Positions 1-64,000 of a DNA stretch of 64,000 nt are shown piece after piece. Within the stretch, counting starts at the first letter, position 1. Each line of letters opens with the position of its first letter. The position numbers were made by a program, and so were the translations under genes. This DNA comes from Meiothermus sp. GTDB lineage: Bacteria > Deinococcota > Deinococci > Deinococcales > Thermaceae. The stretch spans positions 2,334,041-2,398,040 of the forward strand of contig NZ_BPIK01000001.1 of the NCBI RefSeq assembly GCF_026004075.1, in the 5' to 3' direction. The notes beneath the pieces were generated by a model. It made no database searches and was not told where the DNA came from. It saw nothing but the letters and a program-made list of their open reading frames with translations.

Positions 1-680
1 CCCGCCGCGCCGTTGGTCATCAGAACGGCCATGTCGTTGGTGGAGGTGTCGGTGTCCACGGTCACCTGGTTGAAGCTTTTATCCACCACGCCCTGCCAGC
101 CCCGGCGCAGCTCTTCCTGGGGAACCGCCGCGTCCGAGACGATATAGGCCAGCATGGTGGCCATGTTGGGGGCAATCATGCCGCTCCCCTTGCAAACCCC
201 CACCACCCGCGCCCCGCTCGAGAGGGTGGCCTCGGCCATCTTGGGCACCAGGTCGGTGGTCATGATGGCCTCCATAAAGGGGTCTATTTCCAGTCCCAGC
301 CGAATCTGAGGCAAGGCAGCCTCGATCTTTTCCACCGGCAAGGGCTGCCCAATCACCCCGGTAGAGGCGGTGAGAACCATCTCAGGTGCAAGCTGTAGCT
401 GTGCCGCTGCCAGTTCGGCCATGCGGGCATCGGCCCAGATGCCCTGCTCACCCGTGGCGCAGTTGGCGTTGCCAGCATTGACCACAATGGCTTGCAGACC
501 CTGGCCGCTGCGTAGCAGTTGGCGGCCTCGAGCCACACAGGGCGCAGCGGCTTTGTTCAGGGTTCCCACAAAAGCCCAGTTACAGGGCGTTCCCGAGACC
601 AGAAGGGCTAGGTCGGGCTTGCCAGAAGGCTTGATACCAGCCTGGGTTGCACCTGCACGAAAACCAATGGGGAGTCGCAT
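1..680 (-). CDS. argJ: ArgJ, bifunctional ornithine acetyltransferase / N-acetylglutamate synthase (3' end outside window)
   Basis: The reading frame starts at the ATG at 680 ([17 protein letters not shown]) and stays open to the window edge, so about the first 226 residues are visible. The autoprocessing site TGVIG is present after a VLTAS stretch, and later segments such as [17 protein letters not shown] and [13 protein letters not shown] are typical of the family. ArgJ transfers acetyl from N-acetylornithine to glutamate in the cyclic arginine pathway; the precursor self-cleaves at the Thr of TGVIG into two chains. It lies 64 bp downstream of the esterase gene and close to argH, argG and carA, as expected for arginine genes. 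Confidence 0.93.
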
Positions 681-693
681 AACAGCAGCATAT

Positions 694-717
694 CTTTTCC
701 AATGGCGATTGGAAAAG
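694..717. promoter_or_regulatory. Perfect 10-bp inverted repeat in the argJ leader
   Basis: CTTTTCCAAT and ATTGGAAAAG flank a 4-nt loop, 14 bp upstream of the argJ ATG and 27 bp past the esterase stop codon. No T-run follows on the minus strand, so it looks more like an operator or a leader hairpin than an intrinsic terminator. Its role is unknown. Confidence 0.5.
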
Positions 718-744
718 CGAACGCGCCTACCGCCCCATCTCCTT

Positions 745-1572
745 CTAACCAAACAAGAAGCGCATCATCTCGGGGAAGCGCCGCGCCCAGTGGCCCTCGT
801 TGTGCACCCCTTCTTTGTCTTCTACATAGAGGTAGTCATGGCCCGGCTGCCAGCCTTTTCGCAATAGCAAGCGGTGCATGCGCCGTACCCCTTCCAGGTA
901 GCGGCGGCTGCTTACGTGGGAGAGGGTGAGTTCGCGGAAGCCCACATCCATGTAGAGCCTGCCGGGCACCTGAGGCGCTTTCTCCACAAAGTTGTAGATG
1001 GCCCCATCGGCAAACCAGAACGCGGGACTCACCACCCCGGCAATGCCAAAAACCTCGGGGTGCAGGTAATAGGCACACAAGCTGATAAAGCCGCCCATCG
1101 AAGAGCCCATCACGCCGGTATGCTCGCGGCCCGGCAGGGTGCGAAACTCGTCGTCTATAAAGGGCTTAACGGTCTCGATTAGGAATTTGAGGTACTTCTC
1201 GCCCTTGCCGCCGCCGTGCTTGGGGTCGCGGAAGGGGCTGTATTCGTTTAGGCGCTCCACCCCCATGTTGGGAATGCCCACCACAATGGCTTCTATCCCC
1301 TCTCGAGCCAGCATTTCCATGCTCTCGTCTACCTGCCACTCGCCCACATAGCTGGTGGCCTCGTCGAAGATGTTCTGCCCATCGTGCATATAGAGCACCG
1401 GGTAGCGGCGGCTGCTCTTACGGTAGGAAGGCGGCAGGTAGACCAGGATGTCGCGCTGGTTGCCCAGTTGTGGGCTGCGCAGGCCCTCGTACACCAGTAC
1501 CTCTCCTATCACAGTGTGGCCGGGGCCGGTGGGGTACGGTTTCCATACTTGTGCCTGAGCGGAATAGCCCAT
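745..1572 (-). CDS. Esterase D / enterochelin-esterase-like alpha/beta hydrolase
   Basis: The motif [11 protein letters not shown] and the nucleophile elbow GSSMGGF (GxSxG, Ser nucleophile) place it in the esterase D (putative esterase) family of carboxylesterases. The C-terminal [12 protein letters not shown] supplies the likely catalytic His. There is no signal peptide, so it should be cytoplasmic. An upstream TTG start at 1599 is possible, but the ATG at 1572 has TACAAT 7 nt before it, which fits a leaderless Thermus-group promoter; I therefore prefer 275 aa. The substrate cannot be inferred. It precedes argJ on the same strand. Confidence 0.85.
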
Positions 1573-1695
1573 TGGCGTATTGTACGGGCTTACCGCCAAA
1601 AGTCGAGCTCAAGCGAACAGGCGCACCTGAACGATTTTTTGAGCAATGTCAGATGCTTCCACATTTCCCTGAAGCTAAAAGCTCACATTGGTGGT

Positions 1696-2322
1696 ATGAA
1701 AGCCTGGGTTTTTGGCCTGGTGCTATGGTTGGGCGGTCTGGCGCTGGGCAATCTTTGCTCGAGCCCCTTCTATCCCACCGACCCCAGCCTGCGCTGGCGC
1801 TACCGCGACCTGAGCAGCAACCAAACCTATCTCCAAACCTTTACACCCACCGGCCCCAGCACCCTGCTCGAGCAACGCCGCTACCCCGACCGCACCGAGA
1901 CCACCCAGTGGGTGTGCACCCCCCAGGGTTTGCGCACCTTGCCAGAGGGCGAGCGGGCCATTCCGGGGGGTAGCCTGCGGTTCACCAGGTTGACGGGGGT
2001 GATCATCCCCAGTGGTGAAACCTGGCTGGTAGGGGGGCGCTGGGCCTACCGCTACGAGTTGAAGGGAAGAATCGCGTTTTTCGAGCTGAGCGGGTTTCTC
2101 GAGGTGGAAAACCGCATCGTTGCCAGAGAAACCATCACCGTGGCAGCTGGCCAGTTTGAAGCCCTGCGGGTCGAGGCTGTGTTTCGGGGCGAGTTTGGCA
2201 TCGGCCTCAGCAGCAAGGCCACCTACTGGTTTGCCGAGGGGGTGGGGGTGGTCAAGCAGGTCAGCGAGAGCAATTTGGGTGGGCAGAGCAGTGAGCTGCT
2301 GGAGTTCAGGCGCAGTGGATAG
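1696..2322 (+). CDS. Exported protein of unknown function
   Basis: This 208-aa protein starts MKAWVFGLVLWLGGLALG, a short positively charged start plus hydrophobic core typical of a signal peptide. A Cys follows shortly after (NLCSS) but does not form a clean lipobox. The remainder is beta-rich, with a YRYELKGRIAFFELSG segment and a C-terminal stretch ending KATYWFAEGVGVVKQVSE. That ending is common in DUF3108-like periplasmic proteins that read out a solvent-exposed sheet. It stands alone on the plus strand between minus-strand genes. Confidence 0.7.
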   Translation: MKAWVFGLVLWLGGLALGNLCSSPFYPTDPSLRWRYRDLSSNQTYLQTFTPTGPSTLLEQRRYPDRTETTQWVCTPQGLRTLPEGERAIPGGSLRFTRLTGVIIPSGETWLVGGRWAYRYELKGRIAFFELSGFLEVENRIVARETITVAAGQFEALRVEAVFRGEFGIGLSSKATYWFAEGVGVVKQVSESNLGGQSSELLEFRRSG

Positions 2323-2352
2323 CTGAGTATGTCCTGAAAGTACAGATCTAGC

Positions 2353-2700
2353 CTACGCGACACACTTCATGTCTCCCTCGAGCTCCTTACGAAGCCGGGG
2401 TTTGAGGCTTCTAAGGGTAGCCAGATCAACAGCCATACCAAGCCAGTCCTCGAGGGCCAGCTTGAGCCCTACAAAATCACGCAACGTGTAGCGCTCGAGT
2501 TCAACCACAAAGTCAACATCGCTGCCGGGCCGTGCTTCCCCTCTAGCCACAGAGCCCACCACATAAAGCTGCCTGACGCCAAAGGTATCGAGCTCGGCCC
2601 GGTGGTCTTTTAGGATATTTTCCAGCTCCGAGAGCTTTACAACATCATTGTAGCAAGGCTGCGCTGGGCAAGCTCTCCACCTCTGATTTTTGCTTGTCAT
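2353..2700 (-). CDS. MNT-type minimal nucleotidyltransferase
   Basis: The core VVGSVARGEARPGSDVDFVVE carries the GSxxRG...SDxD signature of MNT/MenA-like nucleotidyltransferases, usually the antitoxin-like partner of a HEPN protein. The C-terminus (LALEDWLGMAVDLATL) fits the family. The start is unclear: no ATG, GTG or TTG lies next to the expected N-terminus (KLSELENIL), so the nearest upstream ATG at 2700 gives an odd 20-residue lead. The original start may have been lost by a deletion that also truncated the upstream gene. Confidence 0.6.
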   Translation of the reverse strand: MTSKNQRWRACPAQPCYNDVVKLSELENILKDHRAELDTFGVRQLYVVGSVARGEARPGSDVDFVVELERYTLRDFVGLKLALEDWLGMAVDLATLRSLKPRLRKELEGDMKCVA

Positions 2701-2842
2701 GGAGCCCCCGCGAGAAGCGAAATAGCTGTTCGAGCGGGAAAACGCGGTATGCGGCAACAGTACCCGACCGCGTATCCGCCAACTCCACCTCATGTTCGTT
2801 CAACAACTTCAAAAACTCTTTGTAATCGCTCGAAAGCTGCAT
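2701..2842 (-). pseudogene. Truncated nucleotidyltransferase (DUF6036-like) 5' remnant
   Basis: The ATG at 2842 begins MQLSSDYKEFLKLLNEHEVE, which matches the usual N-terminus of large DUF6036-type nucleotidyltransferases (normally followed by a YLxxGGYAV motif). Here the similarity stops at about residue 18 and unrelated sequence runs on into the MNT gene. I read it as the stump of a gene joined to the MNT gene by deletion. Confidence 0.45.
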
Positions 2843-2933
2843 CGCCATGGTTGAGCCGCCGCAGAAACTCGATGTGATGAATGTGCTCGAGCGGGGTCTT
2901 GCTCCACCACAGGGGGCGGTCTTGAATTTCCAT
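2790..2933 (-). CDS. 47-aa protein overlapping the nucleotidyltransferase remnant
   Basis: The ORF starts MEIQDRPLWWSKTPLEHIHH and ends in a helical segment rich in Leu, Arg and Glu (FLRRLNHGDAAF...). It overlaps the start of the truncated nucleotidyltransferase in another frame, as translationally coupled antitoxin/toxin pairs do. From memory, similar WSKTPLEHI...EFLRRLN peptides precede such genes in Thermaceae; that is unverified. Confidence 0.45.
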   Translation of the reverse strand: MEIQDRPLWWSKTPLEHIHHIEFLRRLNHGDAAFERLQRVFEVVERT

Positions 2934-3039
2934 TTCCTCAGAAGCTCGAGAATACCTGAAGTTTGCGCTCGAGCTTTGGTTTCATGCCATCAGTCTAGCA
3001 GAGGGCTTATGGCCCAAATGAAACCTGGGCGGGCCTTTC

Positions 3040-4206
3040 CTAAATCCCCAAACCCCCCACGCGCTGCTTCTCCACCGGCGTCCCGGTCAGGCCGTTGAAG
3101 GCGTCCACCTCCTCTAAGAAGCGGTGGAACAGGTAGATGGAGTCGTGGGGGCCGGGGCAGGCCTCGGGGTGGTACTGCACGCTAAACACCGGGTAGCGCA
3201 GGTGGGCCATGCCCTCCAGGGTGCCGTCGTTCAGGTTGATGTGGGTGGGCTTGAAGTCCTTGAGGGTGTCGGGGTCTACCGCGTAGCCGTGGTTCTGGCT
3301 GGTGATCTCGATCTTGCCGGTGAGCAGGTTCTTGACCGGGTGGTTGGCCCCCCGGTGCCCAAACTTGAGCTTGAAGGTGCGCCCCCCAGCGGCCAGGCCC
3401 AGAAGCTGGTGGCCCAGGCAGATGCCAAAGGTGGGCAGGAGGCCCATCAGCTTCCAGAGGGTCTCGTGGGCGTAGCGGGGCATGCTGGGGTCGCCGGGGC
3501 CGTTGGAGACAAACAGGCCGTGGGGCTCCAGGGCCATGATCTGCGCGGGGCTGGTTTTGCCCGGCACCACGATCAGCTCGAAGCCCAGCTCGGCCATGTA
3601 GCGCATCTGGGCGTGCTTGATGCCGAAGTCCATCACCACCACCCGGCGCTGCCCCTTGAAGGTGGGAAACTGGTAGGGCAGCGGGGTAGAGACCTCGGGG
3701 GTCATGTCGCGCCCGTCAATGTCGGTCCATTTGCGGGCCTCCTCGCGCAGGGCTGTGATGTCCTCGGGGGTGAAGCGGTAGCTGGGCGAGCCGAAGTGGG
3801 TGGCGTGGGCAATCACGCCTTTCATCACCCCGCCCTCGCGGATTTTGCGTACCAGGGCGCGGGTGTCAATGCCCTCGAGGCCCATCACCCCGGTATCACG
3901 CATAAACTCTTCCAGGCTTTGCTGGGCGCGGGGGCCGGCGGTGTACTTGCTGAACTCCCGCGCCACAAAACCGCGCACCCAGGGCCGGTTCGACTCCATG
4001 TCGAAGACGTTCACCCCGTAGTTGCCCTGGTGGGGGTAGGTCATGACCACAATCTGCCCGTTGTAGCTGGGGTCGGTCAGAATCTCCTGGTAGCCGGTCT
4101 GGGCGGTGTTGAACACCACCTCGCCCACGCTCTTACCGCGGTGACCGAAGGCGTAGCCGTGGTAGGCGGTGCCATCTTCCAGAACCAAAACTGCGCGTTC
4201 TCTCAT
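3040..4206 (-). CDS. carA: Carbamoyl-phosphate synthase small (glutaminase) subunit
   Basis: The protein is 388 aa, the usual length. The N-terminal CarA domain opens with [16 protein letters not shown] and contains [17 protein letters not shown]. The class I glutamine amidotransferase domain has the nucleophile Cys263 in GICLGHQ and His346/Glu348 in QYHPEA. It releases ammonia from glutamine for the CarB synthetase subunit, feeding arginine and pyrimidine synthesis. carB is not in the window. It has its own promoter at 4233-4262. Confidence 0.97.
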
Positions 4207-4232
4207 GCCAGCGCCTCACTTCTCAAACGAAC

Positions 4233-4262
4233 AATATACACGTTTTTTGCAAATCTATGCAA
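4233..4262 (-). promoter_or_regulatory. carA promoter
   Basis: On the minus strand, TTGCAT and TATATT are separated by 18 bp, and the -10 box ends 27 bp before the carA ATG. The T/A-rich TTGCATAGATTTGCAA stretch is a possible regulator site. Confidence 0.55.
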
Positions 4263-4309
4263 TCTTAGCCTTTTAGTGCCCCACCCCAGACTTTTCTTCA
4301 TCCTGGCAG

Positions 4310-5467
4310 CTAGCCCAGCAGGCGCTCGAGCCGCTCGGATAGGGTTTTCTCGTTGACGAAGGTAAAGCCCCACTGGCGGCTTAGCTCGTCCAGCACGGTT
4401 TCGGGCACGCCCAGGAGCAGGTACATCACCTGCCTAGCGGGAATGCGCAGGTCGGCAGCGATGCGCTGGTGGCGCTCGAGGTTCTCCTCGTAGCCCCCGG
4501 TCTTGCACTCCAGGAGCAGGAAGAGCTGGGGGGTGCGCAGCAGCAGGTCAACCTCGAAGCGGTCGCCGTTTGGATAGAGCAGCACCGGGTTCAGGAGCAG
4601 GTCGTGGGGGATGTTGCGCCGCCGCAGGGTGAGCTGCACCACCTGGCGGGCGTAGCGCTCGAGCCAGCCCCCCGTGATTAGGCTGCGGGTCTTGCCGTCG
4701 TCGGCCAGGCGGCCATAAATGCGGCGCTGCTTGGGGCTGTAGGTGTAGCTTTTGAGCAGGCCCCCCTCCTTGAGCAAGGTGCACAACTGGGTGTTGGCGC
4801 CGATGTCCTGCTGGCTGAGCGAGGCCAGCGAGTACTGGAACTCGCCGTTGTCCTTGTGGGTGGCGGCCTTGAGTTTCTGGTAGAGGCCCTCGAGCGAGCC
4901 GTAGCGCTCACCCAGGAAACTGCTCACCCGCTCGAAGATTTTTTCCTCGGCCTCGGTCAGGCCATTGTGGGCGGGCTGTAGCCCCAGTCCCACCTCCTGC
5001 ACATACTCGGAGATGCGCAGCGAGGGCCGCCGGGCCTCCGGGGCCCGTGGCTTTTCCGGGCTTCCGCCCCCGCGCCGCAGCAGCCGTACTTCTTCCAGGA
5101 TGGTACGCGCGGTCTGGAGAATGGTCTGCTCGACCAGGCTGGCGCTGGGGTGAATCTCCAGAGCAAGGGTCTGCAGGGCGTTGGAGGCCCCCGGTATCTC
5201 CGGCAGGGCCTCGTGGGCCAGCAGGGTGCGGGCCAGGTAGAGCTCGAGTTCGTCCTGCAAACGCTCGCGGCACTCTTCAAAGGTGCGCCCCCGCACCATC
5301 ACACCGGCCAGCCCCGGCACGCTGGCCTCGATAAAGCCACCCTCGCTTGGTTTGTAGCGGGCCTGCCGCAACGCCGCCGAGAGGTATTCGGTAATCAATC
5401 CCATACCTCCCGATTCTAAAGGTTGGCCCGGGGGCGCTGCGTCATATACCGGGGTTGTTCGGTTCAC
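4310..5467 (-). CDS. HicB-like domain fused to a DUF1887/Card1-type PD-(D/E)XK domain
   Basis: Residues about 22-90 look like a HicB fold (GGFIEASVPGLAGVMVRGRTF ... ELELYL split over two blocks). A linker and helical region follow. The C-terminal 110 residues match a DUF1887-style nuclease: GGWLERYARQVV, then the metal-site pair RFEVDLLL and LLLECKTGG (D...ExK). The GTG start overlaps the upstream acetyltransferase stop (GTGA). An inner ATG at 5404 sits right behind GGGAGGT but with almost no spacing. Card1-type nucleases are ssDNA/ssRNA nucleases activated by cyclic oligoadenylate through a CARF domain; here HicB replaces CARF. The role is unknown. Confidence 0.7.
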   Translation of the reverse strand: MNRTTPVYDAAPPGQPLESGGMGLITEYLSAALRQARYKPSEGGFIEASVPGLAGVMVRGRTFEECRERLQDELELYLARTLLAHEALPEIPGASNALQTLALEIHPSASLVEQTILQTARTILEEVRLLRRGGGSPEKPRAPEARRPSLRISEYVQEVGLGLQPAHNGLTEAEEKIFERVSSFLGERYGSLEGLYQKLKAATHKDNGEFQYSLASLSQQDIGANTQLCTLLKEGGLLKSYTYSPKQRRIYGRLADDGKTRSLITGGWLERYARQVVQLTLRRRNIPHDLLLNPVLLYPNGDRFEVDLLLRTPQLFLLLECKTGGYEENLERHQRIAADLRIPARQVMYLLLGVPETVLDELSRQWGFTFVNEKTLSERLERLLG

Positions 5468-6009
5468 GCCCCGGGCTTACGGTAGGCGTTGTCGGGATCC
5501 AGCACCTTGGTCACCCCGATCTCCCGGCAGTTGTCGTAGAAGGGGCAGGCGCTGCACTCGGCGAACACCTTGGGTGGGAGCTGCTCGCGGGTGGTGACCT
5601 GGTAGCCCAGCGCGGTAAAGAAGCGAACCTGTAGCGTCCAGGCGAAAATCTGGGGGATGCCCAGGTCTTTGGCCTCGCGCTCGGCGGCCAGGGCAATCCA
5701 GCGGCCCAGGCCCTGCCCCTGCCGCTCGGGGTGGATGGCCAGACCGCGCACCTCGGCGATGTCGTGCCAGAGGATGTGCAGGGCCCCGCTGCCCACAATC
5801 TGCCCGTCTTCGTCTTCCAGCACGAAAAAGTCGCGCAGGTTTTCGTACAGGTGGTTGTGGCTGCGTACCAGCATCAGGCCGCGTTCGGCCCAGTACTTGA
5901 TGAGGGTGTAGATCGGCTCCACATCCTTCATCCGGGCCTTGCGCAGCTCCACCTGGGCATCCCATCTCACCTTGGGCAGCACGGTGGTTCCAATTTCAAT
6001 CGTGCTCAT
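5464..6009 (-). CDS. ArgA-like GNAT acetyltransferase (probable N-acetylglutamate synthase) with a C-terminal Cys cluster
   Basis: The 181-aa single GNAT domain resembles the short N-acetylglutamate synthases, including the GNAT part of ArgH(A) fusions: RKARMKDVEPIYTLI, then RGLAIHPERQGQGLGRWI for acetyl-CoA binding. The C-terminus has CSACPFYDNCREIG, a C-x2-C-x5-C cluster not needed for the GNAT fold and perhaps metal-binding. It lies 28 bp downstream of argH and before the HicB/nuclease gene, with GTGA overlap. The location beside argH, argG and argJ supports a role in the first step of arginine synthesis. Confidence 0.8.
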   Translation of the reverse strand: MSTIEIGTTVLPKVRWDAQVELRKARMKDVEPIYTLIKYWAERGLMLVRSHNHLYENLRDFFVLEDEDGQIVGSGALHILWHDIAEVRGLAIHPERQGQGLGRWIALAAEREAKDLGIPQIFAWTLQVRFFTALGYQVTTREQLPPKVFAECSACPFYDNCREIGVTKVLDPDNAYRKPGA

Positions 6010-6037
6010 CTCTTTCTAAAGCCTCCCCCATCCCGCT

Positions 6038-7432
<1,395 letters not shown>

Positions 7433-7445
7433 ACCTTCCTCCTCG

Positions 7446-7943
7446 TCACGACTGCACCTCGAGCTTTTTCGACATCACAAAAGGGGGCGGGGTCTGGGGG
7501 TTGGGTGTGCTGTAGCGCAGGCTGGGGTCGTAGGTAAAGCCAAACTGGGTGTACCACTTCAGGAGTTTGGGCTGGTCGTGGCGCACGGCCAGGCGCAGCT
7601 CCCTGGCCCGCAGCTCGAAGGCCTGGCGCAGCAGGGCTTCCATCAGGCGGTGGGCCACCCCCTGCCGGCGGTACGCGGGCAGCACCCCCAGTTTCCGCAC
7701 CTCCCACACCCCCCGCTCCAGCGGGTGTGGGTGCCGCACCAGGCGCACCGTGCCCACCACCGCTTCGCCGTCCAGGGCCACCCAGCCGTAGCCGCGCTCG
7801 AGGTCGCGCAGCACCTGCTCGGGGCTTTCGTGGTGCCCCGAGGAGTCCCTTGCCACCCGGTCGGCCCAGGCCTGCCGCACCACCAGGGCAATGACCGCTG
7901 CATCGGCAGGGGTCGCGGGGCGAATGCGTACCTGGGCGGCCAT
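7446..7943 (-). CDS. GNAT family N-acetyltransferase
   Basis: This 165-aa single GNAT domain starts with [18 protein letters not shown]. The acetyl-CoA loop is [19 protein letters not shown]. It lies between argG and argH, 11 bp after argG and 13 bp before argH, so it is almost certainly co-transcribed. It has no obvious arginine-pathway signature and its substrate is unknown. It could be a second acetylglutamate synthase or an amino-acid acetyltransferase. Confidence 0.8.
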
Positions 7944-7954
7944 GCTGGGCTCCG

Positions 7955-9148
<1,194 letters not shown>

Positions 9149-9236
9149 TCATTCACCTCGGAGTGGGCCACAGGCCCCACACAAAGCCATACAGTACCGC
9201 CAAACCGCCCTGGATACAACCCAGGCGTGAAGTATA

Positions 9237-9265
9237 AGGATACATACCGTGCCTGGCCAGGTCAA
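9237..9265 (-). promoter_or_regulatory. argG operon promoter
   Basis: On the minus strand TTGACC and TATCCT are spaced by 17 bp. A palindromic A/T block (GTATGTATCCTTATAC) overlaps the -10 box and would suit a repressor such as ArgR. The leader to argG is about 90 nt. Confidence 0.55.
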
Positions 9266-9435
9266 GGTGGTTTTGGCCGGAAAATAGCAGGCCGTGCGGC
9301 AGTGGTCTGCAAAGTGGGGTTGCATCAAGATACCGTCGTTTGTCCATGCCCACACGCATAAGCAGGGGGCGGGGTTGCATAAATGTTCAAAACTCCGGCG
9401 CGCCCAACTTGCCGCCGTTTGATAGCCTGAGGGCT

Positions 9436-10023
9436 ATGGAATGGCTTTATGCGGCCCTGGCCGGTTATCTGCTGGGTTCACTGCCTTTTGCTTACTGGTT
9501 TGGGGTGCTGCAAAACAAAAACCTGCTGCTCGAGGGCTCGGGCAACGTGGGGGCCACCAACGCCTGGCGGGTGCTGGGGGCCGTGCCGGGGCTGATGGTG
9601 CTGGTGCTGGACGTTTCCAAGGGCATTATGGCGGTGGCGCTGGGCGAGTTTCTGGCGCGCGACCCTGGCGGCGGGCTGCTGGCCGGGGCCCTGGCGGTGC
9701 TGGGGCACTGCTACTCAGTGTGGCTGCTGGGGCGCGGGGGCAAGGGCATCGCCCCTTCGGTGGGGGTCTTGTTCGCGGTTCAGCCAGCGCTGCTCGCGGC
9801 CGCTTTGGGGCTGTTTGGGCTGGCTTTTTTGCTAACGCAGAGCCGCTACCGGGGCGTGGTGCTGGCGGCCCTGGCCTTTCCGCTGGCGGCGCTTCTTATC
9901 GGGGGTAGCCTTCCTTATCTGTGGTTTGGCTTTGGCCTGGCTGCGCCGGTGGTGCTCAGGTATCTGGGCGACTGGAACCGCCAGCCTACCGCAAGGCCTC
10001 CACAAAGCGGGCCGAGGTCTTAG
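9436..10023 (+). CDS. plsY: Glycerol-3-phosphate acyltransferase PlsY
   Basis: This 195-aa integral membrane protein has about five hydrophobic segments. Family motifs are [12 protein letters not shown] near the N-terminus, [15 protein letters not shown], and [17 protein letters not shown]. PlsY moves the acyl group from acyl-phosphate to glycerol-3-phosphate, the first step of phospholipid synthesis. The ATG at 9436 was chosen because the PlsY N-terminus begins there. Its 3' end overlaps a convergent scoB remnant by 38 bp. Confidence 0.93.
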
Positions 10024-10153
10024 CCCTGACCTCCTCGAGGGTCGCCCCCGGCATCAGCTCCAGCAGGGTCAGGTGCCCGTCGGGGTAGCCAAACACCGCC
10101 AGCTCGGTAATGACCAGATCCACCGCGCCCACCACGGTGAGCGGCAGGGTGCA
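9986..10153 (-). pseudogene. 3' fragment of a 3-oxoacid CoA-transferase subunit B gene
   Basis: The 55-codon frame reads [20 protein letters not shown] and then [19 protein letters not shown], the C-terminus of ScoB/AtoA-type CoA-transferase beta subunits. Everything upstream is missing. The fragment begins immediately after the TAG of the comM remnant, in the same frame, so a deletion or recombination joined the two. It is non-functional. Confidence 0.75.
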
Positions 10154-10535
10154 CTAGAGGAGGCTCCTCCGATACGTCAGCGCCTCGGCCAGGTGGGCCT
10201 CCTGGACGTGTTCGGCCCCTGCCAGGTCGGCGATGGTGCGGGCCACCCGCAGGATGCGGTCGTAGCTTCGGGCGCTGAGTAGCCGCCTGCAAGAGGGCTT
10301 CGCAGGCTGGGGACAGCGCGGTGTGCTGCCGCAGGGCCCGGCCAAAAAGTTCGCTGTTGAGCTTCCCCTGCCGGGCTTTCATCCGCTCCCGGGCCGCAAG
10401 CACCCTCTCCCTGACCACGGCAGTGGATTCTCCTTCCGGCGCGCGGGCCAGCTCCTCCGGGGTGAGGCGGGGGACTTCCACCACCAGGTCGAAGCGGTCG
10501 AGCAGGGGGCCACTGATGCGGCCCGCGTGGGGCTG
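10154..10535 (-). pseudogene. comM-like Mg-chelatase 3' fragment, copy 1 (frameshifted)
   Basis: It encodes [20 protein letters not shown], then [14 protein letters not shown] and [20 protein letters not shown], the C-terminal AAA part of ComM/YifB. Compared with copy 2 at 24.6 kb it lacks about 18 bp around 10280, where GCGCTG repeats meet, which throws the last 45 codons out of frame. The end YRRSLL-stop is still readable. The 5' two thirds are absent. Confidence 0.8.
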
Positions 10536-10552
10536 ACGAGTACAGATAAAAT

Positions 10553-11071
10553 TCATGGATGAAGATAGCCGTAGATTCGCAAGTCCTGATACTGCCCGTG
10601 GCGAAGTACCGCTTGCCGCATCAGGCCCTCTTGAACAAAACCCACCCGCTCGAGGCATCGGATCATGGCATGGTTGGTGGCCAAGCAGTTGGCTCCCAGG
10701 CGGTGAAGTCCCCAGTCGTGACAACCCAAATGAATCACGCTGCGGAGCGCGGCTTGGCCTATGCCGAGTCCTCGCAGGTTGGGCTCGCCTATGAGCAAGG
10801 CAATTTTCGCAGCCCGGTTTTTCCAGTCAATGTGCTCTAGGAATACCAGGCCTGCATCACAATCCCGCTCCAAGGCTCTCAACACGTATAGCTTGCGGTC
10901 ATCGCGGCCAAGCCACTTCTTGATCAAATCCTGTACCTCACTGAGGGAATAGCCCAGGAATGGCTGGATGATGGCGTACTCCACCACCTGCGGCGCGGCG
11001 TACCATTTCTGGATTGCAGTGGCATCGCCGAAATCAACAGGCCGCAGATACACACGCTCCGGCGTTGTCAT
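10553..11071 (-). CDS. RimJ/RimL-type GNAT acetyltransferase
   Basis: This 172-aa protein has the layout of RimL-like acetyltransferases: VYLRPVDFGDATAIQKWYA at the N-terminus and RGLGIGQAALRSVIHLG for acetyl-CoA binding, then NCLATNHAMIRCLERVGFV, where the Asn contacts CoA. Its ATG overlaps the MFS stop (ATGA), so it is coupled to the exporter. With an efflux pump it could serve in self-protection or resistance; the substrate is unknown. Confidence 0.85.
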   Translation of the reverse strand: MTTPERVYLRPVDFGDATAIQKWYAAPQVVEYAIIQPFLGYSLSEVQDLIKKWLGRDDRKLYVLRALERDCDAGLVFLEHIDWKNRAAKIALLIGEPNLRGLGIGQAALRSVIHLGCHDWGLHRLGANCLATNHAMIRCLERVGFVQEGLMRQAVLRHGQYQDLRIYGYLHP

Positions 11072-12312
11072 CCCGAAGGTTCCTCCTTTTTCTCTACCGA
11101 GCTGACGCGAACCTTTGCAGCAATAAACAGCAGAACTCCCATACCGCCCACAAGGAGTGAAACGATTTGCAAGGTTCCCGCAGAGCCGAGCCAGCGCACC
11201 AGCGGATCAACCAGCGCCAGCACGGGCAGCACCCCTAAGGCCAGGCTCACGTTCACCAGGCTGAACACCCGCCCCAGAAACTGTTTTGGCACCACCGCCT
11301 GCAACAGCGACTGGGTGGCGACACCCGAGATGTCGAACAGGATACCGCTCAGAAAGAAAACCGCCAGAAGCATCGGAAACGTGGGAAAAGTCGCTCCCAG
11401 CAGCATGGGGACGGCCAGCAGGGTGTTGAGCAAGACCACCCAGGCAAGGCCAGGGATGCCCTTCTTGAGTGCTCCCAGGAAGGCCACCCCCAGCACGCCC
11501 CCCAGGGTGAGGCTGGTGTACAAGAGCCCCATGCCCGCAGCCCCAATCTGGGCCACCTCCAGCGAGATGGGCACCATCACGATCTCCACCACCCGCCAGA
11601 ACAAGGAGGTGAGCAAGGAGAGCAGCAGGATGATCAGCACCGTTCGGCTGTTCACCGCGAAGCCCACCCCCTCAGCCGCCTCGGCCCAGAGGGAGGTACC
11701 CCGGCGGCTTTGGGCCGCCCCCAGGGTCGCCGGGAGGCCGCGCACGGCGTAGGCCACACCGGCAAAGGTAAGGGCATCGAAGAGGAAGAGCCAGAGGGGG
11801 CCTACCAAACCGTACAGCAGCCCCGCCAGGGCCGGGCCCAGCGAGGCCGTTACCTTGGTAAGCACCACCCGCAGGGCGTTGGCCGAGACCAGGGCTTCCT
11901 TGGGTACCAGGGAGGGCACCGCGGCGGCCATGGCGGGGCTCACCAGGCCCTCTACCGTCTGGATCAGGAAGACCAGCGGGTAGACCCAGAGCGGCTCGTG
12001 GAGCACCAGCACCAGGCTGGCCGCGAGCAGGGCGCTCAGCAGGTAGCCCCCCACCAGGGTTCTACGACGATCCCAGCGGTCGGCCAGCGCGCCGGTGAAA
12101 GGCTGCAGAAGGAGCCTCGAGGCCACCCGCACCGCCCAGATACCCGCCAGCGAGGCCACCGAGCCGGTGGCACTATAGACCGCCACGCTCAGGGCCAGCA
12201 CCGTAAACTGGCTGCCCAGGCTGGAAAAGGCTGTGGCCCAGAGCAGCCGGACGTAGGAGGGGTGGGCCAGGGCGGGGTAGTGCTGTCTGAGGAAGGCACC
12301 GATTTTGCTCAT
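11068..12312 (-). CDS. MFS exporter, EntS-like
   Basis: The protein is 414 aa with about 12 membrane spans. It starts MSKIGAFLRQHYPALAHPSY; the ATG at 12312 is chosen because the MFS N-terminus begins here and an upstream extension would be unlike the family. The loop motif GALADRWDRRRTLVGGY is the MFS A-motif. Close relatives export siderophores or drugs. It is the first gene of a two-gene unit with the GNAT protein and has a promoter at 12394-12422. Confidence 0.9.
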   Translation of the reverse strand: MSKIGAFLRQHYPALAHPSYVRLLWATAFSSLGSQFTVLALSVAVYSATGSVASLAGIWAVRVASRLLLQPFTGALADRWDRRRTLVGGYLLSALLAASLVLVLHEPLWVYPLVFLIQTVEGLVSPAMAAAVPSLVPKEALVSANALRVVLTKVTASLGPALAGLLYGLVGPLWLFLFDALTFAGVAYAVRGLPATLGAAQSRRGTSLWAEAAEGVGFAVNSRTVLIILLLSLLTSLFWRVVEIVMVPISLEVAQIGAAGMGLLYTSLTLGGVLGVAFLGALKKGIPGLAWVVLLNTLLAVPMLLGATFPTFPMLLAVFFLSGILFDISGVATQSLLQAVVPKQFLGRVFSLVNVSLALGVLPVLALVDPLVRWLGSAGTLQIVSLLVGGMGVLLFIAAKVRVSSVEKKEEPSG

Positions 12313-12393
12313 ATGGCAGCCTTCGCTATTTTCAGTGCTGCCACCAGCGGCAAAAAATGAGCCTGGAGAGATTCTTCGTTTCGCAGGGATGGT

Positions 12394-12422
12394 ATTATTC
12401 TCTTTGAGAAAAACCCACTCAA
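12394..12422 (-). promoter_or_regulatory. Promoter of the MFS-GNAT pair
   Basis: On the minus strand TTGAGT and AATAAT are separated by 17 bp, 82 bp before the MFS ATG. The surrounding gap (12313-12606) holds no convincing gene. It has one hydrophobic frame (AIAFLGVYLVLLGWFSLWW) without a start codon, probably a leftover. Confidence 0.5.
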
Positions 12423-12606
12423 CCCCACGCGGCCTACCATCACCCGCAAGTCGTCGCGGGCGGGTACATCGTATTACCCTCACAAACCTTCTTTCTTCCC
12501 CAGTGTAGACCTGGCCCACCACAGGCTAAACCAACCCAGCAGAACGAGATAAACCCCGAGAAAAGCAATCGCGGCGCGTGAGCTAACTTGATTGCTCCAA
12601 TTTTCC

Positions 12607-14078
12607 TCATTTGTCGGCCAGGTCGGGGCGGTAGAGGTCGGCTTGCAAGCGCCAGAGCTCCGCGTAGGCACCCCCACGGGCCAGCAGGGTGGCGTGATCG
12701 CCCTCCTCCACCAGGCGACCCCCGCTCAGCACCAGGATGCGGTCGGCCATCCGCACCGGGCCCAGGCGGTGGGTGATGAGGAGCACCGTTTTCCCCTTAG
12801 CCAGCTCGGCAAAGCGGGCGTAGAGGTGGGCCTCCTCTTTGGGATCCAGGGAGGCCGTGGGCTCGTCCAGAACCAGCAGCTCGGCCTGGCGGAAGAAGGC
12901 CCGCGAGAGCGCCACCCGCTGCCACTCCCCCAGGGACAGTTCGGTGCCCCCAAAGGCCCTGGAGAGCAAAGCTTCCGGCCCCAGCCGGAGGAGCAGCCCC
13001 TCGGCCCCTCCGGCCCGGGCCGCCTCCTCTAAGCGCTTTGGGTCGTGGAGGTGCTTTAGGTCGGAAAGGGCGATGTTTTCCTCAAGGGTTAGGGCATAGC
13101 GGCCAAAGTCCTGGAAGACCGCGGCCACCAGGCGGCGCCAGGCCGCAAGATCCAGCTCACGCAGATCCACCCCGTCCACCAGGATGCGCCCCTCGCCGGG
13201 ATCGTAGAAGCGCAGGAGCAGCTTGACCAGGGTGGTCTTGCCCGCCCCGTTCTCCCCCACCAGGGCCAGGCGCTCCCCCGGCGCAGGGTGAAGCTAACGT
13301 CCTGCAAGGCCCGCCTCCCGTCGGGGTAGGTGAAGCCCACCTGCTCAAAGCGGATCTCCTCAAAGGAGCGCACCTCCTTGGCCGTGTCGGCCTCGAGCAG
13401 GGCCTCGGCAAAGTAGCGCATCCGGCGGGCCTCGGGCGCGGTGAACAGCACCGCTTCCCACACCCCCTTCTGCAGCCGGAAGGTTAGGATGGCCTGGGGC
13501 AGGGTGGCCAGCAATAGCAACAGCGGGAAAAGGGGCGCCGCGCTCAGCAAAAGCAGCAACACCCCGGCCACGGTGATGCTCCCCCGGAAGGCGCTCCCCA
13601 GAAAGATGAGCAGGTTCAGGGGCTGGTAGGGGGCCTGATCGCGCAACACCTGCAGCTCATCGTGAAAGCTGGGGTTCTCGAAAGGGGTCAGGTCGGGCAG
13701 GCCGCCCACTTTATCCATCAGCAGAAGGTGCACCCGGGCCGTGAGCCGCTCGTTCACCGCCCCCTGCAGATAGGCCACCCAGGGGGCCAGCAGGAAGTCC
13801 AGGGCAAAGGCCAGGGCCAGCCCCAGCAGGGGCCACCAGAGCCAGGGGCTCCATACGCCCTCCCCCAGACCGGCCACCAGGCCGTCCACCAGGGCGCGGG
13901 TAAAGCCCAGAACCCCCACCGGCACCAGCCCCCCCAGGGCCAGCAGCAGCAAAAGCAGGGTGGCCTCGAGGGGGGCCGCCTGGATCACCTGGCGCAAAGC
14001 CAGCCCAACCAGGCGCCATCGAAAAGTTCTCCTATCCAGCTGCAACCACCTCCTGCCGGGCTTTGAACACAGTACCAC
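12607..14078 (-). pseudogene. ABC exporter (MsbA/LmrA type), broken
   Basis: The N-terminal frame (13089-14078) gives membrane spans (ATLLLLLLALGGLVPVGVLG, APLFPLLLLLATL) and runs into RFEQVGFTYPDGRRALQDVS. The ATPase then continues in another frame (12607-13260): Walker A GENGAGKTTLVK, signature TELSLGEWQRVAL, Walker B LLVLDEPTAS. One G is missing in a G-run near 13278 (expected RRGERLALVGENG). About 110-130 residues between AKEVRSF and EIRFEQVGF are also absent, so the last membrane spans are lost. It is a pseudogene even if the frameshift is a sequencing slip. Confidence 0.8.
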
Positions 14079-14230
14079 CCATCTGGCGCACCAGGGCGGT
14101 CTTCCCGGCCCCGTTCGGCCCGAAGACCCCTAGAACCTCCCCCTGGCGGATCTCGAGGGAGATCGCACCGCTAACCAGTACGCCCCACGCCCCGTAGCGT
14201 TTGGTGAGATTACAGATCGCATTATGGATA
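14032..14230 (-). pseudogene. ABC-transporter ATPase 5' fragment
   Basis: The frame reads NLTKRYGAWGVLVSGAISLE and then FGPNGAGKTALVRQM (Walker A), after which similarity stops and the broken exporter begins. Only about 50 residues of an ATPase remain. It follows the ABC-2 permease by 5 bp, so a second ATPase gene once lay here. Confidence 0.7.
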
Positions 14231-14235
14231 CGCTT

Positions 14236-15006
14236 TCAGTAGGTTCCCAGCACACCTCGCCGCCGTGCTGTGTGGAGGGTGAGCTTGAAGAACCCGATTC
14301 CCAAAGCCAGATAGGCCAGGGCATTGACCCCAGCGAGGAGTAAAAGGCTCCATACTGGGTTCTCTCCGTGTCCTAAAAGCAGACGCAGGGTTGCAACTGA
14401 GGGAGTAAGGGGCAAGAAGTAACCCAGATTACCCCAAGGCCAAGCCAAAGCTTCAAAACGCACGAGGAAAAGACCTAGGAAGACAAACTGAAGAAGGCCC
14501 AGTAGTTGGCTGACGCGCTTGTAAACCAGGGTCAACCCTCCAAAAATTAGGCCTAAACCCAAACTTCCTAAGGCTAGAGTTCCAAGCGGTAGGAGGGCCA
14601 GGGGCTGGAATTCAAGCCGAGCCCCAGAGGTTAGGAGAATGGCCAAAAAAATTGGTATGACCAGGGGGGCAACCTGGATAACAGATAAAAATGCCCTTAT
14701 CAACACCACACCCAAAAGCCCAGGACGGGTAAGGGCTAATTGTTCTAATAACCCTGCTAATGCCTCTTCTGCTATGTTGGAGGCAGTATGTGAAAGTAGA
14801 GAAAAAGCCAGTGACCAGGCAACAATGCTCACCACCAAAGCCTCCAGCCGCTCCCCGAAAAGGGTGGGGCCAGCTAAGTAGTGTGCCCCGGAAAAGAAAA
14901 GGGAAAAAACCACAACTGCCCCCAACACGCTCCCTACAAGCTCCAGGGGGTAGCGGGTGAGAGCTTTTAGGAAACGCCAAAACTCTATGTAGAAAACCTG
15001 GAGCAC
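14236..15006 (-). CDS. ABC-2 type permease
   Basis: This 256-aa protein has six hydrophobic segments, including SVLGAVVVFSLFFSGAHYL, ALVVSIVAWSLAFSLLSHTA and LLLLAGVNALAYLALGIGFF. This is the usual size and layout of the membrane half of an ABC-2 exporter. Its start overlaps the end of the IS-interrupted ATPase gene by 22 bp, so the two were translationally coupled. With its ATPase cut, the transporter is probably inactive in this strain. Confidence 0.85.
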   Translation of the reverse strand: MLQVFYIEFWRFLKALTRYPLELVGSVLGAVVVFSLFFSGAHYLAGPTLFGERLEALVVSIVAWSLAFSLLSHTASNIAEEALAGLLEQLALTRPGLLGVVLIRAFLSVIQVAPLVIPIFLAILLTSGARLEFQPLALLPLGTLALGSLGLGLIFGGLTLVYKRVSQLLGLLQFVFLGLFLVRFEALAWPWGNLGYFLPLTPSVATLRLLLGHGENPVWSLLLLAGVNALAYLALGIGFFKLTLHTARRRGVLGTY

Positions 15007-15278
15007 TGCCTCCTCCTTTCACTGAGCATGCGCCAGAAGAGCCCTGCAAGCGAGATGCTCTCCCGTTCCACCTTCTCTAAGGGTAGAGGATCGATGATTC
15101 TGAGAACCTCCCAGAGGGTTTCCTCCCCTACCACCCGAACCACCTTCCCCTCTACCTCCGCCCCGACGGCCTTAAGTTGAGCCTGGCGCAAAGTTCCTTC
15201 CTCTAGAGGAATTCCGAGCTCTACCCGGTAGACAGCTTGAGGAGAACCTTGGAGTACCTCCTGGGTTCTTCCCTCTAG
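14985..15278 (-). pseudogene. C-terminal part of the IS-interrupted ABC ATPase gene
   Basis: The open frame from the IS edge reads EGRTQEVLQGSPQAVYRVEL ... LERRRQC-like tail and ends at 14985. If the IS and one copy of its 6-bp flank CTCTAG are removed, the frame continues exactly from the upstream half (…EGEVALEGRTQEVL…), giving a 319-aa ATPase of normal ABC-2 length. The region corresponds to the accessory domain behind the ATPase core. Confidence 0.85.
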
Positions 15279-16138
15279 AATCTACAAACCACCTTACCCA
15301 AATCAGGCACTGCAGTTATGTTTAGAGCATGAACCGCCGTGCTTACCCATCGGACGTCCGTGATGAGGAATGGGCTCTGGTGCTGCCCTATTTGACCCTC
15401 GCCCCGCTGGAAGCACCCCAGCGCAAGTACGACCTGCGCGAAGTGTTCAACGCCCTGCGCTGGATGGTTCGAACCGGTGCTCAGTGGGACTACCTGCCCC
15501 ACGACTTCCCACCCCCCCATATCGTTCAGGCGCAAGCCTACCGCTGGATGAACCGGGGGGTCTTCGAAGACCTGGTACACGACCTGCGCATGACCCTGCG
15601 AATGCTCCAGGGCAAAGCCGCCCATCCCAGCGCTGCCATCTACGATGCTCGCACCCTACAGTCCACCCCGCAAAGTGGGGAGCGGGCCGGATACGATGGG
15701 TACAAACGACGCAAGGGAAGCAAAGTTCACCTGGCGGTAGATACCCTGGGGCATCTGCTGGCCCTGGTAGTAACGGCGGCCAGTGAACAGGAACGGGCCC
15801 AGGTGGGAGCCCTCAGTCAACAGGTGCAGGAAGTGACGGGGGAGCAGGTGGAAGTGGCCTTTGTGGATCAGGGTTACACTGGGGAGGAAGCGGCACAAGC
15901 GGCAGAGGCGGAAGGCATCGCCCTGTGTGTGGTCAAGGTGGAAGGGGCCAAACGAGGATTCGTGCTGCTGCCGAAGCGTTGGGTGGTGGAACGTTCGTTT
16001 GCCTGGACATCCCGGTTTCGCAGGCTGGCGCGAGACTATGAGCGGCTGGCTGAGACCTTGCGAGGTTGGCACTGGTTGGCTTTTCGATTCTGATGACAGC
16101 GAAAACTGTGGAGCTTTTACGAACAGCTAGTTAGCAGG
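15279..16138 (+). mobile_element. IS5-family insertion sequence, copy 1 (860 bp)
   Basis: The ends begin AATCTACAAACC and finish GTTAGCAGG; extended by a few bases they form imperfect inverted repeats (AGAATCTACAAAC against AGAGCCTGCTAAC). The insertion is flanked on both sides by CTCTAG (15273-15278 and 16139-16144), a target duplication. It lies inside the ABC ATPase gene, in opposite orientation. A near-identical copy is at 44460-45320. Confidence 0.88.
15329..16093 (+). CDS. IS5-family transposase, C-terminus frameshifted
   Basis: This 254-aa DDE transposase has catalytic residues in [19 protein letters not shown] and WVVERSFAW. The N-terminus [20 protein letters not shown] is the family's typical start. 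Compared with the 268-aa copy at 44.5-45.3 kb, one base is missing near 16088, so the last 14 residues are lost after HWLAF. Activity is uncertain. Confidence 0.9.
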
Positions 16139-16810
16139 CTCTAGAGCAACTTCGCCCTCCAGAAGGATGACCACCCGGTCAGCCACTGACTCGGCTAGAT
16201 CGAGTTGGTGGGTGGTGAGGAGAATCGCCTTGCCAGCCTCCTTGAGCCGCAGGAGCCAGGAACGGATGACTTCCAGCGCCTCTAGATCAACACCTAAGGT
16301 GGGTTCATCCAGGAAAAGAACGGGTGGGTCATGCACCATTGCAACAACCGAGGCTACCCTCTGCTGTTGGCCCCGAGAAAGTGTGCCAACGTTCTGATTA
16401 GCCTTATCCACGAGCCCAACCATCTCCAATAGCTCCAGTCCTCGCAGCCGGGCCTCCTTAGGACTGAGACCGCGCAGGGTGCCGAAGTAGATGAGGTTCT
16501 CTAGAGCGGAAAGGCGCCAGTACAGGTTCCGACTACCCTCCAGCACTGCTCCTATCCAGGTTTGTTTTCCTTCAGCCTTGACTTCTACCCGCCCCTCGCT
16601 GGGCTCCACCAGACCCGCTAGGATTTTGATCAGGGTGGTCTTGCCTGCCCCATTGGGACCCAGGAAAGTCAGGATCTCCCCCCGGCAGAGTTCCAGGTTG
16701 ATTCCCCTCAAAGCCTCGATCCATCCACTTCCTTTGGGATAACGCTTGCAAAGACCGCGGGCCACGATAACTTGTCGGGATGGATCGGCTTCCAATTCTT
16801 GCAAGTGCAT
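16139..16810 (-). pseudogene. N-terminal part of the IS-interrupted ABC ATPase gene
   Basis: The first 224 codons encode a complete nucleotide-binding domain: Walker A GPNGAGKTT (residues 51-59), signature LSRGQQQRV, Walker B VLFLDEPTLGVD and the H-loop TTHQLD. The frame enters the IS and stops four codons later. A Shine-Dalgarno GGGAGGG lies just before the ATG, 10 bp after the M29-like gene. A shortened ATPase lacking the C-terminal domain might still be made. Confidence 0.88.
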
Positions 16811-16820
16811 GAATCCCTCC

Positions 16821-17801
16821 CTATGAGGGGACTACCACGTCCATGCCAGGACAAATGAAGTCGATATGGGCCCCAGTGACCCCGTCTCCCACAGCAAAGT
16901 GGATACCACGGGCGCCCTCATTGAGCACAGAGTTGATTCCCCAATCAAGGCTGTGAGCGTCCAAACCAGGATTGTTACTAATCGCCATCTCCACCAACAT
17001 AAGCTCGAGCTGAGGATTGGAGAGTTCTCGTATCTCAACCGAAAGGTCAGTCCCGTTTTTTGAACGCACCTCCGTTAGCTGTGAGTTTTCTATCTTGACC
17101 TTCAATGGGAGTTCTCCTTCCCTGGCGAGTCCACCCAGCAATTGCCATGCTCTTTGGGGCAGATAAGTGAGTTCCTTGGGCATAATTCTATGGTGGGCAA
17201 CTGCTACTCCTGAAACCTCTACTTCTCCATTCACCACAAATCCTGGGTGGAAAAAGTCTTCATTATCTGGAATCATGGCTATTTCAAAGAACATACCTAT
17301 TGCTTCCCACTCGCCCGGCAGTAAGCCTTCCTGTGTGCGGGGGAGCATCATATCCAACCTCTCCTTCAGAATGATCTCCAGCTCACCGTATGTACCCGTA
17401 CATACAAGACGCCGCACCTCGCTATCCTCCAGAATCGAAATCCACCTAGCATTGTCTTTGGTGGCCCGTACAAAATCTGAGGAAGCCAGCAGCTTTATCG
17501 TATAAATGGACGCCTCGAAGGAAGGATCAAAGGCAACCAGGGGTACGATCAACACTTGGCTACCTTTGAAAAACCGCTCGAGCCGAAAAAAAGACATTCC
17601 GTCCACTGTAGTAGGCAAAAGAACTATACTTTTGCGCCGATGTTTGGGAAAGCCAGCGACCTCATCAAATAGGTGAGCTTTTAGATCGTGAGTTCTTAGC
17701 CAGGAGACAAGGGTTGAATCTTCTGTAACAAAAAGTGGCTCAGATGAGCCAAAAACAGGTGCCAAGGATTGCTTTAGCTTGCCCTTCAACTCGCCTTCCA
17801 T
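16821..17801 (-). CDS. M29 aminopeptidase-like protein of a peptide locus
   Basis: Most of this 326-aa protein is unfamiliar. The last 60 residues resemble thermophilic M29 aminopeptidases: VEMAISNNPG, LNEGARGIHFAVGDG and GAHIDFICPG keep the Glu, Glu, His and His-x-Asp positions that bind metal in that family. The N-terminal 200 residues are diverged. AGGAGGTTCTG precedes the ATG. It lies 50 bp after the small precursor-like ORF and 10 bp before the ABC ATPase, so it probably acts on that peptide: trimming, binding or modification. Distant relatives are, from memory, found in RiPP clusters; unverified. Confidence 0.6.
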   Translation of the reverse strand: MEGELKGKLKQSLAPVFGSSEPLFVTEDSTLVSWLRTHDLKAHLFDEVAGFPKHRRKSIVLLPTTVDGMSFFRLERFFKGSQVLIVPLVAFDPSFEASIYTIKLLASSDFVRATKDNARWISILEDSEVRRLVCTGTYGELEIILKERLDMMLPRTQEGLLPGEWEAIGMFFEIAMIPDNEDFFHPGFVVNGEVEVSGVAVAHHRIMPKELTYLPQRAWQLLGGLAREGELPLKVKIENSQLTEVRSKNGTDLSVEIRELSNPQLELMLVEMAISNNPGLDAHSLDWGINSVLNEGARGIHFAVGDGVTGAHIDFICPGMDVVVPS

Positions 17802-17851
17802 CAGAACCTCCTGGGGCTACAGCCGCAACAACACGACTGAAAACTCTTACT

Positions 17852-18103
17852 CTATATCCCCACCCCGCAAGGACAGCCCGTCAAAGGGACGCGAGTAGGG
17901 GCGGGGTCGAGCCCTGATGCTTTGGGAATCCAAGTATAGGATACGGAGTATCCAAAGAAGCCAGTAACAGGCTTGTTAGAGGACGCCTCGCCAAGGTTGC
18001 TCATTGGATCGGCGTAAGGCTTTGAAGCCCTCTTGTGATGACCTTCTGACACAAATCTAAGCAGGCGTGGAGCCTTTAGCGTAACCTGAATTGCCTTCTC
18101 CAA
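17852..18103 (-). CDS. Precursor-like small peptide (candidate RiPP or signal precursor)
   Basis: The ORF encodes 83 aa from a TTG start that follows a near-perfect Shine-Dalgarno (GGGAGGTGATC, 5 nt spacing), which decides the start. It begins MEKAIQVTLKAPRLLRFVSE and ends VPLTGCPCGVGI, with an aromatic stretch GFFGYSVSYTWIP in between. It is the first gene of an operon with an M29-like protein and an ABC-2 exporter, the usual order precursor, processing protein, exporter. The C-terminal GCPCGVGI and the YTW block are candidate core regions. No homologue is recognised. Confidence 0.55.
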   Translation of the reverse strand: MEKAIQVTLKAPRLLRFVSEGHHKRASKPYADPMSNLGEASSNKPVTGFFGYSVSYTWIPKASGLDPAPTRVPLTGCPCGVGI

Positions 18104-18153
18104 TTCGATCACCTCCCATGAAACGAACTGTGTTACGGCTGTAGCCAATGTTG

Positions 18154-18241
18154 TTTATAGCACCCCCCAGGTAACCAAACCCCCTCTCAGAATGGTTACC
18201 TTTCCTCTCATTTTGGTTACCTTCTGACCGTGTTGGTTACC
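18154..18241 (-). promoter_or_regulatory. Promoter with four GGTTACC heptamers
   Basis: GGTTACC occurs on the plus strand at 18194, 18215 and 18235 (21 and 20 bp apart) and inverted at 18170. On the minus strand TATAAA (18154-18159) is a -10 box, and the inverted heptamer lies where the -35 box would be. Spacing of two helical turns between heptamers is the pattern of SARP-type activator sites. The array lies between the precursor operon and the gene pair for an exported peptide and a SARP-like regulator. Confidence 0.65.
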
Positions 18242-18263
18242 TCCCCTGGGTTAGGGTGGAAGC

Positions 18264-18404
18264 ATGCGGAAGGTTCGGCTGTTCTTAGTTTTGCTGGTTT
18301 TTCTGGTTCTGGGCCTCAGGGAGACCGCCCGCGCCTGCACCCACCCCGACTGCCCCCCACCGGGGGTGGTGCGCTCCGGGGTGCCTAGCGGTACTGGGCG
18401 CTGA
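18264..18404 (+). CDS. 46-aa exported small peptide
   Basis: The ATG at 18264 opens MRKVRLFLVLLVFLVLGLRE and continues TARA, a clear signal peptide with an ARA cleavage site. The mature part would be about 22 residues beginning CTHPDCPPPGVV, with two Cys and several Pro. The start is 23 bp from the last GGTTACC heptamer. The 3' end overlaps the convergent regulator gene by 20 bp. It may be a secreted signal; no homologue is recognised. Confidence 0.6.
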   Translation: MRKVRLFLVLLVFLVLGLRETARACTHPDCPPPGVVRSGVPSGTGR

Positions 18405-19974
18405 GCCGCCGCACCCAGGCCCGCACCGCCGGGCGGCGGGGGTCGGGTTCGGGCAGGCGTTCCAGCAGGGCCTCCCAGAGGATGAGGTCATCCGGGATGC
18501 GCTGGGCCAGGCGGTAGAGAGGCTCCGGGTCGGGCTGCCGGAGGACGGCCTCTCTGAGCTGTTCCTCCAGGTGGTTCCGCAGCAGCTCGATGCCGGGGGC
18601 CTGGCTTTTGGGCAGCAGGGGGCCCTGGTAGAGGCTGAGAGCCTCGGCCAGGCGGTGGTGTTGCAGGGCTTCCTGGAGCTTCAGGAAGTCGGCCTCGATG
18701 GGGGTACAAAGCCGGTAGGGGCGGGGCTGGACTTCGAAGCCCTGCTGACGCAGGCGGCAGAGCTCGCTCTTGAGGGCCTGGGGGTTGGGCGCGGGGTAGA
18801 GGGCCCGGGCCAGGGCCTCGCCCGAGAGGCCTTCGGGGTGGGCCAGCAGCAGGGTGAGGAGTTCTAGGCTGCGGGGCCTGAGGGCGGGGAAGCCCTCCAG
18901 GTGAGCCGCCCCCAGGGTGCGCAGGTAGGGGGTGGCGGGTGGGGGGAGTTCGGGCGGCAGGAAGAGGACCCTGGCCTCGGGCCGGAGGGCCTGGGCCATC
19001 CGGCGGTAGGGCGCGGGGAGGGGGACTCCTTCCAGGGCTGCGAGGTGGGCGGCGGCCCGCAGGGCCTCCTCGGCCCACTCGGTCTGCAGGGTGGGGAGGG
19101 CGGCTTCCAGGAGCGGGCGGGCCTCCGGGCTGGGGTAGTGCCAGAGGCCCTGGGCCAGCGATTGGAGGGCCTGGGGCAGGGGGTCGGGGGAAGGCCCGGC
19201 GGCCGCTGCGCGGAGCCAGCGGGAAAGAAGGGGCCGGGCCGAGGGGCGGTGCTTGAAGAGCAGCACCAGCAGGGGCAGGTCGTAGGGCTGGTGGGGGCTG
19301 GAGTTCTGCCGCAGGAGGGCCTCCAGGAGTTCGGGGCTTTCCTGGCCCTGCATACCCTGCAGGAGCAGGCTGAGCCAGAGGGCATAGTAGCGCACCCCGG
19401 GGGCTGCGTGGGCCAGCAGGGGTGGGAGGGATCGTTCCAGGGCGGGCAGGGGCTCCTCCCCCCCCAGGGCCAAAAGGGTGAGCTCCTCCAGCCGGTAGTG
19501 GGGCTGCTCCGGGGCTTGCAGGACGGCCCGGCTGGCGTAGGAAAGAGCCTCGGCCAAGCGGCCCAGCCGCCTATGGGTGCGGGCCAGGGCGTAGGCCAGG
19601 CGGGCCTGTTCCTCGGGTGGGCCCTCGCAGCGGTCAAGCGCCGCTTGCAGGGCCAGGAGTCCATCGGCGGGCGGAAGCGAGAGGCCCAGGTGGTAGAGCG
19701 TGAGGGGGGTCTGGGCCTGATGTGCGGCAGCCAGGGCCCGCCTGCGGTAGGTGGCCGGATCGCCTTTGCGGAAAGCCGCGAAGCCCAGGAGTGCGAGGCG
19801 TTCGGCCTGGGCGACGCTCTCTTGGGGCTGCCAGCTTTCCAGCAGGGCCTGAGCCTCGGCCACCTGGCCCAGCGCCAGAAGTGACAGGGCCACGGCCTGC
19901 ACCCGGGCTTGTTGCTGGGCCAGCGAAAGGGCCTCCCCATAGCGGCCCTGGGCGTAGAGGGCCAGGGCGTCCAT
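18385..19974 (-). CDS. SARP/BTAD-like TPR regulator 1
   Basis: This 529-aa protein has a long N-terminal helical-repeat region (TPR-like, with repeats such as YAQGRYGEALSLAQQQ). From about residue 340 a winged-helix region follows: LGAAHLEGFPALRPRSLELL, LARALYPAPNPQALKSELCRL and a BTAD-like tail. The domain order is reversed relative to actinobacterial SARPs (DNA-binding domain first), as in Thermaceae relatives. It probably reads a peptide or metabolite through the TPR part and binds the GGTTACC array beside it. Confidence 0.75.
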   Translation of the reverse strand: MDALALYAQGRYGEALSLAQQQARVQAVALSLLALGQVAEAQALLESWQPQESVAQAERLALLGFAAFRKGDPATYRRRALAAAHQAQTPLTLYHLGLSLPPADGLLALQAALDRCEGPPEEQARLAYALARTHRRLGRLAEALSYASRAVLQAPEQPHYRLEELTLLALGGEEPLPALERSLPPLLAHAAPGVRYYALWLSLLLQGMQGQESPELLEALLRQNSSPHQPYDLPLLVLLFKHRPSARPLLSRWLRAAAAGPSPDPLPQALQSLAQGLWHYPSPEARPLLEAALPTLQTEWAEEALRAAAHLAALEGVPLPAPYRRMAQALRPEARVLFLPPELPPPATPYLRTLGAAHLEGFPALRPRSLELLTLLLAHPEGLSGEALARALYPAPNPQALKSELCRLRQQGFEVQPRPYRLCTPIEADFLKLQEALQHHRLAEALSLYQGPLLPKSQAPGIELLRNHLEEQLREAVLRQPDPEPLYRLAQRIPDDLILWEALLERLPEPDPRRPAVRAWVRRLSAQYR

Positions 19975-20109
19975 GGAGGGAGTATAGCCTAACTAGATGA
20001 CCGGAGGTCGGCATTACGGGCCGTGGCCGCGCCTGCCGGATGAAATCACCTGAACCGCCGGGCCCGTATCAGCAAAGTGGGATATTTCAAAACGTGGTAC
20101 GATTCAATT

Positions 20110-20379
20110 ATGAAACACCCTGTGGTTCAACAAGCCGTGCAGCTAGGAGGCAAAGGACGCCTGGTGCTACCGGCCGGGGTACGTAAGGTTTTGCAGTTGC
20201 GGGAAGGAGATCGTCTGCTGTTGCGGCTAAGAGACGATGGGGTGATCGAGCTGATCAAGGCGGAGGAAGTTGTACGGGGGAGCAAAGGGCTTCTGAAACG
20301 TCTTTATCCTGCCCTGAAGGGAAAAACACTGGCTCGAGAGCTGATCCAGGAACGGCGCCGGGAGGCCCTGCAGGAATGA
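20110..20379 (+). CDS. AbrB/MazE-type antitoxin
   Basis: This 89-aa protein carries the swapped-hairpin AbrB motif (QLGGKGRLVLPAGVRKVLQL, then GDRLLLRLRDDG). The ATG at 20110 has TACGAT 6 nt upstream, a leaderless-type arrangement, and fits the domain start better than the upstream TTG/GTG options. Its stop overlaps the toxin start (ATGA). Antitoxins of this type bind the operon promoter and the VapC partner. Confidence 0.85.
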   Translation: MKHPVVQQAVQLGGKGRLVLPAGVRKVLQLREGDRLLLRLRDDGVIELIKAEEVVRGSKGLLKRLYPALKGKTLARELIQERRREALQE

Positions 20380-20774
20380 GCGTGGTACTGGATGCCTCGG
20401 CCTTGCTGGCCTACCTCAACCAGGAGGCGGGGGCCGAGGAGGTCGCTGAGCAGATGGTTGGAGGCGGCTATATCAGTGCCGTCAATCTGGCCGAAGTCTA
20501 CAGCAAGATAGCCGAGTGGGGCCAGGACGCGCACCTGCTGGAGCAGACCTTGGTGCGTCAGGGTTTGCTGGGAGGTGTTTTAGAGGTTGTGCCCTTTGGC
20601 CCCCAAGACGTCCAGCTCGTGGCAGCGCTGCGACCCCTGACCAAAGCCCAGGGGCTATCCCTGGGGGATCGGGTCTGTCTGGCCTTGGCTATGCGGCTGA
20701 GATTGCCAGCCATCACCACCGACAGCGCCTGGAACTACCTGGAAGCAGGGGTTGAGGTGCGGGTCGTGCGTTAG
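20376..20774 (+). CDS. VapC-like PIN-domain ribonuclease toxin
   Basis: This 132-aa PIN domain has acidic residues at VVLDASALLAYLNQE, ISAVNLAEVY, LSLGDRVCLALAMR and TTDSAWNYL, matching the four-acid magnesium site. VapC toxins cleave tRNA or rRNA. It overlaps the antitoxin by 4 bp. Confidence 0.88.
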   Translation: MSVVLDASALLAYLNQEAGAEEVAEQMVGGGYISAVNLAEVYSKIAEWGQDAHLLEQTLVRQGLLGGVLEVVPFGPQDVQLVAALRPLTKAQGLSLGDRVCLALAMRLRLPAITTDSAWNYLEAGVEVRVVR

Positions 20775-20783
20775 GACAAACCC

Positions 20784-20863
20784 CGCCGATACGTCAGCAC
20801 CTCGGCCAGGTCGGCGATGGTGCGGGCCACCCGCAGGATGCGGTCGTAGCTTCGGGCGCCGGG
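20784..20863 (-). pseudogene. comM-like fragment, copy 3
   Basis: About 80 bp match the last part of the comM remnants at 10.2 and 24.6 kb (from the YRRSL end through DLAGA to SYDRILRV). Relative to copy 2, about 33 bp are missing between two GCCAGGT repeats. It sits in the gap between vapC and the second regulator. Confidence 0.7.
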
Positions 20864-20879
20864 TGCAGAGTTCATAAGG

Positions 20880-22571
20880 TCACACAGCAGACCAGAAGCG
20901 CTGCCAACGTGCTTCCAAAAGAACCCGGCGGGGATCACCAGGGTGTAGTTGGGTCAGGATAGCTTGCCAAAATTCCGGGTCTTCCTCTTGCATGGCCAGC
21001 TCAAAAGCTTGCTGGATTGCGCCCTGGGAAAGCAGCGTCTTCTTGAGCAGCGACGAGGTCTCCTCGCGGGCTTCGGTCACCACCGGGGCCTCCGAGCCAG
21101 GCAGGAGCGGCCCGCCATAAAGCGCCATTGCACCCTGCAGATTGCCGCGCAAGAGCCGCTCCCGAAGCTCGACGAAATCGGCCCAGACCCGGCCTGAAAG
21201 CCGGTAGGGACGGCCCACCACCAGGGGAAGCCGCTGCCGCAGCCGCTGTACCTCGGCCTTCGCCACCTCGGGCCTGCCCCCCTCGCCCCAGACCCGGAGG
21301 GCCAACTGCTCTGCGCTCAGGCCCGCGGGGTTGAGCACGAGGGCCACCAGAATCTCCCGATGCCGTGGGGTGAGCTGGAGCGGAGCACCCTCGAGCCAAA
21401 CCGTCTCACCCCCCAGAAAGTGCAGCCGGAGCTTCGGGGCTGGCTCGAGCAAGCCAAAAACCTCCCGAAAAAAAGCTGTCGGCCCGGCCAGAAATGCCCG
21501 CCCTTCCGCGCTCAAACCTTCGAGCGCCCACGACGCCTCGGCCAGGGTAGCGCGGGCTCTGGCTTCCAGGCCCAGGCTAAGGTAGGCCCTGGCCAGGTGC
21601 AAAGCCGCCATGGCCGCGCGGGGCGCGCTGGGTCGCCGCAGGAAACGCCCCAGAAGCTCTGCTAGGGGCTCCACAGCCTCCGAAGGGTTCAGCAGCGAAA
21701 CCGGCAGCAGGTAGGCCAGCTCACCCCAGTCGCGAAAGGTGTCCAGGGTTTCCGTACCTAGCACCCTGGCCTCGAGGCCCAGCACCAGGGCCTCTTCCAG
21801 CCGGCCCAGTTCCAAAAGTGCCCGCACCTTGCGGGCCAGGATGGGCAGCCGGCGGGCCCGGATGGGGGACAGTTGATCGTCCATTGTCGCGTAAGCCTCG
21901 AGGGCCGCCTCGGCCTGCCCCAGGGCCAGCCAAAAGTCCCCCTGCGCCAGCAGGGCGTCTGGATGCTTTATTTCCAGCGGCGGAGGCACCTCCAGCCGTC
22001 CCCCTAAAATCTGGGCGTAGCCCCACGCTATGTTCAAAGTGTTGCGCAGGGATGGATGCTTTAGCCCGATGGATTCGGCCACCCGCAGGCCCCAGGCCGC
22101 CCAAACCTCAGCCTGGGCATAAACACCCAGGGCTACCTCGAGCAGCGCCAGGGCCGCTGCCGCCTGAACGGCCCGCTGCGGCTGGCCCGCGGCTTCGGCC
22201 TGCCGCAAGGCCTCGCGCAGCCAACGCTCAGCCTCGTGCGGGCTGCGCAAAAAGGTTGCCGTGGCCAGGGCATAGGCGGTCAGGAAGCCGGGGCTTTGCT
22301 GATAGGCTTGCTGGGCCAGTTCCAGGGCCTGGGAAAGCTGGCCGCGCTGCCAGGCGATCTGGCTCAGGAGCGCCTGTATTTCCGGGCCGGGATTTTGGGT
22401 CAGACCGGGAAACTGCTCCAGGAAAGCGCCCTCCTGCCCGAGCTCGAGGGCAAACTCGAGGGCATAGCGCAAAAGCAACAGGTCGGAAGCAGGGCTCTGT
22501 CCAAGCCGCTCCAAGCACCAGGCCAGCCCTTCCTGGTGCTGGCCTGCGCCCCAGGCAGCTTCCAGGTTCAT
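20880..22571 (-). CDS. SARP/BTAD-like TPR regulator 2
   Basis: This 563-aa protein has the same layout as the regulator at 18.4-20.0 kb. TPR-like helices come first (AWQRGQLSQALELAQQAYQQ, WLALGQAEAALEAYATM). A C-terminal winged helix follows (LRLHFLGGETVWLEGAPLQL, TPRHREILVALVLNPAG, AEVQRLRQRLPLVVGRPYRL) with a BTAD-like tail. It lies 80 bp downstream of an ABC-2 transporter operon that it may control. No GGTTACC array was seen near it, so it should have a different site. Confidence 0.75.
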   Translation of the reverse strand: MNLEAAWGAGQHQEGLAWCLERLGQSPASDLLLLRYALEFALELGQEGAFLEQFPGLTQNPGPEIQALLSQIAWQRGQLSQALELAQQAYQQSPGFLTAYALATATFLRSPHEAERWLREALRQAEAAGQPQRAVQAAAALALLEVALGVYAQAEVWAAWGLRVAESIGLKHPSLRNTLNIAWGYAQILGGRLEVPPPLEIKHPDALLAQGDFWLALGQAEAALEAYATMDDQLSPIRARRLPILARKVRALLELGRLEEALVLGLEARVLGTETLDTFRDWGELAYLLPVSLLNPSEAVEPLAELLGRFLRRPSAPRAAMAALHLARAYLSLGLEARARATLAEASWALEGLSAEGRAFLAGPTAFFREVFGLLEPAPKLRLHFLGGETVWLEGAPLQLTPRHREILVALVLNPAGLSAEQLALRVWGEGGRPEVAKAEVQRLRQRLPLVVGRPYRLSGRVWADFVELRERLLRGNLQGAMALYGGPLLPGSEAPVVTEAREETSSLLKKTLLSQGAIQQAFELAMQEEDPEFWQAILTQLHPGDPRRVLLEARWQRFWSAV

Positions 22572-22651
22572 GGAAGCATCTTATGAAAGGCACAAGTCCA
22601 ATGGGTGAGTCAGGGCACCCCGGCGCAGAAGGGACAACCACAAGCCGCCGC

Positions 22652-23392
22652 TCACAACGGCCGGGACAGCCGTCGGGCCGCCACAGCAGCTCCCAAGACT
22701 GCCCAGCAAAGCAGCGTCAGCAACGGGTACAGCAGCATCCCATCGCCTTTGAGGGCAGTCTGGATCAGGAGGGCCAGGTTTTGTAGCGGTAGCAGCGGGG
22801 TAAGGGCCGCCGCCCACTCCGGCAGCATCCCGCGCTCGGCTGCCACTGAGAGCAGAAACAAGGGAAAGAGGGTAGCGTTAACCAGATACGAGGCTGCATT
22901 CGCGGTGCGAACCAGACTGCCCACCACCAGCCCCCAGCTCCCAAGTGCCGCAAAGCCCAGCACCAGGCCCGGCAGCAAGCCAGTGAAGCCAGACAGGCTG
23001 AGGGACAGGCCCAGCCAGAAGGCTCCCAGCCCCAGGGTAAGTATTAGCGCAAACGTCCCCAGCAGCGCACAAGCCGCCACCCTGGCCGCGATGTGTACGA
23101 GCATAGGTAGGGGTGTGCTCCTTAGCCGCTTGAGCAGGCCGACCTCCCGGGCCGAGGCAATGCCCATCGCCAGGCCCGCGTACACCGCCATAGCCAGCGC
23201 AAGCGCGGCCACGAAGGCCGTTGCCGAAAGAACATCCTGCTGGGACTGCCGGCTCCAGAAGAGCAGTACCAGCGGCGGGAAAGCAAAGGTGAAAAAGGTG
23301 GCAGCCCGGTCCCTGAGATAAAGGCGAATCTGCCACCGGGTTTCATTAACTAACAAGCGAAGAGATGCTGGCGTTCGGACGCTGATGGTCAT
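22652..23392 (-). CDS. ABC-2 type permease
   Basis: This 246-aa protein begins with a cytoplasmic stretch (LVNETRWQIRLYLRDRA), followed by six hydrophobic segments (TFFTFAFPPLVLLFW, ALALAMAVYAGLAMGIASA, LVLGFAALGSWGLVVGSLV and others). The GLLKRLRSTPLP segment is typical of ABC-2 membrane proteins. It overlaps the ATPase gene by 47 bp. Confidence 0.88.
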   Translation of the reverse strand: MTISVRTPASLRLLVNETRWQIRLYLRDRAATFFTFAFPPLVLLFWSRQSQQDVLSATAFVAALALAMAVYAGLAMGIASAREVGLLKRLRSTPLPMLVHIAARVAACALLGTFALILTLGLGAFWLGLSLSLSGFTGLLPGLVLGFAALGSWGLVVGSLVRTANAASYLVNATLFPLFLLSVAAERGMLPEWAAALTPLLPLQNLALLIQTALKGDGMLLYPLLTLLCWAVLGAAVAARRLSRPL

Positions 23393-24275
23393 TCGATGCT
23401 CCTTTCAACAGGGCCAGGTACGCTTCCTCGAGGGTGGGGCTTTGCACGCTCACCTCCTCGAGCCCCACCCCGCTCTTGCGCAAGACCAGAAGGTCTTCGT
23501 CGGGCTGCAAGCTCGCAAGGGTGATCCGATCCCCCTCAACCTTCGCCCGCACGGCCAAAGCAGGAGGCAGCGCGGCGTCCGCCCGCCGGAAGCTGATTCG
23601 GTAAGGAAGGCCGGCCTGGGCGATCATTGTCTGGGGGGGGCCGTCGAAGATCAGCGCTCCTTCTCGCAACAACAGCACCCGCCGACCCAGCCGTCCAGCC
23701 TCCTCCAGGTTGTGGGTGGTCAGAATGAAGGTCACCCCGCTCCCCGTTAGCTCCTCGAGAAGATTCCAGATACCGAGCCGGGCTTCCGGGTCAAGATTGG
23801 CGGTGGGTTCGTCCAGAAAGATCAGGCGGGGCCTGCCCACGATGGCTACGGCGAGCTCGAGCCGCCTGCGCTCGCCCCCGCTCAGGTTGCGCACCCAGCG
23901 ATGCTGCTTGTCCGCAAGGCCCAGCTTTTCCAGAAGCTCCGGGGTTGGAAGGGGGTTGGGGTAATAGCTGCCGAAGAGCTCGAGGCTCTCCCGGACGGTC
24001 AGCTCTGGGTAAAGCCCGGCTTTATCCTGGAAGACAAATCCCATCTGCCTCCGCACGTTGGGCGGCAGGTGCGGGACATCGGCCCCCAGAACCCTGGCCC
24101 GGCCCGCAGTGGGCCGCAGAAAACCACCCAAAATATCTAGAGTAGTGGTTTTGCCCGATCCGTTCGGCCCCAGTACCACCGCCCGCTCAGCCACCTCCAC
24201 CGTAAAGCTGATACCTTTCAGCGCTGGGATGGAGCCGTACTGTTTGCGCAAGTCGGAGACCTCGATGATGCCCAC
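23346..24275 (-). CDS. ABC-2 transporter ATPase
   Basis: This 309-aa protein starts at GTG 24275 behind GGAGGTGTTTGAA, which matches the family N-terminus (GIIEVSDLRKQYG). Walker A is LGPNGSGKTTTLD, the signature NLSGGERRRLELAV, Walker B RLIFLDEPTANLDPEA and the H-loop TTHNLEE. The C-terminal 80 residues are the usual DUF4162-like tail. It forms an exporter with the overlapping permease; the substrate is unknown. Confidence 0.92.
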   Translation of the reverse strand: MGIIEVSDLRKQYGSIPALKGISFTVEVAERAVVLGPNGSGKTTTLDILGGFLRPTAGRARVLGADVPHLPPNVRRQMGFVFQDKAGLYPELTVRESLELFGSYYPNPLPTPELLEKLGLADKQHRWVRNLSGGERRRLELAVAIVGRPRLIFLDEPTANLDPEARLGIWNLLEELTGSGVTFILTTHNLEEAGRLGRRVLLLREGALIFDGPPQTMIAQAGLPYRISFRRADAALPPALAVRAKVEGDRITLASLQPDEDLLVLRKSGVGLEEVSVQSPTLEEAYLALLKGASNDHQRPNASISSLVS

Positions 24276-24573
24276 TTCAAACACCTCCAAAAGGCCAAAG
24301 GACTGAACTCCGGAGCTGCCTGGGGGGGCTTGACACCGACAGCAAACATCGCCATCACCCCTGCTGGCCGACAAACCCCAGAAAACCTCGGCTGTCTTTC
24401 GTCTTTCGAGCAACTGTGCCCAGCACCCTCAATTCCCCTGGTTTCTCAGGCTAGCCCGCCAGGGGTAGCAAGCGGGTAGCATCTGGTACAGCCGCTGCAC
24501 AGCCAGGAAGAGGCGCTATTGGGCAATTTCTGGGGCGGATCGGCCGGCAGCAGGTTTCCAAAGGAGCGATCCG
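24276..24573. other. Intergenic stretch upstream of the ABC-2 operon
   Basis: No gene is convincing here. The frame of the ATPase extends upstream to an ATG at 24413, but the GTG with a good ribosome site is preferred. The stretch probably contains the operon promoter, though no strong -35/-10 pair was found. Confidence 0.4.
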
Positions 24574-25040
24574 CTAGAGGAGGCTCCTCCGATACGTCAA
24601 CGCCTCGGCCAGGTGGGCTTCTCCGATCCCCTCTGCCCCCGCCAGGTCGGCGATGGTGCGGGCCACCCGCAGGATGCGGTCGTAGCTGCGGGCCGAGAGC
24701 GCCAGGCGCTGGGTAGCCGCCTGCAAGAGGGCTTCGCAGGCTGGGGACAGTGCGGTGTGCTGGCGCAGGGCCCGGCCAAAGAGTTCGCTGTTGAGCTTCC
24801 CCTGCCGGGCTTTCATCCGCTCCCGGGCCGCAAGCACCCTCTCCCTGACCACGGCGGTGGGTTCTCCTTCCGGTGCGCGGGCCAGCTCCTCCGGGGTGAG
24901 GCGGGGCACTTCCACCACCAGATCGAAGCGGTCGAGCAGGGGGCCCGAGATGCGACCCACGTAGCGTAGGCGCTGGGTGGGGGTGCAGACGCACTGCTTC
25001 TGGGGGTCGCCGTGGTGGCCGCAGGGGCAGGCGTGTGCAG
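24574..25040 (-). pseudogene. comM-like Mg-chelatase 3' fragment, copy 2
   Basis: It is in frame from a zinc-knuckle-like [20 protein letters not shown] through [39 protein letters not shown] and the end YRRSLL-stop. This is about the last 155 residues of ComM/YifB, an AAA protein needed for branch migration in natural transformation. The upstream two thirds are replaced by a transposase fragment on the opposite strand. Confidence 0.85.
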
Positions 25041-25059
25041 GGCAATCGGGGTATTTCCG

Positions 25060-25502
25060 GTAATGTGAACCACATTCTCCCCCGACGGAAGCCGGGGCCG
25101 CCGGGCAAGGTCGCGCTGCGGGAGGCTTTGGTGGCGGAACACCGGCGGACGGGAGCCAGCCCCCACAGCCTGGCGAGGAAGTACGGGGTAAGCAGCGGGA
25201 CGGCGTGGAAGTGGGTGTACGGGAAGCCCTCCCGGCCCCGCCGGGGGCCCGACCCCCGCTATCCCCATCCCCTCCCGGATGCGCTGTGGCAACGCCTGGA
25301 GCCCCTGCTCCGCCCGAAGGGGAAAGGAGCCCCAGCCCGCTACGCGAAGCGCTCCATCGTGGAGGCCATCTTCCTGGTGCTGCGGGAGGGGCGCTTCTGG
25401 GAGGACCTCCCGCCCGGCTACCCGCCGGGGAGGGCGGTGGGCGAGCACTACCGCGACTGGGTGCGCCGGGGGGTGTGGGCGGAGGTGGAGCGGTTACTGA
25501 AT
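25060..25502 (+). pseudogene. IS5-group transposase 5' fragment (DUF4096 type)
   Basis: The frame has a helix-turn-helix ([20 protein letters not shown]) followed by the DUF4096 domain ([39 protein letters not shown]). It ends at about 25502 in unrelated repeats. The catalytic DDE half is missing. It abuts the comM remnant, so an IS apparently broke comM and then decayed. Confidence 0.75.
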
Positions 25503-25510
25503 GACCCGCG

Positions 25511-25588
25511 GGACGATCCCCTATCGGGACGGGCTCTGCCCGTACACCATGCGGACGATCCCCTGCGGGACGGCTGACGCCGTACACC
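25511..25588 (+). repeat. Imperfect 42-bp tandem duplication
   Basis: GGACGATCCCCT...GTACACC occurs at 25511-25548 and 25553-25588, with small differences inside. Each unit contains inverted G/C blocks that could pair. Its function is unknown. Confidence 0.6.
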
Positions 25589-25598
25589 CAGGTGAGCC

Positions 25599-25886
25599 CT
25601 ACCCGCCCTCGTCCAGCACCTCCCCCAGCGTCTCCCGCAGAGGGCCGCAGAGCGCCTCCAGCCGTGGCCCAATCTCCCGCAGGATTTCCTCCAGGACGCG
25701 ATGGCCCAGCCAGGGTACGCTGGCATACAGCGTGCCCAGGGCGCGGTCCTCCTTTTCCAGCGCGACCAGCGCCTCCAGGGCCCTGCTCAGGACTCGTTCC
25801 AAGTCCTCTGCCCTGAGCAGCGCTTCCCGGATGGCCCCCTCGAGCCGCCGCCGCTCCTGTAGGTCGAGAAGCCGCTCAGCGCTCAC
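25599..25886 (-). CDS. Coiled-coil protein of unknown function
   Basis: This 95-aa, Leu/Glu/Arg-rich, almost entirely helical protein ([40 protein letters not shown]) starts 11 bp inside the end of the nuclease gene, so it is coupled to it. No family is recognised. Confidence 0.55.
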
Positions 25887-26526
25887 AGGCTATCCCGTCC
25901 CCGTCCCGGTCCAGCCCCGGCCGATAGCCCGGCTGCCCCCGGTAGATGGGCGCGGCTCCCGCCGCCCGAGCCTCGGCGCAGTTGCGGTAGTAGACGCTCG
26001 AGGGCGAGGGGGCAGGGGAGGGGCTCTGGGGACGGGGGCTGCCCGCCGTGGGCGGGTTGGCCGGGTTCCTGCGGTACTCCCACGGGGCCTGGAAGCTCCC
26101 CTGCCAGATGCCCCGCTTGCCGGCCCTGGCCCGGTCCTGGCTGTCGAGGTAGACCCCCCCGCCGTACTGGACATAGGCCAAGGCCCAGCCCTGCTCCACC
26201 AGCCAGCGGTTGACCTCGACACCTGCCACGCCGCACACCGCCACCACCCGCCCGTAGCGGTCGGTGTCCCGCCGGGTGCAGCTCACCGTGCGCTGGCCCA
26301 GGAAGTCGGCCAGGGCGAAGGCGGCGCGGCGGCCACATGGGTAAACCTTCCCCTGGGCGTCCAGGCAGGTCTGGCCGCTCTCTACGGCGTCCACCCCCCA
26401 CAGGCGGATGCGAACCCCCTGGATTTCCAAAGAATCGGCGTCTATCACGCTGGCACGCCCTGCCACGGTGTCCTGGGCCAGGGCCAAGCTTAGAGCAAAC
26501 AAAAAGCAGGTCAAAAGTCGCAACAT
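25876..26526 (-). CDS. Secreted thermonuclease-like protein with Excalibur domain
   Basis: A signal peptide (MLRLLTCFLFALSLALAQ) is followed by an SNase fold: IDADSLEIQGVRIRLWGVDA, RDTDRYGRVVAVC and a C-terminal helix in GKRGIWQGSFQAPWEYR. A Pro/Ser linker leads to an Excalibur calcium-binding motif [10 protein letters not shown] with NCAEARAAGAAPI before it. It is likely an extracellular Ca-dependent nuclease. It spans 216 aa. Confidence 0.9.
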   Translation of the reverse strand: MLRLLTCFLFALSLALAQDTVAGRASVIDADSLEIQGVRIRLWGVDAVESGQTCLDAQGKVYPCGRRAAFALADFLGQRTVSCTRRDTDRYGRVVAVCGVAGVEVNRWLVEQGWALAYVQYGGGVYLDSQDRARAGKRGIWQGSFQAPWEYRRNPANPPTAGSPRPQSPSPAPSPSSVYYRNCAEARAAGAAPIYRGQPGYRPGLDRDGDGIACER

Positions 26527-26735
26527 AGCATTAGCATCTCACTAAAATAGTGGTGTCATCGTTTGCCCCAGCGAGGGACAAATTTTGATGAGCTACCCCG
26601 GTGACCATTTTATGGACTCAAGGAGGTACGTAACGAAAAGGTAACCTCAGATTCGAAAGTTAAGACTCTGGTTCTAGAACTCGACAAAAACACCCGCGTA
26701 TGTGCGGAAGTAAGGTTTTCTAGCTTGTTCTGAAT

Positions 26736-27263
26736 ATGCACAACCTCTTCAATGACGTTCGCAGCTTAGAGCAGGAAATCAAAGCATATCTCGTCCATGT
26801 CCACAGCGCCAAAACCCTGGCGAGTTCCGACAACATCATCCTTGAGAACGGAGCCCAGCACCTCCAACGCCTCCTGGAGGAGGTCACTGATTATGACCCA
26901 GACCTGAGCAAGCCCCTTGAGTCTCTCCAACAACGTTTCACGAACCTTAAACGGCGGCTAGACCCACTGCTCCCCTCCGGCGAAGTTGTGCGCGTACAGG
27001 TTACAGCCAATCCTCCGTCCCCGATTCCTGATCCGGAAGCCAAGATTTACAAGACTGAACAAGGTTGGTGGCTTGAGCGCACCGGCGAGCGCACCCTGTA
27101 TCGGGACCTTGGAACCCTCGCTAACGCCGTGGGTATGGTATCCACCCTCACCGACGATCTAGATCTCTGGCGTGCAAGCCTCTTTGGCAACACCTTCACT
27201 ATCTCTAAGGCGCGACCCTTCTCCGGCTTCCGTGTTTCGCTAACCCTTCCCGATGACCGCTGA
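26736..27263 (+). CDS. Unknown protein at the head of the helicase operon
   Basis: This 175-aa soluble protein has a helical N-terminal half (NDVRSLEQEIKAYLVHVHSA, LQQRFTNLKRRLDPLL) and a beta-rich C-terminal half (ARPFSGFRVSLTLPDD). No family is recognised. It lies 95 bp before the helicase-HAD-PRTase gene on the same strand and is likely part of the system. No ribosome site precedes the ATG; leaderless translation is possible. Confidence 0.6.
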   Translation: MHNLFNDVRSLEQEIKAYLVHVHSAKTLASSDNIILENGAQHLQRLLEEVTDYDPDLSKPLESLQQRFTNLKRRLDPLLPSGEVVRVQVTANPPSPIPDPEAKIYKTEQGWWLERTGERTLYRDLGTLANAVGMVSTLTDDLDLWRASLFGNTFTISKARPFSGFRVSLTLPDDR

Positions 27264-27358
27264 ACCTCCCTCAAGCCTATCATTCTTACCGCTCGCGCAG
27301 CCTACAGGTGCAACATCTGCACCTACCTACCCTCTGAGTTGGGGGAGGCGGATCCAGC

Positions 27359-30300
27359 ATGGATAAAGGACGTGAGGATCTACCGGAGACCCCTATGCAT
27401 CAGTGGCAGTACCTTATCTACGATGAAAAAGCTCAGGGCTTCCTTAACCCAATCTCAGGCCAACGCGTGCCATCTGAGGGAGCCTTTCCACATGACACGG
27501 TAGTCGTCTGGGACGGCACTACAGCCTTTCCGGTGTGGTTGGTTCCCACTGATGCACTCCCACCTGGGCTGCCAAACACCTGGTGCACGGCGGTTGCACA
27601 AGCACGGACGGTAGCAGAGTTGCAACGTGCGGTGGTATCCCTTGCTCCGGCCCAGGCCGAGGAAGTACTGCGCACCCTACCGGACGAACTCATCCACGCC
27701 TGGACTGGTGAGGCGTGGCCTCGAACCCTGGCCGAGTTGTTGTACCAGATGAGTCTCGATCGCTACTGCCAGCGGCTGAGAGAGCGGGGGGTCGAATTGT
27801 GCCAAATACCTGCGATCTCGGATGAGCCGCTGAGTCTCGACCAGGCCGAGGTGCTCAACCCCCGGCCACAGCTAAGGCCCGGCCAGGTCGTCCCTCTTGA
27901 TGCTCTCGGCCTCGACGAGCATCTGGCCCGGGCGCTGGCAGCTGCAGGCGCTAAGGAAGGTCTCTTCACTCACCAGGCACTGTCACTGGAATTCCTGCGC
28001 GCCACCCGTCACGAGCCATTCGACCTCGTGATTACCACCCCCACTGCCTCAGGCAAGACTCTGGCCTTCGCCCCGGGCATCCTCGAAGACCTGTTGCAGC
28101 GGAATAACACTGCGCTGTTTATCTACCCGCTGCGTGCACTCACTACCGACCAATACGACAAGCTCACGCGGATATGTAAGGGGCTGCCACTCAAGCTGCG
28201 CCCCTTCTTCGGTAGCATCAGCCTCGAGGAACTACTCCAGGACGGGCTTCCCCACGTTGTAGTGGCTACCCCCGATAAGCTCAACCACTATCTCGACCGC
28301 CCGGAACTGGCCGGGTTCTTTAGCCAGATCCGTTACATCGTCCTTGATGAAGCCCACGCTTACCGCGGCTACTTCGGCATAAATATGGCTCTGTTTCTGC
28401 GACGACTCATGGCGCTGGTGCACAGCGACGTGCGGTTGGTACTGTCAACTGCCACCCTTGACAACACCGCCGACTTCGTGCGTCGCCTGACCGGGCGTAA
28501 TCGCTTCCGCGTGGTGGGTGCGTCAGGGGCGCCGGTTCACGCACGCTTTTTCTACCGTGGTGTCGCAAAAAACGTGCCCAGCCTCATCCATGTTGTCCAG
28601 CGTGAGAGGCGCAAGGGAATCGCCTTCGTGGAAAGCCGGGCTGAGACCCGGCGTCTGGCAGAGACCTACCGCCGCCAGCGTGGCACGCAAGTACACCCTC
28701 TCTTCAGTGGCCACCGGGACTACGCCAACGTCCTGCATCAGTTGCGCCAGGGCAATGAGTCGATGTTCGTCTTTTCTACGACCACACTAGAGGCTGGTAT
28801 TGACATTGGTGACCTCCAGCACGTCGCTATCCTGGGGTTCCCTGGTAGCCGCAACAGCTTCAAGCAAATGGCTGGACGGGCCGGGCGCTCAGGGCCGGCG
28901 CACGTGGTCTTCATCCCACGTACTGGCCGTCTCGGTGTAGCGGCAGACGAGTACTATTCTCGCCTTGATAACCTGAAACGGCTTGTAGAAGCCCAGGCCG
29001 ATCCGGTATATATCAACCCCGCCAACCCGGTTTTGCTACGGCAGCACCTACAGCGCATGCGTTGGGAGGCACATCGCATGGGGCTGCGAGGTGGCGAGGA
29101 ACTGCTCGAGCAACTCCTGAGTCCAGCAGCCGTGCCCGAGACGGTGAGGAAGGAGCTCAAACGGAAGTTCGCCCCGCTACTTACAGAGCCGCTTGCAAGG
29201 GTCGAAGCGCCGCCGTTGCGGTCGATGCCGGGCCTGACGTACCTGGTGATCAGGCTAGGCGAGGGGGCTCCGATCCAGGGTATCGGCGAGCTAACGCTGG
29301 AGGCGGAGACGACCCCGGAGTGGATGCTTGGGGAGTTGCGGCAGGAGGCGGCTCATCGGGAGTGGGCGCTGGGCCTGGTGTTCCCACATCAGGGCCGCTA
29401 CTACCGCAGCATCGATTGGACGCGCGCCCGCGTTACCCGGAACCAGCGCACTGAGGAGGCCGTGCTGGTATGGGTCGAGGACGTCACCGACAGCCTGATG
29501 GATCCTGAGGATTACAACCGGGCGTACTACGGCGCCAAGCAGGTGGATCAGTCCGACTTCAAGCAGGTGAAGCATTACCACAGTCCGTGGCTTGTCGTCT
29601 ACCCTCGGCTCGAGGAGGTCGAAGCCCGCACAGCTATAGGTTCGGTTATCGCAGAAGCAGGACGGGGGCGGGTACGGGTAGGCCTGGAGTTGGTTGTCAA
29701 GCGCCTCACTAAGACCGTGCAATTCCGCTGCCCGTCACTGCGAAGCACTCGGGGAATCAGAGGGATCCATGGTGTTGAGGAGTGGGTAGTGGAAGACTGC
29801 GACGGGCGGAGAGTGCTCTTGGATCCGCTGGAGAAGCGAGAACTGCTCAAAAGCGGAAGCGTGGTGGTGCCGGAGTCCGCGCGAGACGGAGAGGAGCCGA
29901 TACAGGGGCGAGGGTACGTCCTGCAGAGCTATTCCAAACGCCAGGCCAGGGTGAGTACTCATGCCTTCAACTTTGTGCTACCTGGTACCTGCTCGTGCGG
30001 GGAGGAGACGGAGCCACACTATGGCTGGAAAACTGGGTTCGAGAACGTCCCGGACACCTGGAAGAATCACCCGGTGTTCTCGCCTCTCGCTCGCGAATAC
30101 GAGACCGATCTCGGCCAGATCCGCTTCAGCGACGGCTCAACAGCGGCGTACTGGGCCTTGAGCAATGCACTGGCCAAGGCCATTCCCGACGTACTCGAAA
30201 CCGACCTCTCCGACATAGGCTTCGCCTTGCAGGCCCCGCGGCACGAGCTGGTATTCACCGCTTACGACGCTGTTGAGGGCGGCATCGGGGTTGCCACCCA

Positions 30301-31735
30301 GTTGCCTGCCAAGCTGCCGGAGATCCTGGCGGAGGCCCGACGGCTGCTGGAGCTGAGCCTGCGCTGCGACTGCCAGGGTCAGGGGTGCTTCGGCTGCATC
30401 TTGCCTTTGCGCGAACTCAGGCTTCCCCAGGACATCCCTGCGACCAGCGGCGCGGTAGAAGCGCCCCCGGCCGAGCAGGCGCGGCTGCTTCTGGAGGAGA
30501 CCCGTCCGTACAAGCCCGAGCCCAATACCACGGCTGCAGCACACCTGCTACGCAACCTGCTCGAGCCACCCTCCCGGCCAGACACCAACACCACCCTTCT
30601 GCCCAAACTCACAGAATACCCTGTCTTTCGGCGACTGATTTTCGTTCTCGACAGCCTGCTGCTCGACAGCTCCAGCGTCTCCAAAGCGCAGCGTCTACGT
30701 GAAGATCCCGACCTGCTGGTCGAAAATTTGCGCCCGATCCCCCGCGTCATGGAGATTTTGGAGGAACTCCTGGGCGGCCGGGTCGAGGTGGTGCTGGTCA
30801 GCAACAACTCAATGCGCTACGTCGAGACTGCCTTAAAGCGGCACTTCCCCGCGAGTGTGGCAGCGAGGCTCCTGGGTAGCGCTGTGGCGTCGGCCAACAA
30901 ACCAAGCACCGGTCGGCTGCAACCGCTGATTGAGGATCTGAACCCGCAAGAGGTGCTTCTGGTAGGAGACCGGCTAGAGGACGTGCTGACAGCACGACGG
31001 CTGGGGATCGTCTCCGCTCTGGCGACCTGGAGTGCAGCGGACGCAGCCCACGCCCTCAACGCAGGGCCAGATCTTATCTTCTCTGCTCCAGAAGACCTCC
31101 TCTACGCACTGGGCGACTACCGGGCTTACCTGCACCCCCTGGAGCAGGAGGGCGTCCCAGCCGAAGTAATCGCGGCCCCGCTGCGACTGAGCCGGGCCGG
31201 GCGGGTTTGGAGTGTCCTCGGGCGCTACCTCCCTGAGCGGCCCAGGAGCAGGCGAGCCAACGACCTCCTAAGCAATGCACGTTACCAGATCCTCGATTTC
31301 AAGCGCTCTGGCAAGCGTGTTCGTGCAGTTGCAGATTACCTCGTGCGGCGTTTTCCGGATTTACCGGTGGCCTATGTGCCTTCACGACAGCCCGTCCAGG
31401 CCGGATTGGATGCCCTGGCCGAGGAACTCGAAGCCCGTGGACATCCCGTGCTGAGGGTGCTGCAGTGGCAACGGGTGCCTCCCCTCCGCCAGCATGACGC
31501 TGGAGGGGAGGCGGAGCGGCGCGCCAACGTGGCCGGAGCCTTGCGGGTGGCCGATCCCGCCGCCGTGCGCGGGCTACGCTTACTTCTGCTCGATGATCTG
31601 ATCAGCAGCGGCCAGACCCTCATCGAGGCCGATCGTGCCCTGGTCGAGGCGGGGGCCAGACCCGAGGCGCTGGCTCTGGCCTACAGCCTGTGGGAGCGTG
31701 ACCGGGCGGCCGGCCCGGAGGAGGAGATGGCGTGA
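27359..31735 (+). CDS. YprA-like helicase fused to degenerate HAD and phosphoribosyltransferase domains
   Basis: The protein is 1458 aa. After about 200 unknown residues comes a superfamily 2 helicase: TPTASGKT at 227-234, VLDEAHAYRG near 325, and STTTLEAGIDIGDLQ with QMAGRAGRSG. A DUF1998/MZB region supplies Zn ligands CSCGEE (about 878) and CDCQGQGCFGC (about 1002). From about 1089 a HAD-like domain follows in which the nucleophile Asp is Val (FVLDSLLLD) while VGDRLEDVLTARRLG is kept. A type I phosphoribosyltransferase closes the protein (PRPP loop LLLLDDLISSGQT, about 1408-1420). The next gene overlaps by GTGA. Confidence 0.85.
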   Translation: MDKGREDLPETPMHQWQYLIYDEKAQGFLNPISGQRVPSEGAFPHDTVVVWDGTTAFPVWLVPTDALPPGLPNTWCTAVAQARTVAELQRAVVSLAPAQAEEVLRTLPDELIHAWTGEAWPRTLAELLYQMSLDRYCQRLRERGVELCQIPAISDEPLSLDQAEVLNPRPQLRPGQVVPLDALGLDEHLARALAAAGAKEGLFTHQALSLEFLRATRHEPFDLVITTPTASGKTLAFAPGILEDLLQRNNTALFIYPLRALTTDQYDKLTRICKGLPLKLRPFFGSISLEELLQDGLPHVVVATPDKLNHYLDRPELAGFFSQIRYIVLDEAHAYRGYFGINMALFLRRLMALVHSDVRLVLSTATLDNTADFVRRLTGRNRFRVVGASGAPVHARFFYRGVAKNVPSLIHVVQRERRKGIAFVESRAETRRLAETYRRQRGTQVHPLFSGHRDYANVLHQLRQGNESMFVFSTTTLEAGIDIGDLQHVAILGFPGSRNSFKQMAGRAGRSGPAHVVFIPRTGRLGVAADEYYSRLDNLKRLVEAQADPVYINPANPVLLRQHLQRMRWEAHRMGLRGGEELLEQLLSPAAVPETVRKELKRKFAPLLTEPLARVEAPPLRSMPGLTYLVIRLGEGAPIQGIGELTLEAETTPEWMLGELRQEAAHREWALGLVFPHQGRYYRSIDWTRARVTRNQRTEEAVLVWVEDVTDSLMDPEDYNRAYYGAKQVDQSDFKQVKHYHSPWLVVYPRLEEVEARTAIGSVIAEAGRGRVRVGLELVVKRLTKTVQFRCPSLRSTRGIRGIHGVEEWVVEDCDGRRVLLDPLEKRELLKSGSVVVPESARDGEEPIQGRGYVLQSYSKRQARVSTHAFNFVLPGTCSCGEETEPHYGWKTGFENVPDTWKNHPVFSPLAREYETDLGQIRFSDGSTAAYWALSNALAKAIPDVLETDLSDIGFALQAPRHELVFTAYDAVEGGIGVATQLPAKLPEILAEARRLLELSLRCDCQGQGCFGCILPLRELRLPQDIPATSGAVEAPPAEQARLLLEETRPYKPEPNTTAAAHLLRNLLEPPSRPDTNTTLLPKLTEYPVFRRLIFVLDSLLLDSSSVSKAQRLREDPDLLVENLRPIPRVMEILEELLGGRVEVVLVSNNSMRYVETALKRHFPASVAARLLGSAVASANKPSTGRLQPLIEDLNPQEVLLVGDRLEDVLTARRLGIVSALATWSAADAAHALNAGPDLIFSAPEDLLYALGDYRAYLHPLEQEGVPAEVIAAPLRLSRAGRVWSVLGRYLPERPRSRRANDLLSNARYQILDFKRSGKRVRAVADYLVRRFPDLPVAYVPSRQPVQAGLDALAEELEARGHPVLRVLQWQRVPPLRQHDAGGEAERRANVAGALRVADPAAVRGLRLLLLDDLISSGQTLIEADRALVEAGARPEALALAYSLWERDRAAGPEEEMA

Positions 31736-34700
31736 GGATTGACCGCCTTGCCTATCTGGTCGGCTGGGATCCCAAGGGTTGGCCCCACCACAACCCGTTG
31801 CAAGGAGTACCTTACTTCTTGCAGCAAGCCCTGCTCGTACTTGCCGAAGCAGAGGGGCTGCAGTTGGATTGGGTTGAGGGTGATCTGCGCACCGCCCAAT
31901 TACCGGAGTACGCGGACGCGTTGGAACTGTGGCCTGCCGAAGCCTACAGCCGCTTCTCTCTTCTTGACCCAATGGCTCCAGAGCGCCAGGGTGCTTTCGG
32001 CAGGCTTTTGCTCCCCTTTTTCGAGCGAGCGATGCCCGATTCCGCGGCGCTAGATGCACCAAAGCCCGGCCCAGAGCACTGGCGCCTGGGCGGCGCGCCG
32101 GTTACCGTCGATGCTCTAGAGGCCCTACAAGCCTCATCGCGCTGGACCCTGGTTCAGGCAAAACGGCAAGGGATAGCCGTGCGGAGCGGTGATCCGGCCT
32201 GGGGACGCTGGCTGGTGCTGGGACCGGCAGCGCTGCGGCTGTGGTCGGCTGCCTGGCTGGCCCGGCTGGGCACAGGGGAATCGGGCGAGTTGCGGGTGCG
32301 GATTCGCGGCGACCAGCCTCTACCGGTGCTCGCACTCCTGGACAGCCTGGAATTGCTGGAAGTGGTGCGGCGGCTTTACGGCCTTAAGCAGCGATTGCCG
32401 CGAGTCCGGCTGGAGGCCGATGGGCTGGGAGAAGCGTCGCAGCGGGCACTCCGGGCCTACCTGGGCGACCCCGAGGGCCAGCTTAGACGCTTGCTGCTGG
32501 CGGAGGTGGAGTTCGGATCCGTGAGTGAGGTGGACGTGCTCATCGACGACCCCCAAGACCCACTCTTGCTGGCGGATTGGCAGCCGGACGAGGTTCTGGA
32601 GGCCGCTCGGGGGTTAATTCAGGATCCGGCGGGCATTGACCCGGGCTACCACATCGTCGATCCGGCGCCGGAGGTGCTCGACCACCTGTTCAGCCGGTTT
32701 TTCCGCCACCACCGCCTGAGACCGGAGCAGGCCGAGGCCGTGCGGCGGGTGCTCGCTGGCGAGAGTCTGCTGGTGCTGCTGCCAACGGGCTACGGCAAAT
32801 CAGCAATTTATCAGCTAGCTGCCCTGATCCAGCCGGGTACTGCCCTGGTGGTCTCTCCGCTGGTCTCACTCATTCTTGATCAGGTTGACCACCTCTACCG
32901 CGACGGGATCACCGGGGTGGGCTTCATGAGTGGACGCAAGCACGCTGCAGGAACCGCAGAGACCACGTTGGAGCACCTTCGCAATGGCCGCTACCGTCTT
33001 TTCTACATCGCTCCTGAGCGCCTCGACCTGGCCAACTTCCGGCGGGAGCTGGGGGAGCTCATCCGGGGCCACCGCTTCTCTCTAATAGCCGTTGACGAGG
33101 CCCACTGTGTGTCAGAGTGGGGGCACGATTTCCGCACCTCTTACCTCCATCTCAAGGGTCTACGTCAGTACATAGAGCAGCAAGGAGTGACCGAGCGTGT
33201 ACCGATGCTGGCCCTCACCGCCACTGCCTCACCGGTGGTGCGTGCAGATATCCTGCGTCTGCTGGGCATCAGTCCAGACAGTGTGGTGCAGAGCCGCAGT
33301 AGCGACCGGCCCGAGCTTAGCTACAGCGTCCACGTCGTCGATGGCCGCCAGGGCTTCGCTGGACGACTGCAAGCACTGGACGAGGTGCTGACCCGGGTCG
33401 CGCCTACCGTGTTGGGGGCAGGGAGCGAGGGGTTGCTCGAGCGCGACTCCCGCGGCCGCCACCGCCACGGCGCAGTGGTTTTCGCCCCCTTTGCCAACGC
33501 TCACAGCCGTGCCTTTTTCGCCAGCAACGCAGCGGCGGTGGCAGAGCACCTCCGGCGCAACAGGGTGCTGCCAGAGGGAGCGGTAGGCATCCACTCCAAC
33601 TCTGCCCCGGGCCACTGCCCGCGCTGTGGCTCTACCCGTTACTACAGCGACTACGGCCGTTATCGCTGCGCTGAGGCGGACTGCGGGTTCGTTGGGAAAA
33701 GGGACGACTTCACCAGCCCCAGCGATTGGGACGAGCATCTGCTAGAGGTTCAGGCCCAATTCCTCGACAACCGCCTGCCGGTGCTGGTCTCGACCAAAGG
33801 CTTCGGGATGGGTATCGACAAGCCGAACATACGCCTGGTGGTGCACTACGTGATGTCAGGCAGCCTGGAGGGCTACTACCAGGAGGCTGGCCGGGCTGGA
33901 CGTGACCGCGCGCACGCCCACGTTGCGCTGGTCACAGTTCCTCCGGATCCCACCTGCGCCGAGCAGCACCTGGGCGACCGGGCTATCTTCGGACTGGGAG
34001 CGGACGACCCCCTACCGCTCCCCTGTCTGGAACGCGACAGGCGGGGTTTCCCAACGTTACGGTGTCCCTTCGGCTTGAAGGAGCTTTGCGACGTGGGCCA
34101 GCAGGCTTATTTCATCAACCAGAATTTCCCCGGTGCCCGGGATGAACTAACCCAACTTACCGAGGCCTACAACAGGGCGCTGACCGGGAGGCTGCTGGTG
34201 GAGTCGGCCGGGGCTGGTGACAGCAAACCGGTGGAGAAGGCCCTCTCCCGCCTGCGAGTGTTGGAGGTGCTTCACACCTATACCCGCCAGAGGAGCCACG
34301 CCTACCGAGCGACGCTCAATCAGGACTGGACCTGGGCTCGCGGCGTCGCCGCTCTGGCTGACTACGTGCGCGGCTACGGCGAAGCCACGGGCACCCCGGA
34401 CGCGGTGCTGATCGAAGTCGAAGAACTGGCCCGCTCCGAGGGAAACCAGGCCGAGTTCGTGCAGCGAGCCGGGAAGATCCTCATCGAGGCGCTCTATACC
34501 ACGATCCGGGCCATGCGGCTAGCAGGGCTGCGCAACCTCTACCACTATGCAGCCCTGCCGGCGGGCAGTTGTCGGCGCGTATATCTTCGGCGGGCCTTCG
34601 AGCTACGCCTGCCACAGGACTATAGCTGCGGTTTCTGTGACACCTGCGTACCGGACATGAAATTCGGGCGTGAGCGAGCTCTGGTTCCCGAGGAGGCAGC

Positions 34701-35277
34701 GCGCGAGCGGATCCTGGCCGAGGGTCTTGAGAACGTGCTTACAGGCTACAACCTCACGGCGCTGAGGACATACGCCCGCGAAGTGGTCGAGGCGGGATTC
34801 GTGGGCGCTGTGCGCGGCCGGGCGGAGTATCTGCTCGAGCAACGACCCAACGACCTGGCGGTGCTGTTTCTGGCTGCCCTGTGCGCGGGCCTCGAGGGCG
34901 AGAGGGCCACCGCCAAGGTGCTGACCGAGCGTGCTCTGGACGTGATGCTGCGCGCACGGATGGGCTTGACGAACCAGCTGGCCTTCGTGCTAGCCCTGGG
35001 AGAGTGGGTGCCGAGCCTCGCTGACGACCTAGCAGGGGATCCCCAGGGGGTTCTGGGACGCAACCACCCCCGCCTCACCCTGCTTGAGACCCTCCGGCAG
35101 CTTGACCCTGCTCGTGCAGCGCACGTTGAACGTGCCTGGGCGCTTGAGGGACTGGTGGAGGTTGCCGAGCGCCTGAGCAAGTTGCTGCCTGCAGAAGTGC
35201 TTAAGGCTTTCACCACTGCTGTTGAGCACGTCACGCCCCCACATAGAGATAGAGGTATAGGAGGAATGAATGGCTGA
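31732..35277 (+). CDS. RecQ-like helicase with novel N-terminus and zinc-ribbon insert
   Basis: The protein is 1181 aa. The first 320 residues match nothing I recognise. A RecQ core follows: LLPTGYGKSAIYQ (about 347), AVDEAHCVSEWGHDFR (about 454), GFGMGIDKPN (about 692) and YYQEAGRAGRDRAH (about 716). A zinc ribbon (CPRCGSTRYYSDYG with RCAEADCGF) is inserted near 628-652, between the two helicase lobes. CGFCDTC (about 965) is the RecQ zinc site remnant. The C-terminal 200 residues are helical. GTG start overlaps the previous stop. Confidence 0.85.
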   Translation: MRIDRLAYLVGWDPKGWPHHNPLQGVPYFLQQALLVLAEAEGLQLDWVEGDLRTAQLPEYADALELWPAEAYSRFSLLDPMAPERQGAFGRLLLPFFERAMPDSAALDAPKPGPEHWRLGGAPVTVDALEALQASSRWTLVQAKRQGIAVRSGDPAWGRWLVLGPAALRLWSAAWLARLGTGESGELRVRIRGDQPLPVLALLDSLELLEVVRRLYGLKQRLPRVRLEADGLGEASQRALRAYLGDPEGQLRRLLLAEVEFGSVSEVDVLIDDPQDPLLLADWQPDEVLEAARGLIQDPAGIDPGYHIVDPAPEVLDHLFSRFFRHHRLRPEQAEAVRRVLAGESLLVLLPTGYGKSAIYQLAALIQPGTALVVSPLVSLILDQVDHLYRDGITGVGFMSGRKHAAGTAETTLEHLRNGRYRLFYIAPERLDLANFRRELGELIRGHRFSLIAVDEAHCVSEWGHDFRTSYLHLKGLRQYIEQQGVTERVPMLALTATASPVVRADILRLLGISPDSVVQSRSSDRPELSYSVHVVDGRQGFAGRLQALDEVLTRVAPTVLGAGSEGLLERDSRGRHRHGAVVFAPFANAHSRAFFASNAAAVAEHLRRNRVLPEGAVGIHSNSAPGHCPRCGSTRYYSDYGRYRCAEADCGFVGKRDDFTSPSDWDEHLLEVQAQFLDNRLPVLVSTKGFGMGIDKPNIRLVVHYVMSGSLEGYYQEAGRAGRDRAHAHVALVTVPPDPTCAEQHLGDRAIFGLGADDPLPLPCLERDRRGFPTLRCPFGLKELCDVGQQAYFINQNFPGARDELTQLTEAYNRALTGRLLVESAGAGDSKPVEKALSRLRVLEVLHTYTRQRSHAYRATLNQDWTWARGVAALADYVRGYGEATGTPDAVLIEVEELARSEGNQAEFVQRAGKILIEALYTTIRAMRLAGLRNLYHYAALPAGSCRRVYLRRAFELRLPQDYSCGFCDTCVPDMKFGRERALVPEEAARERILAEGLENVLTGYNLTALRTYAREVVEAGFVGAVRGRAEYLLEQRPNDLAVLFLAALCAGLEGERATAKVLTERALDVMLRARMGLTNQLAFVLALGEWVPSLADDLAGDPQGVLGRNHPRLTLLETLRQLDPARAAHVERAWALEGLVEVAERLSKLLPAEVLKAFTTAVEHVTPPHRDRGIGGMNG

Positions 35278-36217
35278 CTACCTGACCGACGAATGGATCA
35301 CACAGCAGCAACAACGACTGGACGCCGCCCACGAACAGGTGGCTCATGCCATCGCCTTGTTCGGGCGTGCTGGGGACTCTCTGCCCCGGCTGGAGGCAGC
35401 TCTGCAGGCTTCTGAGGAGCACGTATCCCGCTTGAGGATGGAGTTCGAGCAGGCTCGTGCCGGATTCCACAGCGAGGTGAATGGGTTGCTGAAGCGCCTC
35501 AAGGAGGAAGGCAAAGTCCAGATAGAGCGCCTGGGCCAGCACCTGAGCGAGACACTCAAGGATCTGGAGGGGTTGCGCGATCAGCGCCTGCTCTGGGAAC
35601 TGCGTGAGCGAGTTGAGTCACTCAAACAGCAGTGGTCCGCCACCCAGGAAGAGTGGCTTGAAGCCCTCCGCGAGGAAGTAGCGGCAGTTGAGGCTCGAGT
35701 ACAGGAACCGCTGCGAGACCTTGACCAGAATCTGCGCGGGGGGCTGGAGGCGCTTCAGAGTGAGGTATTCGGGGCCCAGACAGCCCTGCGCCAGGAGTTG
35801 AGCAGCCAGCTTGACCAGCTTCGGGCGTTGTTGGGACACATGAACTCGCAGATAAGTGCCGTTTCCCAGAGCCTGGAGCAGGAGGTGAGGGAACGGCAGG
35901 CCCTCGGCCTCGCCCTCGATACCGAGCGATCGGCCCGCGAAGCGCTGGGTCAGGAGTTGCACACGCTGCAGCAGACCCACGCCTTGCTGCAAGAGGAGTT
36001 CGGCGTACAGTCGCGGAGGCAGCAGGAGCTCGAGCGGCAGGTGCAGGAACTGGCTCAGACCCTGGAGCAGATGGGCGAAACCATCTCGAATACTCAGCAA
36101 AACAATGCAACACGGCTTGATCGACTCGAACGATACATACGCTCGCTGCTGGCCTGGTTCAGCTCTGTTCGTGGGCTCGCACGTCTATTTAAAAATCCCC
36201 AGGGGGTCGAGGGCTGA
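35270..36217 (+). CDS. Coiled-coil protein of the helicase operon
   Basis: The 315-aa protein is almost wholly heptad-rich helix (LKRLKEEGKVQIERLGQHL, VQEPLRDLDQNLRGGLEALQ, LEQEVRERQALGLALDTERS), ending in a short hydrophobic LLAWFSSVRGLARLF. It overlaps RecQ by 8 bp and the UvrD gene by 1 bp. It may be a scaffold, or a membrane tether through the end. No catalytic motif is seen. Confidence 0.75.
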   Translation: MADYLTDEWITQQQQRLDAAHEQVAHAIALFGRAGDSLPRLEAALQASEEHVSRLRMEFEQARAGFHSEVNGLLKRLKEEGKVQIERLGQHLSETLKDLEGLRDQRLLWELRERVESLKQQWSATQEEWLEALREEVAAVEARVQEPLRDLDQNLRGGLEALQSEVFGAQTALRQELSSQLDQLRALLGHMNSQISAVSQSLEQEVRERQALGLALDTERSAREALGQELHTLQQTHALLQEEFGVQSRRQQELERQVQELAQTLEQMGETISNTQQNNATRLDRLERYIRSLLAWFSSVRGLARLFKNPQGVEG

Positions 36218-38208
36218 TGCAGCGGCACACGATCTTCACTATCACCGCTCTGAGGGAGTTGCAAGCGGTTCCCGCTCGTGAGCGAGATGCCCTGTTGAGC
36301 GACATCGACCTACTGGCAAGGGATCCACGCTCGGGGCGGCTCAACCTGAGTCCACTACATAAGTACCCTGGTTTTCATCGATTGAAAGTGGGTAACTGGC
36401 GGGTCTTCTGCCGCCTGGATGAGTACGTGGAGATACATGCGGTTCGCCGGCGTAGCGAGGACACCTACAGTCTGCCCTTTAACCCCCGCACGCTGAACAC
36501 GCCCAGCGAGCTCACTACGCCACACCCCGATGATTGGGACGAGGAGGACGAAAAGCTCGCCGCAGGAGGCCCGCCGAAGGAGCAGGTCTTCCCGCTACGC
36601 CCCGAGCAGCTCGAGGGCTGGGGCGTACCACGACTTTACTTCCCTCAGTTCTTGAGCTGCACTAGCGACGACGACTTGCTTGCACTCGATAGCGTGGTGC
36701 CTGCCGAGTGGGTTGTGCACGTGATCAGCATGCTATATCAGCCTGGCCTGGATCAAACGCAGTCCGAGGCGCAGTACGTGGTGCACTCGCGGCAGGAACT
36801 GGAGGACTACCTCAGCGGCCGCCTCAGCGACCTACTGCTCCGCCTTGATCCCGAGCAAATTCACGCCTCGGAGTGGCGGCTGGAGGGTCCAACCCTGGTG
36901 CGCGGCGGTCCCGGCACCGGAAAGACCGTTGTGGCCCTGTACCGGGCCCTGGCCTACGCCCAGCACCGGCCCGGCTCGCGGATCCTGTTCGCCACCTACA
37001 CCACCACCCTCGCCCACTACGCCGAGCAGCTGCTCTCACGCCTGATCGAAGAGCGGGGCCTGGACGCTGAGGTCGAGGTTAGCTGGGTGGATAGGCTAGT
37101 GCGGCAGAACCTGAAGGCCGCCTCCTGGAAAATTGCTGGCGACTCAGAGTTGCTCGACGCCGTGCGGGTCGTGCTGGGCGAGCTACGGGATCCGTTCCTG
37201 CAGGGTTTGGGCCCGCGCTATCTGCGCGATGAGTTCCATGACGTAATTCAGGCCTGGGATCTCGATCACAGGGAGTACCTGAGCTTCGCACGTCATGGGC
37301 GGCAGCTCCCGTTATACCCCGAGGAGCGAGAAAAGGTGTGGGTAGCCTACGACCGCTGGCGCAGGTTGCTCGATCAGCGCCGGCTGCTGAGTTGGAACCG
37401 GGCCCGGTCGGCAGCACGAGCCAGTGCACAACCGAACTACGATGCGGTAATAGTTGACGAGGCACAGGATCTCCCGCCCGTCGCCCTGCGCTTCCTACTG
37501 CGCCTCGTCAAGCACCCGAAGGGCTTCTATCTCACCGCCGACGCCAACCAGAGCCTCTACCAGCAGGGGTTCTCTTTCAAGGCGGTGGACCAGGCGCTCG
37601 ACATGAGGGGCCGGAGCCTTCTGCTGCGGCGCAATTACCGCTCGACACGGCCTATTCATGCAGCGCTGGCAGCGCTGGCCCGCCACCCGTCGCTGGAGTC
37701 GGAGGACCTGCCTGAACCGGCCCACCGCGATGGCCCCAGGCCGCTGCTGGTGGGGATCGACCAGGGCACGGAGGCCGGCACGCTCCGCGAGCTGGTCTAC
37801 CGGCTGTGCCGGCAGCTGCGGGTGCCACTGAGCGGGGTGGGCATCCTTTGCCCGAGCGAAGCCCGCGCGCGCGAGGTGGTCGCCGCGCTCAACCGGCTGG
37901 ACATGCCCGCGGCGTGGTCGAAGGGGGAGGACCTCGAGCTCGACCAGCCGGCGGTCAAGGCGCTGACGCTGCACTCGGCCAAGGGCCTGGAGTTCCCGGT
38001 GGTCGTGGTGCTCGACGTCAACCAAGGCACGCTCCCCCGCCAGGCCGCGGTACCTGCGGAGGAGGTGGAGGCCTACGAGGCCCGTGACCGCCGGCTGTTC
38101 TACGTCGCCTGCTCGCGGGCCATGCAAGCCCTGGTGGTCGCCTACGACCCCCGCCGGCCGAGCCCCTTCGTGCGCGAGCTGCCGCCGGAGCTCTGGGAGC
38201 AGCGATAG
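36217..38208 (+). CDS. RelE-like domain fused to UvrD/Rep-type helicase
   Basis: The protein is 663 aa. Residues 1-90 resemble a RelE/ParE toxin fold (FTITALRELQAVPARERDAL, FHRLKVGNWRVFCRLDEYVE, IHAVRRRSEDTY). A superfamily 1 helicase follows: GGPGTGKTVVALYRAL (about 230), VIVDEAQDLPP (about 413), LLRRNYRSTRPIH, and LHSAKGLEFPVVVV. It is the last gene of the operon. The RelE part may be an RNA-cleaving or ribosome-sensing module; whether its active residues are kept could not be judged. Confidence 0.82.
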   Translation: MQRHTIFTITALRELQAVPARERDALLSDIDLLARDPRSGRLNLSPLHKYPGFHRLKVGNWRVFCRLDEYVEIHAVRRRSEDTYSLPFNPRTLNTPSELTTPHPDDWDEEDEKLAAGGPPKEQVFPLRPEQLEGWGVPRLYFPQFLSCTSDDDLLALDSVVPAEWVVHVISMLYQPGLDQTQSEAQYVVHSRQELEDYLSGRLSDLLLRLDPEQIHASEWRLEGPTLVRGGPGTGKTVVALYRALAYAQHRPGSRILFATYTTTLAHYAEQLLSRLIEERGLDAEVEVSWVDRLVRQNLKAASWKIAGDSELLDAVRVVLGELRDPFLQGLGPRYLRDEFHDVIQAWDLDHREYLSFARHGRQLPLYPEEREKVWVAYDRWRRLLDQRRLLSWNRARSAARASAQPNYDAVIVDEAQDLPPVALRFLLRLVKHPKGFYLTADANQSLYQQGFSFKAVDQALDMRGRSLLLRRNYRSTRPIHAALAALARHPSLESEDLPEPAHRDGPRPLLVGIDQGTEAGTLRELVYRLCRQLRVPLSGVGILCPSEARAREVVAALNRLDMPAAWSKGEDLELDQPAVKALTLHSAKGLEFPVVVVLDVNQGTLPRQAAVPAEEVEAYEARDRRLFYVACSRAMQALVVAYDPRRPSPFVRELPPELWEQR

Positions 38209-38558
38209 GGAGCCGCCGCCCGCGGCGGCGCGGGCCGGTCAGGGGGCAGCTGCTCCCCCTGAGGGGCGGCTTATAGCGCTCTTCAGATGAAACGAGCCGG
38301 TGGAGAGGTGCCAAAGCTCGAGGTGGCCGTAAAAATCGCTGGCGTACTTTGCCAACGATTCCGATGGCCGCTGTACCCGCCTCTCCTCGTCCCCCTGGCT
38401 CACGCCCTATGGCTTTCCCGCGGGGCTGCCTCGCTCGGCCGGCTCGACCCTGAAACCCTGGCTCGATCAGCGCCGAATTGCGCGCTCGCGCCTCTACAAC
38501 CTCACCAAGCCGTCCCTGACGAGAAGCAACCCCCCCGAGCGCTCTCCTTTCCCGCCGC
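38209..38558. other. Gap after the helicase operon, with a terminator-like hairpin
   Basis: A near-perfect inverted repeat lies at 38239-38262 (arms TCAGGGGG and CCCCCTGA), about 30 bp after the UvrD stop, followed by another G/C-rich block. A 111-codon plus-strand frame at 38287 has no ribosome site or recognisable domain and I do not call it a gene. Nothing else is seen. Confidence 0.5.
38239..38262 (+). terminator. Hairpin after the helicase operon
   Basis: Arms of 8 bp (TCAGGGGG/CCCCCTGA) surround an 8-nt centre, with no strong T-run. It is a possible terminator or 3' stability structure of the operon. Confidence 0.4.
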
Positions 38559-39494
38559 TCAGCGGAGTGCCTGCGCCCCCTGGTACAGCGCCTGTCCTCC
38601 CTCAATGGATGCTTGGGCGTGACTCGTGGGAACGTAGCTCGAGCCCTGCTTCACCAATAGCCCCATGCGCTCCAGCTTCTTAAGTCGGTCCCCGGCGGAA
38701 CTCTTGGCGATCCCCAGCGCCCGGCTGATCCCCGAGGGGCCGATTGGCCCCTCCGCCGCCAGACGGAGTACTTCCTTATCCCCCTCGGAGAGGAGCAGGG
38801 TGGGTTCCTGTTGACGTTCTTCCGTGCGGGTCGAAATCTCCGACAGGGGTTCGCTCCTGGCTTTCTGTGGAACCGTGGCCGTTTGGACTGCCCGCACCGA
38901 CTGCCTCACCTGGCTGATCTTGGTTTCCACAGCCTCCGCTGAGAGGAGCGTCTCGAGGATAGCTTCGTACTGCGAACGCTCCTGCACCGGATCCACCGCA
39001 GCGCGAAAGGGTTGTGCCTGGACTACAGGCTCCTCGCTCGCTGCAGGGGCTTTGTCAACCACCCGGCTATCGCCGGGAAAAGACGCCACGCTTGACGAAG
39101 CGCGAAGTGTGGCAGTTTGGACCCGGGCCTCGTACATGCTGGAGAGGTTGCCCCAGAAGACCACGAAGGCCCCGATGAGGCTGCCCCAGAAGGCCCAGGC
39201 GGAGTGGATCACCACGTAGGAGAAGCTCATGTAGAAGGTCGCGACCTCCACCGCCAGCGCCAGCGCCCACGAGGCCCGCACCCCCTGGGCCTCGTAGCCC
39301 CGGTAGTAGTGGCGCAGGTGCGAGTAGGAGGAGGCCAGGGCCAGGGCGTACACCAGCACGCCGAAGGCTGCTCCAACCGCGCCGGTCAGGTCTCCACGGA
39401 GGAAGAAGTCCCCCACCACGCGCCCCGTGATGAGCCCGACCACCGGCAGGGCCAAAGCCGCGATAACCGAGAGCAAGGCCGCTTTCCAGTGCAT
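38559..39494 (-). CDS. Membrane protein with C-terminal winged helix-turn-helix
   Basis: The protein is 311 aa. The first 120 residues contain about four membrane spans (LLSVIAALALPVVGLITG, AAFGVLVYALALASSYSHL, WALALAVEVATFYMSFSYVV, WGSLIGAFVVFWGNL). A long polar linker leads to a MarR/IclR-like winged helix (LLLSEGDKEVLRLAAEGPIG, ISRALGIAKSSAGDRLKKLE). It may be a membrane-anchored transcription regulator, or a mobile-element protein that docks DNA at the membrane. Heptamer repeats just upstream may be its site. Confidence 0.7.
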   Translation of the reverse strand: MHWKAALLSVIAALALPVVGLITGRVVGDFFLRGDLTGAVGAAFGVLVYALALASSYSHLRHYYRGYEAQGVRASWALALAVEVATFYMSFSYVVIHSAWAFWGSLIGAFVVFWGNLSSMYEARVQTATLRASSSVASFPGDSRVVDKAPAASEEPVVQAQPFRAAVDPVQERSQYEAILETLLSAEAVETKISQVRQSVRAVQTATVPQKARSEPLSEISTRTEERQQEPTLLLSEGDKEVLRLAAEGPIGPSGISRALGIAKSSAGDRLKKLERMGLLVKQGSSYVPTSHAQASIEGGQALYQGAQALR

Positions 39495-39574
39495 GACACC
39501 ATGTTACAGAGCATATGGAATATAGTGTGCCTTCCTGATGTCGCGGGAATCCAGGGGGCCACTATCGCCAGAAC

Positions 39575-39685
39575 TCCCAACAATCCCAACATTCCCAACA
39601 AGGACATAAATAACGAGTCCTGAACGACATTCCTGGCGTTGGGAGTTTTTGTTTTTTCCAAAAGGGAATTCCCAACATTCCCAAC
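39575..39685. repeat. TCCCAAC heptamer array (9-bp period)
   Basis: TCCCAAC occurs at 39575, 39584 and 39593 (exact 9-bp steps) and again at 39670 and 39679 (also 9 bp apart). One inverted copy lies at 39638. The array ends 80 bp upstream of the membrane winged-helix gene start. It looks like an operator or iteron cluster. The rest of the 39495-40026 gap holds only one weak small ORF. Confidence 0.7.
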
Positions 39686-39774
39686 AGAAGAGACTCTCCG
39701 GAAGAGGAAGATTTTTTTCTCTTCCGGGGAGTCTTCTGTACCAGGGCTCGCTTGGGTGACCGCCAGGAGGTTGC

Positions 39775-39963
39775 TCAGTTCAGGAAGTTCTCCCGCTCCC
39801 ACCTCTCCATCTCGCGACTGCGCCCCAGCAGCTCCCGGCGTAGCCCCAGCAGGAGCCCCACCCGCGCTCCGAAGCGCCAGGCTGCGAGCCACATGGCCCA
39901 GGCCGCCCCCTCCTCCAGGGGGAGTGCGAGTTCAGATTCAACTACGGTAGTCCCAAAGAGCAA
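39775..39963 (-). CDS. Possible 62-aa small protein
   Basis: The frame gives an amphipathic, Leu-rich centre (WLAAWRFGARVGLLLGLRRE) and a charged tail (SREMERWERENFLN). The start is a TTG without a strong ribosome site, so this is a weak call. Confidence 0.3.
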   Translation of the reverse strand: MLFGTTVVESELALPLEEGAAWAMWLAAWRFGARVGLLLGLRRELLGRSREMERWERENFLN

Positions 39964-40026
39964 CTACGGCTGCTCAAATGTTGGCTCAGGGAGGAGGGGT
40001 AATCTAGGGCTTATCTAGGACAGCCC

Positions 40027-40696
40027 CTTTCGCAAAGCCTCCCACAGCGAACTCACTGCCATCGCCTTCTGCATCACTCTCCTGGTCATGAACCTTTACC
40101 GCGGCTACTTTCTCGTTCGAACCGCCTACGCTCACCTCTTTTCCCAAACTCCCCACTACACCTGTCTGGCCCGCTTCTTCAAAAACGCCCATGCCGTCCG
40201 GGCCTTACTGGCCCAACGCCTGATCCAGGCTCAACCCCTCCTACACGTGGTAAACCTCAAATGCCTCTCCCTAGCCCATGGCCACCGTATCCACAGCCTC
40301 AAGCTGCCGGAGGGTGCGGTAGGGGTAGGCCCCTGGGCGCCTTTGCTGGGTTAGGCCTTGATGGCGGTGATGGATGCGCGGGGTACCTTTCATCGCTGGA
40401 CGATCCTACCGGGGAACGCCCGGGAACACTGGGCTTTGGAGCTTTTGGATGGGCTTGCCCCCGTTTTGGGGAACCGAGGGTTTCGCTTTGTACCTGGGGT
40501 ACTGACGCCACCTTACCGGTTGCGGGGAGGGAAGGTGGTTCAGACGGGGTGGCCAGGGTGGATGAGTCGGGTGCGGGGCTGGATAGAGACTCACTTCAGC
40601 GTGCGGGTACGCTCGTTGGATTTGCACCAGATTGAAGCCAGGAGCTACTGGGGCTTGGCGGCCCGGGTGAACCTCATCCCGGTTGATTGTGGCTAG
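40027..40696 (+). pseudogene. Decayed DDE transposase, remnant 1
   Basis: Two frames read TAIAFCITLLVMNLYRGYF ... LARFFKNAHAVRALLAQRL, LAHGHRIHSLKLPEGAVGVG and, after a stop and shift, MAVMDARGTFHRWTILPGNA and LDLHQIEARSYWGLAARVNL. This resembles Thermus-type DDE transposases (family not assigned, IS5/IS982-like). A related remnant is at 60.8-61.4 kb. It is non-functional and abuts the HAD-PRTase gene. Confidence 0.65.
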
Positions 40697-40740
40697 GCGG
40701 TGAGTTTTCCGTAGGTAGAGTGTAATTGGAGGAGCTTGAA

Positions 40741-42054
40741 ATGCCCGTCCTTCTTCACCTTATGTTCGATCTTGACGACACCCTCGTGGCTACCGCGCAC
40801 TTGAAGGACATCCGCGAGAAGCACCTGTCGGATAAGTTCGAGAAAGCCCTTCCCCAACTAAAGCCCTACGTAGGGCTCCTCCCGGCATTGCACTACCTTC
40901 AGGGAAAGGTAAGTTTGAGCGTGGTTACCCGCTCGCCCGGTTGGTACGCCAAGCCAATCCTAAAGCACTGCTTTCCGGACATTCGCTGGAACGCGGTCGT
41001 GACTTATGAGGATGTGGATCGGCATAAGCCTTATCCGGATGCACTTAAGCAGGCGATGCAGACTGTGGGGGTCACAGAATTTTCCCAGGTTGCTTATATC
41101 GGCGATAGTCGGGACGACATTGAAGCGGCTTACCATGCCGGGGTGCGCCCAGTGCTGGCCACCTGGGGTGGCACTCAGGGCGTAACCAACCAGCTACTGC
41201 CCGAGGTAGTTCTGAACAACCCTACCGCATTGTGCGATCTCCCGACTTCCTACACCCGGTATCTGCACGTCCTTGAGGCCTATCTTGCTGAAAAAGATGA
41301 GAAGTGGAAGGAAGCTGGCAACGTCCAACCCACTCGCATCTCCGTTCCCATTCAGGGCAAAGAAATGGTAGTCTGGGTGCTCGGGCGTTACTTTGCTAAG
41401 GAGGGGGTGACGCTCACACTTCACAACAATCACACGCTATCTCAGCAAATCGAGCGCAAAAAAAGCTCTGGTGTTTTCCCGATTGAAGACAGCTGGGTAT
41501 ATGCGATCGCGGCGGTGCTCGGACACATGCAGGTAAAGTACGGGGCTGACTTGGTAACGGTGGTCCCAGCTAAGCCTGGGCGCGACCGCCGTTTAGAGCG
41601 GCTGCTTGAGGTCTACGATAGGAGCACCTATCCCTTCGTAAAACTTGCATCCGCTCCTGATCTCCTAGCTTTTAGTGAAGATGCCCAAACAGTCAAGCAT
41701 GCAACCTCGCCTGAGCGCTACCAGATGGTTAAAGAGGCCATCCGAGCCAAGAACAACCAGCTGGTGGTGGGCGAAAAGGTAGTGCTACTTGACGACGTAT
41801 TAACCACTGGGAGCACGCTGCAGGCCGCCAAGGAAACGCTGATCGAGGCGGGAGCCAGTTCGGTCTACCCCATCGCCCTAGCCAAGAACATCAGCAGGTA
41901 CAGTTTTGAGGTCACCCCAGAGCACAAACTGTGCTCCAAGTGCGGGCGGTTGATGGTTTACCGCAAAAACCGCACCACCGGAAATGTATTTTGGGGGTGT
42001 ACCGGATACCCCGAACATTGCCGGCACACTGAGGACATCCCAATAGCTCGCTAG
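40741..42054 (+). CDS. HAD phosphatase - phosphoribosyltransferase - zinc-finger protein
   Basis: The protein is 437 aa from the ATG at 40741, which follows GGAGGAGC. The HAD domain keeps both Asp of the active site (FDLDDTL, Asp10/Asp12) and YIGDSRDDIEAAYHAG. The middle is a type I phosphoribosyltransferase (VVLLDDVLTTGST near 349, with VVPAKPGRDRR upstream). The C-terminus is a topoisomerase-like zinc finger (CSKCGRLMVYRK ... CTGYPEHC). It is homologous to the C-terminus of the helicase fusion at 27.4 kb, and a DprA homologue follows 43 bp later. Confidence 0.8.
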   Translation: MPVLLHLMFDLDDTLVATAHLKDIREKHLSDKFEKALPQLKPYVGLLPALHYLQGKVSLSVVTRSPGWYAKPILKHCFPDIRWNAVVTYEDVDRHKPYPDALKQAMQTVGVTEFSQVAYIGDSRDDIEAAYHAGVRPVLATWGGTQGVTNQLLPEVVLNNPTALCDLPTSYTRYLHVLEAYLAEKDEKWKEAGNVQPTRISVPIQGKEMVVWVLGRYFAKEGVTLTLHNNHTLSQQIERKKSSGVFPIEDSWVYAIAAVLGHMQVKYGADLVTVVPAKPGRDRRLERLLEVYDRSTYPFVKLASAPDLLAFSEDAQTVKHATSPERYQMVKEAIRAKNNQLVVGEKVVLLDDVLTTGSTLQAAKETLIEAGASSVYPIALAKNISRYSFEVTPEHKLCSKCGRLMVYRKNRTTGNVFWGCTGYPEHCRHTEDIPIAR

Positions 42055-42097
42055 TAACGCTTACTCCATAAGGGCTGATGTTTGGTATGGTGAGGGC

Positions 42098-43081
42098 ATG
42101 CCTGAGCCCAGCGAAGTGACGCGGAAGCTGCTCACCCTGAGCAAATTGAGGGGAGTAGGCGCTTCGAGCCTCCTCAAGCTGGCCCAAGCGGAGGGGTTTG
42201 TCAAGTGGGACTATGACGAGATCGCGTCTAGGTTCCCCAGCATAGGTCGTGCCCTCACGCAAGAGAACCTCAACCAGGCGCAAGCACTCGCCCAGCGCGA
42301 CCTCGCCGCCTGCAAGGCGGACGGCTCGGAGATCATCTCCGTGCTGGATCCCCAGTACCCCCCGCTGCTCCGGCAAACCCCGGACCGACCGGCGCTGCTC
42401 TACGTCAAGGGCAATCTCAAGCCTACCCATCACCGGGCTGTCGCGGTTGTCGGTACCAGAGAACCCACCGAACACGGCAAGGTCATCACCCAGCGCATAA
42501 CGACCTACCTTGGTCAGCAGGGCTGGAGCATAGTGAGTGGCTTGGCCTTGGGGGTGGATGGTATCGCCCACCAGGCAGCTCTAGAAGTGGGAGGGCACAC
42601 CGTGGCCATACTGGCTCACGGGTTGGACACCATCACCCCGAAGTCCCACACCGTGCTGGCCAAGTCCATCCTTGAGGCGGGTGGAGCTTGGGTTAGCGAA
42701 TACGCATATGGAATCCCCCCTTTTGCCCCGCAATACGTCAAACGGGACCGCATTCAGGCTGGTTTAGCCCGAGGGGTGGTATTGATCCAGACCGGACTTG
42801 AAGGAGGAAGCCTCCATGCTAGCCGGGCGGCTTTACGGTATGGGAGGGTGCTAGCTGTCCCCGCTCCAACCAAAACAGACATTGCTGCGGGGGAGGAGAA
42901 GGTACAGGGAGTGCTCAAAATTCTCCAAGGCTCACGTCAGGAAGTGGCCCGCTACTTGCAATGTAATCCGGCAGACCTCGACCGTATCCTAGTAATTCGA
43001 TCCCGCGAGCAGTACCCTCAATTAGAGGATGCCCTCAACGCTATAGGAGAGGGGGTTAATCCACAAAAAGCCTTATTCTAG
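42098..43081 (+). CDS. DprA/Smf-like Rossmann protein
   Basis: This 327-aa protein has an N-terminal helix-hairpin-like part (LSKLRGVGASSLLKLAQ) and the DprA Rossmann domain (AVAVVGTREPTEHGKVI, SGLALGVDGIAHQAALEVGG, AILAHGLDTITPKSH). The usual RNR...GSL segment has become RDRIQAGLARGVVLIQTGLE followed by GGSLHASRAA. TATGGT lies 7 nt before the ATG, so the start is probably leaderless. Pairing with a phosphoribosyltransferase rather than a competence operon suggests a defence role. Confidence 0.82.
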   Translation: MPEPSEVTRKLLTLSKLRGVGASSLLKLAQAEGFVKWDYDEIASRFPSIGRALTQENLNQAQALAQRDLAACKADGSEIISVLDPQYPPLLRQTPDRPALLYVKGNLKPTHHRAVAVVGTREPTEHGKVITQRITTYLGQQGWSIVSGLALGVDGIAHQAALEVGGHTVAILAHGLDTITPKSHTVLAKSILEAGGAWVSEYAYGIPPFAPQYVKRDRIQAGLARGVVLIQTGLEGGSLHASRAALRYGRVLAVPAPTKTDIAAGEEKVQGVLKILQGSRQEVARYLQCNPADLDRILVIRSREQYPQLEDALNAIGEGVNPQKALF

Positions 43082-43089
43082 GCTCATTA

Positions 43090-43560
43090 GCGAGGACAGC
43101 CCGATTCAAACCGACGACTGCCCCCCAAGGGACGGCTGAGGGAGTTTGCTCCAGCCTTTCCCACCCGAGTTATTCGCCTGGGGGAGGCTGACTGGGGGGT
43201 TCAGCCTCAGACCATCATGCTCCGGGGTGACTTGGGCCGTACCCTCAAGGGCACCACCCGAGTGGGCATGATCGGTGGCGCGGGGCTCATCGGGGTAGGC
43301 GGTACGGTGACCAGTACCAAAGGCAGCATCCAGGTGCTCCTCGCCATACCCCCCAGGGGCAAGACCCCATCTCGCTCCTCGGCCCGCCTCCCACCGAGCG
43401 GATCGTCCTACCAAATCAGCGGCTACAGCGTGGCCATCGAGTGCACCGTTCCCGGTAACTTCACTGGTAACGACACCGTCCGCATCGAGACCTGCTTCGG
43501 CAACCTGGAGGTGCGGGTAGGCTTAGCCGTTCGGCTCGATGCACTCAAGACCTGGCGCCG
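43090..43560 (+). pseudogene. Remnant of a beta-rich protein
   Basis: An open frame without a start reads FAPAFPTRVIRLGEADWGVQ and later YSVAIECTVPGNFTGNDTVR and CFGNLEVRVGLAVRLDA, the look of an Ig-like repeat C-terminus as in large kinase-associated proteins. The 43082-43707 gap otherwise has nothing. The evidence is weak. Confidence 0.3.
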
Positions 43561-43707
43561 CTGTCGCTGTCAACTATGCTGCACGAAGCGGTGGTGTGTG
43601 GGACCATTTGTCTTTTTAGGGATTAGCGGGTGCAGTCCAACCACCATCGGGCCGAAACTTCGCACAAGCCCCCTACAGCGAACTTTCCCGGTTAGACTGA
43701 GGGACAA

Positions 43708-44451
43708 ATGGAGAGCGCAACCCCCCTAAAGCTGGCTGAAGTGCGTGGTAAAAAAGCAAGGGCGAACTCTGAACTCGAGGCGGTGATTCGGGAGACGGCC
43801 AGGCTCTGGCGGAAGGCTCACCTGGACTACGACGGGAGCAAGTATGTGGTGGAGCGGGTGCGCCGCCTGATGGAGCTCTCTCCACCTACCAAGCGCCGCC
43901 GGGTGGTGGAAAGGCTTTCCCCGGAAGAGGTCGAGCGTCTGCTCCAGGCGGCTTACCGCATGAACCCCCGCAAGCCGGTCTTTGGCCTGATGCTCAAGAC
44001 CCTCTTCTACACCGGAGTCCGGGTGAGCGAGTTTGTCCACCTGCGGGCTCAGGACATCCACCTGGACGGGGAGGCCCCCTACATTTACGTCCACAAGGCC
44101 AAGAAGGACTCGGTGCGCTACGTGCCCATCCTGCCCGCCCTGGCTCAGGAGCTTCGGGTGCATCTGGCGGGCCGGACGCGGGGCCACCTCTTCGAGTCCA
44201 ACCGCCACGACCGCTACTCGGCTCGCGCCATCCAGAAGCTCATCCAGCAAGCGGCACAGGTCTCGGGGATTGAGAAGCGGGTCTATCCCCACCTGCTGCG
44301 GCACTCGGTGGCACAAACGCTGCTGGATCGGGGGATGCCCCTCGAGCAGCTTCAGAAGTTCCTGGGGCACCAGGATCCCAAGACCACCCAGATCTACGCG
44401 GAGAGTTCGCTCGAGCAGGTTGCGGAAAGTTACCGGCGGGTGTGGGGTTGA
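43708..44451 (+). CDS. Tyrosine recombinase (XerD-like integrase)
   Basis: The protein is 247 aa. All catalytic residues are visible: Arg105 (YTGVRVSE), Lys132/133 (HKAKKDSVR), His195 and Arg198 (PHLLRHS), His221 (FLGHQD) and Tyr230 (TTQIYAES). The N-terminal core-binding part is short (about 65 residues), so it may lack full arm or core binding. It probably integrates a mobile element. An IS5 copy begins 8 bp after its stop. Confidence 0.9.
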   Translation: MESATPLKLAEVRGKKARANSELEAVIRETARLWRKAHLDYDGSKYVVERVRRLMELSPPTKRRRVVERLSPEEVERLLQAAYRMNPRKPVFGLMLKTLFYTGVRVSEFVHLRAQDIHLDGEAPYIYVHKAKKDSVRYVPILPALAQELRVHLAGRTRGHLFESNRHDRYSARAIQKLIQQAAQVSGIEKRVYPHLLRHSVAQTLLDRGMPLEQLQKFLGHQDPKTTQIYAESSLEQVAESYRRVWG

Positions 44452-44459
44452 GATTAGAA

Positions 44460-45320
44460 CCTGCTAACTAGCTGTTCGTAAAAGCTCCACAGTTTTCGCC
44501 CTCATCAGAACTGAGAAGGCCAACCAGTGCCAGCCTCGCAAGGTCTCAGCCAGCCGCTCATAGTCGCGTGCCAGCCTGCGAAACCGGGATGTCCAGGCAA
44601 ACGAACGTTCCACCACCCAACGCTTCGGCAGCAGCACGAATCCTCGTCTAGCACCCTCCACCTTGACCACACACAGGGCGATTCCTTCCGCCTCCGCCGC
44701 TTGTGCTGCCTCTTCTCCGGTGTAACCCTGATCCACAAAGGCCACGGCCACCTGCGCCCCAGTAACTTCCTGTAGCCGTTGGCTCAGTGCCCCCACCTGG
44801 GCCCGTTCCTGTTCGCTGGCCGCCGTCACCACCAAAGCCAGCAGATGGCCCAACGTATCCACCGCCAGGTGAACCTTGCTCCCCTTGCGTCGCTTGTGCC
44901 CGTCATACCCGGCCCGCCCCCCACTTTGCGGGGTGGACTGCAGGGTGCGAGCGTCGTAGATGGCAGCACTGGGGTGGGCGGCTTTGCCCTGGAGCATTCG
45001 CAGGGTCATGCGCAGATCATGTACCAGGTCTTCGAAGACCCCCCGGTTCATCCAGCGGTAGGCTTGCGCCTGAACGATATGGGGGGGTGGGAAGTCGTGG
45101 GGGAGGTAGTCCCATTGAGCACCGGTTCGGACCATCCAACGCAGGGCGTTGAACACTTCGCGCAGGTCATACTTGCGCTGGGGAGCCTCTAGCGGAGCGA
45201 GGGTCAAATAGGGCAGCACCAGGGCCCATTCCTCATCACTGACGTCCGATGGGTAGGTACGACGGTTCATGATCTAAACATAATCGCATGGCCTGATTTG
45301 GGTAAGGTGGTTTGTAGATT
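44460..45320 (-). mobile_element. IS5-family insertion sequence, copy 2
   Basis: It has the same ends as copy 1: AATCTACAAACC at 45320 and GTTAGCAGG at 44460, on the minus strand. It lies directly after the recombinase gene. Flanks (TTAGAA and CTAGTC) show no clean target duplication, unlike copy 1, so recombination after insertion is possible. Confidence 0.85.
44464..45270 (-). CDS. IS5-family transposase, full length
   Basis: This 268-aa protein has the same catalytic motifs as copy 1 ([24 protein letters not shown]) and an intact C-terminus ending [11 protein letters not shown]. It is probably the active source copy. Confidence 0.93.
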
Positions 45321-45381
45321 CTAGTCGGGTGTGTTAATCCCCATAGACATATCGGTTTATCCGTGTTAAGGTTACAGCGTA

Positions 45382-45588
45382 ATGGCCAACGTCGGTACTG
45401 CAATCGAGTGGACGGATGCCACCTGGAACCCTACCACCGGATGCAACAAGGTCAGTCCAGGGTGCAAACACTGCTATGCCGAGCGCATAACTGAGCGCTT
45501 CTCACAGCATTTCCCCCAGGGATTTCGCTTCACCCTGCACCCCGATTGGCTGATGGAGCCTTACCATATGCTCCGCCCCCCTCACCGG
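45382..45588 (+). pseudogene. DUF5131 (phage Gp37/Gp68) 5' fragment
   Basis: The frame MANVGTAIEWTDATWNPTTG, then CNKVSPGCKHCYAERITERF (C-x6-C-x2-C cluster), is the N-terminus of Gp37/Gp68 family proteins. Similarity stops near DWLMEPYHML and the frame then wanders to 45717. It is truncated, probably where the restriction gene was joined. Confidence 0.7.
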
Positions 45589-45703
45589 AAAAGCCACGCA
45601 ACCTCTACAGGGTGTAATGCGCGATCAGCATTGAGGCCATTGCCTAAGGGCTTTTACACGCCCCTTGACGAAGCCCCTCGTTGGGTTACACTTACACCTC
45701 AGT

Positions 45704-46978
45704 ATGACAGATCATGACCCAATAGAGTCGTTTCTAAGAGATGTGCGGAGAAACTCAGCCCCAGAAAAGGACAGCAAGTGGGAGCTTGATCTTATAAGGC
45801 AATTGGTGAATGAATCTTATAATCTCAAAACCGCTAAGCCGGAGGCCTCACTGGGCCGAATTCTGGCTGCAGCCTTTGATCTTGCAGTATCAGCGGCCTA
45901 CTATAGATACGTAAGTCAAAGGGGGTGGTTTTACTGTCCTTCCCCATCTCCAAGGTTGTACTTTCACTTTACAAATTGTTGTCCTCGGCATGCACTGGAC
46001 AATAGTTTCTACTTTAATAAGTCAAATAAACCAGAGTCTGCGAATATAGGTGAAGTAACCTCGCGAATTCTACGGCGATTTATTAGCGTGCTGTTTGAAA
46101 AAAATAATGTAAAGGCACAGGTTCTAAAGGGGAAGGAACCTATTGACATAGTTATTTTGGAAGATGCCGGTCAAAATCTATTTTTTGGTGAAGTTAAGGC
46201 AGCACCTCTATTGACTCTGCCACTGGCAAAGGACGCAGAGCCGTTTAAGGACGAGGAGGGGAATCTATTGAAGGATCATGATGCTCCAGTCGCTGTTAGC
46301 CCAATCTATAAAACTCCGATAAAGTTATTTGTGCCAAAACGTGATGACAACTCAAAGTGGACTGAACACCTTTTCACCCTTGGTTCTATAGAAAATGAAG
46401 ATGATTCGTTTTGGGGATACCGCTCCCTTCTTTCTCTTTTATCGAGCGATAAAACATTTTTTTCTACATTCTTTGATTTTTGGGACAATGCGTTAACATT
46501 TTATCATCCAAAGCGTAAACAATCTATCTTTTGGCTAACTAATGGATCGGGTGAACCTAATCCCGCACCGCCTCACTGGCCTTCTAGAAAGGGAGGTAAT
46601 GGAAAGAATCCTGAGAGCGTGTCTGATTCTAAGACAAGCGTTGGGATGGATAGGACAGACGATATAAAGAAGGGCATATATCAAATTCTAAAAATTGGAG
46701 TAGAAAACAAACCTTCTAAATCTAAATGGAAGCTTAGACTGGGCATTATATCAAATATCCACGCCGCAAGGCATTTTGAGGAATACTTATCCTCACTTCA
46801 GAATTTGGTATGGACTCTTGATGAAACAGGAAAAGCTCAAAAAGCAAGCGATCTTGATGATAATCACCCACTGTACAACCTATTTGATGGCATAATTACC
46901 TTTACACAGTCGCATATTCGAGACCCTTGGCTAAAGAGTATGTTTGACTTTGAGGCAAAATGGAAGATCCAAAACTAG
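45704..46978 (+). CDS. Probable restriction endonuclease with PD-(D/E)XK motif
   Basis: This 424-aa protein starts at ATG 45704 (MTDHDPIESFLRDVRRN). KEPIDIVILED followed by NLFFGEVKAA (about residues 145-167) is a D...ExK nuclease centre. Base composition is clearly AT-richer than the surroundings (runs of A and T, ATA/AGA codons), so it was acquired. It overlaps the methyltransferase gene by 19 bp, the classic order of a type II restriction-modification pair. Specificity is unknown. Confidence 0.65.
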   Translation: MTDHDPIESFLRDVRRNSAPEKDSKWELDLIRQLVNESYNLKTAKPEASLGRILAAAFDLAVSAAYYRYVSQRGWFYCPSPSPRLYFHFTNCCPRHALDNSFYFNKSNKPESANIGEVTSRILRRFISVLFEKNNVKAQVLKGKEPIDIVILEDAGQNLFFGEVKAAPLLTLPLAKDAEPFKDEEGNLLKDHDAPVAVSPIYKTPIKLFVPKRDDNSKWTEHLFTLGSIENEDDSFWGYRSLLSLLSSDKTFFSTFFDFWDNALTFYHPKRKQSIFWLTNGSGEPNPAPPHWPSRKGGNGKNPESVSDSKTSVGMDRTDDIKKGIYQILKIGVENKPSKSKWKLRLGIISNIHAARHFEEYLSSLQNLVWTLDETGKAQKASDLDDNHPLYNLFDGIITFTQSHIRDPWLKSMFDFEAKWKIQN

Positions 46979-48717
46979 CCTACTACTTGAAGCTTAGGTC
47001 TAACATACTTCTGGAAGGGGATGTTTCCCTTGCTGAGGAAGAGGCAAAGCACTTCTTTGAGAGTGTGACGAGAGTATTTGCTCCATCAATCGTGAGGGAT
47101 GTGATTGGCCTGCCAGAGACAATCGCAGATCTTCATGCAAGGGGATGCCAACCTATAGGTTTCATCGCACGTGGCACACTCTATACGATGGAAATGCTCG
47201 TACTGCAATTCAACTTTGTGCAGGAGATATGGCGAAGGTACACTCCAGAAGATGATGAACTTATTGGACGCGTTCCGTGGGTCACCCGCATAACCTACGG
47301 GGAGGCTGATTTCATCTGCGCTGTGCCGCTCATGGCAGCCGGGGAAATTCTCAGTCAGAGCAACCTAACCCAGACCACTCAAGAGACGCTTCGGGCGCTG
47401 GTCACGTTTCTAGCCACTGGCCGCCAAGGAAAGTTTCACCTAGTCAAACCAAATGGAGGTTCAACCTCAACCCAACATGTGCATGGTTTGCATGCCTATA
47501 AGGCTAAGTTCTTCCCGCGGCTAATTCGGTCACTAATAGTCACGTCCCTACCATCATTACCCCGCACCCCGGCAGGGAATGTATCACTCCTAGATCCTTT
47601 TGTGGGCAGTGGCACAGCCCTGGTTGAGGGGTCGATGCTTGGGTTTGAGAGTCATGGGATAGATATTGACAAGCTATCCTGTGCCATTTCCCAAGCCAAG
47701 CTAGACGCTCTAAGGCTCGATCAAAAGTTTCTTTCGCAGAGCATAGCTGAACTAAGTTCTCTGATCGAGCTTAGTCAGGAAGATGAAGGGTACACTTTCC
47801 CACCCATAATTGCTAAGAAATTCGATAGGAAGGGTAAAGTCGATGAAAAACGGATGTATGAAGTATCCATAGCCAGATGGAAACGGGCTATCACAGGGAT
47901 TGCCAATCCGGATGCTCGACGCCTGTTCGAAATCTGCTTAAGTGATGCCTTGACCCGAAAGTTCAATGTTCGAATGATGGGCACAGGGGTTGGTCGGTTC
48001 GCTCTGGAGGTAAGCAAGAAGTCAATTGATAGCATCATGCGCTCGAATCTCTCTAACTTATTGCGTGCTGCCTCAGTCGCGAAAACTATTGTCGAAGGAT
48101 ATGGATTGAGGTTAGCTCCCTCGAGCGTTCGTAGTGCAAATGCAGCCAAGCTCCCGTACGAGCCAGGTAGATTCAGCCTCATTGTCACATCTCCCCCATA
48201 TTTGCCTGCATCATCGGGACGTGAGGACTATCTGGTCGGCAAATTGATTTCTATCACAGCGCTCGGATTAATGTCTGAAGAGGAAATACATCATGTGGAA
48301 ACCGAAAGCATTGGATCGATGAAATCTACTCCTCCTGCTGGTGATGGTCTCCCCGACTCAGTACACAAACTTTACAATTGGTTGTTGACAGATAGCCTTC
48401 GGAGTATCAAGGCTCAACCTATTCTTGCCTATTACGAGGGACTGAAGAAAGCCCTGGAAGAGAGCTATCGGGTTCTTTTGCCTAATGGCTTGGCAATCTA
48501 TGTGATTGGGAAAGAGAGTGTATTCTATACCTACAGGACGCGAGAAGTGTTGTACAGGGTGCCCTGTGATGATATTTTTGGCGAACTAGCAACCTCCTGC
48601 GGCTTCATCGTGGAAAAAAGGGTAGATGTAGAACTCGATAAAAAAAATCGGAATGCAAGGCCGCGTTCAATGGATAAATACTACGAATCCATTTTTTTTC
48701 TGAGAAAACCCCGCTAG
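46960..48717 (+). CDS. DNA methyltransferase of the restriction-modification pair
   Basis: The protein is 585 aa. Motif I DPFVGSGTALVEG lies near residue 211, followed by FESHGIDID. The catalytic motif IV VTSPPYLPASS lies near 410, typical of amino-methyltransferases (N4-cytosine or N6-adenine; SPPY favours N4C). The N-terminal 190 residues carry no known motif and may be the target-recognition part. The order I before IV places it in an alpha- or gamma-like class. Composition is AT-rich like its partner. Confidence 0.85.
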   Translation: MEDPKLAYYLKLRSNILLEGDVSLAEEEAKHFFESVTRVFAPSIVRDVIGLPETIADLHARGCQPIGFIARGTLYTMEMLVLQFNFVQEIWRRYTPEDDELIGRVPWVTRITYGEADFICAVPLMAAGEILSQSNLTQTTQETLRALVTFLATGRQGKFHLVKPNGGSTSTQHVHGLHAYKAKFFPRLIRSLIVTSLPSLPRTPAGNVSLLDPFVGSGTALVEGSMLGFESHGIDIDKLSCAISQAKLDALRLDQKFLSQSIAELSSLIELSQEDEGYTFPPIIAKKFDRKGKVDEKRMYEVSIARWKRAITGIANPDARRLFEICLSDALTRKFNVRMMGTGVGRFALEVSKKSIDSIMRSNLSNLLRAASVAKTIVEGYGLRLAPSSVRSANAAKLPYEPGRFSLIVTSPPYLPASSGREDYLVGKLISITALGLMSEEEIHHVETESIGSMKSTPPAGDGLPDSVHKLYNWLLTDSLRSIKAQPILAYYEGLKKALEESYRVLLPNGLAIYVIGKESVFYTYRTREVLYRVPCDDIFGELATSCGFIVEKRVDVELDKKNRNARPRSMDKYYESIFFLRKPR

Positions 48718-48718
48718 C

Positions 48719-49294
48719 CCCCCGGCCCGCATCCTCAAGGAATTGGGGCGGCTGGCGGATGCCAAGGTGAACCCCCACCACTTCATCGACCTGGCCCTGG
48801 CCGCCGTCAGGAACACCCTCGAGGAGCTGATGGTGGAGGGCATCAAGTACGAACGGCTCGAGGGACAGGCCTACGACATGATGCTCTTCGAGAGCAAGGA
48901 ACTCATCGGCTATCTGGACAAAATCGTCGAGGTGAACAATTCCATCTATGACGGGGTGATCTTCCAGTCGGAGGTCGAGCGGGGCTTCGCCGAGGCCCTA
49001 GACAGGCGTGAGGACGTGAAGCTCTTCGTCAAGCTGCCCGACTGGTTCGAGGTGGACACCCCGCTCGGCAAGTACCGCCCCGACTGGGCCGTGGTCATGG
49101 TAGATGGGGAGCAGGAAAAGCTCTACTTCATCTGCGAGACCAAGGGCAGCAAGGACCCAACCAAGTTACGTATCAGCGAGCGCCTCAAGGTCGAGAGCGG
49201 CAGGGCCCATTTCCTGGCGCTCGAGGTTCCTTATGTCGTGGAGACCTCCGCAGCCGAACTGAGCCCTGAGCGCGTTCGATTAGATCGCGAATGA
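48719..49294 (+). pseudogene. Type III restriction enzyme (Res) 3' fragment
   Basis: Directly after the methyltransferase stop the frame reads ARILKELGRLADAKVNPHHF, then ELIGYLDKIVEVNNSIYD and the nuclease centre LGKYRPDWAVV ... YFICETKGS, with KLRISERLKVESGRAHF. This is the C-terminal endonuclease domain of a type III Res subunit; the helicase part is missing. G+C returns to the local average here, so it belongs to the older genome. Confidence 0.8.
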
Positions 49295-49353
49295 CACCTG
49301 CCCGGCCCGGCTGACCGCGTTTGGCGCGGAAAACAGGACGGGGCGGTGGGTCC

Positions 49354-49863
49354 TTAGCCTTTCCGCACGCTTTCCCCTTCAGTGGTGAGCCGGATCACCT
49401 CGGGCAGCGGTCTGCCTTCAGCCACAGCCTTGGGCAACCCCTTGAGCCGCTCCAGCACCTTCCAGGGGATGTACTTGTGCTCCCCCTCCACAATCACCCT
49501 GGGGTAGGTGTAAAGCTCCCGCCCAATCCCCCAGACAGTGGCAGCCCGCTTCAGGGCCCCCGAGATGCCGCCCTTGAAGGGCTCCATGTCCGAAGCGCCA
49601 GAGCCGTCCTGCTTCTCCACCCACTCCCCGGTCTCGGGGTTCTTGATAGTTATGCCTGCGATGACCCCGTGCTCGTTGCCTACCTGCGCTGGGGCGTAGC
49701 GCACCTGCCAGCCAAACGGCCCGAAGGCCCGGTCCAGTCGGGTCATGACGGCACGAGCGTCAATGTAGGGGGCCAGGGTGGTGCTCCCGTTTTTGGAAGA
49801 AATGATCTTCCACTCGATTTCATCACTGGTGAGAGGCGCGGTCAAGATGTTGATGGCTTCCAT
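49354..49863 (-). CDS. Rad52/DdrA-like single-strand annealing protein
   Basis: This 169-aa protein has the Rad52/22 fold signature: LDRAFGPFGWQVRYAP, SDMEPFKGGISGALKRAATV and WGIGRELYTYP. Such proteins anneal single strands in phage recombination and, as DdrA, in Deinococcus repair. The ATG at 49863 follows GCAAGGAGGAAAC. It is the last gene of the minus-strand cluster. Confidence 0.88.
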   Translation of the reverse strand: MEAINILTAPLTSDEIEWKIISSKNGSTTLAPYIDARAVMTRLDRAFGPFGWQVRYAPAQVGNEHGVIAGITIKNPETGEWVEKQDGSGASDMEPFKGGISGALKRAATVWGIGRELYTYPRVIVEGEHKYIPWKVLERLKGLPKAVAEGRPLPEVIRLTTEGESVRKG

Positions 49864-49888
49864 GTTTCCTCCTTGCAAGAAAAGCAGA

Positions 49889-49913
49889 GGGGTGGCCGAA
49901 GCCACCCCCTGGT
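49889..49913 (-). repeat. Intergenic hairpin element 1
   Basis: ACCAGGGGGTGGC, a TTCG loop, then GCCACCCC, 26 bp before the Rad52-like start. The T for C change in one arm is matched by an A in the other, which keeps the stem. Confidence 0.75.
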
Positions 49914-49927
49914 GCTGTCTCCCTTCC

Positions 49928-50035
49928 TCAGAAGAGGTTCTCGTCCAGCAAGAGCTTCATCCGCCCCGCCCTTCCAACGCTCGCGCAGGGGGGTGGAGCG
50001 GTGGCTCCCGGTCTTCCCCATAGCCGTTGCTCATG
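49928..50035 (-). CDS. Possible 36-aa peptide coupled to the SWIM gene
   Basis: The ATG overlaps the SWIM stop (ATGCATGA), and the frame ends MKLLLDENLF. The ending recalls the start of DUF5615-type proteins but stops there. It fills the gap before the hairpin element; a weak call. Confidence 0.35.
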   Translation of the reverse strand, partial: HEQRLWGRPGATAPPPCASVGRAGRMKLLLDENLF

Positions 50036-50306
50036 CATCTTTAGCGGCCATCGTCTGAACCCCTGCCTTCTTCTCCCCCCGCTCGAGCAACACCGCCGCC
50101 AGCAGGTGCTTGCAGGTGTGTCCTTTGGCAGCGTCGGGGCAGGTGCAGGTCTCCCGTTCAAGGTCTACCAGGTAGTTCTCGTTCCCCCGCACCACGTAGG
50201 TATGGGAGAGGCCCTCCACCCGGTGTACCCGCCCCTCTAATAGGATACCCTCGGCCCGCTCCAGCCGGTTCAGAAAGCCCTCAATGCGCTCGCGGATGTT
50301 TTTCAT
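50031..50306 (-). CDS. Small SWIM zinc-finger protein
   Basis: This 91-aa protein contains CTCPDAAKGHTCKHLLAAVL, a SWIM motif (C-x-C-x8-C-x-H), with a preceding beta hairpin HTYVVRGNENYLVDLERE. SWIM domains bind DNA or proteins. The ATG at 50306 follows GCGAGGAAAAA. It is common in phage early clusters. Confidence 0.82.
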   Translation of the reverse strand: MKNIRERIEGFLNRLERAEGILLEGRVHRVEGLSHTYVVRGNENYLVDLERETCTCPDAAKGHTCKHLLAAVLLERGEKKAGVQTMAAKDA

Positions 50307-50329
50307 GGTTTTTCCTCGCTCAAAGAAGT

Positions 50330-50354
50330 GGGGCGGCATGAGCCGCCCCCTGGT
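50330..50354 (-). repeat. Intergenic hairpin element 2
   Basis: ACCAGGGGGCGGC, loop TCAT, GCCGCCCC, directly after the stop of the upstream gene and 24 bp before the SWIM start. Confidence 0.8.
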
Positions 50355-50816
50355 TCAGCCCTTGGCCAGCAGTGCCTTGATCATCTCAAAGCGGCTACGG
50401 GCAATCTCGGCCTGGGCTTTGGCATGGGTCAGGCGTTCCTCAGCCAGGCGCAGGTTCTGATATTGCTCGGCCAGGAGGGTGCGGGCATGGGCCTCGCGCT
50501 CCTCGGCGTTCTTGCCCTGGATGCGCCCTTCCAGGATGGCCTGGGCGCGGGCGATCTCCAGGGCCTCGCGGTAGCGGTCGCGGGCGATCTGGGCCTCTCC
50601 CAGCTCCTCCAGCGCGTACTCGTGCTCCTTGAGGGTGTCCTCCAGATCCACCAGGCGGGTGGGCACCAGGCGCTTCCGGTAGTGGTTGACGAAAAACCCG
50701 TAGAGGTCGCCCGAGACCCGGTTCAGATCCTGGGCCTCCTCGTCGGTGAGCAGGGCCAGGTGGGTGGCGTTTTCCAGGGTTTGGGATTCCAGGTTGACAG
50801 CAAAAACCACGCTCAT
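50355..50816 (-). CDS. Coiled-coil protein of the early cluster
   Basis: This 153-aa protein starts MSVVFAVNLESQTLENATHL and becomes a long helix (EHEYALEELGEAQIARDRYR, AEERLTHAKAQAEIARSRFE). The ATG overlaps the previous stop (ATGA). No family is known; it looks like an accessory replication or recombination protein. Confidence 0.65.
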   Translation of the reverse strand: MSVVFAVNLESQTLENATHLALLTDEEAQDLNRVSGDLYGFFVNHYRKRLVPTRLVDLEDTLKEHEYALEELGEAQIARDRYREALEIARAQAILEGRIQGKNAEEREAHARTLLAEQYQNLRLAEERLTHAKAQAEIARSRFEMIKALLAKG

Positions 50817-51184
50817 GCAGCCTCCTTTTCGATAGACATAACCAGTTGTTCGATGGGGACGTTGAAGACCAGATCCCCGCCGGGCGTGAGCAGGGTGGCG
50901 TGGGTGGGCCAGTCCCACTCGGGGTCGCGCACCACGCTGAGGACATGGGCTGGGCGGGGGTGGATGACCTGGGCGCCGGGGCCGATCTGCCAGGGGCGCA
51001 GGGTGGCCTCGAGGAGTTGCAGGTCGCGCTCGGGGGCGCAATACCAGGCCACCCCCTGTTGCCAGAAGACCCAGCTCCCCTCCTCCTGGGGCGAGGGGTG
51101 GGGCAGCGGCCAGGCCAGGCCAAAGCTGCCGGGCTGGGGTGACTCGGTGGGGCGGAGCCAGAGGGCGCGGCGGGCGATGGGCAT
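50813..51184 (-). CDS. Unknown protein of the early cluster
   Basis: This 123-aa, Trp- and Pro-rich protein (FGLAWPLPHPSPQEEGSWVF, VVRDPEWDWPTHATLLTPG) starts at ATG 51184 after AAGGAGGACTC. The C-terminus LVFNVPIEQLVMSIEKEAA overlaps the next start. No family is recognised. Confidence 0.6.
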   Translation of the reverse strand: MPIARRALWLRPTESPQPGSFGLAWPLPHPSPQEEGSWVFWQQGVAWYCAPERDLQLLEATLRPWQIGPGAQVIHPRPAHVLSVVRDPEWDWPTHATLLTPGGDLVFNVPIEQLVMSIEKEAA

Positions 51185-51262
51185 GAGTCCTCCTTGGGGT
51201 GAAAGCACCTTGCCCCCTATTCAACCGCCTATGGGCCGAATCGGGGCAAGAAACTGAATGAG

Positions 51263-51469
51263 CTACTGCATAACCTGCCAGAAAAGCCACATGTTGATCG
51301 GAAAAAACGCGATGAAGAAGGGCTTTTCCGAACTGATGTAAACACTTGCGCTAAGATCGTCTATTTCTATCCGGGCATAACCGTGGCGCTGTCTAAGAAC
51401 CTCTTCCAGTCTTTCCCGTAGCTCCATCATCTGCGCCGGGGTTTCGATGCTTTCAGGGTCAGAGAGCAT
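51263..51469 (-). CDS. Unknown 68-aa protein
   Basis: It starts at ATG 51469 (MLSDPESIETPAQMMELRER) after AAAGGAGTTCTGTT. It has a helical N-terminus and a hydrophobic C-terminus (FFIAFFPINMWLFWQVMQ), perhaps membrane-associated. The gap to the previous gene holds hairpin element 3. Confidence 0.6.
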   Translation of the reverse strand: MLSDPESIETPAQMMELRERLEEVLRQRHGYARIEIDDLSASVYISSEKPFFIAFFPINMWLFWQVMQ

Positions 51470-51496
51470 AACAGAACTCCTTTCCATGCTCACCTG

Positions 51497-51520
51497 GGGG
51501 GCCCTCGAGGGCCCCCTGGT
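51497..51520 (-). repeat. Intergenic hairpin element 3
   Basis: ACCAGGGGGCCC, loop TCGA, GGGCCCCC. The stem differs from the usual GGGGGCGGC form but pairs fully. It directly follows the DnaC-like gene stop. Confidence 0.75.
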
Positions 51521-52282
51521 TCAAAACCGCCTGTCCGGCCCCTGCACCTCCGCCACCAGCCCACCCCGGATGCGCGACAGCACGGCTTCTCCCACCTCGC
51601 CCAACCGCGTGGCGAAGACTTCCGGGGCCAGGTTGGAGGTGAGGATCAGGTCGTAGCGGCCTGCACTGGCCCCCTCCACCAGGGCGTAGAGGCGTTCGGC
51701 GCTGAAGGGGGAGAGGCGGCTCTTGCCCCCGTCGTCGAGCACCAGCCGCTCGTACTGGGGCAAGGCCCCTTCCCCCGCCGCCGCCAACCGCTCCTCGGCC
51801 AGGAAATCCAGCTCGCTGCGGAAGCGCACGAACCGCCCCTCCTCGCACAGCCGCGCTGCCAGCCGCAAGGCCAGGTGGGTCTTGCCCACCCCCGGCGGGC
51901 CGAAGAGGAAGAGGATGCCCCCGCCATAGGCCCGCACCGCATCCACGGCCTGCTGGTTGCCGCCGTGGATCTCGAGGGGCTTTTCCAGGTACTCCCGGTA
52001 GCGGGGGTAGCCCTCCAGGTCGGCCCGCAGGAGCCGGGGGGCGGTGTAGCGCCGCCAGGCCTTGAGCAAAGCGGCCTGGTAACGCTCGGGCTCGAGGTAG
52101 CCGCAGTCGCAGTCGTGCTCGATCTGGCTGGGCCGGGCGAAGGCGTACCCGCTCAGGGCTGCTGCCCCGCACAGCGGGCAGGGGGGCAGGGCGGGGTCGG
52201 TGGGGGGTTCTTGCCCCCCTTTGGCCTTCATGGCCGCCAGCCAGGGGGCAAGGTCTAAAACTGCTCGCCGGTCGGTGTCCAT
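51521..52282 (-). CDS. DnaC-like helicase loader (AAA+ ATPase)
   Basis: This 253-aa protein has a zinc knuckle at the N-terminus (CPLC at 35-38, CDCG at 58-61), then an AAA+ core: Walker A FGPPGVGKTHLALRL (GPPGVGKT 128-135), Walker B YERLVLDDGGKS and sensor LILTSNLAPE. It should load the replicative helicase at the element's origin. It overlaps the initiator-like gene by 28 bp. Confidence 0.88.
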   Translation of the reverse strand: MDTDRRAVLDLAPWLAAMKAKGGQEPPTDPALPPCPLCGAAALSGYAFARPSQIEHDCDCGYLEPERYQAALLKAWRRYTAPRLLRADLEGYPRYREYLEKPLEIHGGNQQAVDAVRAYGGGILFLFGPPGVGKTHLALRLAARLCEEGRFVRFRSELDFLAEERLAAAGEGALPQYERLVLDDGGKSRLSPFSAERLYALVEGASAGRYDLILTSNLAPEVFATRLGEVGEAVLSRIRGGLVAEVQGPDRRF

Positions 52283-52947
52283 ACCTGCTTCTCCTCCCGC
52301 TTCTGCCCGGCCAGCACCCGGGCCGCATAGCTCAGGGGGTTCTCCGCGCCCCGCTTCCGCACCTCCAACAGCACCTTCTGCACCTCGGCGTCCCCCAACC
52401 GCTCGAGCTCCTTCGCAAACTCCCCCAGCCAGGCCAGGGTGGTGGGGATTCGCCGGGGCAGTGGCAGGCCCTCGGCCAGGTTCAGCAGTTCCAGCAGGCT
52501 CTCCCGGTGCTCATGGGCCAGCCTTTGGATCAGGGGGTTCTGCTCCTTGCGAGCGCGGAACAAGAGCCCGGCCCGCCAGCCGCCGAGTGTCTGGGCCAGC
52601 GCCCCGGCGGGGTCGGGGTAGCGGGGACGTTCTGTCCCCTTTTTCCGTGGGATTTCCGGGGACACTTTGTCCCCCTGTTTCACGTTTTTTGCGGGGGTTT
52701 TTTCCGCTGCTGTACGCAAAGGGGCAGGACATTTTGTCCCCTCGTTTCGCGGGATTCCGGGGGACATTTTGTCCCCTCGAATCCGCTGTTTTGCCTTTTT
52801 CAAAGCGGCGGGCTTGCCCAGTGGAAAAGCCCTGGGGTCTTCCCCCAGGGCCTCCCACAGCAAAAGCCCGTCCTTGAGGGAGAGCCGCTCGAGCAACGCC
52901 GTCAGGCGGCCCGCCTCAAGCCGATACCAGCGCTTCGTCCGGGGCAT
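52255..52947 (-). CDS. Initiator-like replication protein with origin repeats inside
   Basis: This 230-aa protein has an N-terminal helical part (YRLEAGRLTALLERLSLKDG), then a polar central section with two related peptides (RGDKMSPGIPRNEGTK and QGDKVSPEIPRKKGTE), and a C-terminus (EVQKVLLEVRKRGAENPLSY) like phage DnaD-type or helicase-loader partners. The central DNA carries two 52-bp repeats. Its position upstream of the DnaC-like gene matches phage initiator-loader pairs. Confidence 0.65.
   Translation of the reverse strand: MPRTKRWYRLEAGRLTALLERLSLKDGLLLWEALGEDPRAFPLGKPAALKKAKQRIRGDKMSPGIPRNEGTKCPAPLRTAAEKTPAKNVKQGDKVSPEIPRKKGTERPRYPDPAGALAQTLGGWRAGLLFRARKEQNPLIQRLAHEHRESLLELLNLAEGLPLPRRIPTTLAWLGEFAKELERLGDAEVQKVLLEVRKRGAENPLSYAARVLAGQKREEKQVWTPTGEQF
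52623..52776. repeat. Origin-like repeats: four GGGGAC-N5-GTCCCC palindromes
   Basis: Palindromes lie at 52623, 52658, 52725 (one arm CAGGAC) and 52760. They form two 52-bp units (52623-52674 and 52725-52776) in direct repeat, each with palindromes 35 bp apart. A T-rich stretch separates the units. This is the layout of a phage-type origin inside the initiator gene. Confidence 0.75.
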
Positions 52948-53143
52948 GTTGTGCCAGGGCCAGAAAGCCCTCCTCCGAGAGAGGATGCCGCCAGAGTTCG
53001 GCGGCTCGCTCCCCCACCGCCACCGGCACCACCCGGTAGCGCCTGCGGTCAGGGAAGATGACCGCCAGCTCAGGCCGCCCGTGATCCGGGGCCTTCTCCA
53101 GGTACGACAACCCGATCCGCTTCAGTTCCTTGTACTGCCGCAT
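52916..53143 (-). CDS. Unknown 75-aa protein
   Basis: It starts MRQYKELKRIGLSYLEKA and contains RPELAVIFPDRRRYRVVPVA, a small beta-rich fold. It overlaps the upstream and downstream genes by tens of bases, so the starts are not certain. No family is recognised. Confidence 0.55.
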   Translation of the reverse strand: MRQYKELKRIGLSYLEKAPDHGRPELAVIFPDRRRYRVVPVAVGERAAELWRHPLSEEGFLALAQHAPDEALVSA

Positions 53144-53300
53144 CCTCCACCTCCACCAGTCCGCTCCCACCGCAAAACGAGCACCGCACGCACTCCTCGC
53201 TGGGCAGGTAGTTGCCAAACGCGCTGCTGTAGTAGCCGGGGCCGCCCACATAGACCAGGTAGCCGTCGCCCCCGCATTCCGGGCAGATTTCCTCTCGCAT
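53070..53300 (-). CDS. Small DnaJ-like zinc-finger protein
   Basis: In this 76-aa protein CPECGGDGYLVYVGG and CVRCSFCGGSGLVEVED form two CxxCxGxG-like knuckles, as in DnaJ cysteine-rich domains. The last 25 residues overlap the next gene and have no motif. The ATG at 53300 follows GAGGTGGGAT. Confidence 0.65.
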   Translation of the reverse strand: MREEICPECGGDGYLVYVGGPGYYSSAFGNYLPSEECVRCSFCGGSGLVEVEDAAVQGTEADRVVVPGEGPGSRAA

Positions 53301-53321
53301 ATCCCACCTCGGAAGAAGGAA

Positions 53322-53345
53322 GGGGGCGGCCCACCGCCCCCTGGT
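53322..53345 (-). repeat. Intergenic hairpin element 4
   Basis: ACCAGGGGGCGGT, loop GGG, CGCCCCC, right after the stop of the gene at 53346. Confidence 0.75.
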
Positions 53346-53555
53346 TCATTCCTCAGCCGCCATTTCCGCAATGTCGAGGTGGAAGGCCCGCAACTGCTCA
53401 TAGAGCGTTTCCTCGTCGAGGGTTGTCCCCTCATCCACCGCCTCGCTGATGAAGTCCCCGATCTTCCACAGCGCATCTTCCTGGAACTCGGGGGACTCGC
53501 CCTTCAGCCGCTCGAGCACTCCGATCAAGACTTCGATGTTCTTCAGCGTTCTCAT
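53346..53555 (-). CDS. Unknown acidic 69-aa protein
   Basis: It begins MRTLKNIEVLIGVLERLKGE and ends LRAFHLDIAEMAAEE. It is wholly helical and acidic, which suits a DNA mimic or small regulator. The ATG overlaps the upstream stop (ATGA). No family is recognised. Confidence 0.55.
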   Translation of the reverse strand: MRTLKNIEVLIGVLERLKGESPEFQEDALWKIGDFISEAVDEGTTLDEETLYEQLRAFHLDIAEMAAEE

Positions 53556-53836
53556 ATCCGCTCCCTCCGCAACCGCTCCATGATTTCCCGCTCCTCCGGG
53601 GTGAGCGGCAGGTCATCCAGGGACTTCAGGCGGGGGCGGGCTGGTTCAGGCTTGGTTCGAGGGGGTTGCGCCGCCCTTGCACCAAAGGCAGCCAGGGCCG
53701 CCTCGACGGCCTTTCGCTGGGCCCGGATGCCCCTCGAGGCCAGCAGCAGCCGGGCCTGGGCCACGGTCAGGTGGGTGCCATTGGACAGCCGGGCCAGGCA
53801 GTCCCGTAGAGCTATAGGGTCGTTGATCCGTCGCAT
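53552..53836 (-). CDS. Unknown 94-aa protein
   Basis: The ATG at 53836 follows AAGGAGGTTTG. It starts MRRINDPIALRDCLARLSNG and has a possible helix-turn-helix (LTVAQARLLLASRGIRAQRK), then a Pro-rich linker and a charged end (LTPEEREIMERLRRERI). It may be a DNA-binding regulator. Confidence 0.55.
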   Translation of the reverse strand: MRRINDPIALRDCLARLSNGTHLTVAQARLLLASRGIRAQRKAVEAALAAFGARAAQPPRTKPEPARPRLKSLDDLPLTPEEREIMERLRRERI

Positions 53837-53846
53837 CAAACCTCCT

Positions 53847-54173
53847 TCAAGCGAGGGCGTAGTACAGTTCCCACTGGTAGCGGTCTTGGGCGAAGACCTT
53901 GCTGTAGGCCAGGCCGATGTGATCGGGGTAGTCGGGGTCGCTGTCCGCAACTTTGAACCAGCGGACGAGCGGGCGGTAGTAGCTCTCTCCGAATCGGCTT
54001 TCGCACAGGGCAGCCTGCTCGTCGTACCCTGCCTTCAACCCCCGTGCGGCCTCGATGGCCGTGGGCGTGTCGATCCCACTCAGGCGCATGAGTTGCCGTA
54101 GCAGGGCCCGCAAGCTGCCGGTTGCCACGGCAGTTCCGTCAACCCTTATCCAGAGCGATTCTTTTGTTTGCAT
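53847..54173 (-). CDS. Unknown 108-aa protein
   Basis: It starts MQTKESLWIRVDGTAVATGS. The C-terminus FKVADSDPDYPDHIGLAYSK is typical of small phage proteins of unknown role. It lies 2 bp after the MGYTHYW gene. Confidence 0.55.
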   Translation of the reverse strand: MQTKESLWIRVDGTAVATGSLRALLRQLMRLSGIDTPTAIEAARGLKAGYDEQAALCESRFGESYYRPLVRWFKVADSDPDYPDHIGLAYSKVFAQDRYQWELYYALA

Positions 54174-54175
54174 CG

Positions 54176-54613
54176 CTATTCCCCCAGCACGAAGAAGGGA
54201 TCTACCGGGTAGCCCAGCTCCCGCTCCACCAGGCGGCAGGCGTCCGCCCATTCCGCAACCGTGCCGTCCGAACGCACCTCTATCGCCCTCTCGGCGTGCC
54301 AGCGGGCCAGGGTCAGGGCCGCCTTCACCGCCAGGTCGTAAGGCAGTCTGCGGGTCTTGCAGAAGCCGAACAGGCCGCTCGACGTGTGTATGTAGTTGCT
54401 GCGCCGGGCGTCCAGGATGAAGCTCTCGCAGTCCTCCGGGCTGATCCCGTTGAGGTAGAGGCCTCGGGGCCCGATGCTTGCCTCCCCCTTCCCCATCGGC
54501 CCAGCCAGGTGGGGCAGTTGGGGCCTGAGCGCCTCCAGATCGGCGGCAATCTGGGGTAGGGATTGCTCCAGCCCGTCCAGGTCTCTCACTGTCCAGTAGT
54601 GCGTGTATCCCAT
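54176..54613 (-). CDS. Conserved phage protein, MGYTHYW type
   Basis: This 145-aa protein opens MGYTHYWTVRDLDG, a start I recognise from a widespread phage and plasmid family without known function. It also contains ESFILDARRSNYIHTSSGLF and AEWADACRLVERELGYPVD. The ATG follows GGAGGAGCAC. Confidence 0.72.
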   Translation of the reverse strand: MGYTHYWTVRDLDGLEQSLPQIAADLEALRPQLPHLAGPMGKGEASIGPRGLYLNGISPEDCESFILDARRSNYIHTSSGLFGFCKTRRLPYDLAVKAALTLARWHAERAIEVRSDGTVAEWADACRLVERELGYPVDPFFVLGE

Positions 54614-54622
54614 GTGCTCCTC

Positions 54623-54979
54623 CTACGAGCGGTAGCGCAGCCAGGCCGACTCGGTGCCCACGAGCGGCAGGCCGCTGTGCCGGATGGCCAGGGCATGGGT
54701 GGGGCTCAGCGGTCGGCCCAGCGCCTCCGGGCCGAACACCTCGAGCACCGCGGCGAGCAGGGCCTCGGTCTCCCACTCCTCCTCTTCCCCCGCCGCCTCC
54801 GCAAAGGAGGTCACGGTGGGGGTGGCGTCCACCGCCTCCACCTTCAGATCCAGCCGTTCCAGCAAGGCCAGGATGAAATTCTCCCAGGCTTCCGTGGCAC
54901 TCCAGCGGGCTATGGGGCGGTTCTGCCGGAAGATCAGGTACTCCGGCTCGTCGAAGCAGGTGAGCTTGATCAGCAGCAT
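54623..54979 (-). CDS. Unknown 118-aa protein
   Basis: It starts MLLIKLTCFDEPEYLIFRQN. An acidic centre (EAAGEEEEWETEALLAA) splits two structured parts. The ATG follows GAAAGGAGAAACC. It lies 11 bp after the 76-aa gene. No family is recognised. Confidence 0.6.
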   Translation of the reverse strand: MLLIKLTCFDEPEYLIFRQNRPIARWSATEAWENFILALLERLDLKVEAVDATPTVTSFAEAAGEEEEWETEALLAAVLEVFGPEALGRPLSPTHALAIRHSGLPLVGTESAWLRYRS

Positions 54980-54990
54980 GGTTTCTCCTT

Positions 54991-55221
54991 TCAGTCCAGC
55001 AGCTTGCGGATGGCCTCGGCGCTGTACTCCTCCGGTCGAAGGCTTTGCGACGAAAGCCGATTGACGATGTTCAGCGCCCGGGCCAAAGCGTTGTAAAGCT
55101 CGGCCACCTCGCTGGTGTTGGGGGTGTAGCCGAACCGTTGTTGGCGCTGGTGGATCTGCTTGAGCGTGTAATCCAGGATGCCCACCGCCTCACGTGACTC
55201 GCGCAGAAGATCTCTTTTCAT
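54991..55221 (-). CDS. Unknown 76-aa helical protein
   Basis: It starts MKRDLLRESREAVGILDYTL and is almost all helix (EVAELYNALARALNIVNRLS). The ATG at 55221 follows GAGGAGGCAGCC and hairpin element 5. Confidence 0.6.
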   Translation of the reverse strand: MKRDLLRESREAVGILDYTLKQIHQRQQRFGYTPNTSEVAELYNALARALNIVNRLSSQSLRPEEYSAEAIRKLLD

Positions 55222-55245
55222 GGCTGCCTCCTCGAAAAGACAAGC

Positions 55246-55270
55246 GGGGCGGCCTCTGCCGCCCCCTGGT
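55246..55270 (-). repeat. Intergenic hairpin element 5
   Basis: ACCAGGGGGCGGC, loop AGAG, GCCGCCCC, between the macro-like gene stop (55280) and the next start. Confidence 0.8.
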
Positions 55271-55279
55271 GCTGCTTGC

Positions 55280-55750
55280 CTACTTGCGGTACAGCCGCAC
55301 CGCTCCCGAGACCTCGGCCAGGGTTGCCTCCAGCACCCCCCACACCGCCTCGGGCGACAGCCCGCCCAGCCCGATGCCGGGGAAGGCCAGGTGGACAACA
55401 ACGCCGGGATGCTCCACCAACCACAGGCGCAGCCGCTCGGCGCTGAAGCGGACGAGCTCGAGGTCGCTCCCCCGGCGGAAGTCCAGCTTGCTCTGGAAGG
55501 CCCCGTAGAGGCGGTCTTCGAGCCGCACCGCCACGAAGCCGTAGCGCCAGAAGCGGCCCACCCGCACCCCCTCCCGCTCGATCCGACGGGCCAGGGCTTG
55601 CCGCAGGGCAGGGCGGTGCCGCGCCAAGGCCAAGGCGGCCCCGGCCCCCATCACCAGGCCCGCTGGCGCAATGACCCCGTTGGTGGGGGCGGCCACCAGG
55701 CCCCCTTCGTCGCCTAGTCCCTTGAGGAAGTCGCCCCTAACGATGTCCAT
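55280..55750 (-). CDS. Macro-domain-like protein
   Basis: This 156-aa protein has VAAPTNGVIAPAGLVMGAGAAL, cut as PTNGVI and GLVMGAGAAL, which matches the ADP-ribose loop of macro domains; LAFPGIGLGGLSPE matches the second phosphate loop. Macro domains remove or bind ADP-ribose, so this may counter ADP-ribosylating defences or act in NAD metabolism. It overlaps the upstream gene by 14 bp. Confidence 0.7.
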   Translation of the reverse strand: MDIVRGDFLKGLGDEGGLVAAPTNGVIAPAGLVMGAGAALALARHRPALRQALARRIEREGVRVGRFWRYGFVAVRLEDRLYGAFQSKLDFRRGSDLELVRFSAERLRLWLVEHPGVVVHLAFPGIGLGGLSPEAVWGVLEATLAEVSGAVRLYRK

Positions 55751-56135
55751 ACAGGACCTCCACCGCCCGGTCCAACCGCTCGAGTAGCCGCTCCAGCCGT
55801 TTGCGCCGGGCCTGAAACTCGCCCATCAGCCTCCGATACCGTTCTGGTGTCACCATTCCCTCCGGGGGGCTCCAACCCTTGCCCAGGTAGCGCTCGATCT
55901 TCCGGCCCTCCCTGTGCTCGATGAGATACGGGTAGGGGCCGTGCAAAGCGCCCCGCGTGCAGCGGCACCCCGCCTTCCCGCAGGTCTTCCGCTTCCACAC
56001 CACCCGCAAGGGTAGCAGGCCCTCCAGCCGGGCCTGGGCCTGCCGGAGATCCCGCTCGGCCTCCTCGATCAGGGCCAGCAGGTTGTCCAGCGCTCTCACA
56101 GCCCGCGCCCGTTCTTGCCCCAGATCCAAACCCAT
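55737..56135 (-). CDS. DUF6788-like protein with Cys motif
   Basis: The protein is 132 aa from the ATG at 56135. A coiled-coil start (LALIEEAERDLRQAQARLEG) is followed by CGKAGCRCTRGALHGPYPYL, the hallmark of a small Cys-rich phage/plasmid family, then REGRKIERYLGKGWSPPEG and a charged helix. It may bind a metal and nucleic acid. Confidence 0.65.
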   Translation of the reverse strand: MGLDLGQERARAVRALDNLLALIEEAERDLRQAQARLEGLLPLRVVWKRKTCGKAGCRCTRGALHGPYPYLIEHREGRKIERYLGKGWSPPEGMVTPERYRRLMGEFQARRKRLERLLERLDRAVEVLYGHR

Positions 56136-56158
56136 ACCCACCTCCACGGGGGCAAGAA

Positions 56159-56338
56159 TCAGGCCGCTTTGGCCTGACCCCCTTTGAGGCGCCGGTAGAG
56201 CTCCCTGAGCGTGGCCGAGACCTGCCCGCTCGAGACCACCTCAAACTCCCCGTCCTGCTCGATCCAGCCGTAGTAGAGGTGCTCTTTGAGGAGTTCCAGC
56301 AGGGCCTTGACTTCCTTTTCGCTGAGTTCGATCTGCAT
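56159..56338 (-). CDS. Small paralogous protein A
   Basis: The protein is 59 aa from the ATG at 56338 (MQIELSEKEVKALLELLKEH). Its motif HLYYGWIEQDGEFEVVSSGQ recurs in the protein at 56575-56781, so they are paralogues. The ribosome site GATGAGGTGATC precedes the start. Confidence 0.65.
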   Translation of the reverse strand: MQIELSEKEVKALLELLKEHLYYGWIEQDGEFEVVSSGQVSATLRELYRRLKGGQAKAA

Positions 56339-56362
56339 AGCGATCACCTCATCGAAAGAAAC

Positions 56363-56388
56363 GGGGCGGCGGGAGGCCGCCCCCTGGT
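56363..56388 (-). repeat. Intergenic hairpin element 6
   Basis: ACCAGGGGGCGGC, short loop, GCCGCCCC, between the basic 44-aa gene stop and paralogue A. Confidence 0.8.
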
Positions 56389-56390
56389 TC

Positions 56391-56525
56391 TTACTCGTCC
56401 CGCAAGGCCTCCCGCCGCCGAGCTCCCCGAGTCTTCATCCTTTTCTGCCGCTTATCGCCGTGGGTCTGGGTACTGCGGCCCATTCCCCAGGCATGGCCTC
56501 GAGCAAAACGCACGCGCTTTTTCAT
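56391..56525 (-). CDS. Basic 44-aa protein
   Basis: It starts MKKRVRFARGHAWGMGRSTQ and has about one third Lys and Arg, so it may bind nucleic acid. The ATG at 56525 follows CCGAGGCGGAT. Small size makes it less sure, but the position between two hairpin elements supports it. Confidence 0.5.
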   Translation of the reverse strand: MKKRVRFARGHAWGMGRSTQTHGDKRQKRMKTRGARRREALRDE

Positions 56526-56549
56526 ATATCCGCCTCGGAAAAGGAAAAA

Positions 56550-56573
56550 GGGCGGTCTCTGCCGCCCCCTGGC
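56550..56573 (-). repeat. Intergenic hairpin element 7
   Basis: CCAGGGGGCGGC, loop AGAG, ACCGCCC. The stem is slightly imperfect. It follows the stop of paralogue B. Confidence 0.75.
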
Positions 56574-56574
56574 T

Positions 56575-56781
56575 TCAGCCGTTGGAATCGGGCCTCTGCC
56601 TCCGGGCCTCCCGCAGCCGCCGGTAAACCGAGCGCAGGGCTTCGGAGACGACCCCGCTGGCCGCCAGGTCGAACTCCCCCTCCAGCTCCACCCACCCGAA
56701 GTAGAGGTGGTCGCCGAGAAGACGCTCGAGAGCCCCGGCCTCTTTGGGGTCGAGGTCGAGGGTAAGCGCGAGTGCTGGCAT
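56575..56781 (-). CDS. Small paralogous protein B
   Basis: The protein is 68 aa from the ATG at 56781 after GAGGAAGAT. HLYFGWVELEGEFDLAASGV and LRSVYRRLREARRQ match paralogue A. It is the first gene of the early cluster. Confidence 0.65.
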   Translation of the reverse strand: MPALALTLDLDPKEAGALERLLGDHLYFGWVELEGEFDLAASGVVSEALRSVYRRLREARRQRPDSNG

Positions 56782-56809
56782 ATCTTCCTCACTTTGCATG
56801 CAAAGAAGC

Positions 56810-56833
56810 GGGGCGGCCTCTGCCGCCCCCTGG
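56810..56833 (-). repeat. Intergenic hairpin element 8
   Basis: CCAGGGGGCGGC, loop AGAG, GCCGCCCC, upstream of the first gene of the cluster. It lies in the leader, so the element is not only a between-gene spacer. Confidence 0.8.
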
Positions 56834-56863
56834 GACTGTCGGAATACTTGGTTACTCTGGCTA

Positions 56864-57203
56864 GTGGTATGGTAACTAAATTTCCGAAGTTATGTACCGC
56901 ACACCGAATACATCGTTGTAGAGATTCCATCCCACCTCGGCCCCCGAGATGGCCTAAAAACGCCCTCCCTACCGCGTAGGGAGGGTGGGGGAGGGTATTA
57001 GGCAAGGCCCCCAATCGGCTGCGTGAAGGGCCAGGTCAGCCACCCCACCTGGCCTCCCCTACGCAGTAGGGGAGGGAAGGGGCGAAGCGGGGTGGGGTGC
57101 TTTTTGCATGACCGTACAGGCAAGGCACCGAAGGCCCCGGTTTACGCGACACGGCGCGTTCTGAAGGCTAAACCCCATACTGCGTATTTTGTTACCAGAC
57201 CAC
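56864..57203. mobile_element. MITE-like element with IS630-type ends (340 bp)
   Basis: It has terminal repeats GTGGTATGGTAAC and (inverted) GTGGTCTGGTAAC, one mismatch in 13 bp. TA lies immediately left of the left repeat (56862-56863); on the right a T separates the repeat from TA (57205-57206). The ends match those of the adjacent IS630 element. It contains no ORF. Inside are the palindromes at 56963-56985 and 57053-57075. Confidence 0.65.
56963..57075. repeat. Two related palindromes (REP-like)
   Basis: CCCTCCCTAC/GTAGGGAGGG with a 3-nt centre at 56963-56985, and CCTCCCCTAC/GTAGGGGAGG with a 3-nt centre at 57053-57075. They lie 90 bp apart inside the MITE-like element and could form a larger cruciform. 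Confidence 0.7.
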
Positions 57204-57206
57204 TTA

Positions 57207-58413
57207 GTGCTCTGGTAACTTAATTGTCGTTACATCTTTTAGGGTAAAGCCTGGCCAGCTTGATCCGTGCATCGGCGGTAGTGAAGCGCCATTGAATGGT
57301 GACCCGCTGCTGATTGCGCTGAAGGGCCCAGGCTTGGGTTTCGGCTCGGAGGGTTTGCAGGTCGGGGATGCGTCGGTTCAAACACTGACGCTCAAGCACC
57401 GAAAGTTCGATCTCAGCCATGTTCAACCACGAACCGTGCTCCGGGGTGTAGTGCCACTCTATTCGTTGGGCCAGGCGGAAGGCTTCCTCGGGAGGAAAGG
57501 CTTTGTACAGGGCAGCAGGGGTGTGGTAAGAAGCGTTATCGGTGACCAGGACGATCTTGCGGGCCTGGGGGTAGTGCTGCTCCACGATCTCTTGGATGAG
57601 CTGGGCAAAGCTCAGACTGTCGGCGGTCTCCTCAGCATGGAGGCCACACTTACCTGTGAGTGGTTCGTTCCATAAAAGGATGGAGGCACTCCCCTGGCGG
57701 GTGTATTCGTAGTCCTCTCGTCGAGGTTGATTCGGCCCCAGGGGTAGGGCCCCGTTGGGGGTATCGCGCAGTTCCTTGCGCTTCTCGTCCAGGCAGATTT
57801 GTGGGTACTCAGGGTTGTAAGGACGGGCATAGACCTCCAGCACATCCTCCATCTTGGCTACGAAGGCCGCGCTGGCTTGAGGTGGGATGCACCAACTCTG
57901 GACTTGCCAGGGCTTGAGTTCGTTTTTTTCAGCCGCTTCATCACTGCCACATGGCTGATGGTATCCACCAACCCCAGTTCTACCAAGCGATCCGCCAGCA
58001 TCCGCAGCGTCCAGCGGGCCTGCCCTTTTCGACCCGTTCCCTCCTCCACTGTTTCACAAGCCAGAGCAATCAGCTTGGCCTCCACTTCCCCGCTGATCTT
58101 GGGTTTACGCCCCGGTCGGGGCTTCTCCTCCAGCGCCGCTGTCACTCCCCCCCCCCACATAGCGCTGGGCAATCTTGCTCACCGTGTGGGGCCGTAAACC
58201 CACGGTTTGTGCCACCGCCCTCCCGCTGCGCTCTTCCCCCTGGCTCCGATCCAGCAGCAGCAAGGTACGGGCTCGTTTATATTTGCGCTCCCCGCACTCC
58301 ATCTTCTTGACCATTTGCGTCAAGGTTTGGCGTTCCTCGGCACTCAAGTAGACCTTGGTGGTATTGTTCGCTTTCATGGGTAAAGTGTGACATAAAGAAA
58401 GTTACCAGACCAC
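57207..58413 (-). mobile_element. IS630-family element, degenerate
   Basis: The ends are GTGCTCTGGTAAC (left) and inverted GTGGTCTGGTAAC (right). The left end shares TA with the MITE-like element; the right flank has no TA. The transposase gene is split over three frames. Confidence 0.75.
57220..58377 (-). pseudogene. IS630-family transposase in three frames
   Basis: The N-terminal frame (58105-58377) has the helix-turn-helix GRAVAQTVGLRPHTVSKIAQ. The middle frame (to about 57900) carries GRKPKISGEVEAKLIALACE and WTLRMLADRLVELGLVDTIS. The C-terminal frame (57220-57852) has the DDE core CLDEKRKELRDTPNGALP, VLVTDNASYHTPAAL and HGSWLNMAEIELSVL. The frames change at a run of 10 G and at a run of 7 A, both slippery, so the gene may be decayed or recoded. 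Confidence 0.8.
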
Positions 58414-58424
58414 TCAGATATCCT

Positions 58425-58495
58425 TTCGCTCAAAAATAAGCAAGGCCAGCGCTGAGAAGCCTAAGGTATATGAAAGCAGCAGCCCCCTGGAGAGG
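58425..58495 (-). pseudogene. C-terminus of an ABC-2 permease
   Basis: The frame reads LLLSYTLGFSALALLIFERK and then stops close to the IS630 right end, typical of the last membrane span and tail of ABC-2 permeases. Only about 22 codons remain. Confidence 0.55.
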
Positions 58496-58690
58496 GCCTC
58501 GAGCCCTCCCGGGCCCTGGGCCTGCTGGTGCTGGCTTACGACCTCCTGGTGATGGGGCTGGCGGTGGCCCTGGGCGTATCTGTTGGAAGGCTTCTTGCTG
58601 CCTGCGGTGCTCCTGAACCCCCTGGAACCCTTTCGGGTGGGGCTTCTGCACGCCCTAGGGCCCCGTATTGACTCGGTTTGTGGGGCGCCG
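58486..58690 (+). pseudogene. NosY-like permease fragment
   Basis: The frame reads SRALGLLVLAYDLLVMGLAV, then after a shift GFLLPAVLLNPLEPFRVGLL, resembling the end of NosY-type copper-export permeases. It is frameshifted and cut at both ends. Confidence 0.5.
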
Positions 58691-58758
58691 CCTGGCGCTT
58701 TGGGAGACGGGATAGATAATCACCGGTGCTGGTTGAAAAGTAGTTGGAGAAAGGAGCA

Positions 58759-59068
58759 GGATCCGGTGTATGCAGCCAGACCCGAGTTGCATTCTATCGC
58801 TGGAGGACGTAGCTTTGGTGATGTACGTTGGGGTAGACGATGCTCTAAGTTTGAAGGCTGAACAGCGGAAACATCGACAAACCAAGCTCTGCCTTAGCGA
58901 GTTGGTAACCATCGGACTGATGTTCAGCCTCAAAGGCAGTTCATTCCGTCGCTCCTACCTGTGGCTGATCGCCAACCTGGGTGACTGCTTCCCCCATCTA
59001 CCTGAACGCACCCGTTTGCAGCGACGACTACTCCAATACCAAACTTTGGTCGTCCATTTTCTGGCCGA
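58759..59068 (+). pseudogene. DDE transposase 5' fragment, remnant 2
   Basis: ILSLEDVALVMYVGVDDALS, then KLCLSELVTIGLMFSLKGSS and DCFPHLPERTRLQRRLLQYQ, is the N-terminal part of an IS982/IS4-like transposase. It is cut at 59069 by the left end of an ISKra4-type element. Confidence 0.65.
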
Positions 59069-59786
59069 GGGTGCATCTCAAAAAAGGTGGATAAGTGTAG
59101 AGTAGGGCATGAACACATGGGAAGCCAAAGCCAGGGCAATCTTTAATCGGTACAGAGAGGATTTGAAGCAAGCAATCGAACCCGGGAGTGGCCTGGCAGG
59201 GATAGAAGCGGTCATGATGTAGCTGAGTCCACCGATGCTGGGAAGGGTGATGGAGAGCCTCAGCGAGTGCTAAAAGGCGATTTCCTCCCCGGGAGATACC
59301 CAAAGGGTGGATCCAAAACGGACAGCGCTGGCGAAGCATCCAAAGCGGGTACGAGGCAGTGCGGGTCAAAGTACAGCGGCTTGAGGAATAAAGCTGGGGA
59401 TAGCCGGATTGCTACGAGGACAGCACCCAGGATGGGAGTGGGTGGAGCCTGGAGCGGTTGTTGGATCTGGCGGCCCGGTTGCCTTATGAAGAGGCGGCGG
59501 TGGTAGCTCAGGGCTTTGGCCTGGCGGTAAGTCGAGCGGATTTGGAGCGGTTGTGTGCAGGCCATGCCCAGGCAGTGAAAGGGGAGATGGAGCAACAACT
59601 GCTGGCCCAGGCCCTGGAACCCTTAGCGACAGCCATTCCAGGAGATGAGACATCGGATGCAAGGGTGATGGTGTTGCAGATGGATGGGGTACGGATCGTG
59701 GGTCGAGCCGACCCCCAGCAGCAACTGTGCAGCGGGGTGGAAATCAAATGCCTTCGTGTGCTACTTGACACCTGTGTTTGGATGAG
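59069..59786 (+). pseudogene. ISKra4-type element A, 5' part
   Basis: It begins with the terminal repeat GGGTGCATCTC (59069-59079), identical to that of copy B. The first ORF (MNTWEAKARAIFNRYREDLK) has a stop, and the second frame (LDLAARLPYEEAAVVAQGFG, VMVLQMDGVRIVGRAD) follows. It is interrupted at 59787 by the IS4-like element. Confidence 0.75.
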
Positions 59787-60812
59787 ACTCAAGTTACGCA
59801 AGGAAGAAAAAAGGCGATAGAATAGGGGTCTTCTGGTGCAACAGGAGACCCCAAGATGAGTATAACCCCGTTGGCGACGTACTTGGAAGCGATGCTGGTG
59901 TCAGTAGATAACCAAAGTTGTAGCGGTTTAGCAGACGGCTTCGATAGCGAATCAATCTCCCACGATTGGTTCCAACGAACACTCAAAGACAGTAAGGTGT
60001 GCTCGTTGTACCAAGACTTGGTCAACAAGTTGGGTTTAGAGGGGGGATACTTGCTCCTAGATGACACCATCTTGGAGAAACACACCCTCGGGATAGAAGG
60101 CATCTGCAAGCTGCTGGACACCAAAACGGGTGGATTCATCTTGGGGTTGAGTGTAGTCTTGTTGTGCTGGAGTGATGGAAAGAAGACCATCCCACTGGCT
60201 TTTCTGCCCTACACCAAAGGCAAGAGCAAGCACGATCTAGCGGTTGAGTTACTCGGGCAAGCCAAGGAATGGGGTCTAACTCCGAAGTACACCTTGTTTG
60301 ATGCCTGGTATGCCAGCCAGAAAGTCCTCAAGACGGTGATACGTTTGGGATGGCACTTTGTCACCCGGCTTAGGAAGAATCGCTATCTGGATGGCAAGCA
60401 GCTCAAGACCCGCTGTCGTCACCCCCACTGGCACACCATCGGCAAGCTCAAAGGCGGAATCGAGGTCAAGGTTTTTCGCAGGGGTAGTAAGTTCTATGCC
60501 ACCAGCGATACCTCACTGGAGTGGAAGACCGTCAAAAAGCTCTACAAGATACGGGCTGAGATCGAGGAGGTTTTCCGAGTGCTCAAGCAGGAGTGTGGCT
60601 GGCAGGGGGTACAACAACGCAACATCAACACCTACAGCCACCACCTGACCTTCGGCCTATTGGCCTACCACTACCTCCAAAGGCTCAAGCTTCAGACCCG
60701 TTCTGGAGTCTTTGTACTCCGTCGCAGGCTCATTTCTCGCAAGTTGACCCTCAATCGAGATGACCTCATCGCCTTCCTGGACACCGCTGCTTGAGTCTTG
60801 CGTAACTTGAGT
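59787..60812 (+). mobile_element. IS4-like insertion sequence (1026 bp)
   Basis: It has inverted terminal repeats ACTCAAGTTACGCAAG (59787-59802) and CTTGCGTAACTTGAGT (60797-60812), which match exactly. GAG stands directly outside both ends. It carries one intact transposase gene and lies inside ISKra4-type element A. Confidence 0.88.
59856..60794 (+). CDS. IS4/IS701-type transposase
   Basis: This 312-aa protein has catalytic residues in LLLDDTILEKHTLG, TLFDAWYASQKVL and EIEEVFRVLKQECGW. The YREK-like region RAEIEEVFRVLKQ supports IS4. It is intact and probably active. Confidence 0.88.
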   Translation: MSITPLATYLEAMLVSVDNQSCSGLADGFDSESISHDWFQRTLKDSKVCSLYQDLVNKLGLEGGYLLLDDTILEKHTLGIEGICKLLDTKTGGFILGLSVVLLCWSDGKKTIPLAFLPYTKGKSKHDLAVELLGQAKEWGLTPKYTLFDAWYASQKVLKTVIRLGWHFVTRLRKNRYLDGKQLKTRCRHPHWHTIGKLKGGIEVKVFRRGSKFYATSDTSLEWKTVKKLYKIRAEIEEVFRVLKQECGWQGVQQRNINTYSHHLTFGLLAYHYLQRLKLQTRSGVFVLRRRLISRKLTLNRDDLIAFLDTAA

Positions 60813-60829
60813 GAGAAAAAGAGGGGGTG

Positions 60830-61360
60830 CTATGACTCCAGACCGTGAGCACCTCCTTTATTATCTTGACGCAAAAACCCTTCTGGTGTTCATCTAGATC
60901 TGGGTGGACGACACCCTCAAGGCCCGCCAAGCCCAAGGCGTTAAGCTCCCCAAACCCCGCCCTCCAAGGCCGGAACCTCGCCAAAGGCCACATGGCCGCC
61001 AAACTCTCAAACCCCTACCCCCTGGCCTACGGCCACCGCATCCACACCCTCTCCTTCCCCCACGCAGCCATCGGAGCAGGCCCCCTCGGAGCTTTTGCGG
61101 GTCATGTCCTGGTAGCGATGATGAACGAGCGGGGCCTCTTTTTCCGCTTCGCCCTTCTGCCGGGGAATGGTCGGGAGAAGAGGATTGGATGGGACGGGTG
61201 AGAAACGGGATTGAGACACGGTTTAGTGTTTGGTGCGTTCGCTTGGGTTCTACCGGATAGAGGCCCGGTCTTGGTGGGGTTTGGTGGCGCGGGTGAACCT
61301 GCTTCTGGTGGCCCACAACCTCATCCGGAGCCGGGTGCTGTTGAAGATGGCGGGGATGAA
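60830..61360 (+). pseudogene. Decayed DDE transposase, remnant 3
   Basis: IWVDDTLKARQAQGVKLPK, then YPLAYGHRIHTLSFPHAAIG and AGPLGAFAGHVLVAMMNERG, with several shifts. Similar to the remnant at 40.0-40.7 kb (LAHGHRIHSLKLPEGAVG), so it is the same family. It is non-functional. Confidence 0.6.
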
Positions 61361-61419
61361 GGTTTGAGGGTAGCTAGCACACGAAGGCATGTGCTCTGAT
61401 CTATCCCCAGAACGGTCGC

Positions 61420-61617
61420 AGTCAGCGCACCCGTTGGGCGGGGTCAGGGAAGCCGGGGCCTATCTGGCCTTGGTATCGGGCCTGCTGCGTCAAGCCGGGG
61501 TCAAGACCGGCGAAACCCTGGTTGCGGCCTCGGACGAGGCTGTTTGGATCGAGAACCTGTGCCAATCCCTGGGGATTCCCCAGGTGATAGACGTATTCTA
61601 TACCACCCAGTACATGT
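61420..61617 (+). pseudogene. ISKra4-type internal fragment
   Basis: LVSGLLRQAGVKTGETLVAA, then SLGIPQVIDVFYTTQYM, matches the middle of the copy B transposase (SGLLRAAGVQRQDEVIGV, LGIPQVIDVFHASQYL). It may be the displaced 3' part of element A. Confidence 0.7.
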
Positions 61618-61747
61618 TCTTTTACGAATTGGAGTTTCATACACAAACTTCGTTGGCAGAACCCAAAGCACAGGTTATAGCTATTCTTGTACTTGGTAAA
61701 ACAATACTTTGGGTGCATCTCTAAAAATCCGTATGCCAGAATAAGGC

Positions 61748-61987
61748 ATGAAAGAGTGGAAAACGAAAGCACGCCAAGCCTTTGAGCGGTACATGGAAGA
61801 CCTGGAACTAAGCCTGGAAGCGGGGAGTGGACTGGCGGAGATCGAACGGGCCATGCTGCGACATAACCCGGAACTCCTCAGGACGCTGATGCAAGGCCTG
61901 GTGGAAGAGACCCAGGCGCCTTCCCCCCCTGGAGCTACCGAAGGGGTGGAGGAGGGTGGGACAACGCACCAGCCAGGTACGCGGTAG
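61748..61987 (+). CDS. ISKra4-type ORF 1
   Basis: This 79-aa protein starts MKEWKTKARQAFERYMEDLE, with SGLAEIERAMLRHNPELLRT, the usual N-terminus of ISKra4 transposases. It overlaps ORF 2 in a +1 frame, so the transposase may be made by frameshifting, or the element has a mutation. Confidence 0.7.
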   Translation: MKEWKTKARQAFERYMEDLELSLEAGSGLAEIERAMLRHNPELLRTLMQGLVEETQAPSPPGATEGVEEGGTTHQPGTR

Positions 61988-63020
61988 CTGGGGGTTTATC
62001 CAGGTCAGGGTACATCGGCTGCGGGACGAGGCGGGACGGGAACACAGCTACCGGCTGGATGGGAGCCTGGACGGCAGTGGGTATACCCCCTGGGTGCTGG
62101 AGCGGCTGCTGGAGCTGGCTGGCCGACTGCCGTATGAGGAGGCAGCGGAGCTGGGCCGCGCCTTCGGCCTGGAGGTGAGCGCAGCGGGGCTGGCCCGGCT
62201 GCATGCGACCTACGGCAAAGCGTTAGAGGAGACGCTCTGTGCCAGCCTGCAGGAGCGGGCCTGGGCGGCTTTGGCCGAGGGGGAGGGACGGGTGATGGTG
62301 CTGGAGGTGGATGGGGTGCGGGTAGCGGGACAACCCCATCCCAGCACCCATCGCTGTGAAGGTATCGAGGTCAAAACCGCCCTGGTTTATCCGCAGCGGG
62401 CTCCTGGTGCGCGCACCCGTATGGCGGGGGTGATGAAGCCCGAGCAACTGCTGCCCCAGCTCTCGGGGCTGCTGCGGGCGGCGGGGGTACAGAGACAGGA
62501 TGAAGTGATTGGGGTCTCAGATGGGGCGGTCTGGATCGAACAGCTCTACCAAACCCTGGGCATCCCCCAGGTGATAGACGTGTTCCATGCCAGTCAGTAT
62601 CTCGAACAGGTCATGCTGGAGCTGGGCTGGTCGGAGGAGGAACGGGCGGAGGAACGTAGGCGCTGGCTGAGGGGGGAGGTGGCGGGTGGGGAGTGGCTAG
62701 GCACCTACTGCCCACCCCCTACCGCTCCTGAGCGGCAGAGCTGGTCGGAAGAGGCCCGCAGCGCAATCCAGTACCTGGAGCAAAGGGCCGATCGGATGGA
62801 CTACCCGGCCTATAAAGCCCGGGGCTGGCCCATCGGTTCAGGCCAGGTGGAGGGGATGAACAAGCATGTTATCGGTGCCCGCATGAAACGCTCGGGGATG
62901 CAGTGGAGTCGCCCTGGGGCTTCGCGCACAGCAGCCCACCGCGCCCAGCTATGTAGTTCCCATCCGCTGGTGGCCTTCGAGGCCCTGAGGTGGAGGGCTT
63001 TCCCTGTACGGAATTGCTGA
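61956..63020 (+). CDS. ISKra4-type transposase
   Basis: The protein is 354 aa. LELAGRLPYEEAAELGRAFG, VMVLEVDGVRVAGQPH, DEVIGVSDGAVWIEQLYQ, VIDVFHASQYL and GSGQVEGMNKHVIGARMKRS are the family's conserved blocks, with the acidic residues of the DDE site. It is probably translated together with ORF 1. Confidence 0.85.
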   Translation: MGQRTSQVRGSWGFIQVRVHRLRDEAGREHSYRLDGSLDGSGYTPWVLERLLELAGRLPYEEAAELGRAFGLEVSAAGLARLHATYGKALEETLCASLQERAWAALAEGEGRVMVLEVDGVRVAGQPHPSTHRCEGIEVKTALVYPQRAPGARTRMAGVMKPEQLLPQLSGLLRAAGVQRQDEVIGVSDGAVWIEQLYQTLGIPQVIDVFHASQYLEQVMLELGWSEEERAEERRRWLRGEVAGGEWLGTYCPPPTAPERQSWSEEARSAIQYLEQRADRMDYPAYKARGWPIGSGQVEGMNKHVIGARMKRSGMQWSRPGASRTAAHRAQLCSSHPLVAFEALRWRAFPVRNC

Positions 63021-63045
63021 GATGCACCCCAATACTTTTGGCAAA

Positions 63046-63074
63046 TTGACAAATAGATTTTTTTGGAGTATGCT
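63046..63074 (+). promoter_or_regulatory. Strong promoter of the 19-aa peptide unit
   Basis: TTGACA and TATGCT are separated by exactly 17 bp, close to consensus and the best promoter seen in the window. TTGGCAAATTGACA and, in the pre-insertion sequence, TTGGTAAAAC form a short direct repeat that the ISKra4-type insertion has separated. Confidence 0.75.
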
Positions 63075-63109
63075 GAATCAGTTTCAACATAAAGGAGGTG
63101 ATCGTAATC

Positions 63110-63169
63110 ATGGCTAAGGTCGTAATGATTAATGCGATTCGCAGGCCGAGATCTTGGATCTACTGGTAG
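63110..63169 (+). CDS. 19-aa peptide or leader ORF
   Basis: MAKVVMINAIRRPRSWIYW, with AAAGGAGGTGATC 6 nt before the ATG, nearly the full anti-SD complement. Promoter, ribosome site and length show a deliberately translated short ORF. Two functions fit: a leader peptide that controls the hairpin and gene behind it (Arg-Pro-Arg and terminal Trp/Tyr codons could stall ribosomes), or a peptide signal or RiPP substrate. Confidence 0.65.
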   Translation: MAKVVMINAIRRPRSWIYW

Positions 63170-63191
63170 TGCGCATTGAAACCGAGGAGTG

Positions 63192-63223
63192 GGCCTGGAG
63201 CCGAGTATAGCTCCAGGCCTTTT
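63192..63223 (+). terminator. 10-bp perfect hairpin followed by TTTT
   Basis: GGCCTGGAGC and GCTCCAGGCC enclose an 8-nt loop and are followed by four T. The hairpin is 22 bp after the peptide stop and 13 bp before the next start, so it could be an attenuator or terminator, or hide the next ribosome site. Confidence 0.65.
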
Positions 63224-63236
63224 GGAAAGGAATTTT

Positions 63237-64000
63237 GTGAATAATCCAGAATTTCGCGCTTTCTGCCTAATTCATGGTGGAAACCCCACGGCCAGGAAAC
63301 AGGCCGCGAATTTTAATTCAGGTTCAGGCCGCACTCGAGCCTTAACGTTGTCGTTTGGAATCTCCCCCGTAGGCGGACCTGCACAACTCGCGCGAACTTC
63401 CCTTGAGCGCATAGGCTCGCATATACCTCCACATCTGGCATATCAACACGCGACCACCTTGAGGGATCTCTGGACGAACCTCCCAACTTACGGAGCATTG
63501 ATTCCACTGATGGATCAAATCAAGTGGCGTCAGCCATTCCGATATCACCCCAGAGAGTACATGTACTGGGTGGTTGCAGATGCAGCCGATCTTTTCTGGA
63601 GCAGCCTCCGTGTAGGTCAGCTGAGAGCGCTACCGCAAGTCATCATCCATGACCTCGATCGTGCAGACGCGTTGTCTCAGCGATTTGCAGCGACCCTGGT
63701 TCGGTATGAACCTTCTCAGGTTACCGTTATCGCAACGCATAAGGCGGCGATAACGGAATTCTTACTTTACGTCCGCGACGTCCCAGTCAGAGAAGTGTAT
63801 TTGGGCCAGCCTATTCCAGAGCTTGAAGCTCATACCCCAACCCCATTAACCCATCACGAAGACTCGAGCACCCTGGATACACGGCGGCAAATCCCGCGCC
63901 GCTTAGCGCAGGCCCGATCGAAACGCAAGCCTCAAATGCTGCTCCGCGAGTTACAGCAAGCTGCCTCTATCTACACTATCGGGGGTTTTTATGAAGCAGC
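63237..64000 (+). CDS. Unknown protein downstream of the 19-aa ORF (runs off the window)
   Basis: The GTG at 63237 follows GGAAAGGAATTTT, and the frame is open for 254 codons to the window end. It starts MNNPEFRAFCLIHGGNPTAR. A central part has alternating hydrophobic strands (VIIHDLDRADALSQRFAATL, VTVIATHKAAITEFLLYVRD), a little like a Walker B strand of a STAND-type ATPase, and a basic linker (RRLAQARSKRKPQ) leads to helices. No family is recognised. Confidence 0.65.
   Translation, partial: MNNPEFRAFCLIHGGNPTARKQAANFNSGSGRTRALTLSFGISPVGGPAQLARTSLERIGSHIPPHLAYQHATTLRDLWTNLPTYGALIPLMDQIKWRQPFRYHPREYMYWVVADAADLFWSSLRVGQLRALPQVIIHDLDRADALSQRFAATLVRYEPSQVTVIATHKAAITEFLLYVRDVPVREVYLGQPIPELEAHTPTPLTHHEDSSTLDTRRQIPRRLAQARSKRKPQMLLRELQQAASIYTIGGFYEA

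Follow-up and report, generated by a model that had tools for sequence, protein, structure and literature searches.

The closest described relatives of the locus analysed here are the ShosTA pairs. A DprA and phosphoribosyltransferase (PRTase) pair of a P2-like phage was reported to protect E. coli from T7 and lambda, and DprA homologues were named as the antitoxins of shosTA (PMC9122126). A review describes ShosT as a phosphoribosyl transferase combined with a pyrophosphatase, whose action upsets purine metabolism, with DNA duplications and filamentation as the outcome; in the same account ShosA binds DNA and counteracts ShosT, and T7 Gp0.7 is the trigger of the system (PMC12593503). Structures of both ShosT and ShosA are present in the PDB. 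In the related PsyrTA/RqlHI system, the toxicity of RqlH depends on the RqlH PRTase (PMC4670107). An initial annotation of the pair described below, which suspected a nucleotide-handling conflict system and could name no experimental precedent, is supported by the apparent fit to this published family; it was right in kind and less novel than thought, as the P2-phage precedent had been published.

The pair lies in a 64,000-nucleotide stretch of the genome of Meiothermus sp. (contig NZ_BPIK01000001.1, positions 2,334,041 to 2,398,040), hereafter the window. Two genes on the same strand, with 43 bp between the stop codon of the first and the start of the second, encode a HAD-PRTase-zinc ribbon protein and a DprA homologue. 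Both had been noted initially, and both reading frames were confirmed by the ORF list and Pfam. The features of the pair are as follows.

40728..40734, + strand: ribosome-binding site GGAGGAG of the toxin gene, read in the sequence
40741..42054, + strand: ShosT-like toxin gene, 437 aa, with HAD-IA hydrolase, PRTase and C4 zinc ribbon (ORF, Pfam, PADLOC, fold search)
40741..41265, + strand: HAD-IA domain, residues about 1-175
41338..41910, + strand: ComF-like PRTase domain, residues about 200-390
41917..42039, + strand: C-terminal zinc ribbon, residues about 393-433
42098..43081, + strand: ShosA-like (DprA-family) antitoxin gene, 327 aa (ORF, Pfam, PADLOC, tree, structure comparison)
42743..42757, + strand: altered loop RDRIQ (RNR[IVL][IV] in housekeeping DprA)
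42803..42820, + strand: altered loop GGSLHA (housekeeping DprAs mostly have SGSLIT or SGALIT)

The toxin gene starts with ATG, 6 bp downstream of the GGAGGAG, and a simple scan gave no promoter-like site. Pfam matches of its product were HAD_2 (5e-17), Pribosyltran (5.5e-8) and Zn_ribbon_Top1 (3.6e-7, which at 30.3 bits is slightly short of the curated cut-off of 32). All HAD-IA motifs are present in the alignment (motif I, DLDDT; motif II, T63; motif III, K96; motif IV, D122/D126), and the PRPP motif of the PRTase part (VVLLDDVLTTGST, residues 347-359) is intact. Profile neighbours of the HAD include phosphoglycolate phosphatases and the pyrophosphatase PpaX, all of them far below cut-offs, and in structure comparison the HAD part was matched to HAD-IA phosphatases with Z of up to 16.6 (3kzx, rmsd 2.6 over 149 residues). 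Judged from its sequence, this phosphatase-like part looks active, with its catalytic residues intact.

The second gene product is of the DprA family (DNA_processg_A, 4.7e-57) and is without the winged-helix domain of DprA. Three DprA homologues are present in the genome. One of the others (L002) is the bona fide housekeeping dprA: it scores above the TIGR00732 equivalog cut-off (225.1 vs 191.15), possesses the winged-helix domain and, by eye, is neighboured by era-like and dus-like genes. The window DprA stays under the same cut-off (182.9), and its loops read RDRIQ/GGSLHA vs RNRIV/SGSLIT in the genome's own housekeeping DprA. The loop alteration noticed at the outset is real, and with a bona fide dprA elsewhere this one is not the housekeeping copy. 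The third homologue (L003) follows a RecQ-PRTase protein, and the matches of the two to PsyrT (1.6e-148) and PsyrA (6.9e-60) identify them as a PsyrTA pair, the toxin gene of which is cut by the start of the locus; it occupies L003 14-2364 (G000:C1 about 2311317-2313667), about 21 kb before the window start, and so shares a region with the ShosTA pair.

DprA being a competence protein, and the PRTase part of the toxin matching the ComF model (2.7e-11), the pair could be taken for a competence module in which a ComF-like PRTase and DprA handle incoming single-stranded DNA. We consider this very improbable. Besides its own dprA, the genome has a separate ComF-like gene elsewhere (N-terminal zinc ribbon and PRTase, 208 aa), and together these rule out a housekeeping or competence copy at this locus; the missing winged helix, the sub-threshold score and a loop alteration common to toxin-linked DprAs all count against it as well. 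Furthermore, of the 111 genomes of the class only this one yielded a free-standing protein matching the toxin along its full length, unlike what would be seen for a competence gene. The remaining long matches to the toxin came from the C-terminal portions of helicase genes, here and in two other genomes, G031 and G025.

Assignment to ShosTA draws on several comparisons. Among PADLOC models, the window DprA matched ShosA at 5.2e-77, a second ShosA model at 9e-28 and PsyrA at 3e-27 (257 bits for ShosA vs 94 for PsyrA). The same ShosA model also matches the housekeeping DprA of this genome (6.6e-55), and its score alone is therefore not decisive. For the toxin, the PRTase part matched ShosT (5e-11) and PsyrT (1.7e-12), the alignment to the ShosT models being weak and confined to that part. 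A Foldseek search of the PDB with the toxin structure model (5 sequences, pLDDT 70, low confidence) placed three ShosT entries on top (8zvd, 8zvc and 8zvb; 2e-13 to 6e-13 over 414-436 columns), with lone HAD phosphatases ranking after them at about 1e-6. Overall TM-scores of the model to solved ShosT were low (0.29-0.33, rmsd about 12), which is consistent with a low-confidence model misplacing its domains, and does not prove the same arrangement. VIA re-alignment of the model gave, among the 50 matches listed, lone HADs or HAD-bearing enzymes only, by which ShosT is not excluded. The DprA model (14 sequences, pLDDT 93) aligned with ShosA of E. coli APEC O1 (8zva) at Z 27.6 and rmsd 3.5 over 279 residues, and was nearer by Z to housekeeping DprAs (3maj, 32.9; 3uqz, 31.1).

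In the tree, the window DprA belongs to a nine-row clade (97/96) composed of eight HAD-linked ShosAs and one orphan, from which 14 housekeeping DprAs and four PsyrAs stand apart; the 14 HAD-linked DprAs taken together do not form one clade (4 changes). A pair in Pseudomonas phage PfAC02a (OR790968) is annotated as ShosT/ShosA, and its toxin matches ours over the full length with 33% identity. In PHROGs, both genes are present as families annotated as of unknown function, with matches spanning most of their length, and single-protein searches of viral contigs gave no matches. An orphan ShosA in another genome, G001 (L134 8053-9036), is 51% identical to the window's ShosA; neither HAD nor PRTase was found within 18 kb of it, and ShosA-toxin pairing is thus not universal.

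The PsyrT model matches the PRTase part of the toxin as well as ShosT does (1.7e-12), which raises the alternative that the pair is a PsyrTA/RqlHI system instead. As a matter of membership this is refuted, although a biochemical end product common to both would still make the pair work like PsyrTA, and we leave next to no weight on it, given that the 437-aa toxin is devoid of a RecQ helicase domain by Pfam, that the DprA favours ShosA by bit score, that PsyrAs form a separate 100/100 clade in the tree, and that a separate PsyrTA pair exists elsewhere in the genome. Gene order, domains, intact motifs and ShosA/ShosT membership by sequence and predicted fold were all observed for the window pair, as were the mobility of its slot and the existence of dprA and ComF-like genes elsewhere. 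For us the analysis settles its identity with a probability of roughly 85%: a toxin-antitoxin system of the ShosTA kind, directed against phages or other invaders.

A survey of the neighbourhoods of DprA homologues, as proposed at the outset, proved informative about the altered loop. DprAs of 90 loci were aligned, these being the best 80 of 582 relatives on genome contigs together with 10 of 10 on viral contigs. Glutamine followed the R-x-R loop in 12 of the 90, and a HAD or PRTase gene lay within 1.5 kb in all 12, a group in which three pairs are near-duplicates and which came from a search pattern that favours ShosA-like sequences; such a neighbour (E below 1e-5) occurred at 0 of the 78 loci without that glutamine. 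Exceptions to a strict rule were also seen, outside the 90 loci as well. L148 has a weak PRTase neighbour (1.7e-4) and no such glutamine. The PsyrAs L003, L008, L014 and L020 have PRTase neighbours with glutamine absent at that position. Phage phiOH2 (L045) has a PRTase neighbour, and no R-x-R loop was found there by script; L073 and L127 have the histidine of the second loop and no HAD or PRTase neighbour; the orphan ShosA of G001 bears both loop marks. As far as these alignments go, the altered loop marks toxin-linked DprAs, with the exceptions named, and its unusual sequence is of use in recognising them.

The pair occupies a variable genomic slot beside a recombinase gene, as listed here.

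39689..43658, no strand: variable slot holding the pair, 3.97 kb; sequence homologous to the related genomes G031 and G025 ends at 39686-39688 and starts again at 43659
43659..43682, no strand: palindrome TTCGC-N14-GCGAA at the right slot edge, a possible recombinase site
43708..44451, + strand: Xer-like tyrosine recombinase gene, 247 aa (Pfam and profile matches)

The slot holds about 130 bp in G025, about 3 kb of other sequence in G031 and the ShosTA pair in this genome, and the same palindrome half-sites with a different spacer are found at the corresponding place in G031. The two genes of the pair have a G+C content of 0.553 and 0.596, lower than the 0.61-0.66 of the operon and recombinase genes. 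Slot variability, the palindrome on the recombinase side and the lower G+C fit a horizontal gain of the pair, and the palindrome just before the Xer-like recombinase gene, at the edge of a slot whose cargo varies among three genomes, is possibly a cassette-capturing site. The two slot edges share no 10-base repeat, direct or inverted. An ORF at 40358-40693, taken by eye for a transposase remnant, had no Pfam match. Downstream of the pair lies a type II restriction-modification pair; where it begins, a DUF5131 gene (45382-45717) is truncated to 111 aa, and an intact copy (263 aa) is located near the corresponding place in G031.

Upstream of the pair, an operon at 26736-38208 encodes a 175-aa protein followed by an MrfA-like helicase (1458 aa) with a decayed HAD and a PRTase at its C-terminus, then a RecQ/DpdF-like helicase (1181 aa), a coiled-coil protein and a ParE-like-UvrD helicase. 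This is probably a defence operon, to which no single PADLOC system was fitted. With helicases on one side and restriction-modification on the other, the setting is one of defence and not a competence locus, in agreement with the initial annotation. As a type III retron effector, the PRTase would adjoin a reverse transcriptase and an ncRNA; among the neighbouring ORFs scanned (ORF list, Pfam, PADLOC) no reverse transcriptase was found.

Since the first operon helicase itself ends in HAD-PRTase, the pair might be an accessory of this large helicase operon (27359-38208), with its DprA restraining the operon's PRTase in trans; on the Deinococcus plasmid pDrdI, four operon orthologues (36%, 44%, 28% and 30% identity) are directly followed by a HAD-DprA fusion. 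The operon is, however, also present in G031 (100% identical over the HAD-PRTase part) and G025 (81%), both of which have one DprA match each, no ShosA- or PsyrA-type DprA and no ShosTA-type pair at the slot. The operon therefore does not need the pair, these two genomes rule out the pair as a necessary part of it, and even a looser accessory role seems to us improbable. We retain the reading of a self-contained ShosTA system.

The state of the HAD domain varies among relatives. All 15 ShosA-linked HADs in the alignment retain DxDxT, among them a stand-alone HAD gene of Neobacillus terrae (L106) and the HAD-DprA fusion on pDrdI (L042/L149), and the motif III lysine aligned in 14 of the 15, L072 being gapped at that position. 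L145 and L146 show a decayed motif I (LLASPSS), as do the helicase-HAD-PRTase proteins of the window and G025 (alignment) and that of Deinococcus (VILELEG, read by eye), and motif IV is decayed in the solved E. coli ShosT (residue alignment). ShosT proteins seem to have the HAD fold in common, and a live HAD, going by these motifs, would be a property of some branches, that of the window pair among them. The zinc ribbon is optional, occurring in 0-2 copies: none in L139 and L048, one in the window toxin and two in L140 and L142.

Placement of the HAD differs too, being fused to the PRTase in the window, separate in Neobacillus and fused to DprA in Deinococcus, where the PRTase resides on the decayed-HAD helicase. 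We tentatively suggest, with the odds leaning against it, that ShosTA-like systems carry a third, mobile catalytic part in the form of a live HAD phosphatase moving between toxin and antitoxin. If true, the live HAD would be more than a part of the toxin and might either set the damage or undo it; the E. coli ShosT on which work has been done to date, its HAD being decayed, would then represent a single branch with different chemistry.

Several further arrangements were seen in the survey. In Neobacillus terrae (L106 3091-5813), PRTase, DprA and HAD are three separate neighbouring genes. A ShosA-like DprA of an actinobacterium (L072 3911-8060) adjoins a 1023-aa protein with HAD and pentapeptide repeats, in which an EDQITTG motif is PRTase-like. 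On a Klebsiella plasmid (L040 5063-7695), DprA is followed by a HAD-PRTase with a C-terminal PvuRts1I-like nuclease domain, possibly a ShosTA variant with a nuclease.

From published work on other ShosTA pairs we carry over, by analogy, the toxicity, the disturbed purine metabolism, the binding of ShosA to DNA and the defence against phages; activity in this organism, its trigger and the roles of the HAD and zinc ribbon are inferred. In such a scheme the HAD-PRTase-zinc ribbon protein, ShosT, would be the toxin: its ComF-like PRTase domain would use PRPP and upset the purine nucleotide pool, so that DNA is damaged and growth stops. The HAD-IA phosphatase fused to it would drive the reaction forward through hydrolysis of pyrophosphate or of the nucleotide formed, and the zinc ribbon may tether the toxin to nucleic acid. 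The DprA paralogue ShosA would bind DNA and either neutralise the toxin or repair its damage until infection tips the balance. The question raised by the locus is what role the intact HAD plays in this ShosT branch, for which the decayed-HAD protein of E. coli may not provide the answer.

Compared with known systems, the pair shares homologous PRTase and DprA domains with ComF-DprA of natural competence, which has its own copies elsewhere in the genome and no HAD; the ComF-like protein has its zinc ribbon at the N-terminus, whereas the window toxin is arranged as HAD-PRTase-C-terminal ribbon. PsyrTA/RqlHI has in common with it a PRTase toxin domain and a DprA-like antitoxin, but its toxin joins a RecQ helicase to the PRTase and its DprA comes from another clade. 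The ShosTA pair of PfAC02a is alike in order and strand, HAD-PRTase-zinc ribbon and then DprA, at 33% and 40% identity, and differs in having two zinc-ribbon copies and in being carried by a filamentous phage, together with Kiwa. E. coli ShosTA (ShosT 8zvb/8zvc/8zvd, ShosA 8zva) likewise has a DprA-family antitoxin adjoining a toxin with HAD-like and PRTase parts; its HAD-like part, however, has a decayed motif IV (YVGRSQED), unlike the window toxin with its intact HAD motifs. The window pair adds an example to a system already described, from a branch whose HAD looks live.

Follow-up and report, generated by a model that had tools for sequence, protein, structure and literature searches.

The window, a 64,000-nucleotide stretch of the genome of a Meiothermus sp., contains an integrated element in which a gene for a 230-aa protein is followed by a gene for a DnaC-like helicase loader. 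The features of this part of the element are as follows.

52255-52947, minus strand: initiator-like gene (P0001), 230 aa, with orthologues in five Meiothermus-type species
51521-52282, minus strand: DnaC/IstB-like AAA+ helicase loader (P0002), 253 aa (PF01695, 2.1e-10; phrog_50, 1e-17)
50031-50339, minus strand: SWIM zinc-finger protein in the same operon-like run (PF04434, 1.2e-6), present in six of six elements
49354-49905, minus strand: Erf/Rad52-type single-strand annealing protein (phrog_1097, 1.5e-34; PF04098, 4.5e-11), present in six of six elements
43708-44451, plus strand: tyrosine-recombinase-like integrase, named from its sequence, present in five of six elements at 86-93% identity

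The start of the loader gene overlaps the 3' end of the initiator-like gene, and the loader lies downstream in all six orthologous loci; an earlier note on this DNA was right to place the gene upstream of a DnaC-like loader. Between the integrase and Erf genes of the window lies a type II restriction-modification pair.

The 230-aa protein has no match in Pfam, PHROGs (none at E up to 1) or NCBIfam, a sequence search against solved structures returned nothing, and no close relatives are present among phage records, plasmid records or viral contigs. Whole-genome searches revealed intact orthologues in five other species, with 66-80% identity and a loader orthologue downstream in every case, as well as degraded copies in two further genomes (G025 and G026). 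Two parts of the protein can be delineated.

52777-52947, minus strand: N-terminal domain, residues 1-57, with three predicted helices (5-21, 24-33 and 46-58)
52255-52620, minus strand: helical C-terminal domain, approximately residues 110-230, with homology to the C-terminal end of O-like initiators

The full-length AlphaFold2 model, built from a three-sequence alignment, is poor (pLDDT 43). The order of its parts is nevertheless clear: the three N-terminal helices come first, followed by a disordered stretch (residues 59-112) and a helical C-terminal part. The N-terminal segment modelled alone yields the same three helices with a pLDDT of 65, a prediction of low to moderate confidence in which no winged helix is recognised. 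The C-terminal part aligns with larger O-like initiators of relatives (hhalign E 2.5e-5, probability 75%), which themselves match PHROG replication initiation families, clearly for L013 and L036 and weakly for L041. It also aligns with a 216-aa homologue from the genus Thermus, as judged by hit taxonomy (hhalign E 2.7e-8); the genes of the Thermus homologues contain no repeated palindromes. We regard the C-terminal domain as a candidate loader-binding domain and the N-terminal domain as a candidate for binding the sites described below.

The DNA coding for the disordered stretch coincides with a group of palindromes, listed here in plus-strand coordinates.

52623-52639: palindromic putative iteron, site 4 in coding order, GGGGACGTTCTGTCCCC
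52658-52674: palindromic putative iteron, site 3 in coding order, GGGGACACTTTGTCCCC
52675-52724: T-rich (plus strand) spacer between the two pairs, GC 0.52, with a phylogeny of its own, unlike that of the sites
52725-52741: imperfect palindromic putative iteron, site 2 in coding order, CAGGACATTTTGTCCCC, with two mismatches in the outer pairs
52760-52776: palindromic putative iteron, site 1 in coding order, GGGGACATTTTGTCCCC

Four GGGGAC-N5-GTCCCC palindromes had been claimed in the earlier note; four sites do lie where it put them, three of them perfect and one with two mismatches. Their start-to-start spacing of 35, 67 and 35 bp agrees with the two direct-repeat units it had described, 35 bp inside each and 102 bp apart, and the unit at 52623-52674 recurs at +102 as a 68-nt match with 75% identity. 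These three are the only perfect GGGGAC-N5-GTCCCC palindromes in the 3.25-Mb genome, and the loose pattern (up to two mismatches) is not enriched in the whole window (8 found, 8.9 expected). Furthermore, GTGACANNNTGTCAC occurs 12 times and GGGGACANNNTGTCCCC 4 times in eight whole genomes, in every case inside the initiator gene, which speaks against dispersed repeats and against sites of a global regulator.

The GC content is about 0.50-0.60 over the four sites, compared with 0.62-0.83 outside. Among the orthologous genes, the linker has a GC content of 0.48-0.58 against 0.62-0.70 for the remainder of the gene, with no clear AT tract. The plus strand has a strong T bias over the site region, in line with the T-rich spacer reported previously; this spacer is at best a weak candidate for a melting region. 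The GC skew along the element has no turning point, and this check, suggested in the earlier note, was uninformative.

The window sites encode the peptides GDKMSP, GTKCP, GDKVSP and GTERP. One reading frame, shared by sites 1 and 3, gives DKMSP or DKMSQ, and another, shared by sites 2 and 4, gives TKCP or TKCH, so that the element common to all four is the DNA and not the peptide. Codons used in the sites are rare among the neighbouring genes (TGT for Cys 9%, TCA for Ser 3%, ACA for Thr 12%, AAA for Lys 17%). When the protein was kept fixed and codons were drawn at the usage of the neighbouring genes, with 20000 draws per gene, the palindromy of the window gene (25 of 28 pairs) was reached by 2 of the 20000 versions. 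Palindromy exceeds this synonymous expectation in all six orthologous genes, 0 to 18 of the 20000 draws reaching the observed pairing.

The sites are also conserved as DNA. The orthologue in G031 bears the same palindromes at the same spacing as the window (genome G000), and between these two genomes no DNA of the gene is better conserved than the four sites, at 96% identity compared with 68% for the spacers, 82% for the N-terminal part and 85% for the C-terminal part. The palindromes outlast protein conservation, the outcome that the earlier note had looked for. Among the Meiothermus relatives, the palindromes stay at the same places, although four of the five orthologues use a second palindrome sequence. 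We call type A the sites with GGGGACA half-sites (G000 and G031) and type B those with GTGACA half-sites (G023, G035, G039 and G030). The type B sites read GTGACA-N3-TGTCAC at places matching those of type A; sites 1-4 are present in two genomes, and sites 1-3 in G039 and G030, where site 4 is lost. Both arms of the palindrome change in step between the two types. A match to the initiator gene in Calidithermus roseus (L047, G026:C34) covers the C-terminal part only and stops at one of these sites, beside hairpin-rich sequence resembling a transposon end.

One segment of the protein changes together with the sites.

52777-52806, minus strand: predicted helix 3, residues 48-57, ALKKAKQRIR in type A and ARRQAMHRIR/K in type B

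Within residues 45-57, 5 of 13 columns separate type A from type B, compared with 0 of 44 in the rest of the N-terminal part, 0 of 130 in the C-terminal part and 0 of 253 in the loader, in a comparison that includes two type A genomes and one genome per species. The linker itself also differs between the types, being the site DNA in translation. The other element proteins each have at most one type-separating column. Between types, nonsynonymous codon changes affect 5/10 and 6/10 codons of helix 3 against 3/44 and 4/44 in the N-terminus (p 0.003 and 0.001), and within type A the ten codons of helix 3 have five synonymous changes and no nonsynonymous one. Moreover, a decayed copy from a third genus combines a B site with a B helix. 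The sites and helix 3 have therefore switched jointly between A and B, but part of this could be linkage, since the DNA coding for helix 3 adjoins site 1.

The remainder of the gene does not follow the types. In the N-terminal 132 bases, G000 groups with G023 and G035, and G031 with G030 (and G039); in the 50-base spacer 2 between the two pairs of sites, G031 groups with G030 and G039, and G000 with G023. At the sites flanking spacer 2 on both sides, G000 groups with G031. A single recombination tract bearing helix 3 and all the sites was considered and rejected, because spacer 2 groups the genomes differently.

Similar arrangements are found outside this family. In G034, another species of the genus, an O-like initiator (phrog_345) lies upstream of a DnaC-like loader (L037:467-1426, G034:C133), and its linker contains six GTCACCAAANNGTGAC palindromes that occur nowhere else in that genome. 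Viral contigs with two neighbouring palindromes of the two types numbered 36 and 18; of the 45 open frames that contain sites, phrog_270 and phrog_678, both replication initiation families, are matched by 24 each. In a wider scan with a winged-helix profile, the domain was found, among the matches listed, in the site-bearing frames of 50 of 114 loci, in each of which the domain begins ahead of the first site, and the profile gave 0 matches in 214 reversed sequences. Taken together, the viral scan results indicate that palindromic sites in the linkers of phage-type initiators are a widespread arrangement. We also tried a rule across families that seemed promising by eye, in which Lys or Arg at the start of the recognition helix would go with GGACA or TGACA half-sites, and it failed: all TGACA-type initiators have Arg and GGACA-type initiators have either residue, in a model seeded with TGACA types and biased accordingly. 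In one viral contig (L048:1627-1705), three GTGACATCATGTCAC palindromes follow closely downstream of a short O-like wHTH frame (phrog_9773, 1e-25) and lie outside it.

The kind of arrangement seen in the window is already known, while the family of its initiator is unnamed. In phage lambda, the O gene itself contains four palindromic iterons; dimers of O bind them, and O acts together with P (PMC6022878, PMC7466680). The window resembles this system in having four palindromes inside the initiator gene, in a linker that would separate an N-terminal DNA-binding part from a C-terminal loader-binding part, and in having the loader gene directly downstream. It differs in that its protein has no PHROG match, its loader is a DnaC/IstB-like AAA+ protein and not lambda P, and its sites are spaced 35/67/35 bp start to start with no strong adjacent AT-rich tract. 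In the Bacillus phage SPP1, oriL lies within gene 38 and is bound by gp38, and the loader gp39 and the helicase gp40 are needed for replication (PMC6316719). Both systems combine origin repeats within an initiator gene with a phage helicase loader, but the repeats of SPP1 are direct and that phage has a second origin, and no phage record matches the window protein. O-like and DnaD-like phage initiators (PHROGs 270, 678, 391 and 345) also have repeated palindromes of the same classes, GTGACA-N3-TGTCAC and GGGACA-N3-TGTCCC, in the linker after the DNA-binding domain; these proteins have a recognisable winged helix, whereas the shorter N-terminus of the window protein has three predicted helices and no library match. 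Finally, integrated elements that encode a replisome organizer together with DnaC have been described in Firmicutes (PMC5704250). These integrative and mobilizable elements share with the window element its integrated state and a phage-type theta replication module, and differ from it by host, here a member of the Thermales, and by its restriction-modification cargo.

By analogy with lambda O/P and SPP1 gp38/oriL, we consider it probable that the locus serves an integrated mobile element as its replication module, that the origin is embedded in the initiator gene, and that the palindromes act as iterons. The earlier note had proposed an origin in a lambda-O-like initiator gene, and judging from the C-terminal homology and the paired palindromes in viral O-like linkers it appears to have been right in substance. 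Initiator dimers would bind the four iterons through the small, helical N-terminal domain, and residues 48-57 (helix 3) would touch the outer bases in every half-site. The iteron DNA itself codes for the disordered linker, which would need only to tolerate that sequence. The C-terminal domain would then recruit the DnaC-like loader encoded directly downstream, which would put the host replicative helicase on the AT-richer linker DNA after excision of the element. Of these steps, binding by the protein, melting of the DNA, loading of the helicase and excision of the element are all inferred. On this reading, origins of the gene-O type would also occur in integrated elements of the Thermales, here together with an initiator that is unknown to family libraries. 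We put forward more tentatively, and as a doubtful proposal on present grounds, that the three-helix, non-winged N-terminal domain represents a new origin-reading fold and that the two alleles are natural orthogonal origin specificities, in which five helix residues set the preference for GGGGACA or GTGACA. As the sites and one helix are changed together in the two alleles, origin specificity could be tested by swapping few residues or bases. The viral scan further suggests that paired linker palindromes could be used to find, from sequence alone, phage initiators that have gone unrecognised, together with their origins.

Two questions make up the main doubt about an intragenic origin: do the sites act in replication or chiefly in autoregulation, and does the module still work? 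A relic, in which the sites were inherited from an active origin and are now out of use, is unlikely: transposase-like frames lie on both sides of the module and degraded copies exist in G025 and G026, but the initiator, loader, Erf and integrase frames of the window are intact, and the sites and helix 3 are under purifying selection between G000 and G031. We find it rather more improbable that the palindromes are operators for transcriptional control by the initiator or by another protein of the element, with the origin elsewhere. The palindromic sites of an autoregulator would show equal conservation and the same co-switch, and a small conserved protein encoded upstream (53555-53836) looks HTH-like by eye. 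Against this, the sites are about 170-325 bp into the initiator gene, no copies of the palindrome stand in front of any gene, and the small HTH-like protein has one type-linked column only. No promoter-like sites were found in 51400-57200, although Thermales promoters may differ, and the adjacency of the loader and the viral parallels favour replication over an operator role.

A function as mRNA hairpins in the control of translation or decay, and not as DNA sites, is very unlikely. The coding strand does fold far better than shuffled sequences (z -5.4), as it would with any set of palindromes, but selection for hairpins would permit stems to differ from one position to another, and the sites of one gene share one sequence and change together; the accompanying change of a protein helix argues against it as well. 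That the palindromes are a dispersed selfish repeat of REP or RPE type inserted in the gene is barely credible despite their short length and pairing as direct repeats, since the many copies typical of such repeats are lacking in every genome searched and the spacing is fixed across species.

Several other features of the element and its surroundings were recorded. The restriction-modification pair (45665-48717) consists of a type II restriction enzyme (PADLOC, 1.3e-103) and a methyltransferase, and is apparent cargo of the element; it is followed at 48743-49294 by a sequence resembling the C-terminal part of a type III restriction enzyme, present in four of six elements. No phage structural genes were noted in the stretch that was read, in an unsystematic reading. 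Near-identical hairpins, GGGGCGGCAGAGGCCGCCCC, lie between small genes upstream of the initiator (55246-55265, 56363-56383 and 56810-56829), and similar ones are found in the orthologous locus L005. DnaA-box-like sites resembling TTATCCACA with at most one mismatch number 13 in the whole window against 4.9 in shuffles, with 1 of 100 shuffles as high, and form no cluster at the initiator. In Meiothermus luteus, a paralogue of the DNA polymerase III beta-clamp (L046:8752-9759; phrog_947, 2.4e-32) is encoded directly before the initiator, and tblastn found it absent from the other five regions. Farther from the module, large helicase and nuclease-like genes (a DpdF-like helicase and a UvrD/GajB-like gene) at 27359-38208 may form a defence island. 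Part of this run, given as 33771-39688, is 92-99% identical in G031, though the initiator regions of the two genomes differ by about 20%.

Follow-up and report, generated by a model that had tools for sequence, protein, structure and literature searches.

A strong translation start, a 19-codon reading frame and a hairpin at the head of a three-gene Meiothermus operon that may specify a small peptide product

Start signals, hairpin and genes at the locus

The locus lies at the 3′ end of the window, the 64,000-nucleotide stretch of a Meiothermus genome that was analysed (G000:C1:2334041-2398040), and continues into its downstream flank (L002). It comprises a sigma-70-like promoter, a Shine-Dalgarno sequence, a 19-codon open reading frame, a hairpin followed by TTTT, and the first of a series of larger genes (Table 1). 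An earlier note on this DNA had described TTGACA-17 bp-TATGCT with a near-perfect ribosome site, a 19-codon frame behind it, a perfect 10-bp hairpin with TTTT, and an unknown gene with a weaker ribosome site. All of these are present, the first ribosome site being a 13-nt perfect match and the run behind the hairpin consisting of only four T. Followed past the end of the window, the unknown gene proves to head three genes, which encode a TPR protein, an HprK-like protein and an MFS transporter.

Table 1. Features of the locus (window positions, except those with the prefix L002 or G000:C1)
Feature	Position	Strand	Remarks
IS element, 1,319 bp	61711-63029	+	transposase ORF 61956-63020
Sigma-70-like promoter TTGACA-17-TATGCT	63046-63051 (TTGACA), 63069-63074 (TATGCT)	+	17-nt spacer; outside the IS
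Shine-Dalgarno sequence AAAGGAGGTGATC	63091-63103	+	13-nt perfect complement of the 16S 3′ end
19-codon ORF MAKVVMINAIRRPRSWIYW	63110-63169	+	candidate precursor (or leader) peptide
CAGGCC, possible antiterminator strand	63142-63147	+	codons 11-13; only complement of at least 6 nt to the hairpin left arm
Hairpin and TTTT	63192-63223	+	arms 63192-63201/63210-63219
TPR protein, 624 aa	63237-64000, on to G000:C1:2399151	+	GTG start; Shine-Dalgarno GGAAAGGA at 63224-63231
HprK-like protein, 339 aa	L002:4149-5168		beyond the window; weak family scores, conserved P-loop
MFS transporter	L002:5165-6391		beyond the window; third gene, overlaps the HprK-like gene by 4 bp

The promoter has 10 of 12 matches and is the sole sigma-70-like hit in positions 60000-64000; shuffled sequences give 1.3 such hits on average, so that the promoter alone is no rarer than chance. 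The Shine-Dalgarno sequence has three exact copies in the genome, the two others being the antisense of 16S 3′ ends, and the runner-up ribosome site before any start codon in the window has a 10-nt match. Spacing from GGAGG to ATG is 11 nt, above the ideal. The start signal of the short frame is non-random; the length of the frame is itself ordinary, 19 open codons being not unusual by chance. The encoded peptide is cationic and has an aromatic end, Trp-Ile-Tyr-Trp, with Ser15 in an internal position and Tyr18 present; no secretion signal is visible in it.

The hairpin consists of 10 perfect pairs and one G-U pair around a loop of 8 and has a folding energy of -22.7 kcal/mol. The fold of the region has a z of -2.7, and none of 200 shuffles was as stable. 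Its 3′ T run is TTTT only, and the structure is absent from the list of a terminator scan whose rule required at least five T in eight; an Rfam search gave no match. The hairpin with its TTTT is probably a leaky terminator, or a 3′ stabiliser of the peptide mRNA.

The three downstream genes are joined by successive 4-bp overlaps. In the TPR protein the repeats occupy the C-terminal part; the N-terminal ~250 aa gave no match to a Pfam or PHROG family and no convincing one to a PDB chain, and no helix-turn-helix family was matched in the protein. A likeness of residues ~110-195 to the Walker-B/sensor region of STAND ATPases, seen by eye, was set aside when family searches gave it no support. The HprK-like protein has sub-threshold scores, both to Pfam Hpr_kinase_C (E 0.0022) and to HprK-related kinases A/B (E about 1.6e-6), and keeps the P-loop GxxxxGKS and DD. 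AlphaFold models made without relatives had pLDDT values of 37 and 31 and were unusable. No recognised RiPP class enzyme and no peptidase was found in the operon, and no PqqD in the genome.

Genomic setting and relatives of the operon

Upstream, an intact insertion sequence ends 16 bp before the -35 box. It is flanked by a 9-bp target duplication, CAATACTTT (61702-61710 and 63030-63038), and its border is fixed by a second copy at G000:C1 that is 100% identical and has a different 9-bp duplication of its own. The element is a recent arrival. We considered it as the supplier of the promoter and rejected the idea: the element stops at 63029, before the -35 box, which leaves the promoter outside it. 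A Pfam search of its transposase gave no hit and no family name. Just upstream of the intact copy is a piece of a second, related transposase (61389-61724).

On its other side the operon borders on a GmrSD/DUF262-type gene (L002:7088-8851; PADLOC HEC-05-like), with an ArdC-like antirestriction gene behind it; the setting is that of a mobile neighbourhood of defence type. Farther out, some 9-13 kb past the operon (L002:15276-19001, on G000:C1), lies a block no shorter than 3.7 kb that comprises a P450, an IS transposase and an ORF with a partial match to the model for the aminoglycoside nucleotidyltransferase ANT(4')-I. In the five other species-level genomes compared, other genera included, its identity is 99.97-100%, the result either of a very recent spread or of an artefact in assembly. 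The P450 was rejected as a partner of the peptide: six other species-level genomes carry it with 100% identity, and in these the operon was not found, nor was any homologue of the HprK-like protein or of the TPR N-terminus.

GC content across the operon is about 0.51-0.57 (about 54%), compared with 0.617 for the window, and a search of 111 Deinococcota genomes returned no close relative of the HprK-like gene or of the TPR N-terminus; the operon has therefore probably been acquired horizontally. The TPR protein had no relative in 390 genomes from 285 genera and none in viral contigs, and neither the peptide nor the TPR N-terminus had a convincing relative in plasmids. A protein search of 61 genomes likewise gave no convincing relative of the peptide, and the pattern RRPR-x-WIYW-stop had no match in viral contigs. 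Peptide matches of 44-62% in relatives were dismissed as chance, since none of them has a start codon and ribosome site in the corresponding position.

Relatives of the HprK-like protein are distant only, with 20-28% identity over the aligned length. Searched against contigs on its own it found no relative; the 80 distant HprK loci picked up with a degenerate HprK alignment had neither a TPR N-terminus nor a related MFS nearby. Several of the best HprK matches lie in lasso/PqqD clusters, namely a paeninodin cluster (Priestia plasmid) and PqqD/asparagine-synthase clusters of Azospirillum and Halopiger, and at Bacillus/Paenibacillus HprK loci the neighbouring ORFs resemble, by eye, lasso synthase, PqqD and B2 genes. 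Other relatives, in Acidobacteriota, stand beside genes that do not look like RiPP genes. A 27% match in genome G089 does not represent the present operon. We also observed a weak similarity (25%, E 0.2) to agnE1 of the agrocin 84 cluster (pAgK84).

For the MFS transporter, a genus-mate (G010) has a homologue that is 63% identical and stands alone (L129:9729-10946), with its own TTGACA-17-TATATT promoter and with neither a leader ORF nor a hairpin. The peptide therefore goes with the TPR/HprK part of the operon and not with the pump. The homologue adjoins a tyrosine integrase, which suggests that this pump family also travels alone on mobile elements.

What the unit may make or control

We propose, tentatively and with somewhat less than even confidence, that the locus opens an operon, gained by horizontal transfer, whose product is a small RiPP-like peptide made on the ribosome. 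The strong promoter and near-ideal ribosome site would give a high output of a 19-residue cationic, aromatic-ended precursor, and the hairpin with its short T run would stop most transcripts after the precursor, leaving it in excess over the enzymes. A hairpin between precursor and enzyme genes is a common layout in RiPP operons, in which the precursor exceeds the enzymes; a literature search on this point returned nothing. Read-through would yield the TPR protein, which may bind or scaffold the peptide, together with the HprK-like protein, which may phosphorylate it at Ser15 or Tyr18 or activate it in some other way with ATP, and the MFS exporter would then release the product and protect the cell.

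What favours a peptide-product operon is the strong precursor start split by the hairpin from the enzymes, together with the HprK-like protein and the exporter. The earlier note had offered two options, attenuation of the downstream gene or a new peptide system. The TPR, HprK-like and MFS genes speak for the latter, because in lasso pathways HprK homologues are known to act as kinases on precursor peptides (PMC8498205). Several findings tell against it: neither the peptide nor the TPR N-terminus has relatives in the genomes, plasmids or viral contigs searched, so that conservation is lacking; the operon contains no recognised RiPP class enzyme or peptidase, and the genome no PqqD; HprK-like genes occur outside RiPP clusters too; and lasso kinases target a C-terminal Ser, whereas the Ser in the present peptide is internal. 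That the operon defines a new ribosomal peptide class, in which a 19-residue precursor with a Trp-Ile-Tyr-Trp end is processed by no more than a TPR scaffold, its N-terminus without a known family, and an HprK-like kinase, and is exported by the MFS pump, we regard as unlikely. Were the locus a peptide-product operon, it would be a minimal pathway in Deinococcota that uses a kinase-like enzyme and lacks any recognised RiPP recognition element, and its 19-codon precursor would escape gene callers.

The unit is real, compact and unusual, and the evidence does not firmly separate a peptide product from leader-peptide attenuation, the leading alternative, which we consider rather unlikely. According to this model, efficient translation of the short frame would mask CAGGCC, the hairpin would form and transcription would stop; with ribosomes slowed by an antibiotic or by amino acid shortage, CAGGCC would pair with GGCCTG in the left arm, and transcription would pass on into the operon and its MFS pump gene. 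The gene order agrees with that of B. subtilis bmrB-bmrCD (PMC4191407) and of mef(E)L-mef(E) (PMC4335068), in each of which a short ORF, a hairpin and an efflux gene follow one another. The competing fold (63134-63209) reaches -23.9 kcal/mol, as against -22.7 for the hairpin, but the gain from the alternative pairing is equalled in 55-100 of 400 dinucleotide shuffles (14-25%). RPR in the peptide fits the Arg/Lys-X-Arg/Lys motif at which ketolides and macrolides stall ribosomes (PMC8298421), yet a ribosome stalled there would sit on CAGGCC and so promote the terminator. The peptide's two Trp are not in tandem, and the genes downstream include none for amino acid biosynthesis. Of a translated short frame ahead of an intrinsic terminator, the locus shows a strong start signal and a 10-bp hairpin, with four T only. 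The closest MFS homologue, that of G010, is without any leader, and TPR and HprK-like proteins would be odd cargo for a resistance operon. If the unit were an attenuator, an operon that carries a pump would be under the control of a leader peptide in Deinococcota, a phylum in which no control of this sort is known to us.

It is also conceivable, although distinctly unlikely, that the strong translation start belonged to a gene that rearrangement has since removed, leaving the short frame as a functionless relic. In favour of this are the IS-rich surroundings, in which a recent insertion ends 16 bp short of the promoter, the lack of conservation, and the length of 19 codons, which chance readily produces. 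Against it, the stop codon is closely followed by the hairpin and then by the ribosome site of the next gene, none of the operon genes is disrupted, and both the hairpin and the start signal are far from chance. The adjoining of peptide and TPR genes, with an exporter gene in the operon, would suit a signal that is exported, clipped and, in the manner of RRNPP systems, sensed by the TPR protein. The peptide has no visible secretion signal, however, its gene is upstream of the TPR gene, and the TPR protein matches no helix-turn-helix family, and we judge signalling of this kind to be quite improbable. RRNPP systems combine a TPR receptor, with an HTH or phosphatase-type N-terminus, and a secreted pro-peptide, a combination that was not recognised here. 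A true crocagin-type precursor, served by CgnB/C/E enzymes elsewhere in the genome, appears very improbable. The C-terminal Ile-Tyr-Trp, the length (19 versus 21) and the spacing of Arg11 and Arg14 from the C-terminus, which equals that of Arg13 and Lys16 in CgnA (PMC10070186), fit such an origin, but the operon proteins are TPR, HprK-like and MFS proteins, none assigned by family search as a dioxygenase or as aminopeptidase-like (M29-type).

Comparison with known systems

With the crocagin cluster of Chondromyces crocatus (cgnA-cgnE), to which the earlier note had likened the peptide, the locus shares a very short cationic precursor ending in Ile-Tyr-Trp. The resemblance of that end is real; it is also post hoc, as is the agreement of MAKVVMINAIRRPRSWIYW with a crocagin precursor in having about 20 aa, an x-Tyr-Trp end and a cationic leader. 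MFS transporters are named among the genes of crocagin-like clusters (PMC10070186). Unlike crocagin, the present operon contains, by family assignment, no recognised CgnB/CgnE pair and no recognised CgnC dioxygenase, with TPR and HprK-like proteins instead, and because no crocagin protein is recognised in the operon we do not claim membership.

The atropopeptide and biarylitide P450 pathways likewise use a tiny Trp/Tyr-rich peptide, and a P450 lies about 10 kb downstream of the present one; it sits in a separate mobile block, however, and is not precursor-linked. Like bmrB-bmrCD and mef(E)L-mef(E)/mel, the locus has a short ORF with a strong ribosome site, a hairpin with a T run and an efflux gene downstream. 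It differs from them in that its antiterminator is no better than chance, two non-pump genes precede the pump, and the nearest homologue of the pump has no leader.

Paeninodin-type lasso clusters contain a lasso cyclase (Asn-synthetase-like), B1/PqqD and a B2 protease, all of which are missing from the operon, PqqD genome-wide. The present peptide also departs from theirs in ending with Trp and in having its Ser at 15, and the exporter is an MFS protein, not an ABC exporter. What the locus has in common with these clusters is an HprK-like P-loop protein encoded beside a small peptide gene.
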